A stretch of DNA of 64,000 nucleotides from Mycolicibacterium neworleansense (lineage in GTDB: Bacteria > Actinomycetota > Actinomycetes > Mycobacteriales > Mycobacteriaceae), in NCBI RefSeq assembly GCF_001245615.1, contig NZ_CWKH01000002.1:682001-746000 (forward strand). Direction: 5' to 3'. Numbering within the stretch: the first letter of the stretch is position 1; each line of letters opens with the position of its first letter. Below, in pieces: positions 1 through 64,000 of the stretch. The notes beneath the pieces are model-generated. The model worked only from the letters and a program-made list of their open reading frames with translations. It did not search any database and was not told the origin of the DNA. The translations under genes were made by a program, and so were the position numbers.

Positions 1-41
1 CGGGCTGAACAGGGCTTGCACCGAACCATCCGGCCGAGCTG

Positions 42-76
42 TTGACAACACGGGTATCCGGTACTTACGGTACCGG
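42..76 (+). promoter_or_regulatory. Possible promoter with overlapping inverted repeat
   Basis: TTGACA at 42-47 is followed 18 bases later by TACGGT at 66-71, a plausible sigma-A-type promoter reading right. A perfect 7-bp inverted repeat, CCGGTAC at 58-64 and GTACCGG at 70-76 with a 5-base loop, overlaps the -10 and could be an operator. No convincing gene lies downstream on the plus strand. The stretch 1-286 otherwise holds only small, poorly supported open frames and the hairpin at 240-274. Confidence 0.25.
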
Positions 77-239
77 CACGCGTGGCGCAGTCCCGGACAT
101 CGCTTTGCTGCGTGGGGGATCGCAGGTTGTGGACCAGGATTGCGCCCGACTGGATGCAGTAACTACGCAGTCAGTTGACGGCTTGCCGGCGGGCTTAGCT
201 GTGTTCGCGTGGCTGCGCACAAAGCAGTGCGCAGGGCGG

Positions 240-274
240 GCGGTGTCGGCGGCTGAGGGGTTCGCCGACACCGC
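240..274 (-). terminator. Hairpin terminator after the R2lox gene
   Basis: A perfect 12-bp stem (GCGGTGTCGGCG at 240-251, CGCCGACACCGC at 263-274) encloses an 11-base loop and starts 12 bases past the R2lox stop. No U-tract follows, as is common in mycobacteria. It is the natural end of the TetR-R2lox transcript. Confidence 0.6.
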
Positions 275-286
275 ACTGCCCGGGAA

Positions 287-1228
287 TCAGGCCGTGGCCG
301 CCAGGGCCTTCGCGTCCTCGTCGGCGAACGTGTCCTCCAGTGTCAGCGGCGAGTAGTCGAGGTCGATCTCCTCCAGCGGCCGCCCCCGGGCGCTGCTGAT
401 GGTGCCGAAGCGCCGCATGCCCTTGTCGGCCGAGTACTGCATGAACTCGTCCTGCACCAGGCCGAACGGGATGTCCGGTGCGTAGAGGGCGAAGCCCTCC
501 TCGGTGAGCCGCAGCGCCAGTGGGATGAGGTCGTTCATCCGGCCTTCGAACACCGCCCAGTTGGCGTCATCGGCGGCCACGTGACGGCGGCAGGTGAAGG
601 TGCCCCACGCCATGTGGCGACGTTCGTCGTCCCCGATCCGCCGGACCAGCTCCTGCATCCCGGGCAGGATCCCCCGGTCGACGCAAATCTTGTGCCACGC
701 ATAGTATCCCGTGAGCGCCAGCATGCCTTCGACGATGTGGTTGTAGGTCACCGACGCCCGGACCTGGGCGGCCGGTGTGGGATCGGTGTACAACGCGTCG
801 AGGGACTCGGGCAGCTCCTCGTTGAACACCTGCCGGTAGGCCGGGAGATCATCGAAGTAGTTGTGCAGGTCGTCGGTGATCCCGACGGCGTCCAGCCACA
901 TCCGGAACACCTGCGTGTGTTTGGCTTCCTCGAAGGCGAACTGGGTCAGGTACATCTCGTCGCCCAGTCGACCCTCTGCGCGCATCGCGCTCATGAACGG
1001 CTGGATGTCCGTGGTGACGGCTTCCTCACCCGCGATGAACTGGGCACACAGCCGGGTGGCGTACTCACGTTCCCGATCCGTCAGCGCCTCCCAGTCCGCA
1101 CGGTCGCGGGAGAAGTCGATATCGGCCGGATTCCAGAACTTCGCGTTTCCACCCGCGAACAAGCGCAACGGCACACCGTCCCAATTGAGACCGCCCTTGG
1201 CCAGCGAACCGAACTTTGTGTGCGACAT
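287..1228 (-). CDS. R2-like ligand-binding oxidase (R2lox, Rv0233-type)
   Basis: 313 residues. This is the ferritin-like Mn/Fe oxidase related to class I ribonucleotide reductase R2 but lacking the radical tyrosine arrangement; family members bind a long-chain fatty acid and form a Val-Tyr ether cross-link. The metal ligands E68, E101, H104, E167, E202 and H205 and the cross-link residues V71 and Y162 fall at exactly the numbers I recall for the M. tuberculosis protein. The ATG at 1228 was chosen because GGAGG lies just upstream; a longer open frame runs on but is a shadow of the TetR gene. It follows the TetR gene by 14 bases, as Rv0232-Rv0233. The physiological substrate is unknown. Confidence 0.93.
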
Positions 1229-1242
1229 GGGAATTGACCTCC

Positions 1243-1923
1243 TCAGATCTGACGCGCTGGTTGGTTGGCCGCCGGGAGACCGGGTACCGCAAATGCGGCG
1301 CTCAATACCCCGACGAGTCTGCGCACGGCCAGTGCCGGCTGTTCCGGGGTCGGCTCGTCCAGACCGAGAACCGGGTCCATCCCGCGTACATAGGGCGCCA
1401 GAGCCAGGTGCGGGAAGATCATCAACAGCAGCGACAACAACGCGTCGGTGTCGGCGTCCGCCCGCAGATCGCCCCGGACCTGCGCATCGCGCACGAGGGG
1501 GCGGAGCACCTCCAGATAGTGACGGTGGATGACGTTCCGAACGCTGACCCGGGCGTCGGTGTCCACCTCGAAGCTCGCCGCGGCATGCAACGACCGGTCC
1601 TGCGGATGGTCGGCGAAGTAGGCCACCCAATCGTCGAGCAGATCGGTGAGGAACTCGAAGAACGGGCGGCTCGGATCGAGCGCGCGGATGCGGTCCTCCA
1701 TGTACACCCGCACACGCTGGCTGCCGATGTCGGCGATGAAGGCAAACAGATCGCGCTTGTCCGCGAAGTACTGGAACAGGCTGCCCTTGGCCACTCCGGC
1801 GCGCCGCGCGATGACGTTCAAGCTGCCGCGGGAAAACCCGTGCGCGCCGAACTCCGCCTCCGCGGCTTCGATCACCGCCGCACGCCGCGCCGGATCGACC
1901 CGGCCCCAAGTCACCGTTGGCAT
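1243..1923 (-). CDS. TetR-family regulator (Rv0232-type)
   Basis: 226 residues from the ATG at 1923, preceded closely by GGGAGGG. The N-terminal helix-turn-helix is visible in the segment with [20 protein letters not shown], about residues 40-65, followed by an all-helical ligand domain. It is cotranscribed with R2lox 14 bases downstream. A perfect 19-bp palindrome sits just upstream of the start, so autoregulation of the TetR-R2lox pair is likely. A start 9 codons upstream is possible but would lie inside the palindrome. The ligand is unknown; a fatty acid or acyl-CoA would suit the R2lox partner, which is inference. Confidence 0.88.
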
Positions 1924-1940
1924 GAGCCCTCCCGGGGAGT

Positions 1941-1959
1941 GAATGACCACTGGTCATTC
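1941..1959. promoter_or_regulatory. TetR operator palindrome
   Basis: GAATGACCACTGGTCATTC is a perfect palindrome around a central C. It lies 18 bases upstream of the chosen TetR start, in the interval before the MFS gene's stop at 1980. The TGACCA-N-TGGTCA core is typical of TetR-family autoregulatory operators. Confidence 0.75.
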
Positions 1960-1979
1960 TAGTGTGAGCGGCCTCACAG

Positions 1980-3566
1980 TCAAGGAGTCTTTACGGCGAT
2001 CAGGTGGTGGGACACCGGCTCACCCTCGACCCAGCGCTCGACCGCCTGCTCGATGAGCAGGTCGTTTCCGGTCAGCCGGGTGCGGTGCTGCCGCACGTGC
2101 TCATCCCACGACCGCACCACGAACGCCTCGACGAACACGCGGTCGCGCTCGACGGCGCGGAACAACCGCCACTGGGTGGCTCCGGTGCGCTGACGGGACC
2201 GGCCGAGCACACCCATGGCGGCAAAGAACTCCTTTTCGTGTTCGGGCTCCACCCGGTAGGAGGTCAGTACCAGGACCGGACCGTCGGGCGGTTCCGGCTC
2301 GAACACCAGGGCGGGTTCGGGCCAGTGTGCCGACGGGGTCAGATCCAGATCGCCGGTACGTGCGTGCAACGGCCACCACCACGCCGAGACCGCACAGAAC
2401 ACCAGCAGCCCGGCGCTGATCAGCAGCGCCGTGACGGTGTTCGTCGCACCGGCGACCAAGCCCCACACCAGCGAACCGATGGCCTGGCCGCCCATGAAGG
2501 TCAACTGGTACACCGACAGCCCGCGGGCCCGCACCCAGGCCGGCAGGCTCAACTGCATCGAGGCGTTGAGCGTGGACAACGCCAGCAGCCAGGACGTACC
2601 GCCGATGACGAGCGCCGCCAGGACGATGCCGAAATTGTGTACCAGCGCCAGAACCGCAGTGGCCCCGGCGAATCCGAACGCGGCGACGATCAGCAAGGTG
2701 TTCAACCCGAAGGCGAACTGCAGGCGGCCCAGGACGAGCGCGCCGAGCACCGCCCCGACCCCGAGCGCACCCAGCAACAGCCCGTAGCCGGACGAGGACA
2801 ATCCCAGTTGCCTCTCGGCGATGACCGCGAGCAGGCCCCACAGTGCGCTGCCCGGCGCGATGAACAACACCGCCCGCAGCAGAATCCGCCGGATGATCGG
2901 TGACCTGCGGATGAACCGGCCGCCGGCGCCGAGGGCGGCCAGCGGCCGCTCGGCCGGCAGGAACTGCTCGGCGGCGGGGCGGCGCCACAGCAACAGCACC
3001 ACGACGATCCCGGCGAACGACACCGCGTTCAGCGCGAACACCAGTGTCGGACCCGACAGCGACACCAGCGTCCCGGCGATCGCCGGCCCGATCGCCCTGG
3101 CACCGTTCATGCTCATGCTGCCCAGCGCGGCGGCAGCCGGAATCTGCTCGCGGGGAACGAGATCCGGCTGGATCGCCTGCCAGGCCGGTGCGGTCAACGC
3201 CTGCCCGCAGCCGACCAGGAACAACAGGGTCAGCAGCACCGTCGGCGTGGCCAGCCCGGCGCCGGTCAGCGTCGCGAGCGCGGCCACCCCGGCCGCCATC
3301 GCCCCCTGGGTGGCGAGCAACAGCCGACGCCGGTCGACCAGGTCGGCGAGCACACCCGACGGCAGGGCCAGCAGCATCACCGGCAGCGTCGTCGCGGTCT
3401 GCACCAACGGCACCAGCACCGGGGCCCGCGGGTCCCCGACCAGCATCCACTGCGCGCCCACCGTCTGCATCCACGTCCCCAGATTGGAGACGAACTGGGC
3501 AATCCACAGCGCCCGGTAGATCGGCGACGCCAACGGCGCCCACGTCGACGTTGCTCGGTCCGCCAT
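1980..3566 (-). CDS. MFS transporter, MFS_3 type with C-terminal ABM-like domain
   Basis: 528 residues from the ATG at 3566. About 420 residues carry the twelve membrane segments of the MFS_3 (enterobactin-exporter-like) group, beginning with [20 protein letters not shown] and including the cytoplasmic-loop motif [10 protein letters not shown]. The last ~100 residues are soluble and look like an antibiotic-biosynthesis-monooxygenase-type ferredoxin fold ([19 protein letters not shown] onward), an appendage common in this group. It is probably a proton-driven exporter; the substrate cannot be read from sequence. It is divergent from the GNAT gene with only 40 bases between starts. An upstream in-frame start at 3626 would overlap that gene and was rejected. 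Confidence 0.85.
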
Positions 3567-3606
3567 CTCACCGATCGTGCCAGTGCCTCTGCGGCATAGT
3601 GGGGTC

Positions 3607-3924
3607 ATGGCTGAAGTCCGCAACAATCCCGAAGCGCGCCATTACGAGATCACTGTCGACGGCGAGCATGCCGGCCTGGTGGCCTATGTCGACTCCGGCG
3701 ACCAGCGCATCTTCTACCACACCGAAATCGACGACAAGTTCGGCGGCCGTGGGCTGGCAGGCGAACTGGTGTCGGCGGCACTGACCGACACCCGCGCGGC
3801 CGGCAAGCGCATCGTCCCGGTCTGCCCATACGTCGCCAAGTACGTGCAGAAGCATCACGACTTCGACGACATCCTCGACCCGGTCACCCCGGAGGCGCTG
3901 GCCGTCGTCGAGGCGGCCAACTAG
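3607..3924 (+). CDS. Small GNAT N-acetyltransferase (Acetyltransf_CG/YjdJ-like)
   Basis: 105 residues. It matches the short GNAT family that lacks most of the canonical N-terminal half: EITVDGEHAGLVAYV at the start, and the acetyl-CoA loop in KFGGRGLAGELV around residue 45, followed by VPVCPYVAKYVQKH. The ATG at 3607 gives the normal family length; a start 10 codons earlier lacks support. It is convergent with the next gene, whose stop overlaps its own by 4 bases. The acceptor substrate is unknown. Confidence 0.85.
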   Translation: MAEVRNNPEARHYEITVDGEHAGLVAYVDSGDQRIFYHTEIDDKFGGRGLAGELVSAALTDTRAAGKRIVPVCPYVAKYVQKHHDFDDILDPVTPEALAVVEAAN

Positions 3925-4535
3925 ACCTTGCTGGCGGTCACCAGGAATCCGGGCAGCTGTGTGCGGCCGTCCGGCATCACCGCGTGCAACTGGGCCGGGC
4001 GGATCTCCTCGACCTGCCACTGCCGCGAAACCACTTCACGCAACTGGTCTTCGGTGAACTGAGTGGGGCCCGGCCCGTTGTGCTCGCCGAATGCGCCGGT
4101 GCCGAACGCCAGGATGTAGAACCGTGCCCCGGTGGCGGCCGATCGATGCATCGAGCGCAGGTAGCCGTCGCGAAGTTCGTCCGGCAGCGCATGTAGCAGC
4201 CCGCTGTCGAAGATCGTGGTGAACCGCCCGTCGTACCCGGTGAGCGACGAGATGTCGGCGGCCGCGAACGTGACGTTGGTGAGCCCCCGCTGCTCGGCGG
4301 CCGATGCCGCGGCGGCCACCGCCGTCGGGCTCAGGTCGATACCGACGACGGAGTGGCCGCGCGCCGCCAAGGCCAGCGCGAGTTCGGCATGGCCGCAGCC
4401 GGCGTCGAGCACTTCACCGCGAACGGCACCGTCGGTGTCGATCAGCGCGGCGTATTCCGGTTGCGGCGCACCGATACTCCAAGCCGGCGTCTCTTCGGCC
4501 CGGTAGGCCTGGTCCCAGTCGATGCGATGTGTCAT
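3921..4535 (-). CDS. Class I SAM-dependent methyltransferase
   Basis: 204 residues. The SAM-binding motif I is clear as LDAGCGHAELALALA near residue 45, followed by an acidic strand end (VVGIDLSPTA) and ADIS. The opening MTHRIDWDQAYRAEETPAWSIGAPQPE resembles the thiopurine-methyltransferase-like group. The substrate is unknown. Its ribosome binding site AAGGAG overlaps the last codons of the decayed hydrolase remnant upstream, so it was probably once translationally coupled to that gene. Confidence 0.85.
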   Translation of the reverse strand: MTHRIDWDQAYRAEETPAWSIGAPQPEYAALIDTDGAVRGEVLDAGCGHAELALALAARGHSVVGIDLSPTAVAAAASAAEQRGLTNVTFAAADISSLTGYDGRFTTIFDSGLLHALPDELRDGYLRSMHRSAATGARFYILAFGTGAFGEHNGPGPTQFTEDQLREVVSRQWQVEEIRPAQLHAVMPDGRTQLPGFLVTASKV

Positions 4536-4539
4536 CGTG

Positions 4540-4716
4540 TTACTCCTTGTCGTAGGCGAACTGAATGCCGGCGGTGCCGCCGGTCTCGATGAAGAGGTTC
4601 ATGAACTCCGGAACCGTCTCAGTTCGCGCCTAATCCCGTTGCAGCTCGCAGAACAACTGCGGGACGCTGATCAGCTTCGCTCCAGCCTGTTCGATCCGGC
4701 GAAGGGCAGCCTTCAT
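4540..4716 (-). pseudogene. Remnant of a second YcaC-like cysteine hydrolase with in-frame amber stop
   Basis: Reading from the ATG at 4716, a 58-codon frame gives a sequence close to the C-terminal third of YcaC-type hydrolases. It opens MKAALRRIEQAGAKLISV, reaches FCELQRD, hits TAG, then continues in the same frame with ARTETVPEFMNLFIETGG to a TAA at 4540-4542. The family has Trp after ELQRD (the intact neighbour has EVQRSW), so TAG is a one-base change from TGG. The N-terminal two thirds, including the catalytic Asp and Cys, are absent. It lies 29 bases after the intact paralogue. Confidence 0.75.
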
Positions 4717-4745
4717 GGCAGTTTCCTTTCCCGGTGAATCCGGCC

Positions 4746-5423
4746 TCACTTGGCGGCGGCCAGTTGTCGTTCGGCGTCGGCGCCGGCGCCGCCGGTAGCT
4801 TCGGCCTGGGCCCGGCCGTACGACTCGATCAGCAGCTGGTAGTTGGTCATTACGCCGGAGTACAGCTCGGCGAACTCGGCGGCGTCCGGACGATTCCAGC
4901 TGCGCTGCACCTCGCTGGCCACCGCCGCGGTGTCGATCGGGATGGCTCCGGCCTGGACCAGGCGGGCCACCGCGGTCTGCTGCGACACCTTCGAGTACGT
5001 GCCGGAGGCGTCGATCACCGCATACACCTGATAGCCGTCGGCCAGTGCGCTCAGCGCCGGCTCAACCAGGCAGACCGAGGTGATCACCGCGGCGACGATG
5101 AGCGTCTTGCGTCCGGTGGCGGCGACGGCCTCCCGGAACGCCGGGGTGTCCCATGCGTTGATCTCGCCGTTGCGGTGGACGTAGGTGGCGTCGGGAACGA
5201 TCTGGTGAATCTCGGGCATCAGCGGACCGTTGGGGCCCTGGGGCACCGACGCGGTGGTGATCACCGGGATACCGGCGATCTTCGCGAGCTTGGCCAGGGC
5301 CACCGCGTTGCGGCGTACCTGGCCGAACGGCTGGTCGTTGACGACCTGGAACAGGCCGGACTGATGGTCGATCAGCAGCATGACGGCGTCATCGGGATCG
5401 ATCAGGCCAAAGGTGGTGGACAT
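4746..5423 (-). CDS. YcaC-like isochorismatase-family cysteine hydrolase
   Basis: 225 residues. The isochorismatase-superfamily fold is shown by VMLLIDHQSGLF with D19, a basic residue R84 in VHRNGEINAW, and the nucleophile C118 in VITSVCLVEPAL; these are the positions I recall for E. coli YcaC. The rest of the family signature follows (DGYQVYAVIDASGTYS, EVQRSWNRPDAAEF). The physiological substrate of YcaC proteins is not established. It is divergent from the MarR gene at 5532 across a short region with a likely operator, suggesting MarR control. A truncated paralogue lies directly downstream. Confidence 0.88.
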   Translation of the reverse strand: MSTTFGLIDPDDAVMLLIDHQSGLFQVVNDQPFGQVRRNAVALAKLAKIAGIPVITTASVPQGPNGPLMPEIHQIVPDATYVHRNGEINAWDTPAFREAVAATGRKTLIVAAVITSVCLVEPALSALADGYQVYAVIDASGTYSKVSQQTAVARLVQAGAIPIDTAAVASEVQRSWNRPDAAEFAELYSGVMTNYQLLIESYGRAQAEATGGAGADAERQLAAAK

Positions 5424-5437
5424 CTCCGCTCCTTCAT

Positions 5438-5467
5438 GTAGTTAAAATTTGTACTATTGGAAACTAC
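5438..5467. promoter_or_regulatory. Candidate MarR operator between divergent genes
   Basis: GTAGTT at 5438-5443 and AACTAC at 5462-5467 form an inverted repeat 18 bases apart in an AT-rich stretch between the hydrolase start (5423) and the MarR gene (5532). AT-rich imperfect palindromes in this position are typical MarR-family sites. The match is short. Confidence 0.4.
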
Positions 5468-5531
5468 GGAGATTCCAGGTTTATTTCAAGCAACGAGAGA
5501 AACAGGTTAAAGTTCGAACCAACTAGAGGAG

Positions 5532-6011
5532 GTGAGAGCCCTGGCAACCCAACTGTCCGCAGCACAGCAACGCGCCTGGCGTCCCTACATCGAGGCCAGC
5601 CTGCGGCTGGAGACCCTGCTCGATGAACGACTCCGCGAGTCCACGGGCCTCACCCTGATCGACTATCACCTGCTCATGCTGCTGTCCGACGCCCCAGAAC
5701 ACCGGCTACGCATGAGCGAGCTGGCGGAGAAGATGGTGTTCTCCCGCAGCCGCATCACCTATCAGATCAACTCCATGGCCAAGCGCGGCCTGGTACTTCG
5801 CGAGCCGGTGCCGGAGGACCGCCGCGGCTATCGCGCCGTGCTGACCGCCACGGGTCTCGACGCGCTGCACGACGCCGCACCGCTGCACTCCGAGTCGGTG
5901 CGCGAACTGTTCTTCGACCACATCCGCACCGACGAACTCGATTGTGTCGAGAGGGTATTCGCCCGCCTGCACGCGAACCTGCAACACGATGAAAGCGAGC
6001 AGTCCCCATGA
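5532..6011 (+). CDS. MarR-family regulator
   Basis: 159 residues in the longest frame. The winged helix is clear: RLRMSELAEKMVFSRSRITYQINSMAKRGLVLREPVPEDRRGYRAVLTATG, about residues 58-105, with the DRRGYRAVLT wing. The start is uncertain. The GTG at 5532 overlaps its own Shine-Dalgarno AGGAGG (5527-5532), so that site would better serve the in-frame CTG at 5541, which has 8-base spacing. The stop overlaps the start of the PPOX gene by 4 bases, so the two are one operon. Its likely target is the divergent hydrolase promoter. Confidence 0.87.
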   Translation: MRALATQLSAAQQRAWRPYIEASLRLETLLDERLRESTGLTLIDYHLLMLLSDAPEHRLRMSELAEKMVFSRSRITYQINSMAKRGLVLREPVPEDRRGYRAVLTATGLDALHDAAPLHSESVRELFFDHIRTDELDCVERVFARLHANLQHDESEQSP

Positions 6012-6424
6012 CATTCACCGAGGCAGAGCTGGCCTACTTGCGGGAGCAACCCATCGGGCGGCTGTGCACGATCGGCCGCAACGGCGACCCGCAGATCCGG
6101 CCCGTCGGTGTCCACCTGGGCCCCGGCGAGACCGGCATCGACGTCGTCGGCCACGCCCTGGCGTCAACGCAGAAGTGGCGCAACGTGCTTCGCAACTCTC
6201 AGGTGGCGTTCATCGTCGACACCGTCCTCTCGGTGCGTCCGCCTGACGCTCGCGGAATCGAGATCAGGGGCACGGCAACGGCGATGCCCGGTGCCGGCAC
6301 CACTGACGGCGGACTGAGCGGCGACATCATCCGGATCGTGCCGCGCCGGATCGTCAGCTGGGGCCTCGACGGCCCGGGCACGACCGCCAGAGACTGGCCT
6401 GAATCCCAGCGCGCCAACGACTGA
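6008..6424 (+). CDS. PPOX-class F420-dependent oxidoreductase
   Basis: 138 residues of the split beta-barrel pyridoxamine-phosphate-oxidase-like fold. YLREQPIGRLCTIGRNGDPQIRPVGV at the N terminus, then WRNVLRNSQVAFIVD and the late PRRIVSWGLDGPG motif, are typical of actinobacterial F420-binding members. These reduce or oxidise small molecules with the deazaflavin F420; the substrate is unknown. It overlaps the MarR gene by 4 bases and so is probably under its control. The chain is normal length for the family. Confidence 0.85.
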   Translation: MTFTEAELAYLREQPIGRLCTIGRNGDPQIRPVGVHLGPGETGIDVVGHALASTQKWRNVLRNSQVAFIVDTVLSVRPPDARGIEIRGTATAMPGAGTTDGGLSGDIIRIVPRRIVSWGLDGPGTTARDWPESQRAND

Positions 6425-6443
6425 TCGGCCTAGCATCGGCACC

Positions 6444-7415
6444 GTGCCGACTGTGAACACCGCGCGTGGCGCCATCGATACCACCGACCTCGGCACCACG
6501 CTGATGCACGAGCACGTCTTCATCATGACGACCGAGCTCACCCAGAACTACCCGGAGTCCTGGGGCGATGACGCCAGCCGCGAGGCCGATGCGATCGCGC
6601 GGCTCACCGAGCTCAAAGCCAACGGTATCGACACCATCGTCGACCTCACGGTGATCGGGCTGGGCCGCTACATCCCGCGGATCGCCCGGATCGCCGCGGC
6701 GACCGACCTCAACATCGTCGTCGCCACCGGCTTCTACACCTACAACGACCTGCCGCTGACCTTCCACTTCAACGGGCCCAAACCGGGCCGCCCTGATCCG
6801 ATGACCGAGATGTTCGTCCGCGACATCGAAAAAGGCATTGCCGACACCGGAATCAAGGCCGCGATCCTCAAGTGCGCCACCGACGAACCCGGCGTCACCT
6901 CCGGCGTCGAGCGGGTGCTCCGAGCGGTCGCCCAGGCCCACCGGCAGACCGGGGTGCCGATCTCCACCCACACCCACGCCGCCAGCCGACGCGGCCTCGA
7001 ACAGCAGCGCATCTTCGCCGAGGAGGGAGTCGACCTGTCCCGGGTGGTCATCGGCCACTGCGGCGACACCACCGACATCGATTACCTCGAGGAGTTGATC
7101 GGCAACGGCTCCTACATCGGCATGGATCGCTTCGGCGTGGACGTCTTTCTCCCCTTCGAGGAGAGGGTCGCGACGGTGGCCACCATGTGCGAGCGCGGCC
7201 ACGCCGAGAAGATGGTGCTCTCGCACGACACCTGGTGCTACTTCGACGCGCTGCCCGACGAACTGACCGCCCAGGCCCTTCCGAACAGCCACTACCTGCA
7301 CATCCACAACGACGTGCTGCCCGCGCTTCGTGAGCGCGGGGTCACCGACGAGCAGATGACCACGATGCTGGTGGACAACCCACGCCGGATCTTCGAGCAC
7401 AAGGGCGGCTACTGA
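6444..7415 (+). CDS. php: Phosphotriesterase-like metallohydrolase (Php, Rv0230c-type)
   Basis: 323 residues, GTG start. A TIM-barrel amidohydrolase-superfamily enzyme with all ligands of the binuclear centre visible: H22 and H24 in MHEHVF, the carboxylated lysine K143 in AILKCATDEPG, H176 in STHTHA, H205 in VIGHCGD and D262 in LSHDTW. Mycobacterial homologues act as quorum-quenching-type lactonases with weak phosphotriesterase activity. In M. tuberculosis it sits between Rv0228 and fadE4/Rv0232-0233, as broadly here. The stop is followed one base later by the start of the acyl-CoA ligase, so the two are cotranscribed. Confidence 0.9.
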   Translation: MPTVNTARGAIDTTDLGTTLMHEHVFIMTTELTQNYPESWGDDASREADAIARLTELKANGIDTIVDLTVIGLGRYIPRIARIAAATDLNIVVATGFYTYNDLPLTFHFNGPKPGRPDPMTEMFVRDIEKGIADTGIKAAILKCATDEPGVTSGVERVLRAVAQAHRQTGVPISTHTHAASRRGLEQQRIFAEEGVDLSRVVIGHCGDTTDIDYLEELIGNGSYIGMDRFGVDVFLPFEERVATVATMCERGHAEKMVLSHDTWCYFDALPDELTAQALPNSHYLHIHNDVLPALRERGVTDEQMTTMLVDNPRRIFEHKGGY

Positions 7416-7416
7416 G

Positions 7417-8898
7417 ATGACCGACGCCATTCCCACGATCCCCGCTCAGGTCACCGAGCTGGCGGTCACCGGCCCCAACCGACCGGCGGTAACCTGCCAG
7501 GGCATCACCCTGACCCGGGCCGAACTGGACCGCTCCACCAATCGCCTGGCCCGCGCCTATGCCGAACACGGTGTGCGCCAAGGTGATTACGTCACCATTT
7601 GTTTGCCCAACTCGATCGAATGGGTACAGGCCACGCTGGCCGCCTGGAAGCTCGGCGCGGTGCCGCAGCCTCTCTCACCCCGGCTGCCGGACTCCGAATT
7701 CGCCGGAATCCTCGGGTTGCGCCCGCGGGCGCTGGTGGTCGGCCGCGACGCCGGTGAAACACCTTGGGTACCGGCCGGTTTCACCCCTGACGCGGGCCTG
7801 TCCGATGCCCCGCTTCCCGAAGCGGTCGCACCCACGTGGAAGTCGATGGCTTCGGGCGGCAGCACCGGACGCCCGAAGCTGATCGAGGCGGGCAGCGACA
7901 GCCGGGTGCCGGCCCTGATCGGCGTCCCACTGGGCGCCCAACCCGACGACGTCACGCTGATGTCGGTACCGATGAGCCACAACACCGGCTTCACCACGTT
8001 CGCGATCACCTTGTTGCAGGGCCACCATCTGGTGCTGATGCCGCGTTTCGACCCGGCCGAGTTCCTGCGGCTGGTCACCGACCACCGCGTGACCTTCCTG
8101 ACCACGGTGCCCACCATCATGCAACGACTGCTGCCGGTGTACCGCGCCGACCCGAAAGCCTATGACCTGTCGAGCATTCGGCGGTTCTGGCACGTCGGCG
8201 CCCCCTGCCCGCCCGCGGTCAAACAGGCGTGGATCGACCTGCTCGGCCCCGAAGCACTGTGGGAGCTCTACGGCGGCACCGAACTGCAGGCGCTGACCTT
8301 CATCTCCGGCGAGCAGTGGCTGAGACATCCGGGGTCGGTCGGCGTGGTGGTGGCCGGCGAGATGAAGGTGCTCGACGACGACGGACAGGAATGCCCGCCG
8401 GGCGTGACCGGTGAGATCTACATGCGCCCCGGCCCCGGCAGCGCACCTACCTACCGTTACGTCGGCAGCACCGCCAAGAGCCGCGACGGGTGGGACTCAC
8501 TCGGAGACCTGGGGTATTACGTGGACGACGGGGCCGAGCGGTTCTTCTATCTCAACGACCGGCGCGTGGACATGTTCACCGTCGGCGGCAAGAACGTGTA
8601 CCCGGCCGAGATCGAGGCCGCGCTGGCCGAACATCCCGACGTGCTGTCCTGCCTCGTCGTCGGGGTACCGCACGAGGACCTGGGCCAGGTGCCGTACGCA
8701 CTGCTGCAGGCCGCCGGCTCAGAGCTTGACGCCGCGGCGGTGCAGGCCTTCCTCGGCGAGCGCCTGTCGGGCTACAAGGTGCCCGAGCACGTGGAGTTCG
8801 TCGACACCCCGCTGCGCGACGACGCAGGCAAGGCGCGTCGCACCGCGGTGCGGGACGAGGTCATCGCGCGGCTGGCGCAGGCTCAGGCTCGTCGGTGA
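7417..8898 (+). CDS. AMP-dependent acyl-CoA synthetase/ligase (bile-acid-CoA-ligase-like)
   Basis: 493 residues of the ANL superfamily. The P-loop-like motif is ASGGSTGRPK at 145-154, followed by ELYGGTE, the GDLGYYVDDG acid motif, DRRVDMFTVGGKNVYPAEIE hinge and a late lysine in DDAGKARRTAV. The glycine-rich ASGGSTG form and short length resemble bile acid/steroid-type CoA ligases rather than long-chain FadD enzymes. The carboxylate substrate is unknown. It follows php with essentially no gap. Its last 38 bases overlap the convergent acyltransferase gene. Confidence 0.85.
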   Translation: MTDAIPTIPAQVTELAVTGPNRPAVTCQGITLTRAELDRSTNRLARAYAEHGVRQGDYVTICLPNSIEWVQATLAAWKLGAVPQPLSPRLPDSEFAGILGLRPRALVVGRDAGETPWVPAGFTPDAGLSDAPLPEAVAPTWKSMASGGSTGRPKLIEAGSDSRVPALIGVPLGAQPDDVTLMSVPMSHNTGFTTFAITLLQGHHLVLMPRFDPAEFLRLVTDHRVTFLTTVPTIMQRLLPVYRADPKAYDLSSIRRFWHVGAPCPPAVKQAWIDLLGPEALWELYGGTELQALTFISGEQWLRHPGSVGVVVAGEMKVLDDDGQECPPGVTGEIYMRPGPGSAPTYRYVGSTAKSRDGWDSLGDLGYYVDDGAERFFYLNDRRVDMFTVGGKNVYPAEIEAALAEHPDVLSCLVVGVPHEDLGQVPYALLQAAGSELDAAAVQAFLGERLSGYKVPEHVEFVDTPLRDDAGKARRTAVRDEVIARLAQAQARR

Positions 8899-10108
8899 TC
8901 GAGCTGTCCAGAGGCGGCACCGGCCGCTCATTGCGGTACTCCCAGCGCCGCAACGCCTCCCGGCACGGTGACTCCACCAGCGCGTAACTCACCGCGGCCA
9001 GCGCGAAGCCGAACACCAGGGTCAGCACCAGCACGATCAGCATCTGCCCGTTGAACAGGAACTCCCCGATCATCGGGAACACCATGGCCAACGCCGCCAG
9101 ATGCCAGACGAACAGTCCGTAAGACCAGCGGCCCAGCGTGACCATCACCCGGTTGCCCAGGATCGGGTGCGCGGTGTCGGGGTGATCGAGGACCAGTGGA
9201 GCCAGCAGGGCGCCCGCGACGATCGCGCCCATCGCGGTCTTCAGCGTGACCTGGCCGACCGAGCCCGGGCGCAGCCCTTCCAGGCCGGCCAGCGGCGAGG
9301 CCGCGATCCCGAACGCCACCGCGGCGATGACTGCCATCAGCACCCGGCGCCGGGCCAGCCGGTGCACCCAGCCGAATGGGCTCACCGTGAGTTCAGCCAG
9401 CACCATGCCCGCGGCGAACCAGGAGAAGAATGCCGGCGGCCAGTTCCACGGATTGAGCCCGGTGGTGCCGTCGAACGGGATGCGCACCCACAACAGGCTC
9501 AGCGCCGCCAGCGCCATGATCACGCCGATGCGGGCGCGCACCGGCAGGCGTCGCGCCAACAGAGCCAGCACCGGCAACGCCAGATAGAAACTGACCTCGA
9601 CCGACAGGCTCCACATCTGGGTCAGCCCGGCGGTCAGCGTCAACGGCACATAGATCTGGGTCAGGGTCAGGTTCGCCAGCCAGACCGTCAGATCGGCCTT
9701 GGCCTCCGGAAGCAACAGGATGATCACCACCACGGCCACCACGTAGCCGGGCATGATGCGCACGATGCGGGATCGCAGGTAGTGGCCGGTGCGCGGGCGG
9801 GGGCGCAGCCCGCGGGCGGCCGCGGCGTGACCCCGCCACAGCAGAAAACCCGAGAGCGCGAAGAACACCGCGACCGCCAGGTCGAACCGGCCGAAGAACC
9901 GGCCGGTCACCCCGGTGGTGTGCCCGGTCTGGAAGGCGACGTGGGTGAGCACCACACCCATGGCCGCGCAGGCGCGCATGCCTTCGACGGCCGGGAGAAA
10001 ACTGCGTGTTCCCCCGACTTGCTCCGAACCGGTGTCCGGGTCCGATGCTCCGGTCGCCACGGCGACCAGTGTGCCGCGCCGTGGCAACCCCGCCAAACTG
10101 CGGGTCAA
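8861..10108 (-). CDS. Acyltransferase-3 family membrane protein (Rv0228-type)
   Basis: 415 residues with about ten hydrophobic segments. Family motifs are FLPAVEGMRACAAMGVVLTHV, with the reactive-type histidine, DLAVAVFFALSGFLL, RSRIVRIMPGYVV and QMWSLSVEVSFYLALP. These inner-membrane enzymes O-acylate extracytoplasmic glycans or glycolipids. The position beside the Rv0227c and Rv0226c homologues reproduces M. tuberculosis synteny. The first ~35 residues are hydrophilic and poorly conserved in type, so a later start (for example the GTG encoding the V of VATGASDPD) is possible. The C-terminal tail overlaps the convergent ligase gene. Confidence 0.85.
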   Translation of the reverse strand: MTRSLAGLPRRGTLVAVATGASDPDTGSEQVGGTRSFLPAVEGMRACAAMGVVLTHVAFQTGHTTGVTGRFFGRFDLAVAVFFALSGFLLWRGHAAAARGLRPRPRTGHYLRSRIVRIMPGYVVAVVVIILLLPEAKADLTVWLANLTLTQIYVPLTLTAGLTQMWSLSVEVSFYLALPVLALLARRLPVRARIGVIMALAALSLLWVRIPFDGTTGLNPWNWPPAFFSWFAAGMVLAELTVSPFGWVHRLARRRVLMAVIAAVAFGIAASPLAGLEGLRPGSVGQVTLKTAMGAIVAGALLAPLVLDHPDTAHPILGNRVMVTLGRWSYGLFVWHLAALAMVFPMIGEFLFNGQMLIVLVLTLVFGFALAAVSYALVESPCREALRRWEYRNERPVPPLDSSITDEPEPAPAAR

Positions 10109-10214
10109 CGCACCCGCGCGATGTCACCGGAGTAAGTGATGGCCTTAAATAGTGCTGTTAGGGTCGAACGGGTTTGCCTCACGACGAGTTGGCCCACACT
10201 GAAGGAGGCCCGGT

Positions 10215-11405
10215 TTGAACCGCGCAGTGGCGCTGCGTATCGCGGCATGCGGACTGATGGGGCTGGGAGCAGCCCTGCTGATTGCCGCACTGTTGCTGAC
10301 CACCTATACCAAGGGCAAGATCGCCAAGATCCCGCTCAACCTGGATGCGAGCCTGGTCAGCGAGGGGACCGCGACCGCTTTCGATCCGGAATCGCTGGTG
10401 GCCGAGAAGTTCTCTGTGGACCGCAACGTGCCGGTGGCACTGCAGCAGCAGGTCAGCGTGGAGTCTCCGTCGAACGCCGAGGTGGTGACGCTGCAGGTGG
10501 GCAGCACGCTGAAGCGCACCGACCGGCAGAAGGACTCCGGCCTGCTGTTGGCGATGGTCGACACCGTCACCATGGACCGCAGCACGGCGCTGGCCGTGTC
10601 CAGCGACAACAACCCGGGCGGGGCGCTGCAGAAGCCCCGGGCCATCGAGGACGAGAAGCCGCCGACGAATGTCGCGCTGCCGCACGAGGGCCTGACCTAC
10701 CGGTTCCCGTTCGACACCGAGAAGAAGACGTACCCGTTCTTCGACCCGATCGCGCAGAAGCCGTTCGACGCAAACTACGACGGTGAAGAAGACGTCAACG
10801 GATTGACCACCTACCGGTTCATCCAGAACGTGGGCTATGACTCCGACGGCAAGCTGGCCGAGCCCGTGAAGTACTCCTCGCTCTACGAGGACGACGCCGA
10901 CAGCTCGGTCACCGCAAGCGCGGCGATGTGGGGTGTGCCCGGCGAACCCGACGAGCGGATCACGATGGACCGCTTCTACGCCGCGCAGCGCACCTTCTGG
11001 GTGGACCCGATGTCGGGCACCATCGTCAAGGCGCAGGACCACGGCTATCAGTACTACGCACGGGACGCTCTCAAGCCCGAGGTGACCTACGTCGACTACA
11101 AGGTCACCTACAACGAGGAGACCGTGGAATCCCAGGTCGCGGCTGCTCAGGACGAGCGTGACCGGGTGTCGCTGTGGACCCGCGTCCTGCCGATCACGTT
11201 CACCGCGCTGGGCCTGCTGGCCTTGGTCGGTGGCGCGGTGGTGGGTTCGTTCGCGGTGCGCGCCGAGTCCACGCTGATCGATCCCGGCCTCGACACCGCC
11301 GACCACGGCTTCTTCAACACCCAGGGCTTCCAAGTGCCCGGCGCCGAGGCCAAGACCGAGAAACTACCGGCTCAACGGCCGTCCGACCTACCACCGGACC
11401 GGTAG
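10215..11405 (+). CDS. DUF3068 membrane-anchored protein (Rv0227c-type)
   Basis: 396 residues. TTG at 10215 is used because a strong GAAGGAGG lies at 10201-10208; the GTG at 10227 is an alternative. There is one N-terminal membrane segment (GLMGLGAALLIAALLLTTY, about 15-33), a large extracytoplasmic beta-rich domain with repeated YRF/PFFDPIAQKP-type motifs, and a second membrane segment near 315-340 (LPITFTALGLLALVGGAVVG). That layout is typical of DUF3068, which also covers corynebacterial PorA-linked proteins. In M. tuberculosis the homologue is envelope-associated and reported essential; the molecular role is unknown. It is followed immediately by the next membrane-protein gene. Confidence 0.87.
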   Translation: MNRAVALRIAACGLMGLGAALLIAALLLTTYTKGKIAKIPLNLDASLVSEGTATAFDPESLVAEKFSVDRNVPVALQQQVSVESPSNAEVVTLQVGSTLKRTDRQKDSGLLLAMVDTVTMDRSTALAVSSDNNPGGALQKPRAIEDEKPPTNVALPHEGLTYRFPFDTEKKTYPFFDPIAQKPFDANYDGEEDVNGLTTYRFIQNVGYDSDGKLAEPVKYSSLYEDDADSSVTASAAMWGVPGEPDERITMDRFYAAQRTFWVDPMSGTIVKAQDHGYQYYARDALKPEVTYVDYKVTYNEETVESQVAAAQDERDRVSLWTRVLPITFTALGLLALVGGAVVGSFAVRAESTLIDPGLDTADHGFFNTQGFQVPGAEAKTEKLPAQRPSDLPPDR

Positions 11406-11407
11406 AT

Positions 11408-13123
11408 CTGCGTCTTCGCTCCGCCCTGCTGCCGGCCTACGCGCTGGCACTGTCGTTACTGGTAACCGGGCCCCTGCTGGGGCCCGGTTATCTGCTTTTG
11501 CGCGACGCGGTCTCCACCCCGCGCTCGTATCTGACCGATGCGGCGCTGGGACTGACCGAGGCCGCGCCGCGGGCGCTGCCCCAGGACTTCTTCGTGGCGC
11601 TGACCTCCGCCGTGCTCGACGGCGGGGTGGTCGTCAAGGTGTTGTTGGTGGCGGGCCTCTGGCTGGCCGGCTGGGGCGCCGCGCGGCTCGCCTCGACAGT
11701 CCTTGGGTCCGGTCCACCCGGCCAGTTCCTCGCGGCGACTCTGGCCATCTGGAATCCGTATGTGGCCGAACGACTGCTGCAGGGGCACTGGAGCCTGCTG
11801 GTCGGCTATGGCTGCCTGCCCTGGGTGGCGGTCTGTGTGCTGCGGCTGCGCACGATGCCGGGCGCTGCGGCGGCGTGGGGCCTGCTGTTCTGGATCGCGT
11901 TGGCCGGGTTGACGCCGACGGGCCTGATGCTGGCCGCCACGGTCGCGCTCGTGTGCGTCGCGGCCCCCGGCGCCGGATGGACGCGGCTGCGGGCCTGCGC
12001 CCTCGCACTCGGGGCCGCTGTCCTTGCCGCGACACCCTGGCTGGTGTCCGCAGCCGTCGGTGGAACAGTGTCCTCGCCGGAGTCGGCGGCCGGCGTCCAC
12101 GCCTTCGCCGCCAGAGCCGAACCCGGCCTGGCCACCCTTGGCAGCCTGGCCGGCCTGGGCGGCATCTGGAACGGCGAAGCGGTACCCGATTCGCGCACAA
12201 CGCTTTTCGCGGTAGTGGCGACTGCCGTGCTGCTCGGCATCGTGGCGCTGGGTCTGCCGGTGGTGGCGCGCGACCGCGCGGTGCTACCGCTGCTGGTGCT
12301 GGCCGCGGTGGCGGTTCTGATCCCGGCGGCGATGGCCACCGGCCCCGGGCTCGCGTTCGTCGATGCGACGATCCGCGCCGTTCCCGGCCTCGGCGTGCTG
12401 CGCGACGGGCAGAAGTGGGTAGCCCTGGCCATGCCCGGCTACACACTGGCCGCGGCTGCCGCTCCGGTGACGCTGCGCCGGTTGCGGGTGCCGTTGGCGG
12501 CTTCGGCCGCGGTGGGTTGTGCGGCGCTGATCGCGGTGTTGCCCGACTTGGCCTGGGGTGTGGGCAATCAGATGCGCGCGGTGCAGTACCCGGCAGGCTG
12601 GGCGGCCGCGGCCGCCCACATCAACGCCGACCCCCGACCGGTGGTGGCCCTCCCACCGGACAGCATGAGGTTGTTCTACTGGACCGGTGCCGCACCGGTG
12701 CTCGATCCGCTGCCCCGGTGCCTGCGCGCCGAGGTGCTCTCGACCGGCGATCTGGTGATCGGCGGTCAGGTGGTACCCGGCGAGGGAACACGCGCCCGCG
12801 AAGTCCAGGATCTGCTGCGTTCGGGCGCCGATCGCCGGACAATGGCCGACGCCGGTGTCGGCTGGCTGGTGGTCGAAACCAATGGTGTGCCTGCCGAACT
12901 GGATCTTCCGGTGGCATATCGGGATGGCGATATCGCCGTGTACCGGATCGGCGGCGACCACCCCGCCTCACCTCACCGAGGGGTGTTGATCGCGGCGCAT
13001 CTGGTCTGGCTGCTGGCCCTGATCGGCGGGGCGGTGGGGATGGCGGTCAGCTTCTGGCGGGGACGCCGGCGGCGTGGATCGCGCGAGACCTTACCGTGGC
13101 AAAGGAAACCGAGACGGACGTAA
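11408..13123 (+). CDS. Large polytopic membrane protein (Rv0226c-type)
   Basis: About 571 residues if started near the preceding gene's stop, close to the 576 I recall for Rv0226c. It contains a dozen or more hydrophobic segments, an NPYVAERLLQGHW motif near residue 115, a GLGVLRDGQKW motif, and a C-terminal soluble part before a last membrane helix. NPYV/ERLLQGHW recalls membrane glycosyltransferase-like proteins, but I cannot assign a reaction. The start is a problem: between the GTG at 11174, deep inside the previous gene, and a late TTG around 11502 there is no ATG, GTG or TTG in frame. CTG at 11408, 3 bases past the upstream stop, is the best guess. Confidence 0.8.
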   Translation: MRLRSALLPAYALALSLLVTGPLLGPGYLLLRDAVSTPRSYLTDAALGLTEAAPRALPQDFFVALTSAVLDGGVVVKVLLVAGLWLAGWGAARLASTVLGSGPPGQFLAATLAIWNPYVAERLLQGHWSLLVGYGCLPWVAVCVLRLRTMPGAAAAWGLLFWIALAGLTPTGLMLAATVALVCVAAPGAGWTRLRACALALGAAVLAATPWLVSAAVGGTVSSPESAAGVHAFAARAEPGLATLGSLAGLGGIWNGEAVPDSRTTLFAVVATAVLLGIVALGLPVVARDRAVLPLLVLAAVAVLIPAAMATGPGLAFVDATIRAVPGLGVLRDGQKWVALAMPGYTLAAAAAPVTLRRLRVPLAASAAVGCAALIAVLPDLAWGVGNQMRAVQYPAGWAAAAAHINADPRPVVALPPDSMRLFYWTGAAPVLDPLPRCLRAEVLSTGDLVIGGQVVPGEGTRAREVQDLLRSGADRRTMADAGVGWLVVETNGVPAELDLPVAYRDGDIAVYRIGGDHPASPHRGVLIAAHLVWLLALIGGAVGMAVSFWRGRRRRGSRETLPWQRKPRRT

Positions 13124-13221
13124 CTGGTGATCCAGCGGGAGGCGCCCCGTTCATCCGTGATAGCTTTCAGATCGCGTTGCCTTCTGATTTGCTGGTTTGA
13201 TGTAGCGCAGCAAACGACTCT

Positions 13222-13353
13222 TTAGGAGTCCTTCGGCCAGTATCCCAAGCCTCGAGCGCCTGCTCCGGAGAAATGTAGGACGCGAAGAATAACGGCCTTG
13301 GCTTGCAAGCGTTCACCGACGAACGTGTCGGCCTGAACAAGCCCGTCGGCATA
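13222..13353 (-). pseudogene. Out-translated tail of the WXG-type gene
   Basis: Beyond the TGA at 13354-13356 the same frame stays open for 43 codons to TAA at 13222-13224 and begins YADGLVQADTFVGERLQAKA, which reads as a natural continuation of the helical protein upstream. A Trp codon (TGG) to TGA change would explain it. The last ~20 codons look degraded. The interval 13124-13221 holds nothing else that I recognise. Confidence 0.5.
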
Positions 13354-13809
13354 TCAGCGAAAGTCCTCGGCGTGCTCCGCAGCGGCCTTGTTCCGCTCGA
13401 CGATCGTGGTGATGTCCCACCTACGGGCGTCGGTCACCAAAAGGTCTTCGTCGACGTTGAACCCGGCATCCTCGGCCGCTTTGATCGCGGTGACTACCTC
13501 GGACCGGGCGGTGGTGACGTCGCGGCGGCCGTTCTCGGCGATATCGGCGGCCTCCCGCAGGACAGTGCTCTGATTGCCGACCACCACGCAATCAGCGGTC
13601 ACCCGATCCAGGGCCGCGTCTTTCGCATCACCCTCCCAGGTGGTGCCACCCGGTGAAGCGATGTTGGTGCGGTGCTGAGCGAACGCACCCTCAGAACGAG
13701 TGGCTGCCTGCCGCCACTCGGTCGCCGCGGTGTCCAGATAGGAGGTGTCCCAGTTCTCGATCTTCGACCGGGTCAACCCTGCGCTGTCATCGGAGGAAGC
13801 TGGACTCAC
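13354..13809 (-). CDS. WXG-motif ESX-associated-type protein, probably truncated
   Basis: 151 residues, GTG start overlapping the previous gene's stop by 4 bases. The protein is largely helical with LDTAATEWRQAATRSEGAF, a helix hairpin carrying TWEGDAKDAA (a W-x-G turn), and a third helix with coiled-coil character. This matches the N-terminal module of mycobacterial Rv0026-type proteins that pair with a DUF2580 partner and resemble ESX/type VII substrates. In such proteins a longer C-terminal part follows; here translation stops right after AEHAEDFR at a TGA that interrupts an otherwise continuing frame. Either a short functional form or a pseudogene. Confidence 0.65.
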   Translation of the reverse strand: MSPASSDDSAGLTRSKIENWDTSYLDTAATEWRQAATRSEGAFAQHRTNIASPGGTTWEGDAKDAALDRVTADCVVVGNQSTVLREAADIAENGRRDVTTARSEVVTAIKAAEDAGFNVDEDLLVTDARRWDITTIVERNKAAAEHAEDFR

Positions 13810-14084
13810 ACGGTCACCGTGATCGCATCGTGCCCGTCGGAGTCGGTGCTGTCATAACGGGCACTGCTGACCGAGAGGTCGCCGGCCTGACCCCTCATCA
13901 GCTCCCGCTGACGCTCCCGCATTCGGGTGAGCGCCGCGTTGACCGCGGCGACTCCGGCCGCGCTGGATTGCGAGGATGCTGGGCTGCAGGCCTGTGCGCC
14001 GCTCAGTTCGGTCGCCGCGACGACATCGCTGCTGGTGGCCGCGACCCGCAGGCCGCCAGCATCGACTTCGAGTTCGTTTGCCAT
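13806..14084 (-). CDS. DUF2580-type ESX-associated small protein
   Basis: 92 residues from the ATG at 14084. It reads MANELEVDAGGLRVAATSSD and continues as one or two helices with MRERQRELMRGQAGDLSVSS, the pattern of DUF2580/ESX-1 secretion-associated proteins such as Rv0025. An upstream in-frame start at 14168 adds a tail with no family resemblance. It is the first gene of a two-gene operon; the GTGA overlap with the next gene signals translational coupling. It may chaperone or co-secrete the WXG partner, by analogy only. Divergent from the UvrD-like helicase gene. Confidence 0.7.
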   Translation of the reverse strand: MANELEVDAGGLRVAATSSDVVAATELSGAQACSPASSQSSAAGVAAVNAALTRMRERQRELMRGQAGDLSVSSARYDSTDSDGHDAITVTV

Positions 14085-14237
14085 GCCAATCCCCCAACCG
14101 GCTAACACGCTGATCGCGAGGTTACCGCATCGTGCGTACCCGGTTAGAAGCGATGCCGCCCTACCCACCTGTTAACCGAGTGAAATTCGTTAGATTGGTT
14201 TCTGCTCCATCTCTCCGCTCAGATTGGACAGTCAGCG

Positions 14238-16325
14238 TTGGCGAAGCTCGGTATCGACAAGGACTTTCTGCTGGAATTCGCAAAACTCGATCGCCCGGTT
14301 GCGGCGAAAGTTCGCGACGTCTTCGGCAAATTCGCCGAGGCGACACACACTGGAATCCACCTGGAGCCGATCAAGGCTGCCCGGGACAAGCGGTTGCACT
14401 CAATCCGGATTGACAAGTACTGGCGCGGGGTGGTTCTGAAACTCGACGACGGAGATTTCTACATCCTGCTGACGGTGCGCGGGCATGATGAGGCTTACGA
14501 CTGGGCCGCCAGACGGACAGTGGCGGTGAACCCTGCAACAGGCGTCATCGAACTGCGGGACGTCACAGCCCTGCAAGAGCTCACGGAACGCCAACCCGAG
14601 TCCACTGATTCCGCGCCGCTTTTAGTTCACGTCAAGGACAGCACACTCACCCGGCTCGGAGTCGATGAATCGGTGCTGCAACTTGCCCGCACCCTAACTG
14701 ATACAGCTCAGCTCGAAGCCGCGAAACCATTCGTGCCACAGTCGCAATGGGATGTTCTCTATGGACTTGCCGCCGGCCTTTCCCCAGACGAGGTATGGGC
14801 AGAGGTTGCGGCGCTTACCCCGCAGTCAGTGGATACCACGGATCTGAACGCAGCGGCTGAACGCACTCATAGCCGCATCGTCGTCGTGGACGGGCCGGAG
14901 GAGTTGCTGTCCGTGTTTGATCGCCCGCTCGACTGGTGGCGGGTCTTTCTCCACCCGTCTCAGCAACTGCTTGCCGAGAAATCGTTCTCCGGCCCGGCTC
15001 GGGTAACCGGAGGACCCGGGACAGGCAAGACCGTGGTTGCACTGCACCGTGCGTTCCGACTGGCCGAGCGCAACGACGGGCGCGTACTCTTCACCACCTT
15101 CACGTCAACACTGTCAGCGGCGCTGGATGCCGGGCTGGTCCTGTTGTCGGATTCACCCGGACGTGAATCGAACGTGCGCAACCGGATTGACGTGGTCCAC
15201 GTCGACAAGCTGGCCAACCAGATTGTGCGTGACGAGCATGGGTATCTCACCATCCTGGACGAACAGCAGCAGTCGGAACTATGGCAGGAACTGATCAACC
15301 AGCGCGGCGCCGGGTTCACCGCGACGTTCCTCGGCCTGGAATGGCGCGACGTAGTGCTCGCACAGAACATCGAATCCCTTGAACAGTATCTTGATTCGCA
15401 ACGGTCCGGCCGAGGACTCGCCCTCTCAGGCCGCCAACGTCAGGCGGTGTGGGCACTGATCGAGGACTTCGAATCAGCGCTCCGTGAGCGGAAGCTATGG
15501 ACGCATGAGTCGGTTCTCCGTGAGGCCTATCGGATTTCAGCGCGGAATGGCACCAAGCCATTCCGCCATGTTGTCATCGACGAAGCTCAAGATCTGAGTC
15601 CAATGCAATGGCGACTGCTGCGCGCGATCGTGCCGCAAGGACCAGACGACATGTTCATCGCGGGCGACTCGCACCAGCGGATCTATAACAACTACGTGAG
15701 CCTGCGAACGCTCAACATTCGGATTTCAGGGCGATCCAGCCGATTGAAGATCAACTACCGAACAACCGCCGAAATCCTTGCCTGGAGTCTCGGCATGATG
15801 CGCGGCGAACAGATCGACGACCTCGATGACGGGCTCGACACCCTGGCGGGTTGCCGCTCGGATGTACACGGTGCCCCGCCGACACTGCGTGGCTTCACGA
15901 CGAGCAAGCAAGAGTTGTCCTACATCGGCGACACCGTCCAAGGCTGGCTCGACGGCGGGGTGGCGGCGAACGAGATCGGAATTGCCGCCCGTACCAACTC
16001 CTATGCCGACCGAATCGCCGAGGAGTTGACGGCAGCGAACATCGCTGTTCAGACACTGCCGAACTCTGATCAGGCCGCAGTGGCGGTGGGAACGATGCAC
16101 CGGATGAAGGGCCTGGAATTCCGATGTGTTCTCGCCGCCGGAGTCAGCGATAGAGCTGTTCCGCTGCCTAAGGCAGTCCGGTCCTCTGACCTCGACAAGC
16201 GAGCGTACGCCATGGATCTGCTCCGTGAGCGCAGCCTGCTGTTCGTTGCCTGCACCCGTGCGCGGGAGGACCTGGTGGTGACATGGAACGGTAAGCCGAG
16301 CCCGTTCCTGGATGGCCACTTGTAA
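14238..16325 (+). CDS. RelE-like domain fused to UvrD-type SF1 helicase
   Basis: 695 residues, TTG start. Residues ~1-110 look like a RelE/ParE-fold domain: DFLLEFAKLDRPVAAKVRDVF, then LHSIRIDKYWRGVVLKLDDGDFYILLTVRGHDEAYDWAARR. Residues ~225-695 are a UvrD/Rep helicase with Walker A GGPGTGKT at 258-265, VIDEAQDLSP (motif II), GDSHQRIY, NYRTTAEI, GTMHRMKGLEF and LLFVACTRARED. No nuclease domain is visible. The fusion has been annotated in many bacteria without a defined role, and may couple a ribosome- or RNA-sensing fold to a DNA/RNA motor. Divergent from the DUF2580 gene and convergent, 24 bases away, with darG. Its codon use looks less GC-rich than the flanking core genes. Confidence 0.85.
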   Translation: MAKLGIDKDFLLEFAKLDRPVAAKVRDVFGKFAEATHTGIHLEPIKAARDKRLHSIRIDKYWRGVVLKLDDGDFYILLTVRGHDEAYDWAARRTVAVNPATGVIELRDVTALQELTERQPESTDSAPLLVHVKDSTLTRLGVDESVLQLARTLTDTAQLEAAKPFVPQSQWDVLYGLAAGLSPDEVWAEVAALTPQSVDTTDLNAAAERTHSRIVVVDGPEELLSVFDRPLDWWRVFLHPSQQLLAEKSFSGPARVTGGPGTGKTVVALHRAFRLAERNDGRVLFTTFTSTLSAALDAGLVLLSDSPGRESNVRNRIDVVHVDKLANQIVRDEHGYLTILDEQQQSELWQELINQRGAGFTATFLGLEWRDVVLAQNIESLEQYLDSQRSGRGLALSGRQRQAVWALIEDFESALRERKLWTHESVLREAYRISARNGTKPFRHVVIDEAQDLSPMQWRLLRAIVPQGPDDMFIAGDSHQRIYNNYVSLRTLNIRISGRSSRLKINYRTTAEILAWSLGMMRGEQIDDLDDGLDTLAGCRSDVHGAPPTLRGFTTSKQELSYIGDTVQGWLDGGVAANEIGIAARTNSYADRIAEELTAANIAVQTLPNSDQAAVAVGTMHRMKGLEFRCVLAAGVSDRAVPLPKAVRSSDLDKRAYAMDLLRERSLLFVACTRAREDLVVTWNGKPSPFLDGHL

Positions 16326-16349
16326 CGGCGCGTGCGACCGAGCGCCAAC

Positions 16350-17402
16350 TCAGACCCTCGGTGTCAATTCCCGCTCGCGCAACGCATTCCAGGCGGTCTC
16401 GATATGCTCGGCGGTGAACGTCAGTTTCTTCCTGGGTGTCCACCGGTGTACCTGCTCGACGGCTTCGCGCCAGTCGCCTGCAGCAGCCGCATCGTGTGAG
16501 GTCACCCAGTGCACCGATGCCAGGAGCTCCATGCCATAGCGTGACTCGAATCCGTCGATCATCTGCATCACCCGATCGACCCGTTCGCCGGTCTGCACAT
16601 GGTCGGCGAGAACGCGGTCGGCTTCCTCCTCGGCGCCAGGCAAGGTCTTCATCGCCTCGGCTTCCAGAACGGGCGCACTTGCATCACCGTACCCAGTGAT
16701 GAAATGCCCTTCGACTGTGGACAATACGTGCCGTAGGCTGTCGGCGTACGGACCGTAACGGCCCGGCTCGAACTTGAGATTCAACGGCTCGCCAGCTTCC
16801 TGCAGGAAGTACATCAGCTTTTGCATCTCGACCGGCGTAGCCCCGACCGCCAAGCGCGAGTACTGCGCCAGCAATGACACCAGCGATGCGCGGCCGACAG
16901 TCATCTTTGGCCGCACAGTTGCGTTGGGCATTTCCGATGCGGCCGGTGCGCCGTGTGGCGGATAGATCTTGACGTCGACGCCAGGCAGGTCTGCGAATGC
17001 GTTGACGATGAGCGGCTTCACGTCCGTCCAGTTCAGTCCGCCGTTGCCGCAGCCGAGTGGTGGAATCGCAATGGACGTGATCTCACGTTTCTGCACCACC
17101 GCAACCAGGTCGGCAAGGCCCGCGACAACGTCCGGCAGCTTCGAGGGCGCACGCCAGTGGCCTTTGGTCGGGAAATTGATGATGAACCGCGGCCCGTCCA
17201 GGGCACCTGTTTCCCAGATGTGCATGTGCCCGAGTTGCACGTCCCCGGCTTTGCAGGCCCGCGCATACTCCTTGAACATCGCGGGGTAGGCCTTCTTGAA
17301 CTGCAGCGCGATGCCTTTTCCCATCACGCCGACGGTGTTAACCGTGTTCACCAGGGCATCGGCATCTGCTTGCAGCAGGTTGCCTTCCTCGCTGGTGATC
17401 AT
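16350..17402 (-). CDS. darG: DarG-type macrodomain antitoxin (DNA ADP-ribosylglycohydrolase)
   Basis: 350 residues. Residues 1-160 are a macrodomain: EEGNLLQADADALVNTVNTVGVMGKGIALQFKKAYP, with ADP-ribose-binding loops at GVMGKGIA and IPPLGCGNGGLNW. Residues ~165-350 form the helical C-terminal domain found in DarG (SLLAQYSRLAVGATPVEMQKLMYFLQEAG, KFEPGRYGPYADSLRHVL). DarG removes the ADP-ribose that DarT places on single-stranded DNA and also binds the toxin. It starts 18 bases after the darT stop with a GGAG ribosome site, the standard darT-darG order. It ends convergently with the RelE-UvrD gene. Confidence 0.92.
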   Translation of the reverse strand: MITSEEGNLLQADADALVNTVNTVGVMGKGIALQFKKAYPAMFKEYARACKAGDVQLGHMHIWETGALDGPRFIINFPTKGHWRAPSKLPDVVAGLADLVAVVQKREITSIAIPPLGCGNGGLNWTDVKPLIVNAFADLPGVDVKIYPPHGAPAASEMPNATVRPKMTVGRASLVSLLAQYSRLAVGATPVEMQKLMYFLQEAGEPLNLKFEPGRYGPYADSLRHVLSTVEGHFITGYGDASAPVLEAEAMKTLPGAEEEADRVLADHVQTGERVDRVMQMIDGFESRYGMELLASVHWVTSHDAAAAGDWREAVEQVHRWTPRKKLTFTAEHIETAWNALRERELTPRV

Positions 17403-17420
17403 GGCGGTATCTCCACGTGG

Positions 17421-18059
17421 TTAAAAGTAGAACTCGGGTCTGACATTAATGGGTGGGCTGTCAATGGCCACACTATCGAGGATATGGCGGGCGCGAGCCG
17501 CCCGGGCGGCATCGAATACCGCGATCCCGCTGAGGGCTGACCATGGCACGGCGCGGTGCGCCAAACATTCAGCCATCCGACGCTCTTTGCGGTCCGGGTC
17601 GTCATCGGTGTTGGACCAATAGGTCGCCTTCATCAACGTCCAGTCGACCAACGTGTCGAGGTCGGATACCTGAACGCTGTGTCGAGCCAGTTCGAGCACC
17701 GCGTTGCGGTCAGTGAAGACGAGCGACAACCCGGCCGCCTGAAGCTTCTCAACCGTCGTCATGAGATAGACGACGTCGTGTGAGTCGCCGGTGAACGACG
17801 GAACCCCACCCGCGTGGATCGAGAAGAGCATCGGGCTGCGAGAGGCGAAGTAGAACGGCACGTAATCGGCCACGACTCCTCCCGGAGCTACCTTGATGGC
17901 GCGATGCCTGCGCCTGGCCTTGATCGACGGTTCCCCCACCTCGGTGACGCACACCCCGTCGTCCGCGTCCGAATCGCACCGCAGGCCTTCTGTTGCGATT
18001 CGAGCCAGGTTGTCGAGGTGGGTGAAGTGGGCAACCGTGGTGGGGACCGGGCGGGGCAT
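17421..18059 (-). CDS. darT: DarT toxin, ssDNA ADP-ribosyltransferase (DUF4433)
   Basis: 212 residues. Family signatures run the length of the protein: HFTHLDNLARIATEGL (residues 11-26), RRRHRAIKVAPGGVVADYVPFYFASRSPML (49-78), LVFTDRNAVLELA (113-125), the catalytic-glutamate segment RKERRMAECL with likely catalytic E164, and the closing RPEFYF. DarT uses NAD+ to ADP-ribosylate thymidine in single-stranded DNA and, in phage defence, blocks phage DNA synthesis. All motif residues appear intact, so the toxin should be active. The ATG is 33 bases after the methylase stop on the same strand, placing the toxin at the end of the restriction-like operon. Confidence 0.93.
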   Translation of the reverse strand: MPRPVPTTVAHFTHLDNLARIATEGLRCDSDADDGVCVTEVGEPSIKARRRHRAIKVAPGGVVADYVPFYFASRSPMLFSIHAGGVPSFTGDSHDVVYLMTTVEKLQAAGLSLVFTDRNAVLELARHSVQVSDLDTLVDWTLMKATYWSNTDDDPDRKERRMAECLAHRAVPWSALSGIAVFDAARAARARHILDSVAIDSPPINVRPEFYF

Positions 18060-18092
18060 CGTTCAATCCACCGGTAGCGTGGGCAGCATCGT

Positions 18093-21000
18093 TTACAGCT
18101 CCGCGGTCTCGACGGGATTGTCGATGCTCAACCCGGCCGCCGACAGCCGATCGAACTTCTCCAGGATCATCTCCTTCGATCGATACCGCCCGTACTTGGC
18201 GATTTCGTTGTTCTTCAGCCCACCGGACTCGGTCCTGAAGGAATCCATGATGTACTCGACGTCCTCGCGTGCCACTCCGTAGAGGATGAACATGTACGCG
18301 TCGAGTTCTGCACGGAGCGTTGCGCGCCGATCCTCGTCCCATGCCAAAGGACCGTCATAGCCGAGATCGACCGCCAAATCCGCCATGTCTGTTGCCGTGC
18401 AGGCAAGTTCGGCAACCCGCGGCACGATGAAGCCAGCGTGAGCTTGGGCGACACCCACAGATACCAGCGGTAGCTGCTTGAGGGTCATGACAGCGAGGTG
18501 GATACCGCCAATCTTCTGCCTGCATGCGAAATCCACGGGGAATGACGTTAATGCCGCGACCAGAGACGCCGTCAGTGTCGGTGACATTTCCGAGAAGAGC
18601 AGCGGCTCTGTGTGGCCTGCACCCGCACGAGGGATGAAGCCTGCGATGGCCGTCCGCTCATCGGTTGCGCGGCACACATCCCGCCAGCCCAGCAACCAGC
18701 CCCGGCCCCACTGGACCTCCGCCAGCCTCGCGCTCACGCCCTTGTCGTATGCCGGTAGCCCACGCCGATCGACTTTTCCTGTCAGAACGTCGAATTCGGG
18801 TACCCAGTACCGCGGGAGTGCGACATAGTCGGGGTCGGATTTCTCCGACAACGTCAGCTCGCGGGGCTCCTCACTGTCAGGATCGCTGAAAGTGGCCCAG
18901 CGATGGTCATAGTGGTGCGCCATCTTGCCCTCATACAACGGCAGCATCCGCTTGCCGTCGAGTTCGAAGACGTTGCCGTTCAGCGTCCAGCCCTCATCTT
19001 CGAGCACGGCACGGGTCCGGAACAGGTGGGAGTCGTCGGTCATGTCGTACAGGCGCTTAGTCGTGATCTGCCACGGATTGCCCGTGGGGTCGTCATCGAC
19101 AACCAGGACCGGAACGCGGCGGTAGATGCCCAGGGTGATGTCGGCGTCACGGCGGGTCTGGAAGGTCGGCAGGGTGCCGGTGTTCGGGTTGAGGAGCTGG
19201 ATCTCCTCCGGGGTCAGCTCGAAGATGCGATTGCCGGTGAGTTGTTTCACGTTGCGCAGGCCGAACGCGAGCCGCATCGACGGCTCACGAGCACCGCGAC
19301 CCGACGCGGCGATCATGCAGAAGTTGTAGCTGCGATGGATTTTGAACAGTTCCTCGGCATTCTCGAAGTCGAAGATCGCCGAGATGGCCGCCCGATCAAC
19401 CAGGCTTTTGAACAGGTGTTGCGCGCCGGCGCCATTGGCAATGGTCGTCGGAATCAGCGCACCAAAGTGCCCTTGTGGGTGGGTGATCGATGTCATCTGT
19501 TCGGCGAACAGATGATCGAGCTGGATCGAGTTGACCCCCTTGACCGGTTTGGCCATCTCGGGAAACACGCCAGATCTCTTGGCGAAGTGGAGTGTTCCCT
19601 TCACCTTCCGGCGCGCGGCTCGGTAACGCGCTCCGGCTGCGGAGTTTGCGAGAATCCATTGTTCGATCTTGGCCTTGCGGGCAGTCCCGGTGGTGTTCGC
19701 GATCTCGGGGTTGACGCTGTCGAAGTATTTCTTGTCTTCGAAATCGACCTTGTCCCACGGTGGGTTCGCGCAGATCGCGGTGAAACCGCCGCCCCAGCCG
19801 GCGACCGAATGGAGGTCACCTGATCCTTGCGTGGAGAATATGTGCGGAAACTCCAGGTGCCAGTGGAAGAACCGGTATTCCGCCGTCAGCCGCTGCACCT
19901 CGTCGCGCTGCTCGGGTTTCAGCGCGTCGGGGTCGCCCAGGAGGTCACGGAACTGGCGTTCGGTCACCGCCGTCGGGGCATCCGGCGTCTTCGGCCATAC
20001 GAACGCGGCACACCAGGTGTCGGCGATCAATTTCTGGTGCTGATACTCCCGCGACTCCGAGTAACTTGCCAGCCGCTGGCGCTGCACCGCAACATCGGCA
20101 AGCGACAAGGCGGAAACACCAAGCACCGCCCGCATCTGCGTCGCAAGCGTGGAGTTGCTCAATGCTGGCGAGGTAACTCCGCCGAACAGGTCGTCCTGCA
20201 GCGGCTGGTCACGCTCCAGCTTGTTCCGCCGTTCCAGCGAGGCCGCGGTCTTCTTGTCATCCCCCTCGATCGCCGCGAACGCCTCGTTGGGGATGCCGTC
20301 GGCCAACACGGCCGGGGTGGCGCCGATCAGCGCGTTGCCGAACTTGACCTGGGCGTCGAGGAACGCCAGCGGCCTGCCGGGTTCCACCGCCTCCAGCCAC
20401 AGCGACACCTTCGCCAACTCCGCCGCCAGCGGGTTCACGTCCACCCCGTACACGCACCGATCGACGACATCCCGCAACGCGGCGCGTACCTGCTTCGGCG
20501 GGGGCTCGGATTCACCGCTTCGGTGCGCGGCAAGACATTTCGCGATCCGCCGGGCCGCCGCCACCAGGAAGTGGCCCGAGCCGCAGGCCGGGTCGCACAC
20601 CGTGATCGCGAGCAGTGCCTCCTCGGGGTCGGTTGCCGCGGCCGCGCGGTCGAGCACCGGCTCCAGTGCCGAATCAAGTAGACATTCCACCAAAGATGTT
20701 GGCGTGTAGTACGAGCCGGTCCCCTTACGCTCGTTGCCCGCGGCTTCCAGCAGAGAGTAGCTGCGCTCCACCGGATTCCATACCGGATGGAACTCCAACA
20801 GCGACTCATAGATGCTGCCGAGTTCTTCCGCGTCGAGGTTTCGATAGTCGGCCTTCCACAATCGGTCCGACTTCCCCTTGACCACCGACATCGACCGCAC
20901 CGCACTCAGGAAATCTGCATTGCGGATCCTGCAGTCCAGCGCGAAGTCCAGTGGGCCGTTCTCGAAGAGGCCGCCGAGCGCGGGCAGGCCGAGTTCCGGC

Positions 21001-22082
21001 ATGCCGTCCGGGCTGGCCAGGCCGCGCCAAACCAACACCTGTGCCTGCCAGCGATCGGTGTGCCGGTCCCCGAGCCGCCGACGTGCGACGTCGCGGAGTC
21101 GATCCGTCGAGAAGAACCGCGCATAGCGTTCCCGTGCGCCGGGCTCCGCGTCGGCAGTGTGCAGTACGCCGCGGTCCTCGGCGACGAAGGTGAACAGCAA
21201 CCGATACACCACCCGCAGCAGGGCATGGTGGAAGTCGCTCACCGCCAGTTCGCCCGAGCCGATCCGCTCGCGCAGATGCTGGTTGTCCGGGTGGGTGAGG
21301 AACCCGTTGCCCAACGTTTCCAACGCCGCCACCACGCCGTCCCGCAACTGGTCCAGCATTCGGGTGCCGGTCTGCGCGGCGGCCTCACGCCAGCGTTCCA
21401 TCCAGCATGAGGCCTGTCCTATCTCGGCATCCAGCGAAACCAGCCTCGACTGGTGGCACATCCGGAACAGCAGCAGGAAATCGGAGAACAACTCGCCGCT
21501 GAAGATCGCGTCCAGGTCGAACTCGATGTACGCCGAGCCGGTCAGCGAAGTCGAATCGCGCAGCAGCCGCAGGGTCCGACCGTTGGAGAGGATCGACCAC
21601 AGGTGCGTGTCGGCGCGGTTCAGATACTCCTGCACCATCGACTGCGGCGCAGACTTCGCCGCACCCGCCGTCCCGGCCGACCGCTTGTCCAGGTCCACCC
21701 CGGCGCCGAGCAGGTGGATCGCAATGGCGTCGCCCCACAGGTGCGATATCGGGTAACGCTTGTCGGGGTCGGCATCGACCGCGAGCCCGCCGACGGGTGC
21801 GGGTGGAACACGGCCGTAGTCAAGCTGATTCAGCAGCGGCAGCAGGAACCGGTCGCGGGTGAGTCCGGTTGCGGCATCGTCACCGAGCTCGTCCTGGAAC
21901 CGCGTCCACACCCCCCGCATGTAGGCCCACACCCGGTTCGCGGCGTCGCGTACCGACTCCCCGCCGGCCAGATGGTAGTCGGCCGGCGCCGAGCCATCCA
22001 TGTCACCGGTGGCGATACGGGTCAGCGCTCCGGCCGGCATCAGGCCGCCCTGCACCCGGACCCCAACGAACGCATCGGTCAC
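18093..22082 (-). CDS. Eco57I-type N6-adenine DNA methyltransferase, DrmMI-like
   Basis: 1,329 residues. The methyltransferase core has motif X GSYYTP at 456-461, motif I DPACGSGHF at 497-505, a second acidic strand end CVYGVDVNPLAAELAKVSLW near 543-562, and the catalytic NPPW at 773-776, the signature of N6-adenine methylases. The ~450-residue N-terminal domain and the long C-terminal part suit target recognition and partner binding. No PD-(D/E)xK restriction motif was seen at the N terminus. It overlaps the upstream helicase gene by 4 bases (ATGA) with CCTCCCGGAGG just ahead. Class 1 DISARM DrmMI is the closest functional comparison; BREX PglX is an alternative of similar size. Confidence 0.85.
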   Translation of the reverse strand: MTDAFVGVRVQGGLMPAGALTRIATGDMDGSAPADYHLAGGESVRDAANRVWAYMRGVWTRFQDELGDDAATGLTRDRFLLPLLNQLDYGRVPPAPVGGLAVDADPDKRYPISHLWGDAIAIHLLGAGVDLDKRSAGTAGAAKSAPQSMVQEYLNRADTHLWSILSNGRTLRLLRDSTSLTGSAYIEFDLDAIFSGELFSDFLLLFRMCHQSRLVSLDAEIGQASCWMERWREAAAQTGTRMLDQLRDGVVAALETLGNGFLTHPDNQHLRERIGSGELAVSDFHHALLRVVYRLLFTFVAEDRGVLHTADAEPGARERYARFFSTDRLRDVARRRLGDRHTDRWQAQVLVWRGLASPDGMPELGLPALGGLFENGPLDFALDCRIRNADFLSAVRSMSVVKGKSDRLWKADYRNLDAEELGSIYESLLEFHPVWNPVERSYSLLEAAGNERKGTGSYYTPTSLVECLLDSALEPVLDRAAAATDPEEALLAITVCDPACGSGHFLVAAARRIAKCLAAHRSGESEPPPKQVRAALRDVVDRCVYGVDVNPLAAELAKVSLWLEAVEPGRPLAFLDAQVKFGNALIGATPAVLADGIPNEAFAAIEGDDKKTAASLERRNKLERDQPLQDDLFGGVTSPALSNSTLATQMRAVLGVSALSLADVAVQRQRLASYSESREYQHQKLIADTWCAAFVWPKTPDAPTAVTERQFRDLLGDPDALKPEQRDEVQRLTAEYRFFHWHLEFPHIFSTQGSGDLHSVAGWGGGFTAICANPPWDKVDFEDKKYFDSVNPEIANTTGTARKAKIEQWILANSAAGARYRAARRKVKGTLHFAKRSGVFPEMAKPVKGVNSIQLDHLFAEQMTSITHPQGHFGALIPTTIANGAGAQHLFKSLVDRAAISAIFDFENAEELFKIHRSYNFCMIAASGRGAREPSMRLAFGLRNVKQLTGNRIFELTPEEIQLLNPNTGTLPTFQTRRDADITLGIYRRVPVLVVDDDPTGNPWQITTKRLYDMTDDSHLFRTRAVLEDEGWTLNGNVFELDGKRMLPLYEGKMAHHYDHRWATFSDPDSEEPRELTLSEKSDPDYVALPRYWVPEFDVLTGKVDRRGLPAYDKGVSARLAEVQWGRGWLLGWRDVCRATDERTAIAGFIPRAGAGHTEPLLFSEMSPTLTASLVAALTSFPVDFACRQKIGGIHLAVMTLKQLPLVSVGVAQAHAGFIVPRVAELACTATDMADLAVDLGYDGPLAWDEDRRATLRAELDAYMFILYGVAREDVEYIMDSFRTESGGLKNNEIAKYGRYRSKEMILEKFDRLSAAGLSIDNPVETAEL

Positions 22083-24874
22083 GCCACTACCTCCGGGAGG
22101 TAGATGTACACGCCGAGGATGTCGGCATTGGGCTCGGCCGTCACCTTCAGGCCTCGGACCAACTCCTGGCCGGCCTGGCGCACCCGGCGGTGCGATTCGT
22201 ACGTGTCGCTCGCCAACCGCTCACCCACCTTCACCAGGTGAGCCGACAGCTGATCGAGCTCGGACAGTGTTCTGGCGGCCGCCGAACGCGCCTGCTGCTC
22301 AGGGATGTTCTGCGACGGCGCGGCGGCGAACAACTCCTCCGGGTCGTCCAACCATTGCGGATTGGCCGGTGATCCCACGTACGCCAGCGGCAGCAAGTCT
22401 TCAGCCACCAACCGGCGCAGACCCGTTCTGGACGGCAGCTCCATGTGAAAGCGGTAGCGGACCAGCAGTAGTGCGGTGCGTTTGGACACGTCGCGGGTAC
22501 GGATGACGGCGCAGCGGCGTGCCGGCCGGTGCTTGGCGGGCAGCATCGGGTCCAGCGCCGATTGCAGCACATAGTCCGCAACGGCCGCCACCGTCTCGTC
22601 CGTGCGCAGCAGCACGGCGTCTCCCCTGCCTGCCGGCAGGTCGTCGGCGAAGAACAGCGGATCGGACTTGCCGAGCGGCAACGCATTTCGCAAGCCGAGC
22701 GGAAGGCTTCCGGTGGTCGCCTCGAATCCGTCAGCTCGGTCGACGATCGTCGACCCGAGTTCGGCCAGCGCCGTCCGGGTCAGATCCTTGACCTCGGCAT
22801 GGCTGCCCAGCCCGGCGCGGGCATCGTCGAGTTCCGTTTGAACCTCGGTCTCTTTGATCGCCGCCTGCGCGTACTTCGTCATCGACTGCTTCTCAGTCTC
22901 ACGCTGGGCGGCGCTGTCCCATTCGGCGTACAGCGAGTCGCGCTGCTGCGACACCTCCAGGTCGAGGGAGAGCTGTTCGGCCGCCGTGCCGCGCAGCAGC
23001 AGGCCCTCCATCAGCGCCTCCACCACGGCATCGCTGTTGTCCGGCACCGGCACCGAGACACCTGTGGCGTTGCGGATGCGCTCATGCTTGCGCAGCAGCA
23101 CCTCCAGCACGATGCCGTCAATGTGATTGTCCTTGCCGTACAGCGTGACTGCCCGCACCACGTCGTGCTGCTGGCCGAACCGGTCGACCCGGCCTTCACG
23201 TTGCTCGTGGCGGGTCGGGTTCCAGGCCAGGTCGTAATGCACCACCGCCTGGAAGTCGTTCTGCAGGTTGACGCCCTCGGCCAGGCAGTCAGTGGCGACC
23301 AGGACGTGATGCCCCTCGATCGCCGTCAGCTCGTCAATCCGAGCGATGCGTTCCTCGGGTGGGAGCGTTCCGGTCACGGCCTGAACCATCACCTTTCGTC
23401 CAAGTTTCGCGGACAGAACTTCGGCGACATACTCGGCGGTGTCGATGAAGCGACAGAAGACGATCGGGTTGTAGTCGTCGGCAAGGAGTTTCTTGACCAC
23501 CTTGACCAGTTCGGCGGCCTTGGTGTCCTTGTCTTCCAGCATTTGGGCGGCTTTGCGGAACACGGTGAGCCTGCGAGCCAGCGGCGATCCGGAGTCGGCA
23601 CCGGGGGTCGAGTCCGCCGATTCCAGCGTGTCCAAGTCCGGCAAGTCCAGAACGGCAGCCCGGCCGATCCGATCCGCATCAGCAAGGTTCTGTGCCTCCA
23701 GTGCGGCGGCCCGGGTGCGCAGAGTCTGCACCGCAGCACGCGGTGAGGACGCCAACGCCCGCAGGAGTGCCAACGCTGACCACCAGTTGACCCGGCGCGC
23801 CACGCCGCCGTCGCCGGTGCGAACCGTTTCGCGGGCATAGTCGAGAACCTGGTCGAAGAGTGCTCGATATTCGGGGCTCAGTGCGTATGCAATCTCGGCT
23901 GCCTTGCGTTCCTTGGGAAACGGAGTCTCCTGGTCGAGGTACTTCCTGATGTCGCCGCGCCGGCGTTGCACGAAATGCCGAGCCAGCTTCTCCCGGCCTT
24001 TGGCGGTGTCCAACTCAGCAAGGTTGAAGCCCTTGTCCAGCAGCTTGATCAGATTCTCAAAGGTCTCGTCCTTGCCGCTGTGCGGGGTTGCGCTCACCAG
24101 GATCAAATGCCGGCGCGGATCGTCGGCGAGGTCCCGCACCAGGTCGTACCTCAGGGTGCGGCCGCTACGCGACAGCCCGGACGCGGCAACACAGGTGTGC
24201 ACCTCATCCACGATGACCAAATCGGGGCAGGTGCGGAGAAACTCGTGACGGTGCCGCGGCGATTTGATGAAGTCGGTCGATACCACCACGTGCCGGTAGC
24301 GGTCGAACAGCGACTCGGTGCCGATCAGTCCGCGTTCCAAGCGGGTCACGGTGGATGACAACACCAACTCGGCTTCGATACCGAACTTGTGCCGCAGCTC
24401 GGTCTGCCACTGTTCGGCCAACGCCGGGCTGCACAGCACCGCGAGGCCTTGTGCGGCACCGGTTTCCAGTAGTTCGGCAGCGATCAGCGCCGCCTCGACG
24501 GTCTTGCCGATGCCGACGTCGTCGGAAATGAGCAGCCGCACCACGTCCTGACGCAACGCCATCATGAGGGGCACCAACTGGTAGGCGCGCGGTTCGACGT
24601 TGATCGACGCCAAACAACGGAACGGCCCGGTGGTGGAACGGAATCCGACCTTGACCGCGTCTCTGAGCAAGGTGGCACTGTGGTGGTCACCCAGATCGTC
24701 CGGCGACGGTGCGGGGAACGTCGCGGATTGAACGCCCTCGGAGAGGAACACCCCGGCGATATCGTCGTCGCGCCCACCAAGCGGGCGCAGCACCAGGAAG
24801 TCCTCGGAGCTGTCCGGCTGCACCACCCAGTCCCGGCCCCGTGCAGTGACCAGGGCTCCCGGCGCAAAACTCAC
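22079..24874 (-). CDS. SNF2/HepA-like helicase, DrmD-like
   Basis: 931 residues from a GTG at 24874 that overlaps the upstream stop as GTGA, with AAGGAG at normal spacing; a longer frame exists but lacks a ribosome site. SF2 motifs are SDDVGIGKT (Walker A, 118-125), IVDEVHTC (223-226), LVSATPHSGKDE, then a C-terminal lobe with VFCRFIDTAEYV, LVATDCLAEGVNLQ and HEQREGRVDRFGQ. This is the RapA/HepA subgroup used as DrmD in class 1 DISARM. The segment ~590-690 is coiled-coil-rich. Between a DUF1998 helicase and an adenine methylase, a DNA-translocation role in phage restriction is the best inference. Confidence 0.86.
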   Translation of the reverse strand: MSFAPGALVTARGRDWVVQPDSSEDFLVLRPLGGRDDDIAGVFLSEGVQSATFPAPSPDDLGDHHSATLLRDAVKVGFRSTTGPFRCLASINVEPRAYQLVPLMMALRQDVVRLLISDDVGIGKTVEAALIAAELLETGAAQGLAVLCSPALAEQWQTELRHKFGIEAELVLSSTVTRLERGLIGTESLFDRYRHVVVSTDFIKSPRHRHEFLRTCPDLVIVDEVHTCVAASGLSRSGRTLRYDLVRDLADDPRRHLILVSATPHSGKDETFENLIKLLDKGFNLAELDTAKGREKLARHFVQRRRGDIRKYLDQETPFPKERKAAEIAYALSPEYRALFDQVLDYARETVRTGDGGVARRVNWWSALALLRALASSPRAAVQTLRTRAAALEAQNLADADRIGRAAVLDLPDLDTLESADSTPGADSGSPLARRLTVFRKAAQMLEDKDTKAAELVKVVKKLLADDYNPIVFCRFIDTAEYVAEVLSAKLGRKVMVQAVTGTLPPEERIARIDELTAIEGHHVLVATDCLAEGVNLQNDFQAVVHYDLAWNPTRHEQREGRVDRFGQQHDVVRAVTLYGKDNHIDGIVLEVLLRKHERIRNATGVSVPVPDNSDAVVEALMEGLLLRGTAAEQLSLDLEVSQQRDSLYAEWDSAAQRETEKQSMTKYAQAAIKETEVQTELDDARAGLGSHAEVKDLTRTALAELGSTIVDRADGFEATTGSLPLGLRNALPLGKSDPLFFADDLPAGRGDAVLLRTDETVAAVADYVLQSALDPMLPAKHRPARRCAVIRTRDVSKRTALLLVRYRFHMELPSRTGLRRLVAEDLLPLAYVGSPANPQWLDDPEELFAAAPSQNIPEQQARSAAARTLSELDQLSAHLVKVGERLASDTYESHRRVRQAGQELVRGLKVTAEPNADILGVYIYLPEVVA

Positions 24875-27800
24875 TGTGCAGTCTCCTTGAGCTTGCCGAA
24901 CACCCATTCATGACCACGCACAATCGCATCCCAGTCATCGTCGTAGCGGAATCGGACTATTTCCCAACCAGCATCCAGCAGACGTTCCTCGGCGGCCGCA
25001 TCTCGTTCGACCACCGACTCAGCGTCGTGCACCGGGCCATCAAGGAAAACCGCAACGGCCAGTCCGTTGTCCAGGCGGTAGGCGAAATCCGGGCGGACCT
25101 TGAGCGCGTCGATCTTGCGTTGGGCTTCGGTCGGCAGCCGAAGCCCTCGTGTCTTGGCGTACTCCAGAAAGTCCCGCTCAAGGATCGAGGTGGACTGCCG
25201 CTCCAGGTCTTCTGCCTTTGCCCGCGGTTTCTGAGTGGTGGCCGCGCCTGCCAGTCGCATAAGAATCTCGCGAACCAGATGACGGTCAATCTGCTCGTGG
25301 TGCGGCTGATTTCCATAGGACAGCAGGCAGTCGTAGCAGGCCTGCACACAGTCAACATTCGTGTCGGTGCCATCCGGATCGAAGTGGCATATGTCCAATG
25401 CCTTGCGCGCCGCCCGCGCCAGCGCGTCGGGTTCGGACACGATTCGGCGCAGGATCCCCGCTCCGCCCTCGGCGGACTCGGTGAACAATGTCCGTCCATG
25501 CTCTTGAGGGTCGGGCAACAGCTCGGACGACAGCTCTGAATCCTCAAGTTGGAACACCGCCTCGATGCCGCGCTCCAACGCGTACTGCAGCGTCACTGCC
25601 ATCTCGTCGCTGATCGGGCCCGCCACCCGAAACAACATGATGTTGCGGGTGTCCTCCACGTACGGGATGACCCTGTCCTTCAGCTTCACCTTCCCGACGT
25701 CCTCGTAGTCGCTGTCATCGTCATCGAGATCACCGGCAGCCTTTTCCGATAGCCAGGTTCCGCGAGCCAGGTCAAGCCAGAATCCCTGCTCACCTGTCTT
25801 CTTGCGGCGGCGACGACCCAGGTTCGTGCGGCGGATCAACGCCGTATCGCCATAGGCCAGTTCTGCGATCAGACCATTCGCATCAGCGACCGTGGCGTCA
25901 TCCCGATTGTGATTGGGGGTGAACCGGAACGAGGTGGCGATCTCGAATCCTGCACGCCGGCGTTCCTCCTCGTCCGAGGAAATACGTTCGCGACGGCGGG
26001 TGAAGACGGTCTCCATCCGCATGAGCCCCGGTTTGGCCAACGGGAGAACGCTGCCGCAGTACTCACATAGTTCCAACCCCGAGCCGCGGTCGTGGTGATA
26101 CCCACACGCCTCGCAGGTACGCGCCGAGCTGGTGACCAGATTCCCCTCGCTCGAAGAATCCATCGGCAGCTGGATACGGACCACTTCGTAGCGCGAACCC
26201 TCATGGTAAATAAGGGCATTGGGGCCGAATTCGTTGATTGCAAGGAACCGAGGTCGCTGAATGTAATCGCCGTCTTTCGGACCGGAGCGTCCGGGGATAA
26301 AAGCTGCCAGCGGCAACCGCGGAAAGCTGTAACCAGGCAGGAACCCTTCGGCCGCGAAGTAGCGGTAGGTGTAGAAGTCGGAGAAGAGCTGGCCGGTGTC
26401 CTCATTGACGAGCAGCCGCAGCTGGTTCTCCGCCTGGGCGCGGCGGAGTTTCGCACCCTCGATCTCCTTGGTATTGGCGCTGTGGTTACCGACGATCGCG
26501 TGGAACTTCGCCCGGTCGGCCTGCGCTGCCCGGTAGAGGGCGCGCCACCGATCGCACGCCTCGTCGAACTTTCGGTATGCCGATCGCATCGTGCGCTCGA
26601 CCCAGTCGTCGGTCCACCAGGTGGTCTCACGCAGACCGGGCTTCAGCGGTTCGATCACCTGCTCCGCCCGTGCGGTCGCCCGCGCCACCGCACCATCCTT
26701 TGTCAGGAACTCCTTAATATCGTGCTTGATCGGAAATCCCGGCGCATCCAGATCGAGCACACCCCGCATGCTCGAATTCAGATGCTCGTCCGTCTCCGCC
26801 AGCCAGATCGCGTGCAGGTGCGAGCGCAGCAACGCCTCGTTCGCCAGGTCGAGCCGCGGTGGCGCGACCGAACCGGCCACCATGTCTTCGGAACGCCGGA
26901 AGTAATAGTGGTCATGGGAGTTGCCGCTGGCGCAGTAGGTCACCACGAGGGCGGGCTGCCCGCTTCGGCCCGCTCGGCCGCTGCGCTGAGCGTAATTCGC
27001 CGGCGTCGGTGGCACATTGCGCAACCCGACGGCGTTCAGCCCCTTGATGTCCACGCCCAATTCCATGGTCGGCGAGCAGAACAGCAACGGAAGCTCGGCC
27101 TCCTTGAACTCGCCTTCGCGCCGTTCCCGGTCCACGGTCGAAACCTGGGCGGTGTGCTCCTTCGAGCGCAACCCCCGCAGTGTCACCGCGGTGTCGCGGT
27201 ACAGATCGTGGAAGAACCGGTTGACCCGTCCACCGTCGCCGCCGACCCGTTTGCGGGTGGCATCCACAACACCGGCCGTCCCGTCACCGGCTTTCCAGAT
27301 CAATGCCGCCGCACGCACCCGATAGCCAAGTCCCGGGCGCACCTCATCCATCGCATCGACGAGGAGGCCCGCCTTCTCCAGCCTTGAAAGCAGCTGCCCG
27401 AGAACCAGTCCGGTGTCTGCTTCACTCAACCGGAGCCCGTCGTGGTCACGCAGCTTCTCCCGCACATAACGCCCAATCGCCGAGCGCGGGGTTATCCGGG
27501 GCGCCAAGGTACGGGTGCGCGGGTCGGAAGTGTCGGTGATCCCGATCTTGCTGTTGTGTCCCAGCTTGTCCGAGGAGGTCAGCTGCCACAGCTCGACGAG
27601 ATGCTGAGTGGATTGGTTGAACACCCGCTCGAAGCCGTACTCGGAGAGGCACTCGACGTCGATCGCAAGCTCGCGTCGCATCTGCTCGAGCAAGTTGAAA
27701 CACACGTCGTGGCGAGTCACGCTATCTGCGTCCCTAATCGCGGGATGTGTTTCAGCCCACAACTTCTCGCTGGCCGCGATTTCCTGCAGAGAATCGTACT

Positions 27801-29961
27801 CAATGTGCAGCAGGCCGGTCTGTTCAAGGTTCGGCATCGTGACGCGCCAGCCGCGTTGCAAGTCCGCGTACAGACGAAACTCCACAACCGCGCGCAGAGC
27901 CGACTCGGCCTTACGTCGCATGCCGAATTCCGCTTCGGCACTCGACGCATACTCGGCGAAGTCCAGTCCGAGCGCCTGGGTAACCCTGCGGGCGACGTCC
28001 TCGTGAGTGAGGCCGTCAGATTCGTCGGCAACCGCTCGATACAGGGCGCCCCGCAACTGCGTCACCTGAACGAAATCGTTGAAATGTCCGGCTTGCAGGC
28101 TCGCATCCTGGCGGTTGTCGACAAAGGTCAGCAGTTTCCGCGCATCGTTCGGCAGCGCATCTTCAGGAAGGCCTTTGAGGCTGCGCACGATCGATGAACT
28201 GATCATCGTCATCGCCGACGACCGGCCCTCCGCATCCAGCGGCGCCAACCGGGCGAAATCCGTCGTACCGGCCCGCTGGTATGCGACCGCACAACGCAGG
28301 CAGAAACGGAACGGCCCGGAAATGAACGCCGCTTCGGTGCCACCGGAATTCGTTTCAGTGCCGTCAGCCAAGACCCGCACCCGCCGGGGCTGGTACTTGA
28401 CCATATTGGGTTTGAGCTGCCCCTGCTCCAGCCAGGATTCTGGGTAGCGTTCCTCAGCTTCAGGGTCCTGTGGCCATCCGAAATCAGAAGAGACATAGAG
28501 ATAGCCGTCGCCGTCACTATCGGCGACCTCCCGATCGTTTCGCGACCGGTAGACGGTTCGGTCCCCGCGGTTGATCCGGGTGACCACGATGTATTCCTGA
28601 CCGCATTCACGGCAGAAACTCACCGGCAACAGCAAGTGGTCAGGTTTACCTGGGACTTTCACCTGATAGGACGTCGAGATATGGCGTTGCCCTTCAGGTT
28701 CCAATGACACCAGGACGCCCTCACCTTTCGAGAGGAACTGGTGGAGCCGGAATCCGAACAGTGGTCGTTTTGTGGCTGGGTCGATCGCGTTCGAGCCGAC
28801 CAGCAGCACGTTCCGGATTGCCGCGGAAGCGTCAGCCTCGCTCACCTGAACACGTTTCGCCAGTTCCCGGGCCACCTCCGAGACCCTTTGCGGCCGCTGG
28901 CGTACGAGTTGGCCTTCTTGAACCTTCAAGCCAAACGCGTCCTCAATCCAACCGGCGAAAGAGTGGTTCGCCAGGTGCTCGTACGACGATTCGGACAGGT
29001 TCACGTCCGTCAGCTCACCTGCGGCTGTTGCACGGGTGAGGGTTTCTCCGATGACGCGGTCTGGCGTCACCTCATCCCCGAATATCTGCGTGGCAACCTG
29101 GGCCACGGCCTCCTTCTGCTCGGCGATCGAATCGCCGGAGGCCATCGTCGCCGACGTACCGATGCACTGCAGATCGCCCGATCCGCATGCGTCGCGCACC
29201 CGGCGAACCAGCATGCCAACGTCAGCGCCCTGCCGGCCACGATAGGTATGCAACTCGTCAAGCACCAGGAATTTCAGTGTGTGCGCCGCACCGATCAACG
29301 CTTTGCGTTCGTTGGGACGAGTGAGCAGAAGTTCCAGCATCACGTAGTTGGTCAGCAGAATGTCCGGTGGGTTGGCGAGGGTCCTCTCACGGTCATCGTC
29401 GTCGTCCTGACCGGTATAGCGGGCGAAAGTGACGGGCTCATTGCCATCGCCAAAGCCATGCACCAGGAACTTGCGGAGCTCATCGCGTTGACTGTTGGCG
29501 AGGGCATTCATCGGATAGACGATGATGGCCTTGACACCCTTCGGTCGGTTGCTGCCGAGCCGAAGCACGTGATCCACGATCGGCACGATGTACGCCAGGG
29601 ACTTTCCCGATCCCGTGCCGGTGGTCAAGACATAAGACTTGCCTGTGCGCGCGGTTTCAACGGCATCGCGCTGGTGCTTGTGCAAGGTGATCGGGCCCGA
29701 GCCCCGGTCCTCGACCGTCTGCTTCTCGCGGAAGATGTACGAGCATCCCTTGTCGAGAAGCCCCTCGGTGACCAGTTCGTCGATGGTGCCACCCGAGGCG
29801 AACATGGGGTTGAGCGAGACCCACGGCTCGGGCCATTGACGGCCGTCGGCGAGGCCCTGCTCGACGACTTCGCGAATCCGCTCGTCGCGGATGTCGACCC
29901 CGCCGGTCGTAAATGCGCGGTAGTCATCGATCAGCTTGCGATGAACCTCGAAGATATCCAC
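24871..29961 (-). CDS. Giant DEAD/DEAH helicase with DUF1998 and C-terminal nuclease-like domain
   Basis: About 1,696 residues from the GTG at 29961, which has GGGGG 6 bases upstream; a TTG 15 bases earlier is the alternative. In order (numbers from that TTG): Walker A TGTGSGKS (119-126), LDELH (239-243), GTSATM (273-278), two CxxC pairs (455, 559), motif V region MELGVDIKGLNAV and QRSGRAGR (997-1004), a zinc ribbon with CEAC and CEYC (1288-1307), DUF1998 with EGGAGILRR and four cysteines (1530, 1543, 1547, 1550), and a ~100-residue tail with PDF (1629) and VAVFLDGPVH that looks like a Vsr/DUF559 PD-(D/E)xK fold. DISARM DrmA+DrmB fused, or Druantia DruE, are the nearest comparisons. First gene of the operon. 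Confidence 0.86.
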   Translation of the reverse strand: MDIFEVHRKLIDDYRAFTTGGVDIRDERIREVVEQGLADGRQWPEPWVSLNPMFASGGTIDELVTEGLLDKGCSYIFREKQTVEDRGSGPITLHKHQRDAVETARTGKSYVLTTGTGSGKSLAYIVPIVDHVLRLGSNRPKGVKAIIVYPMNALANSQRDELRKFLVHGFGDGNEPVTFARYTGQDDDDDRERTLANPPDILLTNYVMLELLLTRPNERKALIGAAHTLKFLVLDELHTYRGRQGADVGMLVRRVRDACGSGDLQCIGTSATMASGDSIAEQKEAVAQVATQIFGDEVTPDRVIGETLTRATAAGELTDVNLSESSYEHLANHSFAGWIEDAFGLKVQEGQLVRQRPQRVSEVARELAKRVQVSEADASAAIRNVLLVGSNAIDPATKRPLFGFRLHQFLSKGEGVLVSLEPEGQRHISTSYQVKVPGKPDHLLLPVSFCRECGQEYIVVTRINRGDRTVYRSRNDREVADSDGDGYLYVSSDFGWPQDPEAEERYPESWLEQGQLKPNMVKYQPRRVRVLADGTETNSGGTEAAFISGPFRFCLRCAVAYQRAGTTDFARLAPLDAEGRSSAMTMISSSIVRSLKGLPEDALPNDARKLLTFVDNRQDASLQAGHFNDFVQVTQLRGALYRAVADESDGLTHEDVARRVTQALGLDFAEYASSAEAEFGMRRKAESALRAVVEFRLYADLQRGWRVTMPNLEQTGLLHIEYDSLQEIAASEKLWAETHPAIRDADSVTRHDVCFNLLEQMRRELAIDVECLSEYGFERVFNQSTQHLVELWQLTSSDKLGHNSKIGITDTSDPRTRTLAPRITPRSAIGRYVREKLRDHDGLRLSEADTGLVLGQLLSRLEKAGLLVDAMDEVRPGLGYRVRAAALIWKAGDGTAGVVDATRKRVGGDGGRVNRFFHDLYRDTAVTLRGLRSKEHTAQVSTVDRERREGEFKEAELPLLFCSPTMELGVDIKGLNAVGLRNVPPTPANYAQRSGRAGRSGQPALVVTYCASGNSHDHYYFRRSEDMVAGSVAPPRLDLANEALLRSHLHAIWLAETDEHLNSSMRGVLDLDAPGFPIKHDIKEFLTKDGAVARATARAEQVIEPLKPGLRETTWWTDDWVERTMRSAYRKFDEACDRWRALYRAAQADRAKFHAIVGNHSANTKEIEGAKLRRAQAENQLRLLVNEDTGQLFSDFYTYRYFAAEGFLPGYSFPRLPLAAFIPGRSGPKDGDYIQRPRFLAINEFGPNALIYHEGSRYEVVRIQLPMDSSSEGNLVTSSARTCEACGYHHDRGSGLELCEYCGSVLPLAKPGLMRMETVFTRRRERISSDEEERRRAGFEIATSFRFTPNHNRDDATVADANGLIAELAYGDTALIRRTNLGRRRRKKTGEQGFWLDLARGTWLSEKAAGDLDDDDSDYEDVGKVKLKDRVIPYVEDTRNIMLFRVAGPISDEMAVTLQYALERGIEAVFQLEDSELSSELLPDPQEHGRTLFTESAEGGAGILRRIVSEPDALARAARKALDICHFDPDGTDTNVDCVQACYDCLLSYGNQPHHEQIDRHLVREILMRLAGAATTQKPRAKAEDLERQSTSILERDFLEYAKTRGLRLPTEAQRKIDALKVRPDFAYRLDNGLAVAVFLDGPVHDAESVVERDAAAEERLLDAGWEIVRFRYDDDWDAIVRGHEWVFGKLKETAQ

Positions 29962-30140
29962 TCTGTGCCCCCTCAAGGCAGCATCATTCCAAATCAGCGC
30001 GATCCCAGGGCACAGTCCGAGGAGCTAACTGATAGCCAGCCGATCAGAATACGACTTGCGGCAGACAACTGCCCCGCAAAATCGCGGGACTGCTTTCGGC
30101 CCTGGCTGCACTCCAGACGCATTCCGGCTACCGTGACGGC

Positions 30141-30371
30141 ATGGTTGCGATCACCATTCGCGACGTACCGGACGAGGTGCGAGACACGCTTACCGCCCGC
30201 GCCGCGCGCAACGGCAGGTCGCTCCAGGAGTATCTGCTCGCAATGCTCATCGACGCAGCGACGAAACCAACCGTCGACGAGGTGCTTCAGCGAGCACGTG
30301 GACGAGTTGAAGCAACGGGCACCCGGCTGGACATCCCCAGCATCCTTACTACTAAGAATGCCGATGAGTGA
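30141..30371 (+). CDS. Orphan FitA/VapB-like ribbon-helix-helix antitoxin
   Basis: 76 residues. The opening VAITIRDVPDEVRDTLTARAARNGRSLQEYLLAMLIDAA is a textbook FitA/VapB ribbon-helix-helix, and the tail RGRVEATGTRLDIPSILTTKNADE suits a toxin-binding segment. Such genes are normally followed with overlap by a vapC PIN toxin. Here the stop is 15 bases from the end of the convergent glycosyltransferase gene, and no PIN sequence follows in any frame. The toxin has been lost, or this is a solitary regulator. It marks the right end of the island. Confidence 0.82.
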   Translation: MVAITIRDVPDEVRDTLTARAARNGRSLQEYLLAMLIDAATKPTVDEVLQRARGRVEATGTRLDIPSILTTKNADE

Positions 30372-30386
30372 TGACTGCGGCGCCGA

Positions 30387-31556
30387 TTACACCAGTCCGC
30401 TGACGTACTGGCCGTCGTGCACCGATCCCAACACGGTGCGCATCGCGTCCGCACTGAGCCGCCAGGAGAATTCGTCGCTGCGGGTCTGCGCCTTGCTTCC
30501 CAGCTGCACGCGCATCACCGGGTCGCTCAACAGCTGGCGGATGCCCGCGACCAGGGCTTCGCGATCCTCGACCAACAGCCCGGTGACCCCGTCGACGATC
30601 GAATCGGTCAACCCGCCGGATGCGCGGTAGCCGATGGTCGGCACGCCGTGCTGGGCTGCCTCGGTGACGGCGAGTCCCCAACCTTCTTTGCGGGACGGTA
30701 GGACATGCACCCAGCTCTGCTGCAGCACGCGATGTTTGGTCTCTTCATCGACGTGACCGTGGAACGTCACCGAATCGGTGATACCGAGCAGCTCGGCGTG
30801 CTCGATCAACCGCTGCTGCCACCAGCCACCGCCGAGGATGTCCAGGTGCAGCCCCGGCACCTCGGTGCGCAGTGCCGCGACGGCCTCCAGGGCGTCTTCG
30901 ATCTGCTTGTGCGGCACCAGCCGCGACAGCACCACGAGGCGCGGGCTGGTCGACCGCGGCAGCTCGAGAGTGCGACCGGGAGCCTCGTCAAGCCCGTTGC
31001 GTACCACCGCAATCCGGCCGGAATCGACCCCGAGTTCATTGAGATCACGGGCCGAGGGCAAGGATACGGTGACGTACTGGTTGCGGCGGTGCAGCCGAGG
31101 GGAAAGCTTGGATTCGACGAACCAGCCGATGCGGCCCTTCATCGGTCCGGCCACCGGCCACAGTTCCCGGTGGCAGTGGTGGACGAGCACCGCGACCCGG
31201 CGGCCGAAGGCCAGCCGGGCCAGGAACGGCAGCCCGTTCTGGGTGTCGACAACCACGTCGGGCCGGACCTTGCGCAACGGCCCGAGGCCGACGCGGGAGG
31301 CCACCATGGCCAGGCCGGCCCAGATGTACACGCTGTAGGGCCCGCCGGCTCGGTTGATCCGCACGCCGTCGACCACTTCTCGCCGGGCCGCCCCGGGGTA
31401 GCGCGCGGTGCGCAGCGTGACGTCGACGCCGTCGTCGGCCAGACAGGCGCCGATGCGCTGTAGATAGGCCTCGCTACCGCCGCCCTGGGGATGCCCGGTG
31501 TCACGCCAGCACAGGAGCAGGACGCTCCGAAGGCGTGGGTCAGGACGGGCAGACAT
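30387..31556 (-). CDS. GT4-family glycosyltransferase (Rv0225-type)
   Basis: 389 residues from the ATG at 31556, near the 384 I recall for Rv0225; the longer open frame reads antisense through the methyltransferase gene. GT-B features are LLLCWRDTGHPQGGGSEAYLQRI at the N terminus (acceptor side), VLVHHCHRELWPVAGPMKG, RLVVLSRLVPHKQIEDAL and the donor-binding PSRKEGWGLAVTEAAQHGVPTIGYRASGG near residue 300. The enzyme transfers a sugar from an activated donor, probably in envelope glycan or glycolipid assembly. It is divergent from the methyltransferase gene with 33 bases between, as Rv0225/Rv0224c. Confidence 0.9.
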   Translation of the reverse strand: MSARPDPRLRSVLLLCWRDTGHPQGGGSEAYLQRIGACLADDGVDVTLRTARYPGAARREVVDGVRINRAGGPYSVYIWAGLAMVASRVGLGPLRKVRPDVVVDTQNGLPFLARLAFGRRVAVLVHHCHRELWPVAGPMKGRIGWFVESKLSPRLHRRNQYVTVSLPSARDLNELGVDSGRIAVVRNGLDEAPGRTLELPRSTSPRLVVLSRLVPHKQIEDALEAVAALRTEVPGLHLDILGGGWWQQRLIEHAELLGITDSVTFHGHVDEETKHRVLQQSWVHVLPSRKEGWGLAVTEAAQHGVPTIGYRASGGLTDSIVDGVTGLLVEDREALVAGIRQLLSDPVMRVQLGSKAQTRSDEFSWRLSADAMRTVLGSVHDGQYVSGLV

Positions 31557-31589
31557 CGTGTTGAGGGTACCGGTCAGTAAGTTGGGCGG

Positions 31590-32363
31590 GTGCAGCCCAG
31601 CGACATCTCGGCGCGCTTCGCCCGCCGGGCGACCCTGCGCCGGTCGGTGCGCCTGTTGGCGCAGTTCCGGTTCGAGCAGACCGAACCGGCGCGTTTCTAC
31701 GGGGCGCTGGCCGCCGACACCGTCGCCATGACCACCGATCTGTGGACAGCGGCCACCGGTGAATCCGCAGCTGGACGCACGGTGCTCGACGTGGGCGGCG
31801 GGCCGGGCTACTTCGCCTCGGCGTTCGACGCCGCAGGCCTGCGTTACATCGGAGTGGAGCCGGATCCTCGGGAAATGCACGCGGGCCCGGCGGCGGACGC
31901 GACCGAGGGCACTTTCGTCCGGGCCTCCGGAATGGCCCTGCCCTTCGCCGACGACAGTGTCGACATCTGCCTGTCGTCCAACGTCGCCGAGCATGTGCGG
32001 CATCCATGGCGGCTCGGCAACGAGATGTTGCGCGTGACGAAGCCCGGTGGGCTGGCGGTGCTGTCCTACACGGTGTGGCTCGGCCCGTTCGGCGGCCACG
32101 AGATGGGGCTGACGCACTATCTGGGCGGCGCCCGGGCCGCCGAACGCTACACCCGCAAACACGGCCATCGACCCAAGAACGACTACGGCTCGTCGTTGTT
32201 CGCCGTTTCAGCGACCGACGGTCTGCAGTGGGCGGCCGGCACCGGCGCGCTGATTGCCGCATTTCCCCGCTACCACCCACGATGGGCCTGGTGGATGACA
32301 TCGGTGCCTGGGTTGCGGGAGTTCCTGGTGAGCAATCTGGTGCTAGTTCTCCGGCCGTCCTAA
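31590..32363 (+). CDS. SAM-dependent methyltransferase (Rv0224c-type)
   Basis: 257 residues from GTG at 31590. Methyltransferase_11 motifs are VLDVGGGPGYFASAFDAAG near 68-86, YIGVEPDPREM, FADDSVDICLSSNVAEHV and MLRVTKPGGLAVLSYTVW. The N-terminal FARRATLRRSVRLLAQFRFEQTEPARFY is conserved in the mycobacterial orthologue. The substrate is unknown; the constant pairing with a glycosyltransferase suggests methylation of a sugar or glycolipid. The aldehyde dehydrogenase gene follows 56 bases later behind its own likely operator. Confidence 0.87.
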   Translation: MQPSDISARFARRATLRRSVRLLAQFRFEQTEPARFYGALAADTVAMTTDLWTAATGESAAGRTVLDVGGGPGYFASAFDAAGLRYIGVEPDPREMHAGPAADATEGTFVRASGMALPFADDSVDICLSSNVAEHVRHPWRLGNEMLRVTKPGGLAVLSYTVWLGPFGGHEMGLTHYLGGARAAERYTRKHGHRPKNDYGSSLFAVSATDGLQWAAGTGALIAAFPRYHPRWAWWMTSVPGLREFLVSNLVLVLRPS

Positions 32364-32372
32364 CCCATTCAC

Positions 32373-32386
32373 TGGAACAGGTTCTC
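32373..32386 (+). promoter_or_regulatory. KstR-like operator, one mismatch
   Basis: TGGAACAGGTTCTC matches the KstR consensus TnnAACnnGTTnnA except for the last base. It lies 33 bases before the aldehyde dehydrogenase start. The homologue Rv0223c is, to my recollection, in the KstR cholesterol regulon, which supports the call. Confidence 0.5.
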
Positions 32387-32419
32387 GTTTTTCTAGGAAA
32401 TCTAGGTAATGTGACGCTC

Positions 32420-33895
32420 ATGACACAGAGCGCAACTGTCGCCAAGACCGAATACGACAAGCTGTTCATCGGTGGCCAGTGGGTCGAACCCTCGACCTCC
32501 GAGGTCATCGAGGTCTTCTCCCCCGCGACCGGCGAGAAGGTCGGCCAGGTTCCGTTGGCGGCCGAAGCCGATGTGAACGCCGCGTGCGCCGCCGCCCGTA
32601 AGGCATTCGACGAGGGTCCCTGGCCCCACATGTCGCCCGAGGAGCGCCAGGCCGTGCTGGCCAAGGCCGTCGAGCTGATCAACGCGCGGGCCGAGGAGTT
32701 CAAGCACCTGCTGAAGCTGGAGACCGGCCAGCCGCCGACCATCGTCGACATGATGCAGTTCGGCGCGGGTGTGTCCAGCCTGCAGTACTACGCCGGCGCT
32801 GCCGACAAGTACGACTGGAAAGACATCCGCGACGGCATCTACGGCCAGACCCTGGTCATCAAGGAGCCGATCGGCGTCGTGGGCGCCGTCATCGCCTGGA
32901 ACGTGCCGTTCTTCCTGGCCTGCAACAAGCTGGGCCCGGCCCTGCTCGCCGGCTGCACCGTGGTGCTCAAGCCGGCCGGTGAGACCCCGCTGACCACCAA
33001 CCTGTTCGCCGAGGTGCTCGCCGACGCCGGCCTGCCCGAAGGCGTGCTCTCGGTGGTGCCGGGTGGCCCCGAAACCGGTCGCGCCCTGACGGCCAACCCC
33101 GAGCTGGACAAGTTCACCTTCACCGGCTCCAGCGGCGTCGGCAAGGAGATCGGCAAGATCGCCGCCGAGAAGCTCAAGCCCTGCACGCTGGAGCTGGGCG
33201 GCAAGTCCGCGGCGATCATCCTCGAGGACGCCGACGTGGACTCCACGCTGCCGATGCTGGTGTTCTCCGGCCTGATGAACTGCGGCCAGGCCTGTGTGGG
33301 CCAGACCCGCATCCTGGCGCCGCGGTCGCGCTACGACGAGATCGTCGAGAAGCTCTCGGCAGCCGTCGCCGCCATGCAGGTCGGTCTGCCCGACGACCCG
33401 GCATCGATGATCGGCCCGCTGATCTCCGAGAAGCAGCGCGACCGTGTCGAGGGCTACATCAAGAAAGGCCTCGAGGAGGGCGCGCGCATCGTCACCGGCG
33501 GCGGCCGTCCCGAGGGCCTGGATTCGGGCTGGTTCGTGCAGCCGACCGTGTTCGCCGACGTCGACAACTCGATGACCATCGCCCAGGAGGAGATCTTCGG
33601 GCCGGTGCTCGTGGTGATCCCGTTCGACACCGAGGACGACGCGGTGCGCATCGCCAACGACTCGCCGTACGGCCTGGCCGGCAGCGTCTACACCACGGAC
33701 TTCCCGAAGGCCGTCCAGATCGCGTCGAAGATCCGTACCGGCACCTACGCGGTGAACATGTACGCCTTCGATCCGGGCGCCCCGTTCGGCGGGTACAAGA
33801 ACTCCGGCATCGGCCGCGAGAACGGTCCGGAGGGCATCGACGCCTACACCCAGGCCAAGAGCGTGCTGCTGCCGTTTGGCTACACGCCGGAGTAG
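32420..33895 (+). CDS. Aldehyde dehydrogenase (Rv0223c-type)
   Basis: 491 residues. NAD(P)-dependent ALDH with VIAWNVPFFLACNKLGPALLAGCTVVLKPA (Rossmann entry, ~158-185), FTGSSGVGKEI, the general base E258 in LELGGKS, the nucleophile C292 in NCGQACVG, and EEIFGPVLVVIPF. The ATG at 32420 is supported by normal length; the frame stays open upstream through the methyltransferase gene as a shadow. A near-consensus KstR site precedes it, suggesting derepression on sterols. A long hairpin follows. The aldehyde is not identifiable. Confidence 0.92.
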   Translation: MTQSATVAKTEYDKLFIGGQWVEPSTSEVIEVFSPATGEKVGQVPLAAEADVNAACAAARKAFDEGPWPHMSPEERQAVLAKAVELINARAEEFKHLLKLETGQPPTIVDMMQFGAGVSSLQYYAGAADKYDWKDIRDGIYGQTLVIKEPIGVVGAVIAWNVPFFLACNKLGPALLAGCTVVLKPAGETPLTTNLFAEVLADAGLPEGVLSVVPGGPETGRALTANPELDKFTFTGSSGVGKEIGKIAAEKLKPCTLELGGKSAAIILEDADVDSTLPMLVFSGLMNCGQACVGQTRILAPRSRYDEIVEKLSAAVAAMQVGLPDDPASMIGPLISEKQRDRVEGYIKKGLEEGARIVTGGGRPEGLDSGWFVQPTVFADVDNSMTIAQEEIFGPVLVVIPFDTEDDAVRIANDSPYGLAGSVYTTDFPKAVQIASKIRTGTYAVNMYAFDPGAPFGGYKNSGIGRENGPEGIDAYTQAKSVLLPFGYTPE

Positions 33896-33906
33896 AACTC
33901 ACCAAG

Positions 33907-33954
33907 AGACGCGAATGTCCCGGAAGACCACGGTTTTCCGGGACATTCGCGTCT
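33907..33954. terminator. Bidirectional terminator, 19-bp perfect stem
   Basis: AGACGCGAATGTCCCGGAA (33907-33925) pairs perfectly with TTCCGGGACATTCGCGTCT (33936-33954), and the loop can pair further (ACC/GGT). It lies between the convergent aldehyde dehydrogenase and echA1 genes, 11 and 14 bases from their stops, so it can end both transcripts. Confidence 0.8.
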
Positions 33955-33968
33955 GTTCGCGCCGAAAC

Positions 33969-34766
33969 TCAGCGGCCCTGGAAGCTCGCCGCACGCCGTT
34001 CGACGAAGGACTGAACGCCTTCGGCGGCATCGGCGGTGCCGAAGAGCTCGGCAACCACCGGACGGAGTCGCTCGATCGCCACCGCGTCCCCTTCGCGGTG
34101 TGCGGTGTGCGCCGAGGCCAGGGTGGCCCGAACCCCGAGCGGCGCGGCGCGATCGGCAATCGTGTGCGCGATCGTGCGAGCTCGGCCGAGGGCCGCACCG
34201 GCGTCTGACGCGACTTCCTGGATCAGCCCGATGCGGTACGCCTCGGTCGCGTCGAACTCGTCCCCGGTCAGCAGCCATCGCATCGCGTTGCCCCAGCCGG
34301 TCTGCCGTGGCAGCCGCAGGGTGGCGCCGCCGAACGGATAGATGCCGCGCAGCACCTCGATCTGGGCGAACCGGGTGTCCTGCGCTGCGATCCGAATGTC
34401 GGCGGCCAGGAGCAGTTCGATACCGAGGGTCAGGCACCGGCCCTGAGCGGCAGCGACGACCGGCTTGGTCCAGTCGCCGTCGAGTCGCCACGGATCACGT
34501 CCGCCGTCGGGTATGGGCAGGTCTCCCCTGGCCACATACGGTGCGACGTCGACGAGATCGAGGCCCGCGGTGAAATGGGCGCCATGGGCGAACAGCACGC
34601 CGACACGCAGGTCCTCGTCGGATTCGAGCAGCCCGTAGGCGAGCGAGAGGTCGGTGAGCATGGCGACGTTGAATGCGTTGCGTTTCGCCGGACGGTTCAG
34701 TCCGATCAGCAGGACGTGGCCGTCCCGCTGCAGCGTGAGGGTTTCCAGGGCCGGATCGGAGGTCAT
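33969..34766 (-). CDS. echA1: Enoyl-CoA hydratase/isomerase (EchA1, Rv0222-type)
   Basis: 265 residues from the ATG at 34766; a TTG 4 codons earlier is possible. The crotonase fold is shown by LIGLNRPAKRNAFNVAM near 20-36, the oxyanion-hole segment GAHFTAGLDL around 66-75, and VAAAQGRCLTLGIELLLAADIRIA. The first active-site glutamate region has IEVLRGIYPFGGATLRLP. The enzyme hydrates trans-2-enoyl-CoA in beta-oxidation-type pathways; the exact acyl chain is unknown. An AT-rich palindrome sits upstream, and a TetR gene is divergent. Confidence 0.88.
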   Translation of the reverse strand: MTSDPALETLTLQRDGHVLLIGLNRPAKRNAFNVAMLTDLSLAYGLLESDEDLRVGVLFAHGAHFTAGLDLVDVAPYVARGDLPIPDGGRDPWRLDGDWTKPVVAAAQGRCLTLGIELLLAADIRIAAQDTRFAQIEVLRGIYPFGGATLRLPRQTGWGNAMRWLLTGDEFDATEAYRIGLIQEVASDAGAALGRARTIAHTIADRAAPLGVRATLASAHTAHREGDAVAIERLRPVVAELFGTADAAEGVQSFVERRAASFQGR

Positions 34767-34790
34767 ACGGGCAGTCAACGCCCGCTCGCC

Positions 34791-34814
34791 AAATTATGCA
34801 AGGCATCATAATTT
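34791..34814. promoter_or_regulatory. Candidate operator upstream of echA1
   Basis: AAATTATG (34791-34798) and CATAATTT (34807-34814) are a perfect 8-bp inverted repeat with an 8-base centre, strikingly AT-rich for this genome and 25 bases upstream of echA1. It is a plausible site for the divergent TetR at 35081. The rest of the 34767-35080 interval holds GTTAACCTGCTAGTATTTTG (34856-34875), promoter-like but unassigned, and a 74-codon open frame (34873-35097) that I do not call as a gene. Confidence 0.5.
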
Positions 34815-35080
34815 TGCACCGCTGCACCACGGGACGGTGGACCTGTTCAGGAGCAGTTAACCTGCTAGTATTTTGCCCGCAGGCACGTTCGTTAGATACT
34901 CGACAACAACCGAGGATTCCATCGTTTCTATGGTGGAGGTCATAGAAGGGCGGTGCGCGATGTGGGTCGTTGAACTCAACCTCGCCGGTCACCGGTTCAC
35001 CCGTCGGGTCCGCACCCCACACACCCCGGTGCGCACCATCACCCCCCGGATGCTTCTTCGCTGTTCCTCGCAGTTCCTTC

Positions 35081-35731
35081 ATGACCGGGTCGCCTGACAC
35101 CGTCACCAGGCCACGGAACAAGCGTGGCTCCACCCGCGCCCGCATGCTGCGCAGCGCGGTCGAGGTGCTCCGTGAACGCGGCGCCTCCGGCGTCACGATC
35201 GATGAGGTACTCGCCCGCAGCGGCGCGCCGCGCGGATCGGTGTATCACCACTTTCCCGGAGGGCGGCGCCAGATCCTGATCGATGCGCTCCAGTTCGCCG
35301 CGGACACGATCGGTGGCGTCATCGGCACCGAAACCTCGGACAGCGCATGGGATCTGGTGCACCGGTTCATCGAATTCTGGGACCGCGTGCTCACCGGTAG
35401 CGACTTCACCGCCGGCTGCCCGGTGGTTGCGGTGGCGATCGCCGCACCGGATGAGGAGCCCGACCTCGCCGAGGCCGCCGCCGCCATCTTCGATCGTTGG
35501 CGCACCTCCTTGACCGCGGCGTTCACCGCCGACGGCTTCGACGACTCGGACGCGTCCTCACTGGCGGTGATGTGTATCGCCGCCCTGGAGGGTGCCGTGG
35601 TGCTGTGCCGGTCGTCGAAGACGGCCGAACCGTTGCACGATGTCGCCCGTCAGCTCGAATTCCTAGTTAAATCAAGGGAATTCGTCCGCCGCAACGGCGT
35701 GCCGAGGCTCAGCCGGGCGTCTGCGCCCTGA
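35081..35731 (+). CDS. TetR/AcrR-family regulator
   Basis: 216 residues from the ATG at 35081. The DNA-binding domain is TRARMLRSAVEVLRERGASGVTIDEVLARSGAPRGSVYHHFPGGRRQILIDAL, residues ~18-70; the ligand domain has FIEFWDRVLTGSDFTAGCPVVAVAIA, typical of the LmrA/YxaF-like TetR_C group. The frame is open upstream to 34970 but that part is Pro/Ser-rich and untypical. It overlaps the convergent reductase gene by 23 bases at the stop. Likely targets are itself and the divergent echA1 promoter. Confidence 0.85.
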   Translation: MTGSPDTVTRPRNKRGSTRARMLRSAVEVLRERGASGVTIDEVLARSGAPRGSVYHHFPGGRRQILIDALQFAADTIGGVIGTETSDSAWDLVHRFIEFWDRVLTGSDFTAGCPVVAVAIAAPDEEPDLAEAAAAIFDRWRTSLTAAFTADGFDDSDASSLAVMCIAALEGAVVLCRSSKTAEPLHDVARQLEFLVKSREFVRRNGVPRLSRASAP

Positions 35732-36242
35732 CCCAGCGGGCACAGAGGAAATCACCGTTGGGGGCCGATTCGGCGAGCGCCCATTCGGAACGAACCGGAA
35801 GGACCGGCGAACCCGCCCCCAACGTGCAGGGCGCATAGGAGACGATCATCTCGTCGATCAGCCCGGCCGCCACATACTGCGCGGCGACCTCTCCTCCACC
35901 GACCACCCAGACGTCCTTGCCCGACGCGGCCTCGACCGTCTTCGGATGCAGTTCGGCGACCTCGCCGGAGAACACCTGAACCGGATGCCCGTCGGCGATG
36001 ATCTGCGGCCGGTGGGTCAGCACCCACGCCGGCTGGTCGTACATCCACTCGTCGGGTTGGTTCTTCACGATCCACTCGTAGGTCGCCGCGCCCATCACCA
36101 GTGCGCCAACGGATTCGATGAATTCGTCGTAGCCGAACGGGCCTTGCTGGTCGATGTTCCGCGTGATCAGCCAGTCGAGACTGTCGTCGGTATCCACAAT
36201 GAAGCCGTCCAGGCTCGATGCGGTGTAGTACACGGTCTTCAC
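35709..36242 (-). CDS. Dihydrofolate-reductase-like (RibD C-terminal) protein
   Basis: 177 residues, GTG start behind GAGGAAGG. The RibD_C/DHFR fold is indicated by TVYYTASSLDGFIVDTDDSLDWL at the N terminus, LVMGAATYEWIVKNQP near 48-63, and DVWVVGGGEVAAQYVAAGLIDEMIVSYAP near 110-138, the NADPH-binding region. Many such single-domain proteins are of unknown substrate and are not true folate reductases. It follows the AraC/DinB gene by 3 bases, so both are one operon. Confidence 0.85.
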   Translation of the reverse strand: MKTVYYTASSLDGFIVDTDDSLDWLITRNIDQQGPFGYDEFIESVGALVMGAATYEWIVKNQPDEWMYDQPAWVLTHRPQIIADGHPVQVFSGEVAELHPKTVEAASGKDVWVVGGGEVAAQYVAAGLIDEMIVSYAPCTLGAGSPVLPVRSEWALAESAPNGDFLCARWVRAQTPG

Positions 36243-36245
36243 CGG

Positions 36246-37169
36246 TCAGTCCTTCCTCATCCATTCCAATGGGTCACCCCGGTCGACTTCGGCACCATGA
36301 CGGGCCAGCATGCTCCGCACCAGCGCACGCCGGTGCGCCGAGTAGGTCAGCACGTGCGCGATGATCCCGTACAGCTGAAAGGATTCCGGTGGGTCACACA
36401 GCGCGTCGATCACGGTGTCGCCCAGCCGACCCGCGGCCGAGTACTCCGATATCAGTGTGGTCCAGCGCTTCCCGATGACCCGGTGGTGCGCGGCGAGGTG
36501 CTCGGCCGCCGCCTGACTGGTGGTGGCCCGCGAGGGAAAATCCCGGCCCTCGATCGTGGCCAGCCAGACCTCTTTGGTCCACACGATCGCGCCGAGCACG
36601 GCCGCAACGCTGGCCTCCGGCCCATCCCAGTCCAACACCACCTGTCCTGGTGAGATCTCCTGGGTCCATTGCTGTTCGGACAACCTCGCGGCGGCACCGA
36701 TCAGGTACTCGGTGTCGGCGACATCGTGCACGAGCATGAACTGGGCGATATCCGGACCGGCCGCCTCCCCCGGATCCGCATCGCACCACAGCGCCTGTGG
36801 CGGATGGAAGTGCACCCCGTTGGGAGCGCTCAAGCGGAACCCCACGTCGTCGGCACGCGACGGCGGAACACCGAACGCGCGGCGGAACGCCCGGGAGAAC
36901 ACCTCGGCCGAAGACCAGCCCTCGCTCTCGGCCACCTCGGCGACCCCGGCACCCTGCTGCAGCCGCCAGGCCGCGCGCTCCAGCATGACCCGTCGGCGCA
37001 GTGCCGCAGGCGGTTCGCCGGTGAGCCTGCGCACCTGGCGGGAGAAATGAAACTCCGACGCGTAACTGCTGCGGGCCATGTCGCCGACCCCCGCGTTCTC
37101 GTCGTCGACAACGGCGTCGAGCAATTCGCGCAGCCGGTCGCGCCCGTTCGGTTGTTCCTCCACGTTCAC
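36246..37169 (-). CDS. AraC-type helix-turn-helix protein with DinB-like C-terminal domain
   Basis: About 307 residues. The first ~100 residues contain an AraC-like DNA-binding domain (ASEFHFSRQVRRLTGEPPAALRRRVMLERAAWRLQQGAGVAEVAESEGWSSAEVFSRAFRRAFGVPP, two helix-turn-helix units). Residues ~150-300 are DinB/YfiT-like helical-bundle sequence with AIVWTKEVWLATIEGRDFP and HHRVIGKRWTTLISEYSA, including histidines that could bind metal. The start is uncertain: GTG at 37169 or 37163, neither with a strong ribosome site. It probably controls the DHFR-like gene downstream. The frame upstream of 37170 reads antisense into the NAT gene. Confidence 0.75.
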   Translation of the reverse strand: MNVEEQPNGRDRLRELLDAVVDDENAGVGDMARSSYASEFHFSRQVRRLTGEPPAALRRRVMLERAAWRLQQGAGVAEVAESEGWSSAEVFSRAFRRAFGVPPSRADDVGFRLSAPNGVHFHPPQALWCDADPGEAAGPDIAQFMLVHDVADTEYLIGAAARLSEQQWTQEISPGQVVLDWDGPEASVAAVLGAIVWTKEVWLATIEGRDFPSRATTSQAAAEHLAAHHRVIGKRWTTLISEYSAAGRLGDTVIDALCDPPESFQLYGIIAHVLTYSAHRRALVRSMLARHGAEVDRGDPLEWMRKD

Positions 37170-37231
37170 CGAGTATGGTCGGCCGCCGAGCGCAGGAACA
37201 TGACTTTTCCTGCTGTGGTTGCCCGGCCGGC

Positions 37232-38071
37232 TCAGCTGTCGAGCACTTGCGCCACCCGCGCCTCGACGTCGACACCGTCGAGATCGGACAGGTTCACCCC
37301 GAACCGCTCGGTGAGCGCATCGAGCACCTGCGTGGCGGTGTCGAAGCGGATCTTCTCCGTCCCGTCGCGGTGGTGGACGGCCAGGTTCCGGCCGCGCAGG
37401 TTGATCCTGGCCTCGTCGGTGACCAGGGCCGCGGTCAGGCCCACGACGAAGATGCCGCCGGGATGCGTTGACACATACCAGCTTCCGACTTCCAGGTCGA
37501 TGCGCGGTTGCGGCACCGCGGAGAAGTGGTACAGCGGCTGCCACTGCCCGCGGACCTGTGCGGCCAGTTCGTATTCCGGTGCGCCCTGAGTGGGCAGCTC
37601 AGTCAGCCGATAGGGCTCGTGGCGGGTCTGCTGCACCGCACCGGTCTGCAGCCGGATGGGCGACGACAACGTCTGTCCGCCGAAACCGACGTCGACCAGG
37701 AAACGGCCGGCCTCTCCGGGAACCGTCACGGCGAGCACGTTGTGGGTGAGCGCGGGCAACGGCGCGCCGGGTTGCTTCATCCAGACCACCCGCCCGGCCA
37801 GCCGCTCGACGCCATAGCCAAGCTCGTCCAGGACGTAACCGAGCAGGCCATTGTGCTCATAGCAGTAACCACCGCGGCGCCGGGTGATCAGCTTGTCCGC
37901 CAACGCCTCTGCACCCAGATCGGCGACCGGGATGCCCAGCAGTGGGTCGAGGTTCTCGAACGGGATCGAACGGCCGTGCGCGGCGACGACATTGTGCAGC
38001 GCGTCGACATCGGCTGCCACCGGACCCTGCAGGCCGATCCGGTCGAAGTACGCGGTGAGGTCTGGTCCCAT
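37232..38071 (-). CDS. nat: Arylamine N-acetyltransferase
   Basis: 279 residues. The catalytic triad C70 (RRRGGYCYEHNGL), H110 (LTHNVLAV) and D127 (FLVDVGFGG) falls at exactly the positions I recall for mycobacterial NAT. The enzyme transfers acetyl, and in mycobacteria propionyl, groups from CoA to arylamines and hydrazines such as isoniazid. In M. tuberculosis nat lies in the cholesterol-degradation hsa operon; here it stands alone, divergent from an HD-domain gene with 59 bases between starts. ATG at 38071 gives normal length. Confidence 0.93.
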   Translation of the reverse strand: MGPDLTAYFDRIGLQGPVAADVDALHNVVAAHGRSIPFENLDPLLGIPVADLGAEALADKLITRRRGGYCYEHNGLLGYVLDELGYGVERLAGRVVWMKQPGAPLPALTHNVLAVTVPGEAGRFLVDVGFGGQTLSSPIRLQTGAVQQTRHEPYRLTELPTQGAPEYELAAQVRGQWQPLYHFSAVPQPRIDLEVGSWYVSTHPGGIFVVGLTAALVTDEARINLRGRNLAVHHRDGTEKIRFDTATQVLDALTERFGVNLSDLDGVDVEARVAQVLDS

Positions 38072-38130
38072 GATCGCCAATGATGGTGCCTCAACGGTGG
38101 TTGAGGTCAAACTCGGAGGACACTGGCCCC

Positions 38131-38703
38131 ATGGCTGCACATCTCACCGAGCGACTACGGGAAGACCTGCTGGCCCGCTGGTCCGAACCGCACCGCAAGC
38201 ACCACAACGTCGCGCACCTGCGCGAAGTGCTCGACGCGATCGGCATCCTTGCCGAGGACGGTCTGCAGTTCGACCGGGAGGCCGTCGAACTCGCGGCGTG
38301 GTTCCACGACGCGATCTACGAGATCGGTCGTGACGACAACGAGGACCGCTCCGCCGCGTTGGCCCGCCAACTGCTGGCCGAATCCCCTGACCGCGACGAA
38401 GTCGCTCGACTGGTGCTGGCCACGAAGTCACACAAGGTCGACGCCGACGACGTCAACGCGGCGGTGCTCAGCGATGCCGACCTGTCGGTGCTCGGGGCGC
38501 CGGCGCTGCGCTACCGGCAGTACGTCGACGCTGTCCGCGAGGAGTACGCGTCGGTCCCCGACGACGTGTTCCGGCCGGCGCGGGCCGGGGTACTCGAGGC
38601 ATTGCTCGACGGACCGATCTTCCACACCGAGGAGGGCCGGGAGCGGTGGGAAGAGCAGGCCCGGCGCAATGTCGGCGACGAGGTCAGGGAGCTGAACTCA
38701 TAG
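38131..38703 (+). CDS. HD-domain metal-dependent phosphohydrolase-like protein
   Basis: 190 residues from ATG at 38131 behind CGGAGGA. HD-type motifs are RKHHNVAHLREVLDAI (residues ~20-35), the HD pair in ELAAWFHDAIYEIGRDDNEDRSA (~58-80) and a late LSDADLSVLGAP aspartate (~113). It resembles the predicted metal-dependent HD proteins (COG4339 type) whose substrate is unknown. The spacing of ligands looks complete, so hydrolase activity is plausible. It is separated by ~150 bases from the KstR-like operon, so it is probably its own transcript. Confidence 0.8.
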   Translation: MAAHLTERLREDLLARWSEPHRKHHNVAHLREVLDAIGILAEDGLQFDREAVELAAWFHDAIYEIGRDDNEDRSAALARQLLAESPDRDEVARLVLATKSHKVDADDVNAAVLSDADLSVLGAPALRYRQYVDAVREEYASVPDDVFRPARAGVLEALLDGPIFHTEEGRERWEEQARRNVGDEVRELNS

Positions 38704-38818
38704 CGACGCCACGCGACCTGTGGTTTTGAGAGGATTGACCGCAGCTACTCATCGGTAGGTAGGCGAACCTGTGAAGCGAATGGGTTTTTCTACCTCGACC
38801 TGGGTACACTAGCAAAAC

Positions 38819-38832
38819 TAGAACACGTTCCA
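38819..38832 (+). promoter_or_regulatory. KstR operator, full consensus match
   Basis: TAGAACACGTTCCA matches the KstR consensus TnnAACnnGTTnnA at every fixed base. It lies just downstream of a possible -10 (TACACT, 38805-38810) and 19 bases before the GTG of the acyltransferase gene, where a bound repressor would block transcription of the three-gene operon. Confidence 0.78.
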
Positions 38833-38851
38833 ATCCACATAGGGGGACCCT

Positions 38852-39661
38852 GTGGCCGCGACCGACATCGACCCGTCCGAAATCACCAAATGGGATCCGG
38901 GCCTGACCGAGAAGGTCATGGGCTTACTGCGGCCGCTGATCAAGGGCTATCACCGCGCGGAGGTGCGCGGGCTGGACAGCTTCCCCAACGGCGGAGCCCT
39001 GGTGGTCTCGAACCATTCCGGCGGTCTGTTCGCGCTGGACGTGCCGGTGTTCGCGACGGGCTTCTACGAGAAGTTCGGTTTCGAGCGCCCGGTGTACACC
39101 CTCAGCCACGACATGCTGATGACCGGCCCGACCGCGGCCTTCTTCAAGAAGACCGGATTCATCCGGGCCAACCACGAGAACGCCGACGAGGCATTGCGCT
39201 CGGGCGGTGTGGTCGTGGTGTTCCCTGGCGGCGACTATGACGTGTACCGACCGACCTTGTCGGCGAACAAGATCGACTTCGCCGGGCGCACCGGTTACAT
39301 CAAGGCCGCGATCAACGCCGGCGTGCCGATCGTGCCGATGGTCGGGATCGGCGGCCAGGAGACCCAGCTGTTCCTGTCCCGCGGCACCGAGATCGCCAAG
39401 GCCCTCGGCCCGATCGCCCGGATGGCCCGCACCAAGATCGTGCCGGTGTCGTTCGGCTTCCCATTCGGCCTGTCGGCGGTTCTGCCGCTCAATGTGCCGT
39501 TGCCGTCCAAGATCGTGATGACGACGCTGCCACCGATCGACATCGCCGCCGAATACGGCGAGAACCCCGATATCGACGAGGTCGACGCGCACGTCCGCCG
39601 GGTGATGCAGCGCGCGCTGGACGAGCTGGCCGACGAGCGCCGCTTCCCGGTGATCGGCTGA
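38852..39661 (+). CDS. Lysophospholipid/1-acylglycerol acyltransferase-like protein (Rv1428c-type)
   Basis: 269 residues, GTG start behind AGGGGG. PlsC-like motifs are ALVVSNHSGGLFALDVPVFA (block I, residues ~49-68), GFIRANHENADEAL (block II region) and VVVFPGGDYDVYRP (block III, ~120-133), then VPIVPMVGIGGQET. Block I is NHSGG rather than the classical NHxxxxD, as in other mycobacterial members. The start of the next gene is 6 bases on. It is the first gene under the KstR-like operator, in the same order as Rv1428c-Rv1427c-Rv1426c. The role is likely acyl transfer to a glycerol or sterol-derived acceptor; the substrate is not known. Confidence 0.85.
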   Translation: MAATDIDPSEITKWDPGLTEKVMGLLRPLIKGYHRAEVRGLDSFPNGGALVVSNHSGGLFALDVPVFATGFYEKFGFERPVYTLSHDMLMTGPTAAFFKKTGFIRANHENADEALRSGGVVVVFPGGDYDVYRPTLSANKIDFAGRTGYIKAAINAGVPIVPMVGIGGQETQLFLSRGTEIAKALGPIARMARTKIVPVSFGFPFGLSAVLPLNVPLPSKIVMTTLPPIDIAAEYGENPDIDEVDAHVRRVMQRALDELADERRFPVIG

Positions 39662-39667
39662 GCGCCG

Positions 39668-41314
39668 GTGAACCCGCTCGATCTGCTGACCGGACCGCTG
39701 GACCGAGTCACCGACACCGCCGGTCTGGTGGCCACCATGCGCCGCGCCGGAATCATCACGGTGATGCGCCCGGACAAGTACCTGCGCATCGCCGCGGCCA
39801 TGGCCCGCGAGAACATGAGCGTCACTTCGGGTTTCGCGGCCGCGGCGCAGCGCTGCCCGAACCGGCCCGGCCTGGTCGATGAGCTCGGAACGCTGACCTG
39901 GCAGCAGGTCGACCAGCAAGCCGACGCCCTGGCGGCCGGCCTGCAGGCACTGCCCGGTGGTGAGCCGAAGGTGCTCGGCATCATGGCCCGCAATCACCGC
40001 GGCTTCGTGCTGTCCCTGATCGCGGCCAACCGCATCGGTGCCGACGTACTGCTGCTCAACACGTCGTTCGCCGCCCCGGCGCTGGCCGAGGTGGTCAACC
40101 GCGAAGCGGTCGACGCCGTCATCTACGACGAGGAATTCACCGGCACCGCCGCCTCGGCCCTCTCCGACCGGCCCAGCGCCGCGCGGATCGTGGCCTGGAC
40201 CGACACCCACGCCCACGATCTCACCGTCGCGAAACTGGTCGAGCAGCATCGCGGTGCCCAGCCGCGCCGCGCATCCGAGAAGAGCAAGGTGATCTTGCTG
40301 ACCTCGGGTACCACCGGTACTCCCAAGGGCGCCAAGCATTCCGGCGGCGGACCCGAGGTGCTCAAGGCGATCCTGGACCGCACCCCGTGGCACACCGAAG
40401 AACGGGTTGTGATCGTGGCGCCGATGTTCCACGCTTGGGGTTTCTCCCAGCTGGCCTTCGCGGCGTCGATGGCCTGCACCATCGTCACCCGGCGCAAGTT
40501 CGATCCCGAGGCCACGCTCGAGCTCGTCGACCGGCACCGAGCCAAGGGCCTGTGCGTGGTGCCGGTGATGTTCGACCGGATCATGGAACTGCCCGAGAAC
40601 GTGCTGCGTCGCTATGACGGGCGCTCGCTGCGGTTCGCCGCGGCCTCCGGTTCGCGGATGCGTCCCGACGTCGTCATCGCGTTCATGGACCGCTTCGGCG
40701 ACATCATCTACAACAACTACAACGCCACCGAGGCCGGCATGATCGCCACCGCGACACCGGCCGATCTGCGTGCCGCGCCCGACACCGCGGGTAAACCCGC
40801 CGAAGGCACCGAGATTCGCATTCTCGACAGCGACTTCCGCCAGGTCCCCACCGGCGAGGTGGGCACCATCTACGTGCGCAACTCGACCCAGTTCGACGGC
40901 TACACATCCGGCACGACAAAAGATTTCCACGAGGGGTTCATGTCCTCGGGCGATGTCGGCTACCTCGATGAGGCCGGCCGGTTGTTCGTGGTGGGCCGCG
41001 ACGACGAGATGATCGTCTCCGGCGGCGAGAACGTCTACCCGATCGAGGTGGAGAAGGTCCTGGCCGGCCATCCCGAGGTCGGCGAGGCCGCGGTGATCGG
41101 CGTCGACGACGCGCAATACGGGCAGCGGCTCGTCGCATTCGTGGTGCCCTCCGGCTCCGATAGCCAGGCCACTCCCGACGATTTGAAAGCGTATGTTCGA
41201 GAGAACCTCGCCAATTACAAAGTGCCGCGGGAGATCACCGTGCTCGATGAGTTGCCCCGCAACAGCACCGGCAAGATCGACCGACGCCAGCTCCAGGAGA
41301 AGGTGAATGGCTGA
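39668..41314 (+). CDS. fadD12: Fatty-acyl-CoA/AMP ligase (FadD12-type, Rv1427c)
   Basis: 548 residues, GTG start. ANL-superfamily motifs are ILLTSGTTGTPKGAKH near 210-225, PMFHAWGFSQLAFAAS, NNYNATEAGM, GYTSGTTKDFHEGFMSSGDVGYLDEAGRLFVVGRDDEMIVSGGENVYPIEVE and the catalytic lysine near the end in NSTGKIDRRQLQ. The long N terminus with MRRAGIITVMRPDKYLRI is typical of this FadD subgroup. It activates a fatty or sterol side-chain acid as the CoA thioester. It sits between the acyltransferase and LipO-like genes, the latter overlapping by 8 bases, so one operon. Confidence 0.88.
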   Translation: MNPLDLLTGPLDRVTDTAGLVATMRRAGIITVMRPDKYLRIAAAMARENMSVTSGFAAAAQRCPNRPGLVDELGTLTWQQVDQQADALAAGLQALPGGEPKVLGIMARNHRGFVLSLIAANRIGADVLLLNTSFAAPALAEVVNREAVDAVIYDEEFTGTAASALSDRPSAARIVAWTDTHAHDLTVAKLVEQHRGAQPRRASEKSKVILLTSGTTGTPKGAKHSGGGPEVLKAILDRTPWHTEERVVIVAPMFHAWGFSQLAFAASMACTIVTRRKFDPEATLELVDRHRAKGLCVVPVMFDRIMELPENVLRRYDGRSLRFAAASGSRMRPDVVIAFMDRFGDIIYNNYNATEAGMIATATPADLRAAPDTAGKPAEGTEIRILDSDFRQVPTGEVGTIYVRNSTQFDGYTSGTTKDFHEGFMSSGDVGYLDEAGRLFVVGRDDEMIVSGGENVYPIEVEKVLAGHPEVGEAAVIGVDDAQYGQRLVAFVVPSGSDSQATPDDLKAYVRENLANYKVPREITVLDELPRNSTGKIDRRQLQEKVNG

Positions 41315-42578
41315 CCGCCATCTTGGACTAAGAAGGCGGCTGCTCCTTGCCGCTGTCGAGCTGCTCAACGCTGCCAACGCAGTGAAACCGATCGGACGCA
41401 GGGGCTACAGCACCGTGCTGGCCTTCGCTTTCGGCTGGCCGACCTCGGAGAACGCACCGCTGGTGATCAGCGGTTCGGCCCTCGATGCACTGCGCCGGGC
41501 CATCCGTGGTGACTATCGGTCGGCGAGCGGCCGAATCTCCTTGCTTCTCAAGGTGATTTCCTGGGCACTGCTGGTGCTGGTGCATCGTCGCAACGTGCAG
41601 TCGCGCTCGTACTTCGAGGATCCGGTACGCGAGGCGCTCGCCGACGAGTACCCGTCAGCCCTGCGCCCCCTGCGGCGCGGCGAGGTGTACTCCACCTCGA
41701 TGAGCCGACGCCGCTACGTGCGCAAGACGGTGCATTACGGCCCGCATCGGGCCAACCTCGCCGACATCTGGATGCGCCCGGACCTGCCGCGGGACGGCAA
41801 GGCGCCGGTGCTGCTGCAGGTGCCGGGCGGGGCCTGGATGATCGGCATGCGCCGGCCGCAGTCCTATCCACTGATGAGCCACCTGGCCGAGCAAGGCTGG
41901 ATCTGCGTGTCGATCGGCTACCGGATCAGCCCGCGCCACCCGTGGCCGAACCACATCATCGACGTGAAGCAGGCGCTGGCCTGGGTGAAGGCCAACATCG
42001 CGGAGTACGGCGGCGACCCTGACGCGGTGTGCATCACCGGCGGATCGGCCGGCGGACACCTGACCGCGCTGGCCGCGCTGACCCCGAACGACCCCAAGTG
42101 GCAGCCAGGCTTCGAGGACGCCGACACCTCGGTGGCCGCCGCGGTGCCCGTATACGGCCGTTACGACTGGTTCAGCACCACCGGTGCCGGACGCCAGGAG
42201 TTCGTCGAGATCCTCGAGCGGCTCATCGTCAAGCTGCCGCTGGACGGCAACGATCAGGTCTACAAGGACGCCTCACCGATCACGCTGGTACACCCCGATG
42301 CGCCACCGTTCTTCGTGCTGCACGGGGTCAACGACTCGCTGATCCCGGTGCGTGAAGGCCGTGAGTTCGTCAAGGCACTGCGGGAAGTGTCGAACTCCCC
42401 GGTGATCTACGCCGAGATTCCGCACGCCCAGCACGCATTCGACGTCTTCGGCTCACCACGTGGGCACTACACCGCCGATGCCGTCTCCGAATTCCTGAAC
42501 TGGGCCCGGGTCAGGGCCCAGAGCACCACTGTCCTCGGAGAGGACGAATTGGACGACGACGTCGCTTCGGCTTACTAG
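41307..42578 (+). CDS. lipO: Alpha/beta hydrolase, LipO-like (Rv1426c-type)
   Basis: 423 residues, starting 8 bases inside fadD12. The hormone-sensitive-lipase-like fold shows the oxyanion segment LLQVPGGAWMIGMRRPQ (~170), where the usual HGG is PGG, the nucleophile elbow CITGGSAGGHLTAL (~242), the acid in GVNDSLIPVREG (~343) and the histidine in HAQHAFDVF (~372). The ~140-residue N-terminal extension includes a hydrophobic segment (ISLLLKVISWALLVLVH), suggesting membrane association. It is likely an esterase; the substrate is unknown. It ends the predicted KstR operon. Confidence 0.85.
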   Translation: MADRHLGLRRRLLLAAVELLNAANAVKPIGRRGYSTVLAFAFGWPTSENAPLVISGSALDALRRAIRGDYRSASGRISLLLKVISWALLVLVHRRNVQSRSYFEDPVREALADEYPSALRPLRRGEVYSTSMSRRRYVRKTVHYGPHRANLADIWMRPDLPRDGKAPVLLQVPGGAWMIGMRRPQSYPLMSHLAEQGWICVSIGYRISPRHPWPNHIIDVKQALAWVKANIAEYGGDPDAVCITGGSAGGHLTALAALTPNDPKWQPGFEDADTSVAAAVPVYGRYDWFSTTGAGRQEFVEILERLIVKLPLDGNDQVYKDASPITLVHPDAPPFFVLHGVNDSLIPVREGREFVKALREVSNSPVIYAEIPHAQHAFDVFGSPRGHYTADAVSEFLNWARVRAQSTTVLGEDELDDDVASAY

Positions 42579-42588
42579 AATTTCTCAG

Positions 42589-43962
42589 ATGTCCACGCCG
42601 GACACCGAGATCGCCGCCCTGGTCGCCGAACTGCCTGACCATGCGGTGATCACCGATCCCGCCGTGATCGAGGGCTATCGACGCGACGCCGCCCTCGACC
42701 CCGAAGCCGGCCGACCACGCGCCGTGGTCCGGGCCGGCAGCACCGAAGATGTCCAGGCCGTGCTGCGGTGGGCAAGTGCGCACGGCGTTCCAGTGGTGCC
42801 CCGGGGCGCGGGATCCGGGCTGGCCGGCGGCGCCAACGGGGTCGACGGCGGGCTGATCCTCAGCACCGAACGGATGCGCGACATCCACATCGACACCGCG
42901 AGCCGCACCGCGGTGGTGCAACCCGGTTTGATGAACTCCGAGGTGAAGAAGGCGGCCGCCGAGTACGGGCTGTGGTACCCACCCGACCCGGGCTCGGTCG
43001 AGATCTCCTCGATCGGCGGGAACGCGGCGACCAATGCCGGCGGGTTGTGCTGTGTGAAGTACGGGGTCACCAGTGATTACGTGCTCGGCATGCAGGTGGT
43101 GCTGGCCGACGGCGCCGCCGTACGGTTGGGCGGCCCACGATTGAAAGACGTTGCCGGCCTGTCGTTGACGAAATTGTTCGTCGGTTCCGAGGGCATCCTG
43201 GGAGTGATCACCGAACTCACCTTGCGGCTGATCCCGGCCCAACCCCCGGCTTCGACGGCGGTCGCGCTGTTCAGTTCGGTGGAGGATGCCGCCGACGCGG
43301 TGGTGGCCATCACCGACAAGGTGCGGCCGTCCATGTTGGAGTTGATGGACCACGCCACCATCAACGCCGTCGAGGACTACCGCCGCATGGGTCTGGACCG
43401 CTCGGCACAGGCGATGCTGCTGGTGCAATCAGATGCACCCGGCGCCGCCGCCGAGGAGATCGCCCACATCGTGGCGGCCTGCGAGAAGTCCGGGGCCACC
43501 GAGGTTTACGCAACCGACGACGCCGAAGAGGGCGCCGCATTCACCGCGGCCCGCCGGCTGGTGGGCCTGGCCCTGATGCAACTGGGCACGTTCTACCTCG
43601 AGGACGTCACCGTCCCGATCCCGGATCTGCCGGAATTGGTGGCCGGCATCAAACGCATCGCCGAGGACTGCGACGTGCTGATCTGCGTCGTCGCGCATGC
43701 CGGCGACGGAAACACCCACCCGGTGGTGGTGTTCGACGCCGAAGATCCCGATATGAGCGAACGTGCCCGGCAGGCATTCGCCCGGGTCATGGAACTGGCG
43801 ATCGCCATGGGCGGCACCATCACCGGTGAGCACGGCATCGGCCGGCTCAAAAGGGATTGGCTGCCATTACAACTCGGCGACGACGTGATGGCGTTGACCC
43901 GCCGGATCAAGAATGCCCTGGACCCGCAGGGCATCCTCAACCCGGGTGCGGTACTGCGCTGA
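42589..43962 (+). CDS. GlcD/D-lactate-dehydrogenase-type FAD-linked oxidoreductase
   Basis: 457 residues, close to the 455 I recall for Rv1257c. The FAD-binding PCMH domain has VPVVPRGAGSGLAGGANG (~64-81), SSIGGNAATNAGGLCCVKYGVTSDYVLG (~142-169) and LFVGSEGILGVITELTLRL (~200-218). The C-terminal FAD-oxidase_C domain has VVAHAGDGNTHPVVVFD and GGTITGEHGIGRLKRDWL with metal-type histidines. The reaction is oxidation of a 2-hydroxy acid; the substrate is undetermined. It begins 10 bases after lipO and could be read from the same operon. It converges on the VWA gene with 12 bases between stops. Confidence 0.88.
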   Translation: MSTPDTEIAALVAELPDHAVITDPAVIEGYRRDAALDPEAGRPRAVVRAGSTEDVQAVLRWASAHGVPVVPRGAGSGLAGGANGVDGGLILSTERMRDIHIDTASRTAVVQPGLMNSEVKKAAAEYGLWYPPDPGSVEISSIGGNAATNAGGLCCVKYGVTSDYVLGMQVVLADGAAVRLGGPRLKDVAGLSLTKLFVGSEGILGVITELTLRLIPAQPPASTAVALFSSVEDAADAVVAITDKVRPSMLELMDHATINAVEDYRRMGLDRSAQAMLLVQSDAPGAAAEEIAHIVAACEKSGATEVYATDDAEEGAAFTAARRLVGLALMQLGTFYLEDVTVPIPDLPELVAGIKRIAEDCDVLICVVAHAGDGNTHPVVVFDAEDPDMSERARQAFARVMELAIAMGGTITGEHGIGRLKRDWLPLQLGDDVMALTRRIKNALDPQGILNPGAVLR

Positions 43963-43974
43963 TCTGGGGACGGT

Positions 43975-45660
43975 TCACCGCGGCTTCGGAGCGGCCAGCT
44001 CGGCCAGCGCGGACTGGAACAGCTCATCCATCCGCGGGCTCAGCTCGGACAGCGTCGCGGCGCCGGCGTGACTGGCCGGTCCGAAGACGCGGTCGAGTGC
44101 GTCGGCATCACCGTCGGTACCGATCGACAGACACAGGCACGCCACGCCGTCTGCGCGCAACTCTTCGAGCGCCTTGGCGGTGTCGGCCTGGGCGTACCGA
44201 CCTTCATAGCCGTCGTCGTACGGGTAGCCGTCGGAGAGCACGATCAACAGCCGATGTGGCGTTCCCGCTTGGGTTTTGAGGATCTCACCGGCGCCGCGGA
44301 TTCCGGCGCCCAGGCGGGTATAGCCGAACGGCTGCAGCTGGCTGAGCCGGGCCCGTTCGCGAGCGCCGAAGCCCTGCCCGAAGGTCTTGACGGCGAGCAG
44401 GTGCACCGCGCGGCGGCCCTGTGAACGAAAGCCGTAGACAGCCACCCGATCACCGAGTTCCTCGAGCGTCACCGCCAGCGTCGCCGCCGCGCGGCGTTGG
44501 TGATCGTGGACGGCAAGGCCTTCGCCGTCGGCGTCGGTCGCCGACCCCGATGCGTCGACGAGGATGAGCACACCGAGGTTACGCGCGAGCCGGCGGCGCT
44601 CGGTGTACACATGCTCGGGCGGGGAATGACCTGAGCGCAAATCGACGGACAGGCCGATCACGGCCTCGATGTCCACGTCGTCACCATCGGCACGGGCACG
44701 CAACACTTTGGGCCCGAGTCCGACTCGTGCCAGCCTGCGACGCAGCACCGCATCGCGCGCCACCCGAACGGTGGAGACGTCCGCCGGGGCGGTGATCGGA
44801 TAATCGATCACGCGGCACCAGTTCTCCCGATACCGCCTGCCGAAGGCGTCCCATTCCGGATACAGGGCGCCGCCGACCGTGAGCGCCGCACCGGGCCTGT
44901 CAGCATCGACGAAGCGAATCGGGGTCGGCATCGGCCGCGCGTTCACCCCGACGCGCGAGGTCCGTCGTATCGAGCCCACCCCCACCTCGCCGCCGGCGCC
45001 CTCGCTTCCGGTGGAGTGCGAGCTGCCGAAGAGGGTGCGCAAGAATTTCACGGGAGCCTGCATACCGATGGGAGCCTCGAACAGTTTGAGGATCCAACTC
45101 TTCTCTGCCGGTCCGGCGTCGTCATCGTCCTCATCCATTTCGGACGGGTCGGTGTACGCGACGTTCATCCCGACGTCGGCATCGGCCGCCGGTGAACCCG
45201 GTTCGCCGCGAGCGCGGATCAGTTTGGACGGTTTGATCGTGCCGAACCAATCCGGCGGCGCATCGAGTTCGGTTCTCCCCAACGCGATCTGCAACGATTC
45301 CTCGCAACTGGCCGACTGCGTCGCCGAGGCGGGGGCGACCGATGCCGCCAGGGCGATCCGCGGGCCGAGTTCGGCCAGGACACGATGGCCTTCGAGCCCC
45401 AGATAGCGGCGCGCAAGCGAGGGCCGAGCCCGCAGCCGCTTGATGTACTGACCGTCGAGGCTCCCGGCTCCGAGGAGTGCGCTCTGGACAAGTACCTCGC
45501 GACGCTGCCGATCCCGGTCGGCATTCGCCGAAACGAAGACGACCCGCCCGTCGGTGTACGCGGGCTCGTCCGCGGGCCCCACGGCCACGTCGACCGGGCG
45601 CCCGGCGAGGAAACCGGCCAGCAGACAGAAGTGGTGCGGTTCCGGGAGGCCGGTGCTCAC
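43975..45660 (-). CDS. VWA-domain protein, NorD/CbbO-like
   Basis: 561 residues from a GTG at 45660 that overlaps the MoxR stop as GTGA; the longer open frame is a shadow. The C-terminal ~200 residues are a von Willebrand A domain with a complete MIDAS start, DASGS at 369-373, and later LIVLSDGYPYDDGYEGRYAQADT. The N-terminal ~350 residues match no domain I recognise but include an acidic stretch (SEMDEDDDDAG, ~173). With the MoxR ATPase it forms a NorQD/CbbQO-type pair that remodels a metalloenzyme to insert or reset its metal. Here the client should be encoded nearby: the AveC-like protein or the Rieske enzymes. Confidence 0.84.
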   Translation of the reverse strand: MSTGLPEPHHFCLLAGFLAGRPVDVAVGPADEPAYTDGRVVFVSANADRDRQRREVLVQSALLGAGSLDGQYIKRLRARPSLARRYLGLEGHRVLAELGPRIALAASVAPASATQSASCEESLQIALGRTELDAPPDWFGTIKPSKLIRARGEPGSPAADADVGMNVAYTDPSEMDEDDDDAGPAEKSWILKLFEAPIGMQAPVKFLRTLFGSSHSTGSEGAGGEVGVGSIRRTSRVGVNARPMPTPIRFVDADRPGAALTVGGALYPEWDAFGRRYRENWCRVIDYPITAPADVSTVRVARDAVLRRRLARVGLGPKVLRARADGDDVDIEAVIGLSVDLRSGHSPPEHVYTERRRLARNLGVLILVDASGSATDADGEGLAVHDHQRRAAATLAVTLEELGDRVAVYGFRSQGRRAVHLLAVKTFGQGFGARERARLSQLQPFGYTRLGAGIRGAGEILKTQAGTPHRLLIVLSDGYPYDDGYEGRYAQADTAKALEELRADGVACLCLSIGTDGDADALDRVFGPASHAGAATLSELSPRMDELFQSALAELAAPKPR

Positions 45661-46478
45661 GGCCGCGGCAGGACTGCGTCGACGAGTTCTCCGAGGCTTC
45701 GGATGATGTCGGGATCGTCCGACAGTACCTCCACCACGGCGGACTGCACAGCGTCGCGCAGGCTGAGTCCCTCGGCTACGAGACCGCCGGCGAGAATCAG
45801 CATGCGCGTCGAGGCCACCTCGCTCAGTGCGGAGCCGTCGAGACGGCGGATTGCGTTTCCGAGGGCGACCAGCGATCCAGCGGTAGCCGAATCGATTCGC
45901 GCCTCCCAAGCGACGATCTCGGTCTCGATCTCGGCAGTCGGGAAGTCCAGACTGATCGCGACGAACCGCTGACGGGTCGAATCTTTGAGACTCTTCAGGA
46001 TGCTTTGGTAGCCGGGGTTGTATGAGATCACCAATTGAAAGCCGGGCGCCGCGGGCAAACTGGTGCCCAGCCGGTCGATGGGCAACTCACGCCGGTGGTC
46101 GGCGAGCGGATGGATGACCACCGTCGTGTCCTGACGTGCCTCCACGATCTCGTCGAGATAGCAGATGGCGCCCTCTCGCACCGCTCTGGTCAACGGGCCG
46201 TCCACCCAGACGGTTTCGCCGCCCTTGAGCAGGAAGCGTCCCACCAGATCAGCCGATGTCATGTCCTCGTGACCGGCGACCGTGATGAGCTCACGACCGA
46301 GTTCGTGCGCCATCGCCTCGACGAAACGAGTCTTTCCGCACCCGGTGGGCCCCTTGAGCAGCACCGGGGCGCCGCGACGGGCGGCCGCGTGGAAGGTCTC
46401 GACCTCCCGGCCCGCCGTCCGGTAGAACGGTGGCTGTGTGCCCGATTCGGTGACCGGCCGAAACTTACTGACCGTCAT
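45657..46478 (-). CDS. MoxR-type AAA+ ATPase, CbbQ/NirQ/NorQ-like
   Basis: 273 residues. Walker A GPTGCGKT at 43-50, Walker B ending D109-E110 in AICYLDEIVEARQDT, sensor-like ISYNPGYQSILKSLKDSTRQRFVAI, and the closing helical lid with VASTRMLILAGGLVAEGLSLRDA give the CbbQ/NirQ profile. These ring ATPases act with a VWA partner as metal-enzyme activases. Both gene junctions are 4-base overlaps (ATGA with the AveC-like gene upstream, GTGA with the VWA gene downstream), so the three proteins are translated as a unit. An all-intact motif set predicts an active ATPase. Confidence 0.9.
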   Translation of the reverse strand: MTVSKFRPVTESGTQPPFYRTAGREVETFHAAARRGAPVLLKGPTGCGKTRFVEAMAHELGRELITVAGHEDMTSADLVGRFLLKGGETVWVDGPLTRAVREGAICYLDEIVEARQDTTVVIHPLADHRRELPIDRLGTSLPAAPGFQLVISYNPGYQSILKSLKDSTRQRFVAISLDFPTAEIETEIVAWEARIDSATAGSLVALGNAIRRLDGSALSEVASTRMLILAGGLVAEGLSLRDAVQSAVVEVLSDDPDIIRSLGELVDAVLPRP

Positions 46479-47644
46479 CGCTGTTCGCCCTGAATGATCG
46501 GCACGACGGGTGGGATGCTCACCCCATCCGGCAGCACGAGCTCACCGTCATGGTTGACGTACCCCGAACGATGGGTCGGTAACGGCAGATCAGGGTTCGG
46601 ACATGGTCGGTCAGTTCCCTCGCCGCAGATGCCGGGGTTGAAGTACGAGCGCTTCTGCACGTCTTCGGGCCACGCATCGGCCTGCGTGCCGAGCCACGTG
46701 GCCGGAACGTTGTAGAAGAGGAAGAAGCACGCGCTGACACCGCCGAAGATCGCCAGGAATCGGACGAACTGTTGCTTGACGAAACCCCCTCGGAGTCGGT
46801 CGATTCCGCGTTCCACCACGGTATGCCCCCGGTCATCGGTGAAGAAGCGCAAGCAGCACAGCGCCGCCTGGACGCCGCCCCACATGAGGCCCTCGTAGAT
46901 CGGCCACTGGTAGTAGGTGCCGGCGTTGAACGAGAGCGACTGGATGGCACCGGGATAGGAGTAGAACCCGATCGGCAGCATGACCAGCGCCTCCATCACG
47001 AAGTCGAAGACGAAGGCGATGCCATAGGTGACCAGGATCAGGCGCAGGTTGCTGATCCCGGGCCAGCGGTTCTTGATCTTGCGCATGAGCCAGCAGCCGA
47101 CGATGGTGATCAGCAAGACACCGTAGGCGTAGCCGGGGATGTTGGTCAGCAGCGGCTCGGGCACGGTATGCCCCGGCTCTTCGTTGGCCACCCAGCCGGG
47201 AATGTAGGGCGCCCATGAACCCCGGTTGAACAGCCAGGCGTTGTACGTGCACCAGGTGCTGTAGTAGTTGAGCATCGGGTCCTGGAACATCATCAACCCC
47301 ATCGACACCAGCAGCATGCCGTCGAGGGTGATTCGCCTCTCCCGCACCCAGGGCCTGATGATGAAGTACCACAAGGCAACTGGCAGGCCGACCCAGAGCA
47401 CCACCGCGTTGGCCATCAGCGGGATCTTCATGTACAGCGGCGGCTCGCTCGGGCCGCCCGACACCGGCTCGAAATAGGGGCCGGTGACCCATCGGACGAA
47501 CAGATACAGCGTCAGCGCGAGAACCAAACCGCCGACGGTGGCCCAGATCTTGAACGCGTTGGATGACGACGGGCCTTGCTTTTCGAGTGCAGCGATCCCG
47601 CTGACGTCCTCGGTGATGACGGGCTTCTTCGACAGATCACTCAT
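46475..47644 (-). CDS. Spirocyclase AveC-like integral membrane protein
   Basis: 389 residues from ATG at 47644. About seven hydrophobic segments (for example IWATVGGLVLALTLYLFVRWV at ~33-53 and VVLWVGLPVALWYFIIRPW) alternate with conserved soluble motifs QDPMLNYYSTWCTYNAWLFNRGSW and YEGLMWGGVQAALCCLRFF. The pattern is that of the AveC family, named for the avermectin spirocyclase/dehydratase but abundant in mycobacteria with unknown function. The C-terminal soluble tail has several Cys/Pro (GICGEGTDRPCPNPDLP). It heads the operon with the MoxR and VWA genes and is divergent from a TetR, its probable repressor. Confidence 0.82.
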   Translation of the reverse strand: MSDLSKKPVITEDVSGIAALEKQGPSSSNAFKIWATVGGLVLALTLYLFVRWVTGPYFEPVSGGPSEPPLYMKIPLMANAVVLWVGLPVALWYFIIRPWVRERRITLDGMLLVSMGLMMFQDPMLNYYSTWCTYNAWLFNRGSWAPYIPGWVANEEPGHTVPEPLLTNIPGYAYGVLLITIVGCWLMRKIKNRWPGISNLRLILVTYGIAFVFDFVMEALVMLPIGFYSYPGAIQSLSFNAGTYYQWPIYEGLMWGGVQAALCCLRFFTDDRGHTVVERGIDRLRGGFVKQQFVRFLAIFGGVSACFFLFYNVPATWLGTQADAWPEDVQKRSYFNPGICGEGTDRPCPNPDLPLPTHRSGYVNHDGELVLPDGVSIPPVVPIIQGEQR

Positions 47645-47722
47645 GATCGGTTTCCCCTTGACGATCGTGGATGCAGTCGGCGGCGCGGAGCCGACCAACT
47701 GTGCAAAATATACTCACTGGTA

Positions 47723-47748
47723 TCTGAGATTCCAATAGGTCACTCAGA
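47723..47748. promoter_or_regulatory. Candidate TetR operator
   Basis: TCTGAG (47723-47728) and CTCAGA (47743-47748) form an inverted repeat 14 bases apart, midway between the divergent AveC-like start (47644) and TetR start (47769). A nearby TACTCACTGGTA may be a second half-site. AT-rich sequence (AAAATATACT) around 47705 is a plausible -10 for the AveC side. Confidence 0.45.
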
Positions 47749-47768
47749 TTCTGTGGCAGAATTTGGCC

Positions 47769-48371
47769 ATGGCGGAGCGCTGGACCCGGGAACGCAGACT
47801 TGAGCACACCCGCTCAGTGCTGCTCGATGCCGCTGAGGAGGTGTTCGCCGAGAAAGGTTTCGCACCAGCCACACTCGATGACATCGCCCGCGCCGCCGGT
47901 TACACCAAGGGAGCCATCTACAAGCACTTCGCCACCAAGGACGATCTCTTCCTCGCCGTCAGCGACAGATACTGGCGGCGGTATTTCGACAACTTCGCCG
48001 AGGTGATGTCCGGTGCGACCCAGGTCGGGCCGGCCGAGCTCGACGAGGTTGCCAAACGCTGGCGCGAGCTGAGCCGTGACCGGGGTGCCGACCACGCCGC
48101 GCTCGGCCACGAATTCACGCTCTACCTGCGCCGCAATCCCGATGCCCGGGAGCGGGTGGCGGCCAAGCGCGCCGAAGTCGTCGAGGCGCTGGGCAAGTTC
48201 ATCGCCTCCGGGATGGAGCGCTGGGGAGCAACCTTGCGGATTCCGGCCTCGACCTTCGCCCAAGTACTCATCGCCACCAGCGACGCCGTCGTGCTGGGCA
48301 GCGAGCTCGACGACGTCGACCTCTACCGGCCGATCGTCGACATGTATGTGTCGGCGATCAAGCTGCCCTAG
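47769..48371 (+). CDS. TetR-family regulator
   Basis: 200 residues from ATG at 47769; a TTG 6 bases earlier is possible. The helix-turn-helix is RSVLLDAAEEVFAEKGFAPATLDDIARAAGYTKGAIYKHFATKDDLFLAV, residues ~15-65. The C-terminal domain is helical with LYLRRNPDARERVAAKRAEVVEAL. It is divergent from the AveC-MoxR-VWA operon across a 124-base region with a candidate operator and convergent with the amidohydrolase gene (4-base overlap of stops). It probably represses the AveC operon and perhaps the catabolic genes beyond. Confidence 0.88.
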   Translation: MAERWTRERRLEHTRSVLLDAAEEVFAEKGFAPATLDDIARAAGYTKGAIYKHFATKDDLFLAVSDRYWRRYFDNFAEVMSGATQVGPAELDEVAKRWRELSRDRGADHAALGHEFTLYLRRNPDARERVAAKRAEVVEALGKFIASGMERWGATLRIPASTFAQVLIATSDAVVLGSELDDVDLYRPIVDMYVSAIKLP

Positions 48372-49522
48372 AAGACCCGGACCTGTCCCTCGAGCACCGG
48401 CACCGTGTCGGGCAGCTTGTAGGTCGCAATCCCGTTGCGGAACATCACGTTTTCCCGCGCGTGCTCGGGTAGGTGCTTGACCAGCCAGCGGGGGTCGTCG
48501 AAGGTCCAGTGCGGGTAGTCGCTGGAGAACAGCAGGATCTTGTCGCACTCCATCCACTCGAAGGCGCGCGACAGTTCGGTCTTGTCCTCGGGGTAGTCCA
48601 GCGGCTGGGTGGTGAACTTGATGTGGTCCTTGACGTACTCACTCGGCTTGCGCTTGATGTCCATCCAGCTCTTGCGCTTCTCGTAGATGGCATCCATGCG
48701 CCACATCAGCGGCAGGATCCAGGTGAAGGCGTGCTCGACGAACACGATGCGCAGCGTCGGGAAGCGGTCGAAGACGCCGTCGAAGATCAGGCTCATCACC
48801 TGGTTGGCCGCCAGCAGTGAGTAGGTGACCATGAAATCGTGGTTGTAGCTGGGTAATCCGACCGGCGGTAGCGGCAGCTCGTCGTATTCACCGCGGGACA
48901 GGTGGCAGCTCACGGTGATGTCGTGCTTGGTGGCCGCGGCCCAGATCGGGTCGTACTTCGGGTCGCCCCACGACGGCCGCGGCTCGGCCTTGATCAGGAT
49001 CTGCGCCATGTAGGGATGCCCGGCCCACCGTTCGATCTCCCGCGCCCCGAGCTCCGGCGCCTCGACGGCCAGGCAGATGGAACCGCGCCACCGCTCATGC
49101 CAGTTGTTGTGACTGTCCAGCCAGTGGTTGGCCTGCCAGTCGTTGAGCGCGCAGTTCATTGCGTGATTGGCCTCGGGAATGTGAGCCGAGTACGCCGCGG
49201 GCTCCAGGATCGCGATGTCGGCGCCGGCCTCCATGATCAGTTGCCGGAAGGCCAGATCCGGGTCGCTGCCAGCGAATTCACCGTCGGCGGGAAAGGTGTC
49301 GGTGCGCATCGCGTAGGCGTGCGCGTAGTCGGGCGCGTCGTAATAGATCAGCTCCCCGACATCGTGGGTCCCGAAATACCTGCTGCGCCACGGCTCCGGG
49401 ATGTACTCCCCCAGCACGCCGCGGCGGGGCACGGGGTGCACATCGGAATCGACGCAGCGCACCGCGATGCGTTCGGCGGCGGGCTTTCGCTCGGCCGACG
49501 TGGTCGACACTGTTGCGGTCAT
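48368..49522 (-). CDS. Amidohydrolase-2 family metal-dependent hydrolase/decarboxylase
   Basis: 384 residues from ATG at 49522. ACMSD-like TIM-barrel features are CVDSDVHPVPRRG (DxDxH-type metal site, ~24), a central histidine in ITVSCHLSRGEYDEL, EHAFTWILPLMWRMD (family hallmark helix) and the terminal aspartate in LLFSSDYPHWTFDDP. Members decarboxylate or hydrolyse ring-derived acids; in actinobacterial catabolic clusters they commonly sit next to Rieske or ALDH genes. The ALDH gene upstream ends 10 bases before it on the same strand, so the pair is cotranscribed. Confidence 0.86.
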   Translation of the reverse strand: MTATVSTTSAERKPAAERIAVRCVDSDVHPVPRRGVLGEYIPEPWRSRYFGTHDVGELIYYDAPDYAHAYAMRTDTFPADGEFAGSDPDLAFRQLIMEAGADIAILEPAAYSAHIPEANHAMNCALNDWQANHWLDSHNNWHERWRGSICLAVEAPELGAREIERWAGHPYMAQILIKAEPRPSWGDPKYDPIWAAATKHDITVSCHLSRGEYDELPLPPVGLPSYNHDFMVTYSLLAANQVMSLIFDGVFDRFPTLRIVFVEHAFTWILPLMWRMDAIYEKRKSWMDIKRKPSEYVKDHIKFTTQPLDYPEDKTELSRAFEWMECDKILLFSSDYPHWTFDDPRWLVKHLPEHARENVMFRNGIATYKLPDTVPVLEGQVRVF

Positions 49523-49532
49523 GTTCGTCCCC

Positions 49533-50993
49533 TCAACGTGCGGTTGCGACGGCGATGGACTTTGTCTCGAGATAGCCCTCAAGGCCTTCGCGGCCGAGTT
49601 CCCGGCCGTATCCGCTGTCCTTGATGCCGCCGAACGGTGCGAACGGATCCATTGTGTACCCCTGGTTTACCCCGAAAGTGCCGGTTTGTACACGTTCGGC
49701 GACGCGGACGCCGCGGTCGGCGTCGGCCGTCCACACCGAGCCGGCCAAGCCGTAGTCGGAGTCGTTGGCGATCGCGACCGCTTCGTCCTCGTCCCGATAC
49801 CCGATCACGGTGAGCACGGGGCCGAAGATCTCCTCGCGCGCTATCCGCATCGAATTGTTCGCGCTGGTGAACAGCGTGGGCGGCACATACCAGCCGGTGT
49901 CGAGACCGTCGGGCACATCGGACCCCCCGCACGCCAGCCGGGCGCCCTCACGTCGCCCGAGGTCGATGTAGTCGCGGACGCGTTGCTGCTGCCGCCGCGA
50001 GACGAGCGGCCCCAGCTCCGTGGCGGGATCGGCGGGATCACCGACGACGAGTGCGGTCATCCGGGCGGCCAGGGCTTCGACGAACTCCTGCTCGCGCGCC
50101 GCGGGAACCAGGATGCGGGTCAGCGCATTGCAGATCTGGCCGCTGTTGGACAGGCTGGCCGAGCAGACGCCGGCGGCAACGGTTTCGGGGTCGGCTTCAT
50201 CGAGGACGATGGCTGCCGACTTACCGCCGAGCTCGAGGCTCACCTTGGTCAGATTGGCCGCGGCCGCGGCGGCGACGGCGCGGCCCGCCGAACTGGAGCC
50301 GGTGAACGAGACCTTGTCGACGCCGGGATGGCCCACCAGGTGGGCACCGACGCCCGCGTCTCCCGGTACCACCGTGACAACGCCGTCCGGTAGACCGACC
50401 TCCTTGAGCATGTCTGCCAAAAGCAGGGCATCCAAAGGGGATTCAGGTGCCGGCTTGAGCACCACCGCACATCCGGCGAGCAGAGCGGGCACCAGCTTGG
50501 CGATGATCAGGAACTGCGGCATGTTCCAGGGCACGACGGCCGCAACGACGCCCACCGGCTCCTTGCGTATGTGGACGTCGGATCCGAAGAAGCCGGGCCG
50601 GGCTTCGCGCCACGGGTACGCCTCGGCGAGGTCGCAGAACGCCGGCATCATCATCACCGGAAGTCCGACCTGTGCGCGCTGGGCAAAACTGATCGGCGCA
50701 CCCATCTCGGCCGAGATCAGTTGAGCCATCTCGCCGCGTCGCTGCGCATAGAGATCGGCCAGGCGGCGCACCACGGCGATCCGTTCCGCCGGATCCAGAC
50801 GTGGCCAGGGCCCCTGGTCGATGGCCGCGCGGGCGGCGGCCACCGCCGCGTCGACATCGGCCGGCCGGCTCGCCACCACGCGGGCGATGGGATGTCCCGT
50901 ATGCGGCGAGATCACCTCGATCGTGTCGCCGGGATCGCCGTCCAACGACCAGTCGGCCTCTACTCCGAGGTACTCGCCAAGATGCTGATCCAT
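49533..50993 (-). CDS. Aldehyde dehydrogenase
   Basis: 486 residues. ALDH motifs are VVPWNMPQFLIIAKLVPALLAGCAVVLKPA, FTGSSSAGRAV, the base-containing SLELGGKSAAIVL, the nucleophile in NSGQICNALTRI, EEIFGPVLTVIGY and the terminal PFGGIKDSGYGRELG. It differs from the ALDH at 32420 in the nucleophile context (GQICNA against GQACVG), so it is a different subfamily. It is divergent from the Rieske gene across a region with the shared 20-base motif, and presumably oxidises an aldehyde intermediate of the same pathway to the acid. Confidence 0.92.
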   Translation of the reverse strand: MDQHLGEYLGVEADWSLDGDPGDTIEVISPHTGHPIARVVASRPADVDAAVAAARAAIDQGPWPRLDPAERIAVVRRLADLYAQRRGEMAQLISAEMGAPISFAQRAQVGLPVMMMPAFCDLAEAYPWREARPGFFGSDVHIRKEPVGVVAAVVPWNMPQFLIIAKLVPALLAGCAVVLKPAPESPLDALLLADMLKEVGLPDGVVTVVPGDAGVGAHLVGHPGVDKVSFTGSSSAGRAVAAAAAANLTKVSLELGGKSAAIVLDEADPETVAAGVCSASLSNSGQICNALTRILVPAAREQEFVEALAARMTALVVGDPADPATELGPLVSRRQQQRVRDYIDLGRREGARLACGGSDVPDGLDTGWYVPPTLFTSANNSMRIAREEIFGPVLTVIGYRDEDEAVAIANDSDYGLAGSVWTADADRGVRVAERVQTGTFGVNQGYTMDPFAPFGGIKDSGYGRELGREGLEGYLETKSIAVATAR

Positions 50994-51023
50994 TCGGATC
51001 CTTCCGCCTCAGTTCCCCCACAG

Positions 51024-51043
51024 TATCAACTACTTGTCATTGA
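51024..51043. promoter_or_regulatory. Shared 20-bp cluster operator, copy 1
   Basis: TATCAACTACTTGTCATTGA lies 30 bases upstream of the ALDH start, between it and the Rieske gene. It matches the reverse complement of the copy at 55816-55835 at 18 of 20 positions. The core CAACTACTTG is a near-palindrome, and the site resembles the KstR2-type CAAGnnCTTG pattern. Probably the operator of a cluster regulator. Confidence 0.6.
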
Positions 51044-51137
51044 GGGAACCGCCGTCTACCGTCGAGCCTGAGGCCCTGGTCGGCGTCCGCAGCCCATGTC
51101 GGAATCGCCGGTCGAATCACATCGCAGAGGAGCGGGC

Positions 51138-52403
51138 ATGGCTCGGTTTCCCAAGCCGGCTGAAGGCAGCTGGACTCAGCACTACCCGGAGCTGGGCACC
51201 GGCCCGGTGTCGTACGAGGACTGCATCAGCCCCGAGATCTATGAACTGGAGCGCAAGGCGATCTTCAAACGCGCCTGGCTGAATGTCGGACGCGTTGAAC
51301 AGCTTTCACGCAAGGGCAGTTACTTCACCCGGGAGATGAAGGCAGCCAACACCTCGATCATCGTGGTGCGCGCCAAGTCCGGCGAGGTCAAGGCCTTCCA
51401 CAACGTCTGCCGCCACCGCGGCAACAAGCTGGTGTGGGATGACATGCCGCTGGAGGAGACCAGCGGGGTGTGCCGGCAGTTCACCTGCAAGTACCACGCC
51501 TGGCGTTACGACCTGGACGGTGAGCTGACCTTCGTCCAGCAGGAAGGCGAATTCTTCGACCTCGACAAGAGCCGCTACGGCCTGGTCCCGGTGCACTGCG
51601 ACGTGTGGGAAGGGTTCATCTTCGTCAACTTCGCCAAGACTCCCGAGCAGTCCCTGCGTGAATTCCTTGGCCCGATGATCACCGATCTGGAGGGCTATCC
51701 GTTCGACAAGATGACTTCGCGGTTCACGTATCGCTCTGAGGTGAAGGCGAATTGGAAGCTCTACATGGACGCTTTCCAGGAGTTCTACCACGCCCCGATC
51801 CTGCACGCGAACCAATCGCCGACCGCTTACTCGAAGGCCGCCGCGGAGGCCGGCTTCGAAGCACCGCACTACCGCCTTGAGGGTCCGCACCGGCTGGTCA
51901 GCACCTCAGGTGTGCGGGCCTGGGAGATGGCCGACGAAATGCGCAAGCCCATCGAAGACATCTGCCAGAGCGGGCTTTTCGGGCCATGGGACAAACCGGA
52001 TCTCGGTGAGATGCCGGCCGGGCTCAACCCGGCCAAGTGTGATCCGTGGGGGCTGGACTCGTTCCAGCTGTTCCCCAACTTCGTCATGTTGTTCTGGGGC
52101 CAGGGCTGGTATCTGACCTATCACTACTGGCCGACGTCGTTCAACACGCACACCTTCGAATGCACGCTGTACTTCCCACAGCCGCGCACACCGCGCGAGC
52201 GGTTGGCCCAGGAACTGGCCGCGGTCTCCTTCAAGGAGTACGGCCTGCAGGACGCCAACACCCTGGAGGCGACCCAGAGCTCGATCGAGACCCGCGTGGT
52301 CGACGAGTTCCTGCTCTGCGATCAGGAGATCCTGCTCCGCCACCTGCACAAGGAGACGGCGGCATGGATCGAGGACTACCAGCGCAAGACCGCAGGAGTG
52401 TGA
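51138..52403 (+). CDS. Rieske non-heme iron oxygenase, alpha subunit
   Basis: 421 residues from ATG at 51138 with GAGGAG upstream; a start 14 codons earlier lacks support. The Rieske [2Fe-2S] ligands are C91-R-H93 and C117-K-Y-H120 (CRHRGN, CKYHAW), a longer-than-usual spacing. The catalytic domain has the mononuclear-iron histidines H218 and H223 in DAFQEFYHAPILHANQ. This is a complete oxygenase of the ring-hydroxylating/demethylase superfamily and needs a reductase, for which the flavin-[2Fe-2S] protein at 55848 is the obvious candidate. The opening KPAEGSWTQHYPELGTGPV is nearly identical to the paralogue at 57704. A small partner gene follows. Confidence 0.92.
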   Translation: MARFPKPAEGSWTQHYPELGTGPVSYEDCISPEIYELERKAIFKRAWLNVGRVEQLSRKGSYFTREMKAANTSIIVVRAKSGEVKAFHNVCRHRGNKLVWDDMPLEETSGVCRQFTCKYHAWRYDLDGELTFVQQEGEFFDLDKSRYGLVPVHCDVWEGFIFVNFAKTPEQSLREFLGPMITDLEGYPFDKMTSRFTYRSEVKANWKLYMDAFQEFYHAPILHANQSPTAYSKAAAEAGFEAPHYRLEGPHRLVSTSGVRAWEMADEMRKPIEDICQSGLFGPWDKPDLGEMPAGLNPAKCDPWGLDSFQLFPNFVMLFWGQGWYLTYHYWPTSFNTHTFECTLYFPQPRTPRERLAQELAAVSFKEYGLQDANTLEATQSSIETRVVDEFLLCDQEILLRHLHKETAAWIEDYQRKTAGV

Positions 52404-52408
52404 AATCG

Positions 52409-52738
52409 ATGAGCGCCAAACTGCCGGCCGAATTCGCCGACCTCGAACAGTTTTCAGACTGGTGCCTGTCCAGTGAGCCGCAGCGCTACGGCAAGCGGAT
52501 GGACAGCACCATGACCGAGATGCAGGCGTTCTATGACGCGATCACGCCGCGAGCCGAGGAAGCGATCAGCTTCTGCGACAAGTTCAGCCTCGACGACCTG
52601 CCCGAGGATGTGCTCAACCTGATGCACCTGCTGTATTCGATGGTGACGGTGTCGTTCCCGGTGGAGTGCTGGAAACAGCCACGGGTCCCGGATTCCGGTG
52701 CGACTTCGCTGGACTGCGTCGCCGAGCCGGTGCCGTGA
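52409..52738 (+). CDS. Small conserved partner of the Rieske oxygenase, function unknown
   Basis: 109 residues starting 5 bases past the oxygenase stop. It opens LPAEFADLEQFSDWCLSSEPQRYGKRMDSTMTEMQAFYDAITPRAEEAISFCDKFSLDDLPEDVLNLMHLLYSMVTVSFPVE. It is helical, acidic and without metal motifs. A clear paralogue (SAFAELEPYAETWCLPTETERWERRLASTMPEMHEFYDAF and so on) follows the second Rieske gene at 58972, so the association is specific. It does not resemble the beta-subunit cystatin-like fold of aromatic dioxygenases. It could stabilise the alpha oligomer or dock the reductase. The next gene overlaps it by 4 bases. Confidence 0.78.
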   Translation: MSAKLPAEFADLEQFSDWCLSSEPQRYGKRMDSTMTEMQAFYDAITPRAEEAISFCDKFSLDDLPEDVLNLMHLLYSMVTVSFPVECWKQPRVPDSGATSLDCVAEPVP

Positions 52739-54012
52739 CGCAGGCTGAAACCGGGACGACGGTTCTGCGCGCCGCCCGCTGGGTGGACGCGGCCGCCGGG
52801 CAGGTCCGTTCTCCGGCGGTCGTGGTCGTCGAGGGCAACCGCATCGCGGCGATCAATCCGGGAGGCCCACTGCCCGATTCGGCCACGATCATCGACCTGG
52901 GCGATGTCACCCTGCTGCCCGGGCTGATGGACATGGAACTCAACCTGCTCATCGGCGGGCCGGGCAATCCCGGCGGGCTGCCCACCCCGATGCACGGTGT
53001 ACAGGACGATCCGGCCTACCGGACGCTGCGTGGTGCGGTGAACGCCCGCACCACGCTAGACGCCGGGTTCACCACCGTGCGCAACCTGGGCCTGATGGTC
53101 AAAACCGGCGGCTATCTCCTCGACGTCGCACTGCAGCGGGCCATCGACCAGGGCTGGCATCAAGGGCCGCGCATCTATCCGGCCGGCCACGCCGTCACCC
53201 CGTACGGCGGGCACCTCGATCCCACCGTGTTCCAGCGACTGGCCCCGGGCATCATGCCGCTGTCGGTGGCCGAGGGTATCGCCAACGGGGTACCGGACGT
53301 CATCGCGTGTGTGCGCTACCAGATCCGCCACGGCGCCAAGCTGATCAAGGTGTCGGCCTCGGGCGGCGTGATGTCGCACAGCACCGCACCGGGTGCCCAG
53401 CAGTACTCCGACGCCGAGTTCGCCGCGATCGCCGACGAGGCCCACCGGGCCGGTGTCAAGGTCGCCGCGCACGCCGTGGGGGACACCGCTATCCAGGCGT
53501 GCATCCGCGCCGGCATCGACTGCATCGAACACGGATTCCTGGCGAGCGACGAGACGATTCAGATGATGGTCGACCACGGCACGTTCCTGGTGTCCACCAC
53601 CTATCTGACCGATGCGATGGCGATCGACCGAATCGCACCCGAGTTGCGCAAGAAGGCGCTCGACGTGTTCCCACGGGCGAAATCGATGCTGCCCAAGGCG
53701 ATTGCCGCCGGAGTTCGGATCGCCTGCGGCACCGACGCCCCGGCGATCCCGCACGGCGAGAACGCCAAGGAGTTGTGCGCGCTCGTCGAACGCGGCATGA
53801 CCCCGATGCAGGCGTTGCAGGCCGCGACGACGGTGTCCGCGGACCTGGTCGATGCCGCCGACGAACTGGGACAGCTGGCGCCGGGATACCTGGCCGACGT
53901 CATCGCCGTCGCGGGTGATCCCGGCGTGGACATCGCGACCACCCTCGATGTCCGGTTCGTGATGAAGGACGGAAACATCGTCAAACACGCGGGTGCGCTA
54001 GCGTCGAGGTGA
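52735..54012 (+). CDS. Amidohydrolase, imidazolonepropionase-like, lacking the HxH motif
   Basis: 425 residues from a GTG at 52735 that overlaps the small gene's stop. COG1228-type barrel with ALTERED metal site: the usual PGLxDxHxH reads PGLMDMELNLLIGG. Other ligands appear present: lysine in KLIKVSASGG, histidines in VAAHAVGD and CIEHGF, and aspartate in ACGTDAP. The C terminus has the family's LGQLAPGYLADVIAV. It may use a mononuclear site, or have a binding rather than hydrolytic role. It is cotranscribed with the Rieske pair and the MarR gene. Confidence 0.83.
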   Translation: MTQAETGTTVLRAARWVDAAAGQVRSPAVVVVEGNRIAAINPGGPLPDSATIIDLGDVTLLPGLMDMELNLLIGGPGNPGGLPTPMHGVQDDPAYRTLRGAVNARTTLDAGFTTVRNLGLMVKTGGYLLDVALQRAIDQGWHQGPRIYPAGHAVTPYGGHLDPTVFQRLAPGIMPLSVAEGIANGVPDVIACVRYQIRHGAKLIKVSASGGVMSHSTAPGAQQYSDAEFAAIADEAHRAGVKVAAHAVGDTAIQACIRAGIDCIEHGFLASDETIQMMVDHGTFLVSTTYLTDAMAIDRIAPELRKKALDVFPRAKSMLPKAIAAGVRIACGTDAPAIPHGENAKELCALVERGMTPMQALQAATTVSADLVDAADELGQLAPGYLADVIAVAGDPGVDIATTLDVRFVMKDGNIVKHAGALASR

Positions 54013-54033
54013 CGCGTGTGGCAGGAGACGAGG

Positions 54034-54486
54034 ATGGATCTGACCGAGAACACCTTGTGGTGGCTCAAACAGGCCTTCTACTTCTCGCTCACCGAGGTCA
54101 ACGAGTCGGTGAAAGAACATGGGGTCACCACCGCCCAGATCGGTGTCCTGCGCCAGTTGAGCAACCAACCGGGCCTCTCCGGTGCGGAGTTGGCCCGTCG
54201 GCTGCTGATCACCCCGCAAGGTGTACAGCTCGCGCTCACCGCGCTGGAAAAGCGCGGCCTGATCGAACGCAAGCAGGACCCCCAGCATGGGCGCATCCTG
54301 CAGGTCTTCCTGACCGACGAAGGCCGGGCGGTGGCCTCGGCCGTTGTCGCCGACGCGGTCGCCGCCCATGAGCGGGTGTTCGGCGTACTCAGCGACGAGG
54401 AGCAGGAGCAGCTGAAGACCCTCCTGCGTCGGGTGATCGAACAGGGCACCGGCCACACACCGCACTCCGACCACATCGACCCGTAG
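54034..54486 (+). CDS. MarR-family regulator
   Basis: 150 residues from ATG at 54034, behind AGGAG; a GTG 6 codons earlier overlaps that site. The winged helix is LSGAELARRLLITPQGVQLALTALEKRGLIERKQDPQHGRILQVFLTDEG, ~residues 46-96. N-terminal helices NTLWWLKQAFYFSLTEV may line a ligand pocket for a hydrophobic compound. It is the last gene of the Rieske-1 operon and a candidate to bind the shared 20-bp motif, whose CAAG-TA-CTTG core is MarR-compatible. It converges on the desaturase gene, 27 bases away. Confidence 0.86.
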   Translation: MDLTENTLWWLKQAFYFSLTEVNESVKEHGVTTAQIGVLRQLSNQPGLSGAELARRLLITPQGVQLALTALEKRGLIERKQDPQHGRILQVFLTDEGRAVASAVVADAVAAHERVFGVLSDEEQEQLKTLLRRVIEQGTGHTPHSDHIDP

Positions 54487-54513
54487 ATCTTCGTCTCCGG
54501 ACAGGGCGAACGC

Positions 54514-55611
54514 CTAATTGCGGCGGCGCCGGCCGATGCTCAGCATCCAGTCGGGAAACGCCAACCCGTGGATGATCCGTTGCGTCCGGAAATACTGGCG
54601 CGGAAGCGATGCGGTGTTGTAGGGCAGGTCGTACTTCTCGCACAGTTCCCGGACGCGAACGCTGATCTGCGGTAGGCGGTTGCTCGGCAGGTCGGGGAAC
54701 AGGTGGTGCTCGATCTGATAGCACAGGTGACCGCCCGAGACCGCCAGCAGCGGGCCCGCGTTGAAGTTTGCGGTCCCGACCATTTGCCGGAGATACCATT
54801 CGCCTTTGGTCTCGTCCTTGACCACCGCCGGGTCGAAAGTCTCGGTGCCGTCGGGAATGTGCCCGCAGATGATGTTCACGTACACCCACAGGTTCCGGAG
54901 CACATTCGCGGTGATGTTGGCTGCCAGAGTCCGACGCCACCGGCGCAGGCTCAGGGCGGGCAGGAACACATAGTCCTTGGCGAGCTGCCGCACGATCTTG
55001 TCGCGGAAGTTCCGCTTCTCCACGGCGAGGCCGTCTGGCGTCTCGTGCCGGAGACGCTCGGAGTGCAGGCCATGCAGAGCGATGCCCCACTCGAACATCG
55101 CGGCCAGCACCAGGTTTCGCACCGGAGTCGCGAGATGGACCCAGCGCCACGGTTGGTCGGTGGTGACCCGGTGCAGGCGGTAACCGATGTCCTCGTCCAT
55201 GCCGAGGACATTGCTGTACACGTGATGCCGGTAGTTGTGCGAGTATCGCCACTGCGCGGACTGCCCGACCATGTCCCACTCCCAGGTAGTGGAGTGGATT
55301 TCGGGGTCGTTCATCCAGTCCCACTGGCCATGGGAGATGTTGTGGCCGAGTTCCATGTTCTCGATGGACTTCGCATATGCCAGCGCGCACGTTCCCACCA
55401 ACCAACCGGTCTTCGACCGACTGCCGGCGATCATCAGGCGCGCCGCGACATCGACCGCGCGCTGGAAATGGATCACCCGCCGGATGTAGGCCGCGTCCTT
55501 CGCCCCGAGCGATTCCTCGATGTCTCGGCGGATCACGTCGAGTTCATAGGCGATCTCTTCGACGTCTGCGCTGCTGAGATGCAAGTAGGTGGAGACATCG
55601 GCGATCGCCAT
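54514..55611 (-). CDS. Membrane fatty acid desaturase, DesA3-like
   Basis: 365 residues from ATG at 55611. Three histidine boxes of membrane di-iron desaturases are present: ELGHNISHGQWDW (H90, H94), SHNYRHHVYSN (H125, H129, H130) and YQIEHHLFP (H302, H303). Hydrophobic segments near 60-82 and 160-180 place the sheet of histidines in the cytosol. It belongs with mycobacterial acyl-CoA desaturases such as DesA3. It needs electrons from a reductase, and the divergent flavin/[2Fe-2S] gene at 55848 is a fitting donor, as DesA3 uses such a partner. The start is 236 bases from that gene and the intervening DNA holds the shared motif. Confidence 0.88.
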   Translation of the reverse strand: MAIADVSTYLHLSSADVEEIAYELDVIRRDIEESLGAKDAAYIRRVIHFQRAVDVAARLMIAGSRSKTGWLVGTCALAYAKSIENMELGHNISHGQWDWMNDPEIHSTTWEWDMVGQSAQWRYSHNYRHHVYSNVLGMDEDIGYRLHRVTTDQPWRWVHLATPVRNLVLAAMFEWGIALHGLHSERLRHETPDGLAVEKRNFRDKIVRQLAKDYVFLPALSLRRWRRTLAANITANVLRNLWVYVNIICGHIPDGTETFDPAVVKDETKGEWYLRQMVGTANFNAGPLLAVSGGHLCYQIEHHLFPDLPSNRLPQISVRVRELCEKYDLPYNTASLPRQYFRTQRIIHGLAFPDWMLSIGRRRRN

Positions 55612-55815
55612 CAAGGGTGTCCTCGGGTGGGTGCAACGTTGGAGCGGTGCAATCCGGGCCACCGCGAGGGCCAGAGCGCAGCCTAGAGGCTGGGACTTGA
55701 CGACAGCTAATCGAGCCCGCCCACCAGGCGAAATGCCGGCGCTGTCGTATCGTCTGCGCGGCTTTACCGGAGTTGGCCATGCCCCCACGCCGCCGCGCGT
55801 ATCTACCACTTGAGA

Positions 55816-55835
55816 TTAATGACAAGTACTTGATA
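55816..55835. promoter_or_regulatory. Shared 20-bp cluster operator, copy 2
   Basis: TTAATGACAAGTACTTGATA lies 13 bases before the reductase ATG. Its reverse complement differs from the copy at 51024-51043 at two positions. The core CAAGTACTTG is a perfect palindrome, and GACAAGTACTTGAT fits the KstR2 pattern AnCAAGnnCTTGnT except for its first base. Confidence 0.62.
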
Positions 55836-55847
55836 TTGTCGGAAGCG

Positions 55848-56909
55848 ATGGAGACGTCGACGACACCCCTGGATCGCTCGGCCCGCGCGACGGACGCCGA
55901 CGGGTTCACGCCCGCGCAGGTGAAACGGGTGATCCGGGAAACCACCGACGCGGTGTCACTGGTGCTCGACGTACCGGATCAAGCCAGAGACCGATTCCAT
56001 TATCTGGCAGGGCAATTCGTCACCATTCGGGTAGATCTCGGCGGTGCGCAGCATCGCCGCTGCTATTCGATGTCCTCGTCCCCCGCCGTCGAAACCGATT
56101 TGCGGATCACCGTCAAACGCGATCGGGACGGCCTGGTCTCCAACTGGATCAACGACGCGGTCGGCATCGGCGATGAACTGCACATCGCACCGCCCGAAGG
56201 GCGCTTCGTCCTGACCGGCGCCACCCGCGACGTCGTCACCTTCGCCGGCGGCAGCGGCATCACCCCGGTGTTCTCATTGGTGCACTCGACGCTGGCAGCC
56301 ACCGCCCACAAGGCCCGGTTGTTCTACGCCAACCGCAACCTCGAATCGGTGATCTTCCGGGATGCCCTGGCCGAGCTCGCCGATATCCACCCCGGGCGCT
56401 TCGAGGTGCACCACCATCTCGACGACCGCGACGGGATCGTCTCACCGCAACGGATCGCCGACTTCATCGCCGGCGGAAACCTCACCGGCACCGACTACTA
56501 CATCTGCGGTCCCACACCGTTCATGGACACCGTCGAACGAGTGCTGCTCGACGCCGGGGTTCCCAAGCAGCAGATGCATCTGGAGCGCTTCACCGTCGCG
56601 GCGATCCCGCCTCCCGACCCGGCCGAACCCACGGTCACCGAAGAGGTGACCATCGAACTCGACCGCCGGACCGTCACAGTGCCCTACCGGGCCGGCAACA
56701 CGCTGCTGCAGACCGCACGGCTGGCCGGCCTGAAGGCCCCGTCGTCGTGCGAAACCGGCTCCTGCGGAACATGTATGGCGCAGGTGGTCGAGGGCCGCGC
56801 ACGAATGCTGAACAACGACGCCCTCGATGACGACGAGGTCGCCGAGGGCTGGGTGGTGACCTGCCAGGCGCTGCCCACCAGTCGCACAGTAAAGGTGGTG
56901 TACGAATGA
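55848..56909 (+). CDS. Ferredoxin-NAD(P)H reductase with C-terminal [2Fe-2S] domain
   Basis: 353 residues from ATG at 55848. The FAD domain has RCYSMSSSP (71-79), the NAD domain TFAGGSGITPVFSLVHS and YYICGPTPFMD, and the C-terminal plant-type [2Fe-2S] domain the cysteines C301, C306, C309 and C339 (CETGSCGTC, then VTCQ). This is the class of reductase (KshB/HmpA3-like) that feeds Rieske oxygenases and some desaturases. It begins the operon for the SDR, second Rieske-like protein, small partner and TauD enzyme; the next start overlaps by 4 bases. Confidence 0.92.
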   Translation: METSTTPLDRSARATDADGFTPAQVKRVIRETTDAVSLVLDVPDQARDRFHYLAGQFVTIRVDLGGAQHRRCYSMSSSPAVETDLRITVKRDRDGLVSNWINDAVGIGDELHIAPPEGRFVLTGATRDVVTFAGGSGITPVFSLVHSTLAATAHKARLFYANRNLESVIFRDALAELADIHPGRFEVHHHLDDRDGIVSPQRIADFIAGGNLTGTDYYICGPTPFMDTVERVLLDAGVPKQQMHLERFTVAAIPPPDPAEPTVTEEVTIELDRRTVTVPYRAGNTLLQTARLAGLKAPSSCETGSCGTCMAQVVEGRARMLNNDALDDDEVAEGWVVTCQALPTSRTVKVVYE

Positions 56910-57649
56910 GCAGGGTGGCCGTGGTGACCGGTGGCGCATCGGGCATGGGCGAGGCGACGTGTCACGAGCTCGGGCGGCGTGGCCACCGGGTCGCCGTGCT
57001 CGACGTGAATGCCGATGCCGCGCAACGCGTCACAGACGATCTGCGGTCGGCCGGCGTCACCGCCTTCGCGGTGGGAGCCGACATCACCGATCGCGCAGCG
57101 GTGGAGGAGGCCTTCGGCAAGGTCCGCAGCGAGCTCGGACCGGTCGGCATCCTGGTGACCAGCGCGGGAATGTTCGGGTACGCGTCGTTCGCCGAGATCA
57201 CCGAACAATCCTGGGCACAGATGCTCGAGGTGAACCTGAGCGGGACGTTCCGGTGCGCTCAGGTGGCCCTGCCGGACATGGTCGATGCCGGCTGGGGCCG
57301 CATCGTGATGATCTCCTCTTCCAGCGCCCAGCGCGGCACGCCGTTCGCGGCTCATTACGCCGCCTCCAAAGGCGCGCTGTTGACCTTGACCAAATCACTG
57401 GCCCGCGAGTACGCCGCGCACGGCATCACGGTCAACAACATCCCCCCATCGGGTATCGAGACCCCGATGCAGCACCAGTCGCAGGCGGCAGGTTACCTGC
57501 CGTCCAATGAGACGATCGCTGCCAACATCCCCCTCGGTCGCCTCGGCACGGGAGCCGATATCGCTGCCGCCGTGGGATTCCTGTGCTCCGAGGAGGCCGG
57601 TTTCATCACCGGACAAACGCTCGGTGTCAACGGCGGCGCCGTGATGTAG
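56906..57649 (+). CDS. Short-chain dehydrogenase/reductase
   Basis: 247 residues. Classical SDR with the cofactor motif TGGASGMG (8-15), NAG-equivalent SAG (86-88), catalytic serines around 138-140 (MISSSS) and Y151-x3-K155 (HYAASKGAL). D33 after VAVL suggests NAD(H) preference. It ends with the family GFITGQTLGVNGG. It is translationally coupled to the reductase gene upstream (ATGA). A likely job is oxidation of the alcohol made by the oxygenase; substrate unknown. Confidence 0.9.
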   Translation: MSRVAVVTGGASGMGEATCHELGRRGHRVAVLDVNADAAQRVTDDLRSAGVTAFAVGADITDRAAVEEAFGKVRSELGPVGILVTSAGMFGYASFAEITEQSWAQMLEVNLSGTFRCAQVALPDMVDAGWGRIVMISSSSAQRGTPFAAHYAASKGALLTLTKSLAREYAAHGITVNNIPPSGIETPMQHQSQAAGYLPSNETIAANIPLGRLGTGADIAAAVGFLCSEEAGFITGQTLGVNGGAVM

Positions 57650-57703
57650 CGATGAACAGCCACCCGATAAGCCCCAAAACGCACTAGTCGCATGGAGGTT
57701 CGC

Positions 57704-58975
57704 ATGGCAACCAAGTGGCCCAAGCCGGCTGAGGGCTCCTGGACCCAGCACTACCCCGATCTGGGCACCGGCCCGATCCCGTTCCAGGACTCCATCTCCG
57801 CCGAGTTCTACGCCATGGAACGGGAGGCGATCTTCAAGCGGGCCTGGCTCAACATCAGCCGGATCGAGGAGACGCCCGAGGCCGGTAGTTTCATCACCCG
57901 CCAGATCGAGGCCGCCGATGCGTCGCTGCTGCTGGTGAAAACCCACGACGGCGACATCCGCGCCTTTCACAATCTGTGCCGTAGGCGTGGGCACCCGGTG
58001 GTGTCAACAGACTTCCGGGCGACCGAATTGCGCAACACCGGCGGCGAATTGGAATGTCGGCACTGCGGGTGGCGGTACGGCCTCGACGGGCGGCTGCTCT
58101 CGCGGCCCGACGAGGACAGCTTCATCGGCCTGGACGCCGCCGACTACGGCCTGGTCCCGGTGCACTGCGACGTCTGGGCCGGTTTCGTGTTCGTCAACTT
58201 CGACCGCGAGCCGGCCCAAACCCTCCGCGACTTCCTCGGCCCCATGGTCACCGCACTCGACGACTACCCCTTCGGCAAACTCACCGAGCGATACGACTGG
58301 GTCGCGCACAACAACAGCAACTGGAAGATCTTCGCCGACGCCTTCCAGGAGTACTACCACGTGCCGTCGCTGCACACCCAGCAAGTGCCGCCGGAGGTCC
58401 GGGATCCCAACGCCGGCTTCACCTGTGGGCACTTTCAGCTCGACGGCCCGCACCGACTGGTCTCGACGGCCGGTACCCGGCGCTGGCTGCTGGCACCGGA
58501 GTACATGTACCCGATCGAGCGGGCCACCCAGAGCGGGCTGGTGGGCCCGTGGCGCACTCCGGACATCGGCGAACTGCCGGCGGGGCTCAACCCCGGCAAC
58601 ATCGAACCGTGGGGTATCAGCAACTTCCAGATCTTCCCCAACCTGGAGATCCTGATCTACGGCGGCTGGTACCTGCTGTATCGCTACTGGCCGACCTCGC
58701 ACAACACCCACCGGTTCGAGGCGTTCACCTATTTCCATCCGGCCCGCACCGTGCGTGAGCGCATCGAACACGAGGTGGCCGCGGTGGTACTCAAAGAGTT
58801 CGCCCTGCAGGACGCCGGCATGCTGGGCGGAACCCAGGCCGCGCTCGAGTACGACGTCATCGACGACTTCCCGCTCAACGATCAGGAGATCCTGGTACGC
58901 CACCTGCACAAGATGGCGGTCGACTGGGTCGAGGACTACCAGCGTGAACGCACACCGGCGGGAGCATCGCGATGA
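57704..58975 (+). CDS. Rieske-oxygenase paralogue with substituted cluster ligands
   Basis: 423 residues from ATG at 57704, GGAGG 6 bases upstream. It aligns end to end with the oxygenase at 51138 and keeps the catalytic-domain histidines H219 and H224 (DAFQEYYHVPSLHTQQ). The Rieske motif is changed: the first CxH reads C92-R-R94 and the second CxxH reads C118-R-H-C121. Both canonical histidines are gone, although H97 and H120 are nearby. So the cluster may be absent, altered (three cysteines) or rewired. The family would otherwise predict ring or side-chain oxidation. It is followed with 4-base overlap by its small partner. Confidence 0.85.
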   Translation: MATKWPKPAEGSWTQHYPDLGTGPIPFQDSISAEFYAMEREAIFKRAWLNISRIEETPEAGSFITRQIEAADASLLLVKTHDGDIRAFHNLCRRRGHPVVSTDFRATELRNTGGELECRHCGWRYGLDGRLLSRPDEDSFIGLDAADYGLVPVHCDVWAGFVFVNFDREPAQTLRDFLGPMVTALDDYPFGKLTERYDWVAHNNSNWKIFADAFQEYYHVPSLHTQQVPPEVRDPNAGFTCGHFQLDGPHRLVSTAGTRRWLLAPEYMYPIERATQSGLVGPWRTPDIGELPAGLNPGNIEPWGISNFQIFPNLEILIYGGWYLLYRYWPTSHNTHRFEAFTYFHPARTVRERIEHEVAAVVLKEFALQDAGMLGGTQAALEYDVIDDFPLNDQEILVRHLHKMAVDWVEDYQRERTPAGASR

Positions 58976-59307
58976 CGTCGCCCCGACTGCCCAGCGCCTT
59001 CGCCGAGCTGGAGCCCTATGCCGAGACCTGGTGTCTGCCAACAGAGACCGAGCGGTGGGAGCGTCGCCTCGCCAGCACCATGCCTGAAATGCACGAGTTC
59101 TACGACGCTTTCTTCCCACGGCTCGAAGAGGCCATCGAGTACTGCGACAAGTTCCCGATCGACGACGTGCCCGACGATGCGCTCAACCTGTTGCACCTGA
59201 TCTATTCGCTGATCATGGTCGCGATGTCGGTGGAGATCATGCACCAACCCGCCCCGACCGACTCCGCCGACGCCGTCATGATCCGCACCGGAGAACCACG
59301 GCCGTGA
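58972..59307 (+). CDS. Small conserved partner of the Rieske paralogue, function unknown
   Basis: 111 residues, overlapping the Rieske paralogue by 4 bases. It is homologous along its length to the protein at 52409: the shared pattern is AF/EFADLE..., STMxEMxxFYDAxxPRxEEAIxxCDKFxxDDxPxDxLNLxHLxYSxxxV. No signal peptide, membrane helix or metal motif is visible. Conservation of two such pairs in one cluster makes it a likely true subunit or assembly factor of this oxygenase type. Confidence 0.78.
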   Translation: MTSPRLPSAFAELEPYAETWCLPTETERWERRLASTMPEMHEFYDAFFPRLEEAIEYCDKFPIDDVPDDALNLLHLIYSLIMVAMSVEIMHQPAPTDSADAVMIRTGEPRP

Positions 59308-59335
59308 TTGCCACCGATCCAGAGAGGACACACGG

Positions 59336-60181
59336 ATGAGTGTGCTGACCATCAACAAGCTGACGACCTCGGTGGGGGCCGAGGTGGTCGGCGTCGACCC
59401 GGAACTCCTGGGCGCCGACGACAGCCTGGGTACCGCAATCCTGGACGCGCTGGAAGACAACGGTGTCCTGGTCTTCCACGGCCTGCACCTGAATCCCGAA
59501 GCCCAGGTGGCCTTCTGCCAACGTCTCGGCGAGATCGACCGCTCTGCTGACGGCCATCACCCCGTCTCCGGTATCTACCCGATCACCCTTGACCGGACGA
59601 AGAACAAGGCCGCCGAATACCTCAAGGCCACCTTCGACTGGCACATCGACGGCTGCACCCCCATGCACGACGAATGCCCGCAGAAGGCGACCGTGCTGTC
59701 CGCGGTCGAGGTCGCCGCCAGCGGTGGGGAAACGGAGTTCGCCAACGCGTATGCGGCGTACGACTCGCTCACCGAGGCCGAGAAGCAGCGCTACGGCTCG
59801 CTGCGGGTGGTGCATTCCCTGGAGGCGTCACAGCGTCGGGTCTACCCCGACCCGACGCCGGAACAACGGCAACGGTGGGCTGCACGCCCGACCCACGAGA
59901 ATCCGCTGGTATGGACGCACCGCAGTGGGCGAAAGTCATTGGTGCTGGGCGCCTCCGCGGATTACATCGTCGGGATGGATCGCGACGAAGGACGCGCACT
60001 GCTGGCAGAGCTCCTCGACCATGCCACCACGCCGGACAAGGTGTACCGGCACAAGTGGTCCGTCGGCGACACCGTGATCTGGGACAACCAGGGTGTCCTG
60101 CACCGGGCCGCGCCATATGAACCCAACTCACCGCGACACATGCTGCGCACCACCGTGCTCGGTGACGAACCGATCCAATAG
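59336..60181 (+). CDS. TauD/TfdA-family Fe(II)/2-oxoglutarate dioxygenase
   Basis: 281 residues. The facial triad is H103-x-D105 (FDWHIDGC) and H256 (GVLHRAAPYEP), with the 2-oxoglutarate arginine in NSPRHMLR (R267). TauD-like enzymes hydroxylate carbon next to sulfonate, ether or other groups, often releasing an aldehyde. The ATG at 59336 follows a GAGAGGA site, 28 bases after the small gene. It ends the operon that starts with the ferredoxin reductase. The substrate is not identifiable; an aldehyde product would feed the ALDH in this cluster, which is inference. Confidence 0.88.
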   Translation: MSVLTINKLTTSVGAEVVGVDPELLGADDSLGTAILDALEDNGVLVFHGLHLNPEAQVAFCQRLGEIDRSADGHHPVSGIYPITLDRTKNKAAEYLKATFDWHIDGCTPMHDECPQKATVLSAVEVAASGGETEFANAYAAYDSLTEAEKQRYGSLRVVHSLEASQRRVYPDPTPEQRQRWAARPTHENPLVWTHRSGRKSLVLGASADYIVGMDRDEGRALLAELLDHATTPDKVYRHKWSVGDTVIWDNQGVLHRAAPYEPNSPRHMLRTTVLGDEPIQ

Positions 60182-60240
60182 GAGTCCGCACCGCGAATTT
60201 TCGATACCGGGGTTAGGTGTTCACCCGTTAGCTTGGCGTC

Positions 60241-61059
60241 ATGATCCGACTCGATGTCCGCCAGTGGTTTCCGGTGGAACGACTGGCCCTGCTGTCCATG
60301 CTGGAAAGCCTGCAGCCGACGGACTGGGCCAGGCCCACGGTGTGCCCCGGGTGGACGGTGCACGACATCGTGGCGCACATACTCAACGACTACCTGCGGC
60401 GCCTGTCGGGCAGCCGCGACGGGTACGGCGGTGCGGTGTTCGCCGATGACGAAACGCTGCCGGCCTACCTGGCCCGGGTCAACGACGAGTTCGTCCGGGC
60501 GATGCGTCAGTGCAGCCCAGCCACCATGATCGACCTGCTGTCCCACCTGGGGCCGCAACTGGACGCGGTGTGGGCGGACATCGACTTGGACGGGCCGGCG
60601 CACCTCAACGTTTCCTGGGCCGGGGCTGCGACGAGCCCGGCCTGGCTCGACATCGCGCGGGACTACACCGAGTACTGGGTGCATCAACAACAGATTCGCG
60701 ATGCGGTGTCCGCCCCGGGCGCTGACGAACCCCGCCTGCTCAATCCGGTTCTGGTCGCGTTCCTGCATGCGGTGCCCTTCGCGTTGCGCGAGCATCCGCG
60801 GCCGGCCGGCACGGCGGTCGGGTTCGACATCACCGGTCCGGCCGGCGGACACTGGGCACTGATCTCAGACGGCTCGCGGTGGGACCTGGTTGCCGGATCG
60901 GTACCCGATCCGGCAGCGGCGGTGCGAATGGATCAGGACACGCTGTGGCGACTGGCCAGCCGCGGGATCTCTGCGGAGCAGGGACGCCAACGTGCCGAAT
61001 TGCATGGCGACAGCCAACTTGCCGAAGCCGCGGCATCGCTACTCGCCGTGGTTCTCTGA
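60241..61059 (+). CDS. Maleylpyruvate-isomerase/DinB-like protein
   Basis: 272 residues. The N-terminal DinB/MDMPI_N helical bundle has LESLQPTDWARPTVCPGWTVHDIVAHILNDYLRRLSG, with the conserved metal-type histidine in VAHI, and WLDIARDYTEYWVHQQQIRDAV. The C-terminal ~90 residues are a small alpha/beta domain (DITGPAGGHWALISDGSRWDLV). Actinobacterial members are mycothiol-dependent isomerases or transferases; the specific reaction is unknown. It has its own likely promoter after TauD and converges on the MDR gene. Confidence 0.82.
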   Translation: MIRLDVRQWFPVERLALLSMLESLQPTDWARPTVCPGWTVHDIVAHILNDYLRRLSGSRDGYGGAVFADDETLPAYLARVNDEFVRAMRQCSPATMIDLLSHLGPQLDAVWADIDLDGPAHLNVSWAGAATSPAWLDIARDYTEYWVHQQQIRDAVSAPGADEPRLLNPVLVAFLHAVPFALREHPRPAGTAVGFDITGPAGGHWALISDGSRWDLVAGSVPDPAAAVRMDQDTLWRLASRGISAEQGRQRAELHGDSQLAEAAASLLAVVL

Positions 61060-61069
61060 CATCGGCCCG

Positions 61070-61993
61070 TCAGCCGCCGTCGACGACCCGGATGATCGTC
61101 TTGCCCGCGGCCCGCTTCCCCGGGTCGAATGCCGACACCGCATCCGCCAGCGGGGTCACCGCTCCGACGGACGGCCGCAGTCGCCCCTTGCGAAGTCTGC
61201 GCTCCAGCATGACGAGCTGTGACCGGTCGGGCTCGACGACGAAAAAGACCGCGCGAGCGTCTGCCGGCTGAATTCGCGGCGGTTCCGCGATGGTGACCAA
61301 GGTCCCGCCCGGCCGCACCACCTGTGCTGAGCGATCCAGGATCTCACCGCCGAGGACATCGAAGACCAGGTCGACCTGGCCGACGGCCTCGGGCCAGCCT
61401 TGCTCGAGTGCCACGAAAACGTCGGCGCCCAGATCGAGCGCGGTATCGCGCTGCGCCGCACGACCGGTACCGATCACCCGGGCTCCGCATGCGCGTGCCA
61501 GCTGCACCGCGATCGATCCGACGGCGCCGGCCACACCGTGGATCAGCACCGTCTGCCCCGCGGAGAGCCGTCCGTGAACGAAGAATCCCTGCCAGGCCGT
61601 CAAGCCCGAGATCGGAAGCGCCGCTGCGACAACATGATCGACATCGGCCGACAACGGGGCAAGATTGCGCGCCTCGACCGCGACATACTCGGCGAGCGTG
61701 CCGTCACGAGCCCAGTCGGTGATCCCGAACACCCGCTGTCCGATCGTCAGGCCCGTTGTGCCGTAGCCGAGTTCGACGACGGTTCCGGAGACTTCGTGAC
61801 CCGGTACGGCCGGCGTGCGGTCCCGGCCGGCCCGGTCGGTCCACGTTCCCGGCCAGTCGAGTTCGCCAGGCGTGAACGACGCCGCGTGTACCCGCACGAC
61901 GACGTCGTTTTCGGCCGCGTGCGGGTACGGCACCTCGGACAGTGACAGTCCGGCGAAGCCCGCCGCCCGGTCACCGGTGATCACTGCTTGCAC
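61070..61993 (-). CDS. Zinc-independent MDR-family NADPH oxidoreductase (quinone-reductase-like)
   Basis: 307 residues. MDR features are HEVSGTVVELGYGTTGLTIGQRVFG (~64-88), the Rossmann loop VLIHGVAGAVGSIAVQLARACGARVIGTGRA (~142-172) and DLVFDVLGGEIL (~205). There is no structural or catalytic zinc signature, so it is a quinone/enone-reductase type. It starts 22 bases after the cupin gene on the same strand, and both are divergent from a LysR regulator that probably controls them. Confidence 0.88.
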   Translation of the reverse strand: MQAVITGDRAAGFAGLSLSEVPYPHAAENDVVVRVHAASFTPGELDWPGTWTDRAGRDRTPAVPGHEVSGTVVELGYGTTGLTIGQRVFGITDWARDGTLAEYVAVEARNLAPLSADVDHVVAAALPISGLTAWQGFFVHGRLSAGQTVLIHGVAGAVGSIAVQLARACGARVIGTGRAAQRDTALDLGADVFVALEQGWPEAVGQVDLVFDVLGGEILDRSAQVVRPGGTLVTIAEPPRIQPADARAVFFVVEPDRSQLVMLERRLRKGRLRPSVGAVTPLADAVSAFDPGKRAAGKTIIRVVDGG

Positions 61994-62015
61994 GGTTGTC
62001 TCCTCGTTTCTGGGT

Positions 62016-62429
62016 TCAACGACTCGTGGTTTGACGTGCGCTCGGGTGACGCAGATGATCGCGGGCCTTGATCTCCTCGGGGTCCAGCATGGTGATCATG
62101 TCGACGCCCGGCGCACAGATGCAGACCGCAAGGAACACGCTGCGGTTGTGCTGGTCCAGGTTCGCGACCTGGTAATGGACCACATCCCCACCGGGCTCCC
62201 AAAAGGCTTCGCCTGCGACAATTTTCCGCGGAGCTTCGCCTTCCAGTTCGAACAGGATCGAACCCTCCAGGACGTAGCCGAAAACGGGCCCGGAATGGCG
62301 GTGCGGTTGCACTCCCTCGTCGGCCGGCGGGATCTCGACGATCTGTGTCATCGCGTGCGCGCCTTCGGGAATCCTCGGCGGGGTGACGCACAGAAGATCG
62401 GTGACCGTGACGTTGCCTGCAGCCAGCAT
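62016..62429 (-). CDS. Cupin-domain protein
   Basis: 137 residues from ATG at 62429 behind GAAGG. Cupin motif 1 is GVQPHRHSGPVFGYVLEGSILFELEGE (~39-65) and motif 2 GEAFWEPGGDVVHYQVANLDQ (~73-93). The H-x-H and later H give a metal-binding barrel. Possible roles are a small dioxygenase, isomerase or a binding protein; the family alone does not decide. It forms a two-gene operon with the MDR reductase. An alternative start at the internal ATG (MTQIVEIPP) would remove 26 residues. Confidence 0.84.
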   Translation of the reverse strand: MLAAGNVTVTDLLCVTPPRIPEGAHAMTQIVEIPPADEGVQPHRHSGPVFGYVLEGSILFELEGEAPRKIVAGEAFWEPGGDVVHYQVANLDQHNRSVFLAVCICAPGVDMITMLDPEEIKARDHLRHPSARQTTSR

Positions 62430-62481
62430 TGCTCATCCTTCGTTCAAATCGTTCGTCCTTCCATCAGACCAACGCAGCTCT

Positions 62482-62506
62482 ATCAAGTCCAACGAACAAT
62501 ATTGAT
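62482..62506. promoter_or_regulatory. Candidate LysR binding site
   Basis: ATCAA (62482-62486) and TTGAT (62502-62506) are an inverted repeat 15 bases apart in the 109-base interval between the divergent cupin (62429) and LysR (62539) starts. Dyads with A/T-rich arms in this position are typical LysR sites. Confidence 0.4.
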
Positions 62507-62538
62507 CTTCTCTATCGCGGAACGCGATACTGCAAACC

Positions 62539-63435
62539 ATGGAACTTCGCCAGCTTGAGTACTTCATCGCGGTCGCCGGCGAGATGAGTTTCTCCCGGGC
62601 CGCGAACCAGACCCATGTGGTCCAGTCGGCCCTGTCGACGGCGGTCGCGAAGCTGGAGAAGGAGCTCGGAGTGGAGCTGTTCGACCGCTCCAAACATCAG
62701 ATCAGAATCACGCCGGCGGGCGAGTTGTTCCGGGAGCACGCGCGTCAGGTGGTCCAGGCCGCCCGGCTGGCCAAGGATGCGGTGACCGCGTATCACGGGG
62801 AGCTCACGGGCACGGTCGATCTCGGGTCCCTGATCTCGTTCGGCACGCTCGACGTGCCGAAGGTGCTCGGCGACTTTCACCACGACTATCCATTCGTCCG
62901 AATCAGATTGCGGCAGAGTCAAATTGGTTCTATCGCTTACCTCTCGGCGATCGCGGACGGGTCACTCGACCTGGCTCTCATATCAGCCCCCGACCGGTTC
63001 CCCGCCCGGGTGGACATGCGGCTGCTGTGTCAAGAGCCGATGGTGTTCGTCTGCCGTACCGATCATCGACTTGCGCGCCGCGAGGCAGTCGGTGTCACCG
63101 AGCTCTGCGATGAGGATCTGATCGGCTTCCCCTCCGAGTTCGGGCTCAGACGTCTCGTCGATGGCGCATTCACTGCCGCAGGAGTTTCGGCGCGGGTGTC
63201 CCATGAGGTGGCCCTCGAGTATGCGATCGCCGGGCGCCTCGTCCGACACGGCCTGGGCACCATCGTCATGCCGGCCAGTGAAGCGGCCCACTATCCAGAC
63301 CTGCGTGCCATCGACATCCGACCGGCCATCGTGTGGGAGATCTACCTCGCTTCGGCAGAACGGTCGCGCCTCGGGCCCGCCAGCGCAAAGCTGGCGGAAT
63401 TCCTGCTCGCGTCCGCCCCCTCCTCGGCGACCTGA
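62539..63435 (+). CDS. LysR-family regulator
   Basis: 298 residues. The N-terminal winged helix is LRQLEYFIAVAGEMSFSRAANQTHVVQSALSTAVAKLEKELGVELFDRSKHQIRITPAGELF (residues 3-64), followed by the linker helix and a periplasmic-binding-like effector domain beginning LTGTVDLGSLISF (~90). The close resemblance to the CynR/CbbR-type architecture does not identify the co-inducer. It is divergent from the cupin-MDR pair, its likely target. Normal family length. Confidence 0.9.
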   Translation: MELRQLEYFIAVAGEMSFSRAANQTHVVQSALSTAVAKLEKELGVELFDRSKHQIRITPAGELFREHARQVVQAARLAKDAVTAYHGELTGTVDLGSLISFGTLDVPKVLGDFHHDYPFVRIRLRQSQIGSIAYLSAIADGSLDLALISAPDRFPARVDMRLLCQEPMVFVCRTDHRLARREAVGVTELCDEDLIGFPSEFGLRRLVDGAFTAAGVSARVSHEVALEYAIAGRLVRHGLGTIVMPASEAAHYPDLRAIDIRPAIVWEIYLASAERSRLGPASAKLAEFLLASAPSSAT

Positions 63436-63436
63436 A

Positions 63437-63547
63437 TCAGGCGCCGCGCAGTGCGAGATCGGCGGCGCGGTGCGCGATCATCATGGTCCGCGAGGCCGTG
63501 AGCGTGCGGAAACTGTCACTGTTGCCCGGTGCGTCGGCGACAGACAC
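63437..63547 (-). other. Short open frame, possible C-terminal gene remnant
   Basis: A 36-codon GTG-started frame reads VSVADAPGNSDSFRTLTASR, then TMMIAHRAADLALRGA to TGA, with mostly G/C third positions. It looks like the C-terminal tail of an enzyme rather than random sequence, but I do not recognise the family. It fills the 153-base gap between the LysR stop and the WS/DGAT stop, and no start or body for a larger gene is present. Confidence 0.25.
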
Positions 63548-63588
63548 GCACGCTCGCGGTGCGGGGGCTACCCCCTACCTACCCATTC

Positions 63589-64000
63589 CTACTGCGGCAT
63601 CGCGGACTCGACGACGGTCAGCTTGTCGGAAAGCCCTGCCACCCTGCGGATCTCGCGAAACTCCTCGAGCATGCCGTCGGTGACTTCATGCGGATCGTCG
63701 ACCGTGGCATCGTCGGAGAGCACCGAGATGTTGAGTTGATCGACATAGCTCCACACGGTGATGTTGAGCCCGCTGCCGGTCGTGATCGGCCCCACCGAAT
63801 AGATCTCGGTGACCGTGGCCCCGCCGACCTTGCCGCGCTCCCGCGGACCCGGCACGTTCGAGATGTTGAGATTGAGCACCTTGTTCTGACCGTCTTGGTG
63901 GGACAGCCATTTGAACGCCGCCTCCACCGGGGCGGGCGGCATGTACGCGGCCCAGCGCGCGATCAGTTCCGGGCCGATGAGTTGATGACTTTCCTTGGCC
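63589..64000 (-). CDS. WS/DGAT acyltransferase, 3' end only
   Basis: The window holds the last 136 codons; the gene continues past 64000. Sequence from the edge includes ESHQLIGPELIARWAAYMPPAPVEAAFK, then the WS/DGAT C-terminal signature NLNISNVPGPRERGKVGGATVTEIYSVGPITTGSGLNITVWSYVDQLNISVLSDDATVDDPHEV. These enzymes esterify acyl-CoA to diacylglycerol or fatty alcohols to make storage lipid. The active-site HHxxxDG is upstream of the window and cannot be checked. Several such genes exist per mycobacterial genome, so the orthologue is not assigned. Confidence 0.9.
   Translation of the reverse strand, partial: AKESHQLIGPELIARWAAYMPPAPVEAAFKWLSHQDGQNKVLNLNISNVPGPRERGKVGGATVTEIYSVGPITTGSGLNITVWSYVDQLNISVLSDDATVDDPHEVTDGMLEEFREIRRVAGLSDKLTVVESAMPQ

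Follow-up and report, generated by a model that had tools for sequence, protein, structure and literature searches.

The 64,000-nucleotide stretch analysed here (the 64-kb window) probably carries a mycobacterial anti-phage locus of the ARMADA Type I kind that includes an ArmD-type helicase and has DarTG at the 3' position of its operon. The anti-phage system ARMADA received its name only recently (Bell et al., preprint, September 2025; PMC12458937), and the preprint defines Type I by the gene order YprA, BrxHII, PglX (PMC12458937). The sequence-only reading that preceded this analysis had proposed that a helicase/methylase operon related to DISARM forms one unit with DarTG, which stands, and that it may be an unnamed new DISARM-related type, which gives way to the published ARMADA Type I gene set (PMC12458937).

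Layout and identity of the probable ARMADA genes

Five genes on the minus strand, encoding a DUF1998 helicase, an SNF2 helicase, an adenine methylase, DarT and DarG, were found where the sequence-only reading had placed them. The armC-like gene (24871-29976, minus strand) encodes a helicase of superfamily 2 (YprA/DUF1998, MZB), about 1,700 aa long and ending in a Vsr-like nuclease domain; judged by eye from the sequence, the gene perhaps starts at the GTG at 29961. The armA-like gene (22079-24874, minus strand) encodes a BrxHII/RapA-like SNF2 helicase of 931 aa from the GTG at 24874; the alternative start at the first ATG (24907) gives 942 aa and a 37-base overlap with the armC-like gene, and the database copy of this protein (P0001) has 931 aa, the length from the GTG at 24874. 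The armB-like gene (18093-22082, minus strand) encodes a PglX/Eco57I-type adenine methylase, and is followed by darT (17421-18059, minus strand), for a DNA ADP-ribosyltransferase toxin, and darG (16350-17402, minus strand), for an antitoxin with a macrodomain and a C-terminal domain. Provided that the SNF2 gene begins at GTG 24874, the first two junctions are 4-base overlaps as claimed; darT begins 33 nt past armB and darG 18 nt past darT, again as claimed. This spacing suggests that armC to darG form one transcription unit. A scan for a sigma-70 consensus, which is another promoter type and uninformative here, returned no promoters (2.2 expected in shuffles) and seven terminator-like sites (10.6 expected), the latter equally uninformative.

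Two plus-strand genes flank the unit. The armD-like gene (14238-16325), encoding a UvrD/GajB-type helicase with a RelE/ParE-like N-terminal region, is convergent with darG, with 24 nt between them. At the other side, a solitary gene divergent from armC (30141-30371) encodes a FitA-like ribbon-helix-helix antitoxin of 76 aa (PF22513, E 6.4e-13), which is probably not part of the system; as a regulator of the unit it was discarded, since of 154 loci with DNA upstream of armC only the window has it there. Of the interval 14238-30371 originally delimited, the last part, 30141-30371, lies outside the minus-strand unit.

Profile searches, which the sequence-only reading had proposed, placed the gene identities far above chance, and homologues of ArmA, ArmB, ArmC and ArmD all align with the ARMADA II proteins of Escherichia coli ATCC 8739. 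The armC-like helicase aligns with E. coli ArmC at 127 bits and with E. coli DruE at 107 bits. A PADLOC model labelled DpdE matches the SNF2 protein over its full length with 992 bits; Dpd was nevertheless rejected, with only 176 bits against a cut-off of 500 for NCBIfam DpdE, and we take the DpdE label to be a mix-up in that PADLOC model. The methylase matches Pfam Eco57I and N6_Mtase and aligns with E. coli ArmB. Among 158 distinct loci surveyed, 151 have the YprA-BrxHII-PglX order on one strand, and the other seven show only part of the trio, six of them at contig ends. The window has this gene order together with a Vsr-type PD-(D/E)xK domain at the helicase C-terminus; by order, domains and this C-terminus, the three-gene core is assigned to ARMADA Type I and not to a new DISARM type.

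The Vsr-like nuclease domain occupies 24874-25338 (minus strand), where alignment, model and structure comparison taken together support a Vsr-like fold. It contains the motif-like residues LER, RPDF and FLDGPVHD, which we take to be nuclease motifs. The domain gave nothing significant by profile against solved structures (best E 0.013, HsdR) or by Foldseek alone (best E 0.08). In a separate observation across the survey, a crude pattern scored the Vsr motif as eroded in 31 of 47 loci with adjacent McrBC versus 0 of 11 with an adjacent ArmD-like gene; we make no claim on such a link, because the pattern flags one locus (L149) despite an intact DGPVHD.

The UvrD-family protein matches Pfam UvrD and the PADLOC models C3a187 (108 bits) and GajB (91 bits), and aligns with ArmD of E. 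coli ATCC 8739 at 38% identity over 705 columns (427 bits), from residue 2 and over the full length, N-terminal region included. The RelE part is weak by profile (PF24732 ParE_like, E = 0.07, 13.6 bits versus a cut-off of 24.4). In the structural model (mean pLDDT 74), the N-terminal elements run helix-helix-strand-strand-strand-helix in order; no RelE entry is listed for this part because the helicase part filled the structure lists. What had been described as an adjacent RelE-UvrD fusion is sound as to the UvrD gene, which converges on the unit, and weaker as to RelE; by sequence, the gene is more than adjacent, being classed as an ArmD homologue. With a threshold of at least 300 bits, 42 of the 153 loci surveyed have an ArmD-like gene nearby; a looser count of 46/153 had taken in, for example, the GajB-like gene of locus L086. 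The preprint assigns the RelE-GajB fusion to Type II, and in E. coli ARMADA II the fourth gene is ArmD (PMC12458937). Among the Type I loci here, the place and orientation of the RelE-GajB-type gene vary, and the presence of ArmD homologues close to Type I systems makes the published divide between Types I and II less sharp.

DarTG and the 3' end of ARMADA loci

DarT matched its profiles with 221 bits, PF14487 with 188 bits and NF048013 with 218 bits (curated cut-off 150), and DarG matched with 442 bits and NF048014 with 454 bits (curated cut-off 250). Glu164 of DarT, presumably the catalytic residue, is identical in 11 of 11 aligned DarT sequences, and the two halves of DarG are matched by the solved structures 5m3i and 7yk3_B. 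By sequence, a DarT with the conserved glutamate stands beside a DarG with a macrodomain and a C-terminal domain.

DarT was seen in three of 153 ARMADA loci with ArmB, and a fourth locus retains a DarG C-terminus; 17 of the 150 loci where DarT was not seen have less than 2.5 kb of downstream DNA. Given these 150 loci, ARMADA I does not need DarT, and DarTG is a rare occupant of the 3' end, not core to ARMADA. In all three DarT-bearing loci, DarT shares the strand of ArmB and comes directly after it, at a distance of 33 nt in the window, and of 3 nt (L033) and 4 nt (L087) from the last ArmB specificity cassette. These loci are scattered over separate branches of the ArmA tree, on which a single clade was rejected (p-AU 4e-48), ruling out one origin of the joining on that tree. 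The DarT tree is compatible with one ARMADA-linked DarT lineage but does not establish it (p 0.43; support for DarG, 70/84), and with the DarTG of the window and L033 common by descent, the number of independent gains could be as low as two. The sequence-only reading would have called the joining accidental where most homologous loci lack darTG. DarTG is indeed no fixed part, but "accidental" is too strong, because the joining occurs in separate ArmA branches, directly after ArmB and on the same strand, where other loci carry defence modules.

McrBC genes lie within 6 kb in 65 of 153 loci, at the place after ArmB, and sampled other loci carry AbiU, Gabija, GmrSD or SIR2 genes there. The 3' end resembles a slot for interchangeable defence modules, taken by McrBC, AbiU, Gabija, GmrSD, SIR2 or DarTG, which would make ARMADA I a platform with an exchangeable 3' module.

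The window ArmB has one C-terminal specificity-type domain, from LPLYEGKM, with no simple repeat before it. In eight related loci, the specificity domains of ArmB stand in tandem and are immediately preceded by a simple repeat, which leaves the reading in frame in three and out of frame in five, a pattern as expected from sequence for a phase-variable methylase. DarT or a DarG C-terminus is present in 3/8 repeat-bearing loci versus 1/145 others, a difference noticed after the fact. One could tentatively extend the ARMADA Type I reading to a modular, partly phase-variable platform, a picture that we consider rather doubtful as a whole: in some lineages the repeat, at the catalytic/specificity junction of ArmB, would toggle the methylase between fusion with its first specificity cassette and a truncated form, in which the tandem cassettes become separate proteins, and would thereby alter what is taken as self, and the 3' slot would hold an interchangeable second weapon, with DarTG as a back-stop while the first layer is off or its mark is changing. 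The window would then represent a lineage keeping DarTG with a fixed ArmB. If confirmed, the repeat-bearing ArmB of these relatives would add phase-variable self-recognition to ARMADA.

Alternative explanations

DarTG may be an independent module that came to lie next to ARMADA within a defence island, its spacing incidental and without interaction, which we regard as a serious though less likely possibility. The rarity of DarT at ARMADA loci fits this, as does its distribution in the genus, where DarT occurs in 15 of 396 genomes and adjoins ArmB in two but not in the other 13. DarTG also occurs inside other defence operons, for instance an E. coli type I restriction-modification (R-M) system (PMC12255303). 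A search of family genomes for further DarTG-linked loci found close DarT in 3/371, the window's own included, and neither of the other two (G677 and G705) appears on the lists of ArmA-bearing genomes. Against incidental placement stand the same position and strand in separate ARMADA branches, at 3, 4 and 33 nt, and the company kept by the window's DarT kin: among homologues of at least 57% identity, 11 of 17 (window included) pair with an ArmA/ArmB homologue on an equal-sized longest contig, versus 0 of 29 below 57%, for contigs of at least 8 kb and the best 120 ArmA/ArmB homologues, pairing being a match of size and not a measured distance. DarTG could alternatively stabilise the island, loss of the block killing cells in which DarT outlasts DarG. 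Toxin-antitoxin pairs can stabilise mobile elements, and the block is inserted between genes that are near neighbours in relatives; yet there is no tRNA within the 64-kb window, no direct repeat of at least 11 bases common to 13100-14400 and 29900-30500, and no integrase among the six genes scanned, and the partner in many ARMADA I loci is no toxin, McrBC being an example, all of which leaves this explanation unlikely. The same tRNA and edge-repeat results speak against a tRNA as insertion site and against target duplication, and both were rejected.

That the unit is instead a new subtype of DISARM into which abortive infection is built seems very improbable. It draws on homology to DrmD (258 bits by profile) and DrmMI (197 bits), and according to the preprint ARMADA has two further genes in common with DISARM Class 1 (PMC12458937). 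The SNF2 protein, however, scores 287 against the curated cut-off of 610 for NCBIfam DISARM DrmD, and DruE3 (340 bits) is a far closer match to the helicase than DrmA (59 bits). The Type I ARMADA gene order and the Vsr-like nuclease at the helicase C-terminus also argue against it. No separate DrmB or DrmC was found, in agreement with the sequence-only reading: the helicase incorporates the DUF1998/MZB part and carries the nuclease at its C-terminus, and no PLD is among the Pfam matches of the six proteins. Druantia was rejected as well, the DruE3 resemblance coming without DruH or other druantia genes; the other five proteins match no Druantia model among the matches listed.

Proposed working and comparison with known systems

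In the preferred reading of an ARMADA Type I locus with DarTG at its 3' end, ArmB would methylate host DNA at a specific sequence, by analogy with PglX methylases and ArmB mutants of E. coli ARMADA II. ArmA, ArmC and ArmD would find and unwind phage DNA, presumably recognized as unmodified, and the predicted Vsr-like domain of ArmC would cut it, giving a direct, non-abortive first layer. E. coli ARMADA II is reported to protect without cell death, Type II being the type tested for anti-phage activity (PMC12458937). As published for other DarTG pairs, DarT would ADP-ribosylate single-stranded DNA, with DarG reversing the mark and holding DarT. DarG may keep DarTG silent as long as infection has not shut down the host and the first layer has not failed; after that, DarT would mark replicating DNA and halt the phage, with loss of the cell. 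A single unit would couple both layers in dose and inheritance, and the ARMADA helicases might directly expose single-stranded DNA for DarT to modify; DarTG has its own antitoxin and could also act alone. The locus would be a compact natural case in which a restriction-type and a DNA ADP-ribosylating layer are co-encoded, making testable a question open for many defence islands, namely whether layers merely add or one prepares the other's substrate.

Among known systems, DISARM Class 1 resembles the window in its DrmD-like and DrmMI-like proteins and differs in that the window lacks DrmB and DrmC and has a helicase of the Druantia/ARMADA kind. The RRDM island of E. coli E2348/69, with DarTG2 inside a type I R-M system, likewise embeds DarTG in a methylation-based defence system, but its host system is HsdM/S/R with an RptR repressor and an M48 protease, not ARMADA (PMC12255303). 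In Pgl of Streptomyces coelicolor, length change in a pglX G-tract causes phase variation, comparable to the ArmB repeat of the eight relatives, whereas the account of Pgl mentions no spare specificity cassettes (PMC4365076) and the window ArmB lacks a repeat. A DISARM-like/ARMADA cassette has been linked to McrBC; it has a defence module beside the same core genes, and carries McrBC where the window carries DarTG (PMC11090510, PMC12458937). ARMADA Type II (E. coli ATCC 8739, NCTC 12900) has homologues of all four proteins, ArmD being the most alike; its genes run ArmA, ArmB, ArmC, ArmD in one direction, a strict order absent from the window, which has C-A-B with ArmD convergent after darG. 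Closest is ARMADA Type I, with which the window shares the YprA/BrxHII/PglX order, the helicase-fused DUF1998, the Vsr-like C-terminal nuclease and an Actinomycetota host (PMC12458937). DarT and "ADP-ribos-" do not occur in the main text of that preprint (PMC12458937), and beyond the Type I arrangement the window has DarTG within the unit, on which an ArmD homologue converges.

The ARMADA I locus and its insertion

Gene calling and profile searches confirmed every gene named by the sequence-only reading. The minus strand encodes a DUF1998/YprA-like helicase (24871-29976), an SNF2/RapA-like helicase (22079-24907, start probably GTG 24874), an Eco57I/PglX-type methylase (18093-22082), the DNA ADP-ribosylating toxin DarT (17421-18059) and its antitoxin DarG (16350-17402). 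Facing darG on the plus strand is a UvrD-family helicase gene (14238-16325); the two genes converge and are separated by 24 nt. The claimed 4-base overlaps at the first two junctions hold with the GTG start of the SNF2 gene, and the gaps before darT and darG are 33 and 18 bases, as claimed. The far end of the proposed interval (30141-30371), in contrast, encodes a solitary FitA-like ribbon-helix-helix antitoxin on the plus strand, opposite to the operon and divergent from armC; no PIN toxin gene was seen beside it, and among 154 loci only the window has such a gene 5' of armC.

The two helicases and the methylase follow the order ArmC, ArmA and ArmB of the anti-phage system ARMADA Type I (PMC12458937), and the UvrD-type gene is a homologue of ArmD, the RelE-GajB fusion of E. 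coli ARMADA II. The proposal of a new DISARM type thus falls, because the core system already has a name. The PADLOC model PDLC02853, labelled DpdE, fits the 22079-24907 helicase over its full length with 992 bits; Dpd or DISARM calls by automatic annotation in actinobacteria may really be ARMADA I. The C-terminal Vsr-like domain of ArmC is predicted by model to have a nuclease fold; its motif is intact in the window and in the related locus L033, and looks eroded in several others (L069, L074, L087).

The block was inserted between its flanking genes (11174-13123 and 30387-32168). When 20 relatives were searched, both flanking genes were matched in 12 of the same genus, on a single contig in 11 and on two contigs in G008. 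The flank matches lie within 5 kb in all 11 single-contig relatives and 17.3 kb apart in the window; in six relatives (G001, G002, G005, G010, G011 and G012) they overlap or are at most about 115 nt apart. The GC content is 0.61-0.64 in 14-20 kb and 24-30 kb versus 0.68 just outside on both sides, with dips to 0.63 elsewhere in the window too. Two small minus-strand ORFs (13354-14085) at the island's left edge have weak, below cut-off Pfam matches of PPE and EspC type (type VII secretion), and L033 carries, between its darG and ArmD-like genes, an ORF with a WXG100-like match.

Defence modules in the slot after ArmB

ArmA was sought in overlapping draws from the genus, order and class, with matches in 36 of 396, 33 of 397 and 30 of 394 genomes, respectively. 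A further search covered a collection of named genomes, where the best 80 of 574 confirmed matches were kept, so the locus set leans to close relatives. Among the 172 loci analysed, 158 remained once identical ArmA DNA was removed, and 151 of these have the order ArmC-ArmA-ArmB on one strand. ArmA homologues were also found on 38 plasmid records, including the 177-kb Deinococcus radiodurans plasmid (NC_000958.1, 162281-165094; 44.5% identity).

Downstream counts are based on the 153 loci with a readable ArmB frame, 18 of which, including the DarT-bearing L087, have less than 2.5 kb of DNA downstream of ArmB. For McrB or McrC, assigned by Pfam on one representative each and by profiles built in this analysis, 65 loci have a match no more than 6 kb past ArmB (both proteins in 50) and 47 have one no more than 1.3 kb past it (both in 46), a link already in print (PMC11090510, PMC12458937). 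Another 11 loci have an ArmD-like gene without McrBC within 1.3 kb, and 57 have other content; counting the window, an ArmD-like gene of at least 300 bits is present in the flanking DNA available for 42 of the 153 loci. The first sizeable downstream gene was scanned in 10 further loci, namely nine of the 57 and L149, which owed its class to an McrB-like fragment at a distance of 5 kb. The matches were AbiU/AIPR (L149 and L106), GajA (L086), GmrSD (L170), a SIR2/Dsr1-like protein (L047), a HEC-03-like ATPase (L063) and a trypsin-like protease (L060), and the scan gave nothing for this gene in L111, L061 and L065. On the ArmA tree, the branch next to the window and L033 is L149, whose layout is that of the window with AbiU replacing DarTG, followed by a convergent ArmD-like gene. 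Therefore, different lineages fill the position after ArmB with different defence modules.

DarT is present at three of the 153 loci (the window, L033 and L087), and L074 has a frame matching the C-terminal part of DarG only. In all three, darT is on the ArmB strand; its distance is 33 nt from the end of ArmB in the window, and 3 nt (L033) or 4 nt (L087) from that of the last ArmB specificity cassette. Within the genus, 15 of the 396 genomes have DarT, four of them together with ArmA (G000, G204, G233 and G274), and darTG follows armB in G000 and G204. For 11 of the 17 DarT homologues with at least 57% identity in the protein database (window included), the contig is exactly as long as one with an ArmA/ArmB homologue, versus none of the 29 below 57%; this comparison matches lengths, not distances, of contigs of at least 8 kb, and is biased to close kin because the ArmA/ArmB lists hold the 120 closest homologues. 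The length-matched contigs include ones labelled Gordonia asplenii and Rhodococcus sp. Eu-32.

On the ArmA tree (58 rows, at least 55% identity), the window and L033 are sisters, and L087 and L074 fall elsewhere among McrBC-bearing loci. Grouping all four together was rejected (p-AU 4e-48), with three state changes. The trees of DarT and DarG are compatible with one lineage having moved between ARMADA loci but do not establish it.

Repeat-bearing ArmB genes in relatives

Of the 147 loci in which a specificity domain could be located, nine have a second one after the first. In eight of the nine, a simple repeat, (GA)15, (CA)12, C10 or a G tract of 8 to 15, lies at the catalytic/specificity junction of ArmB, no more than about 60 nt ahead of the first domain (L033:13400-14913, L074:15300-16926, L087:11500-13048, and ArmB of L076, L077, L078, L079 and L146). 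L081, the remaining one, lacks a repeat and has another ArmB-like region, within a 1,320-aa ORF, some 4 kb beyond its first specificity domain. Such a repeat was found at the junction in none of the 138 single-domain loci (Fisher p 2e-12), and the background is 19 of 8682 stretches of equal size across all ArmB genes, repeat loci included. ArmB and the first specificity domain share a frame in three of the eight and differ in frame in the other five. In the 120 homologues closest to L033 ArmB, where runs were read from protein letters alone, not DNA, 14 of the 16 short forms (1,000-1,100 aa) have a Gly or Pro run in the last 40 residues, and 15 of the 88 full-length ones with a located junction have a Gly/Pro run or dipeptide repeat there.

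This pattern suggests phase variation of ArmB in these relatives, as reported for pglX of Pgl (PMC4365076); the word 'phase' is absent from the main text of the ARMADA paper (PMC12458937). L033, L087 and L074 are all of the repeat-bearing kind; the window is not. DarT or DarG is present at three of the eight repeat-bearing loci versus one of 145 others (p 0.0004), which is a lead only, since the association was spotted post hoc among related loci.

Proposed working and known systems

In E. coli ARMADA II, all four proteins are reported to be needed, and protection occurs without killing the cell (PMC12458937). DarT is described as marking single-stranded DNA, and DarG as reversing the mark (PMC12255303). 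We propose that ArmB may mark self, that ArmA, ArmC and ArmD would attack unmarked DNA, and that DarTG would be a second layer acting once the first fails. More speculatively, single strands made by the helicases might be handed directly to DarT; the analogy is with the DNA intermediates that Druantia III and Zorya II are reported to share (PMC13192584).

DarT has no mention in the main text of PMC12458937, PMC11090510 or PMC12839542, and among the matches listed, no report of DarTG with ARMADA was found in titles and abstract starts. A precedent for the arrangement comes from an E. coli island in which hsdS and hsdR flank DarTG2 (PMC12255303). We regard the combination of ARMADA I, DarTG and an ArmD homologue as a novel version of a known kind of system.
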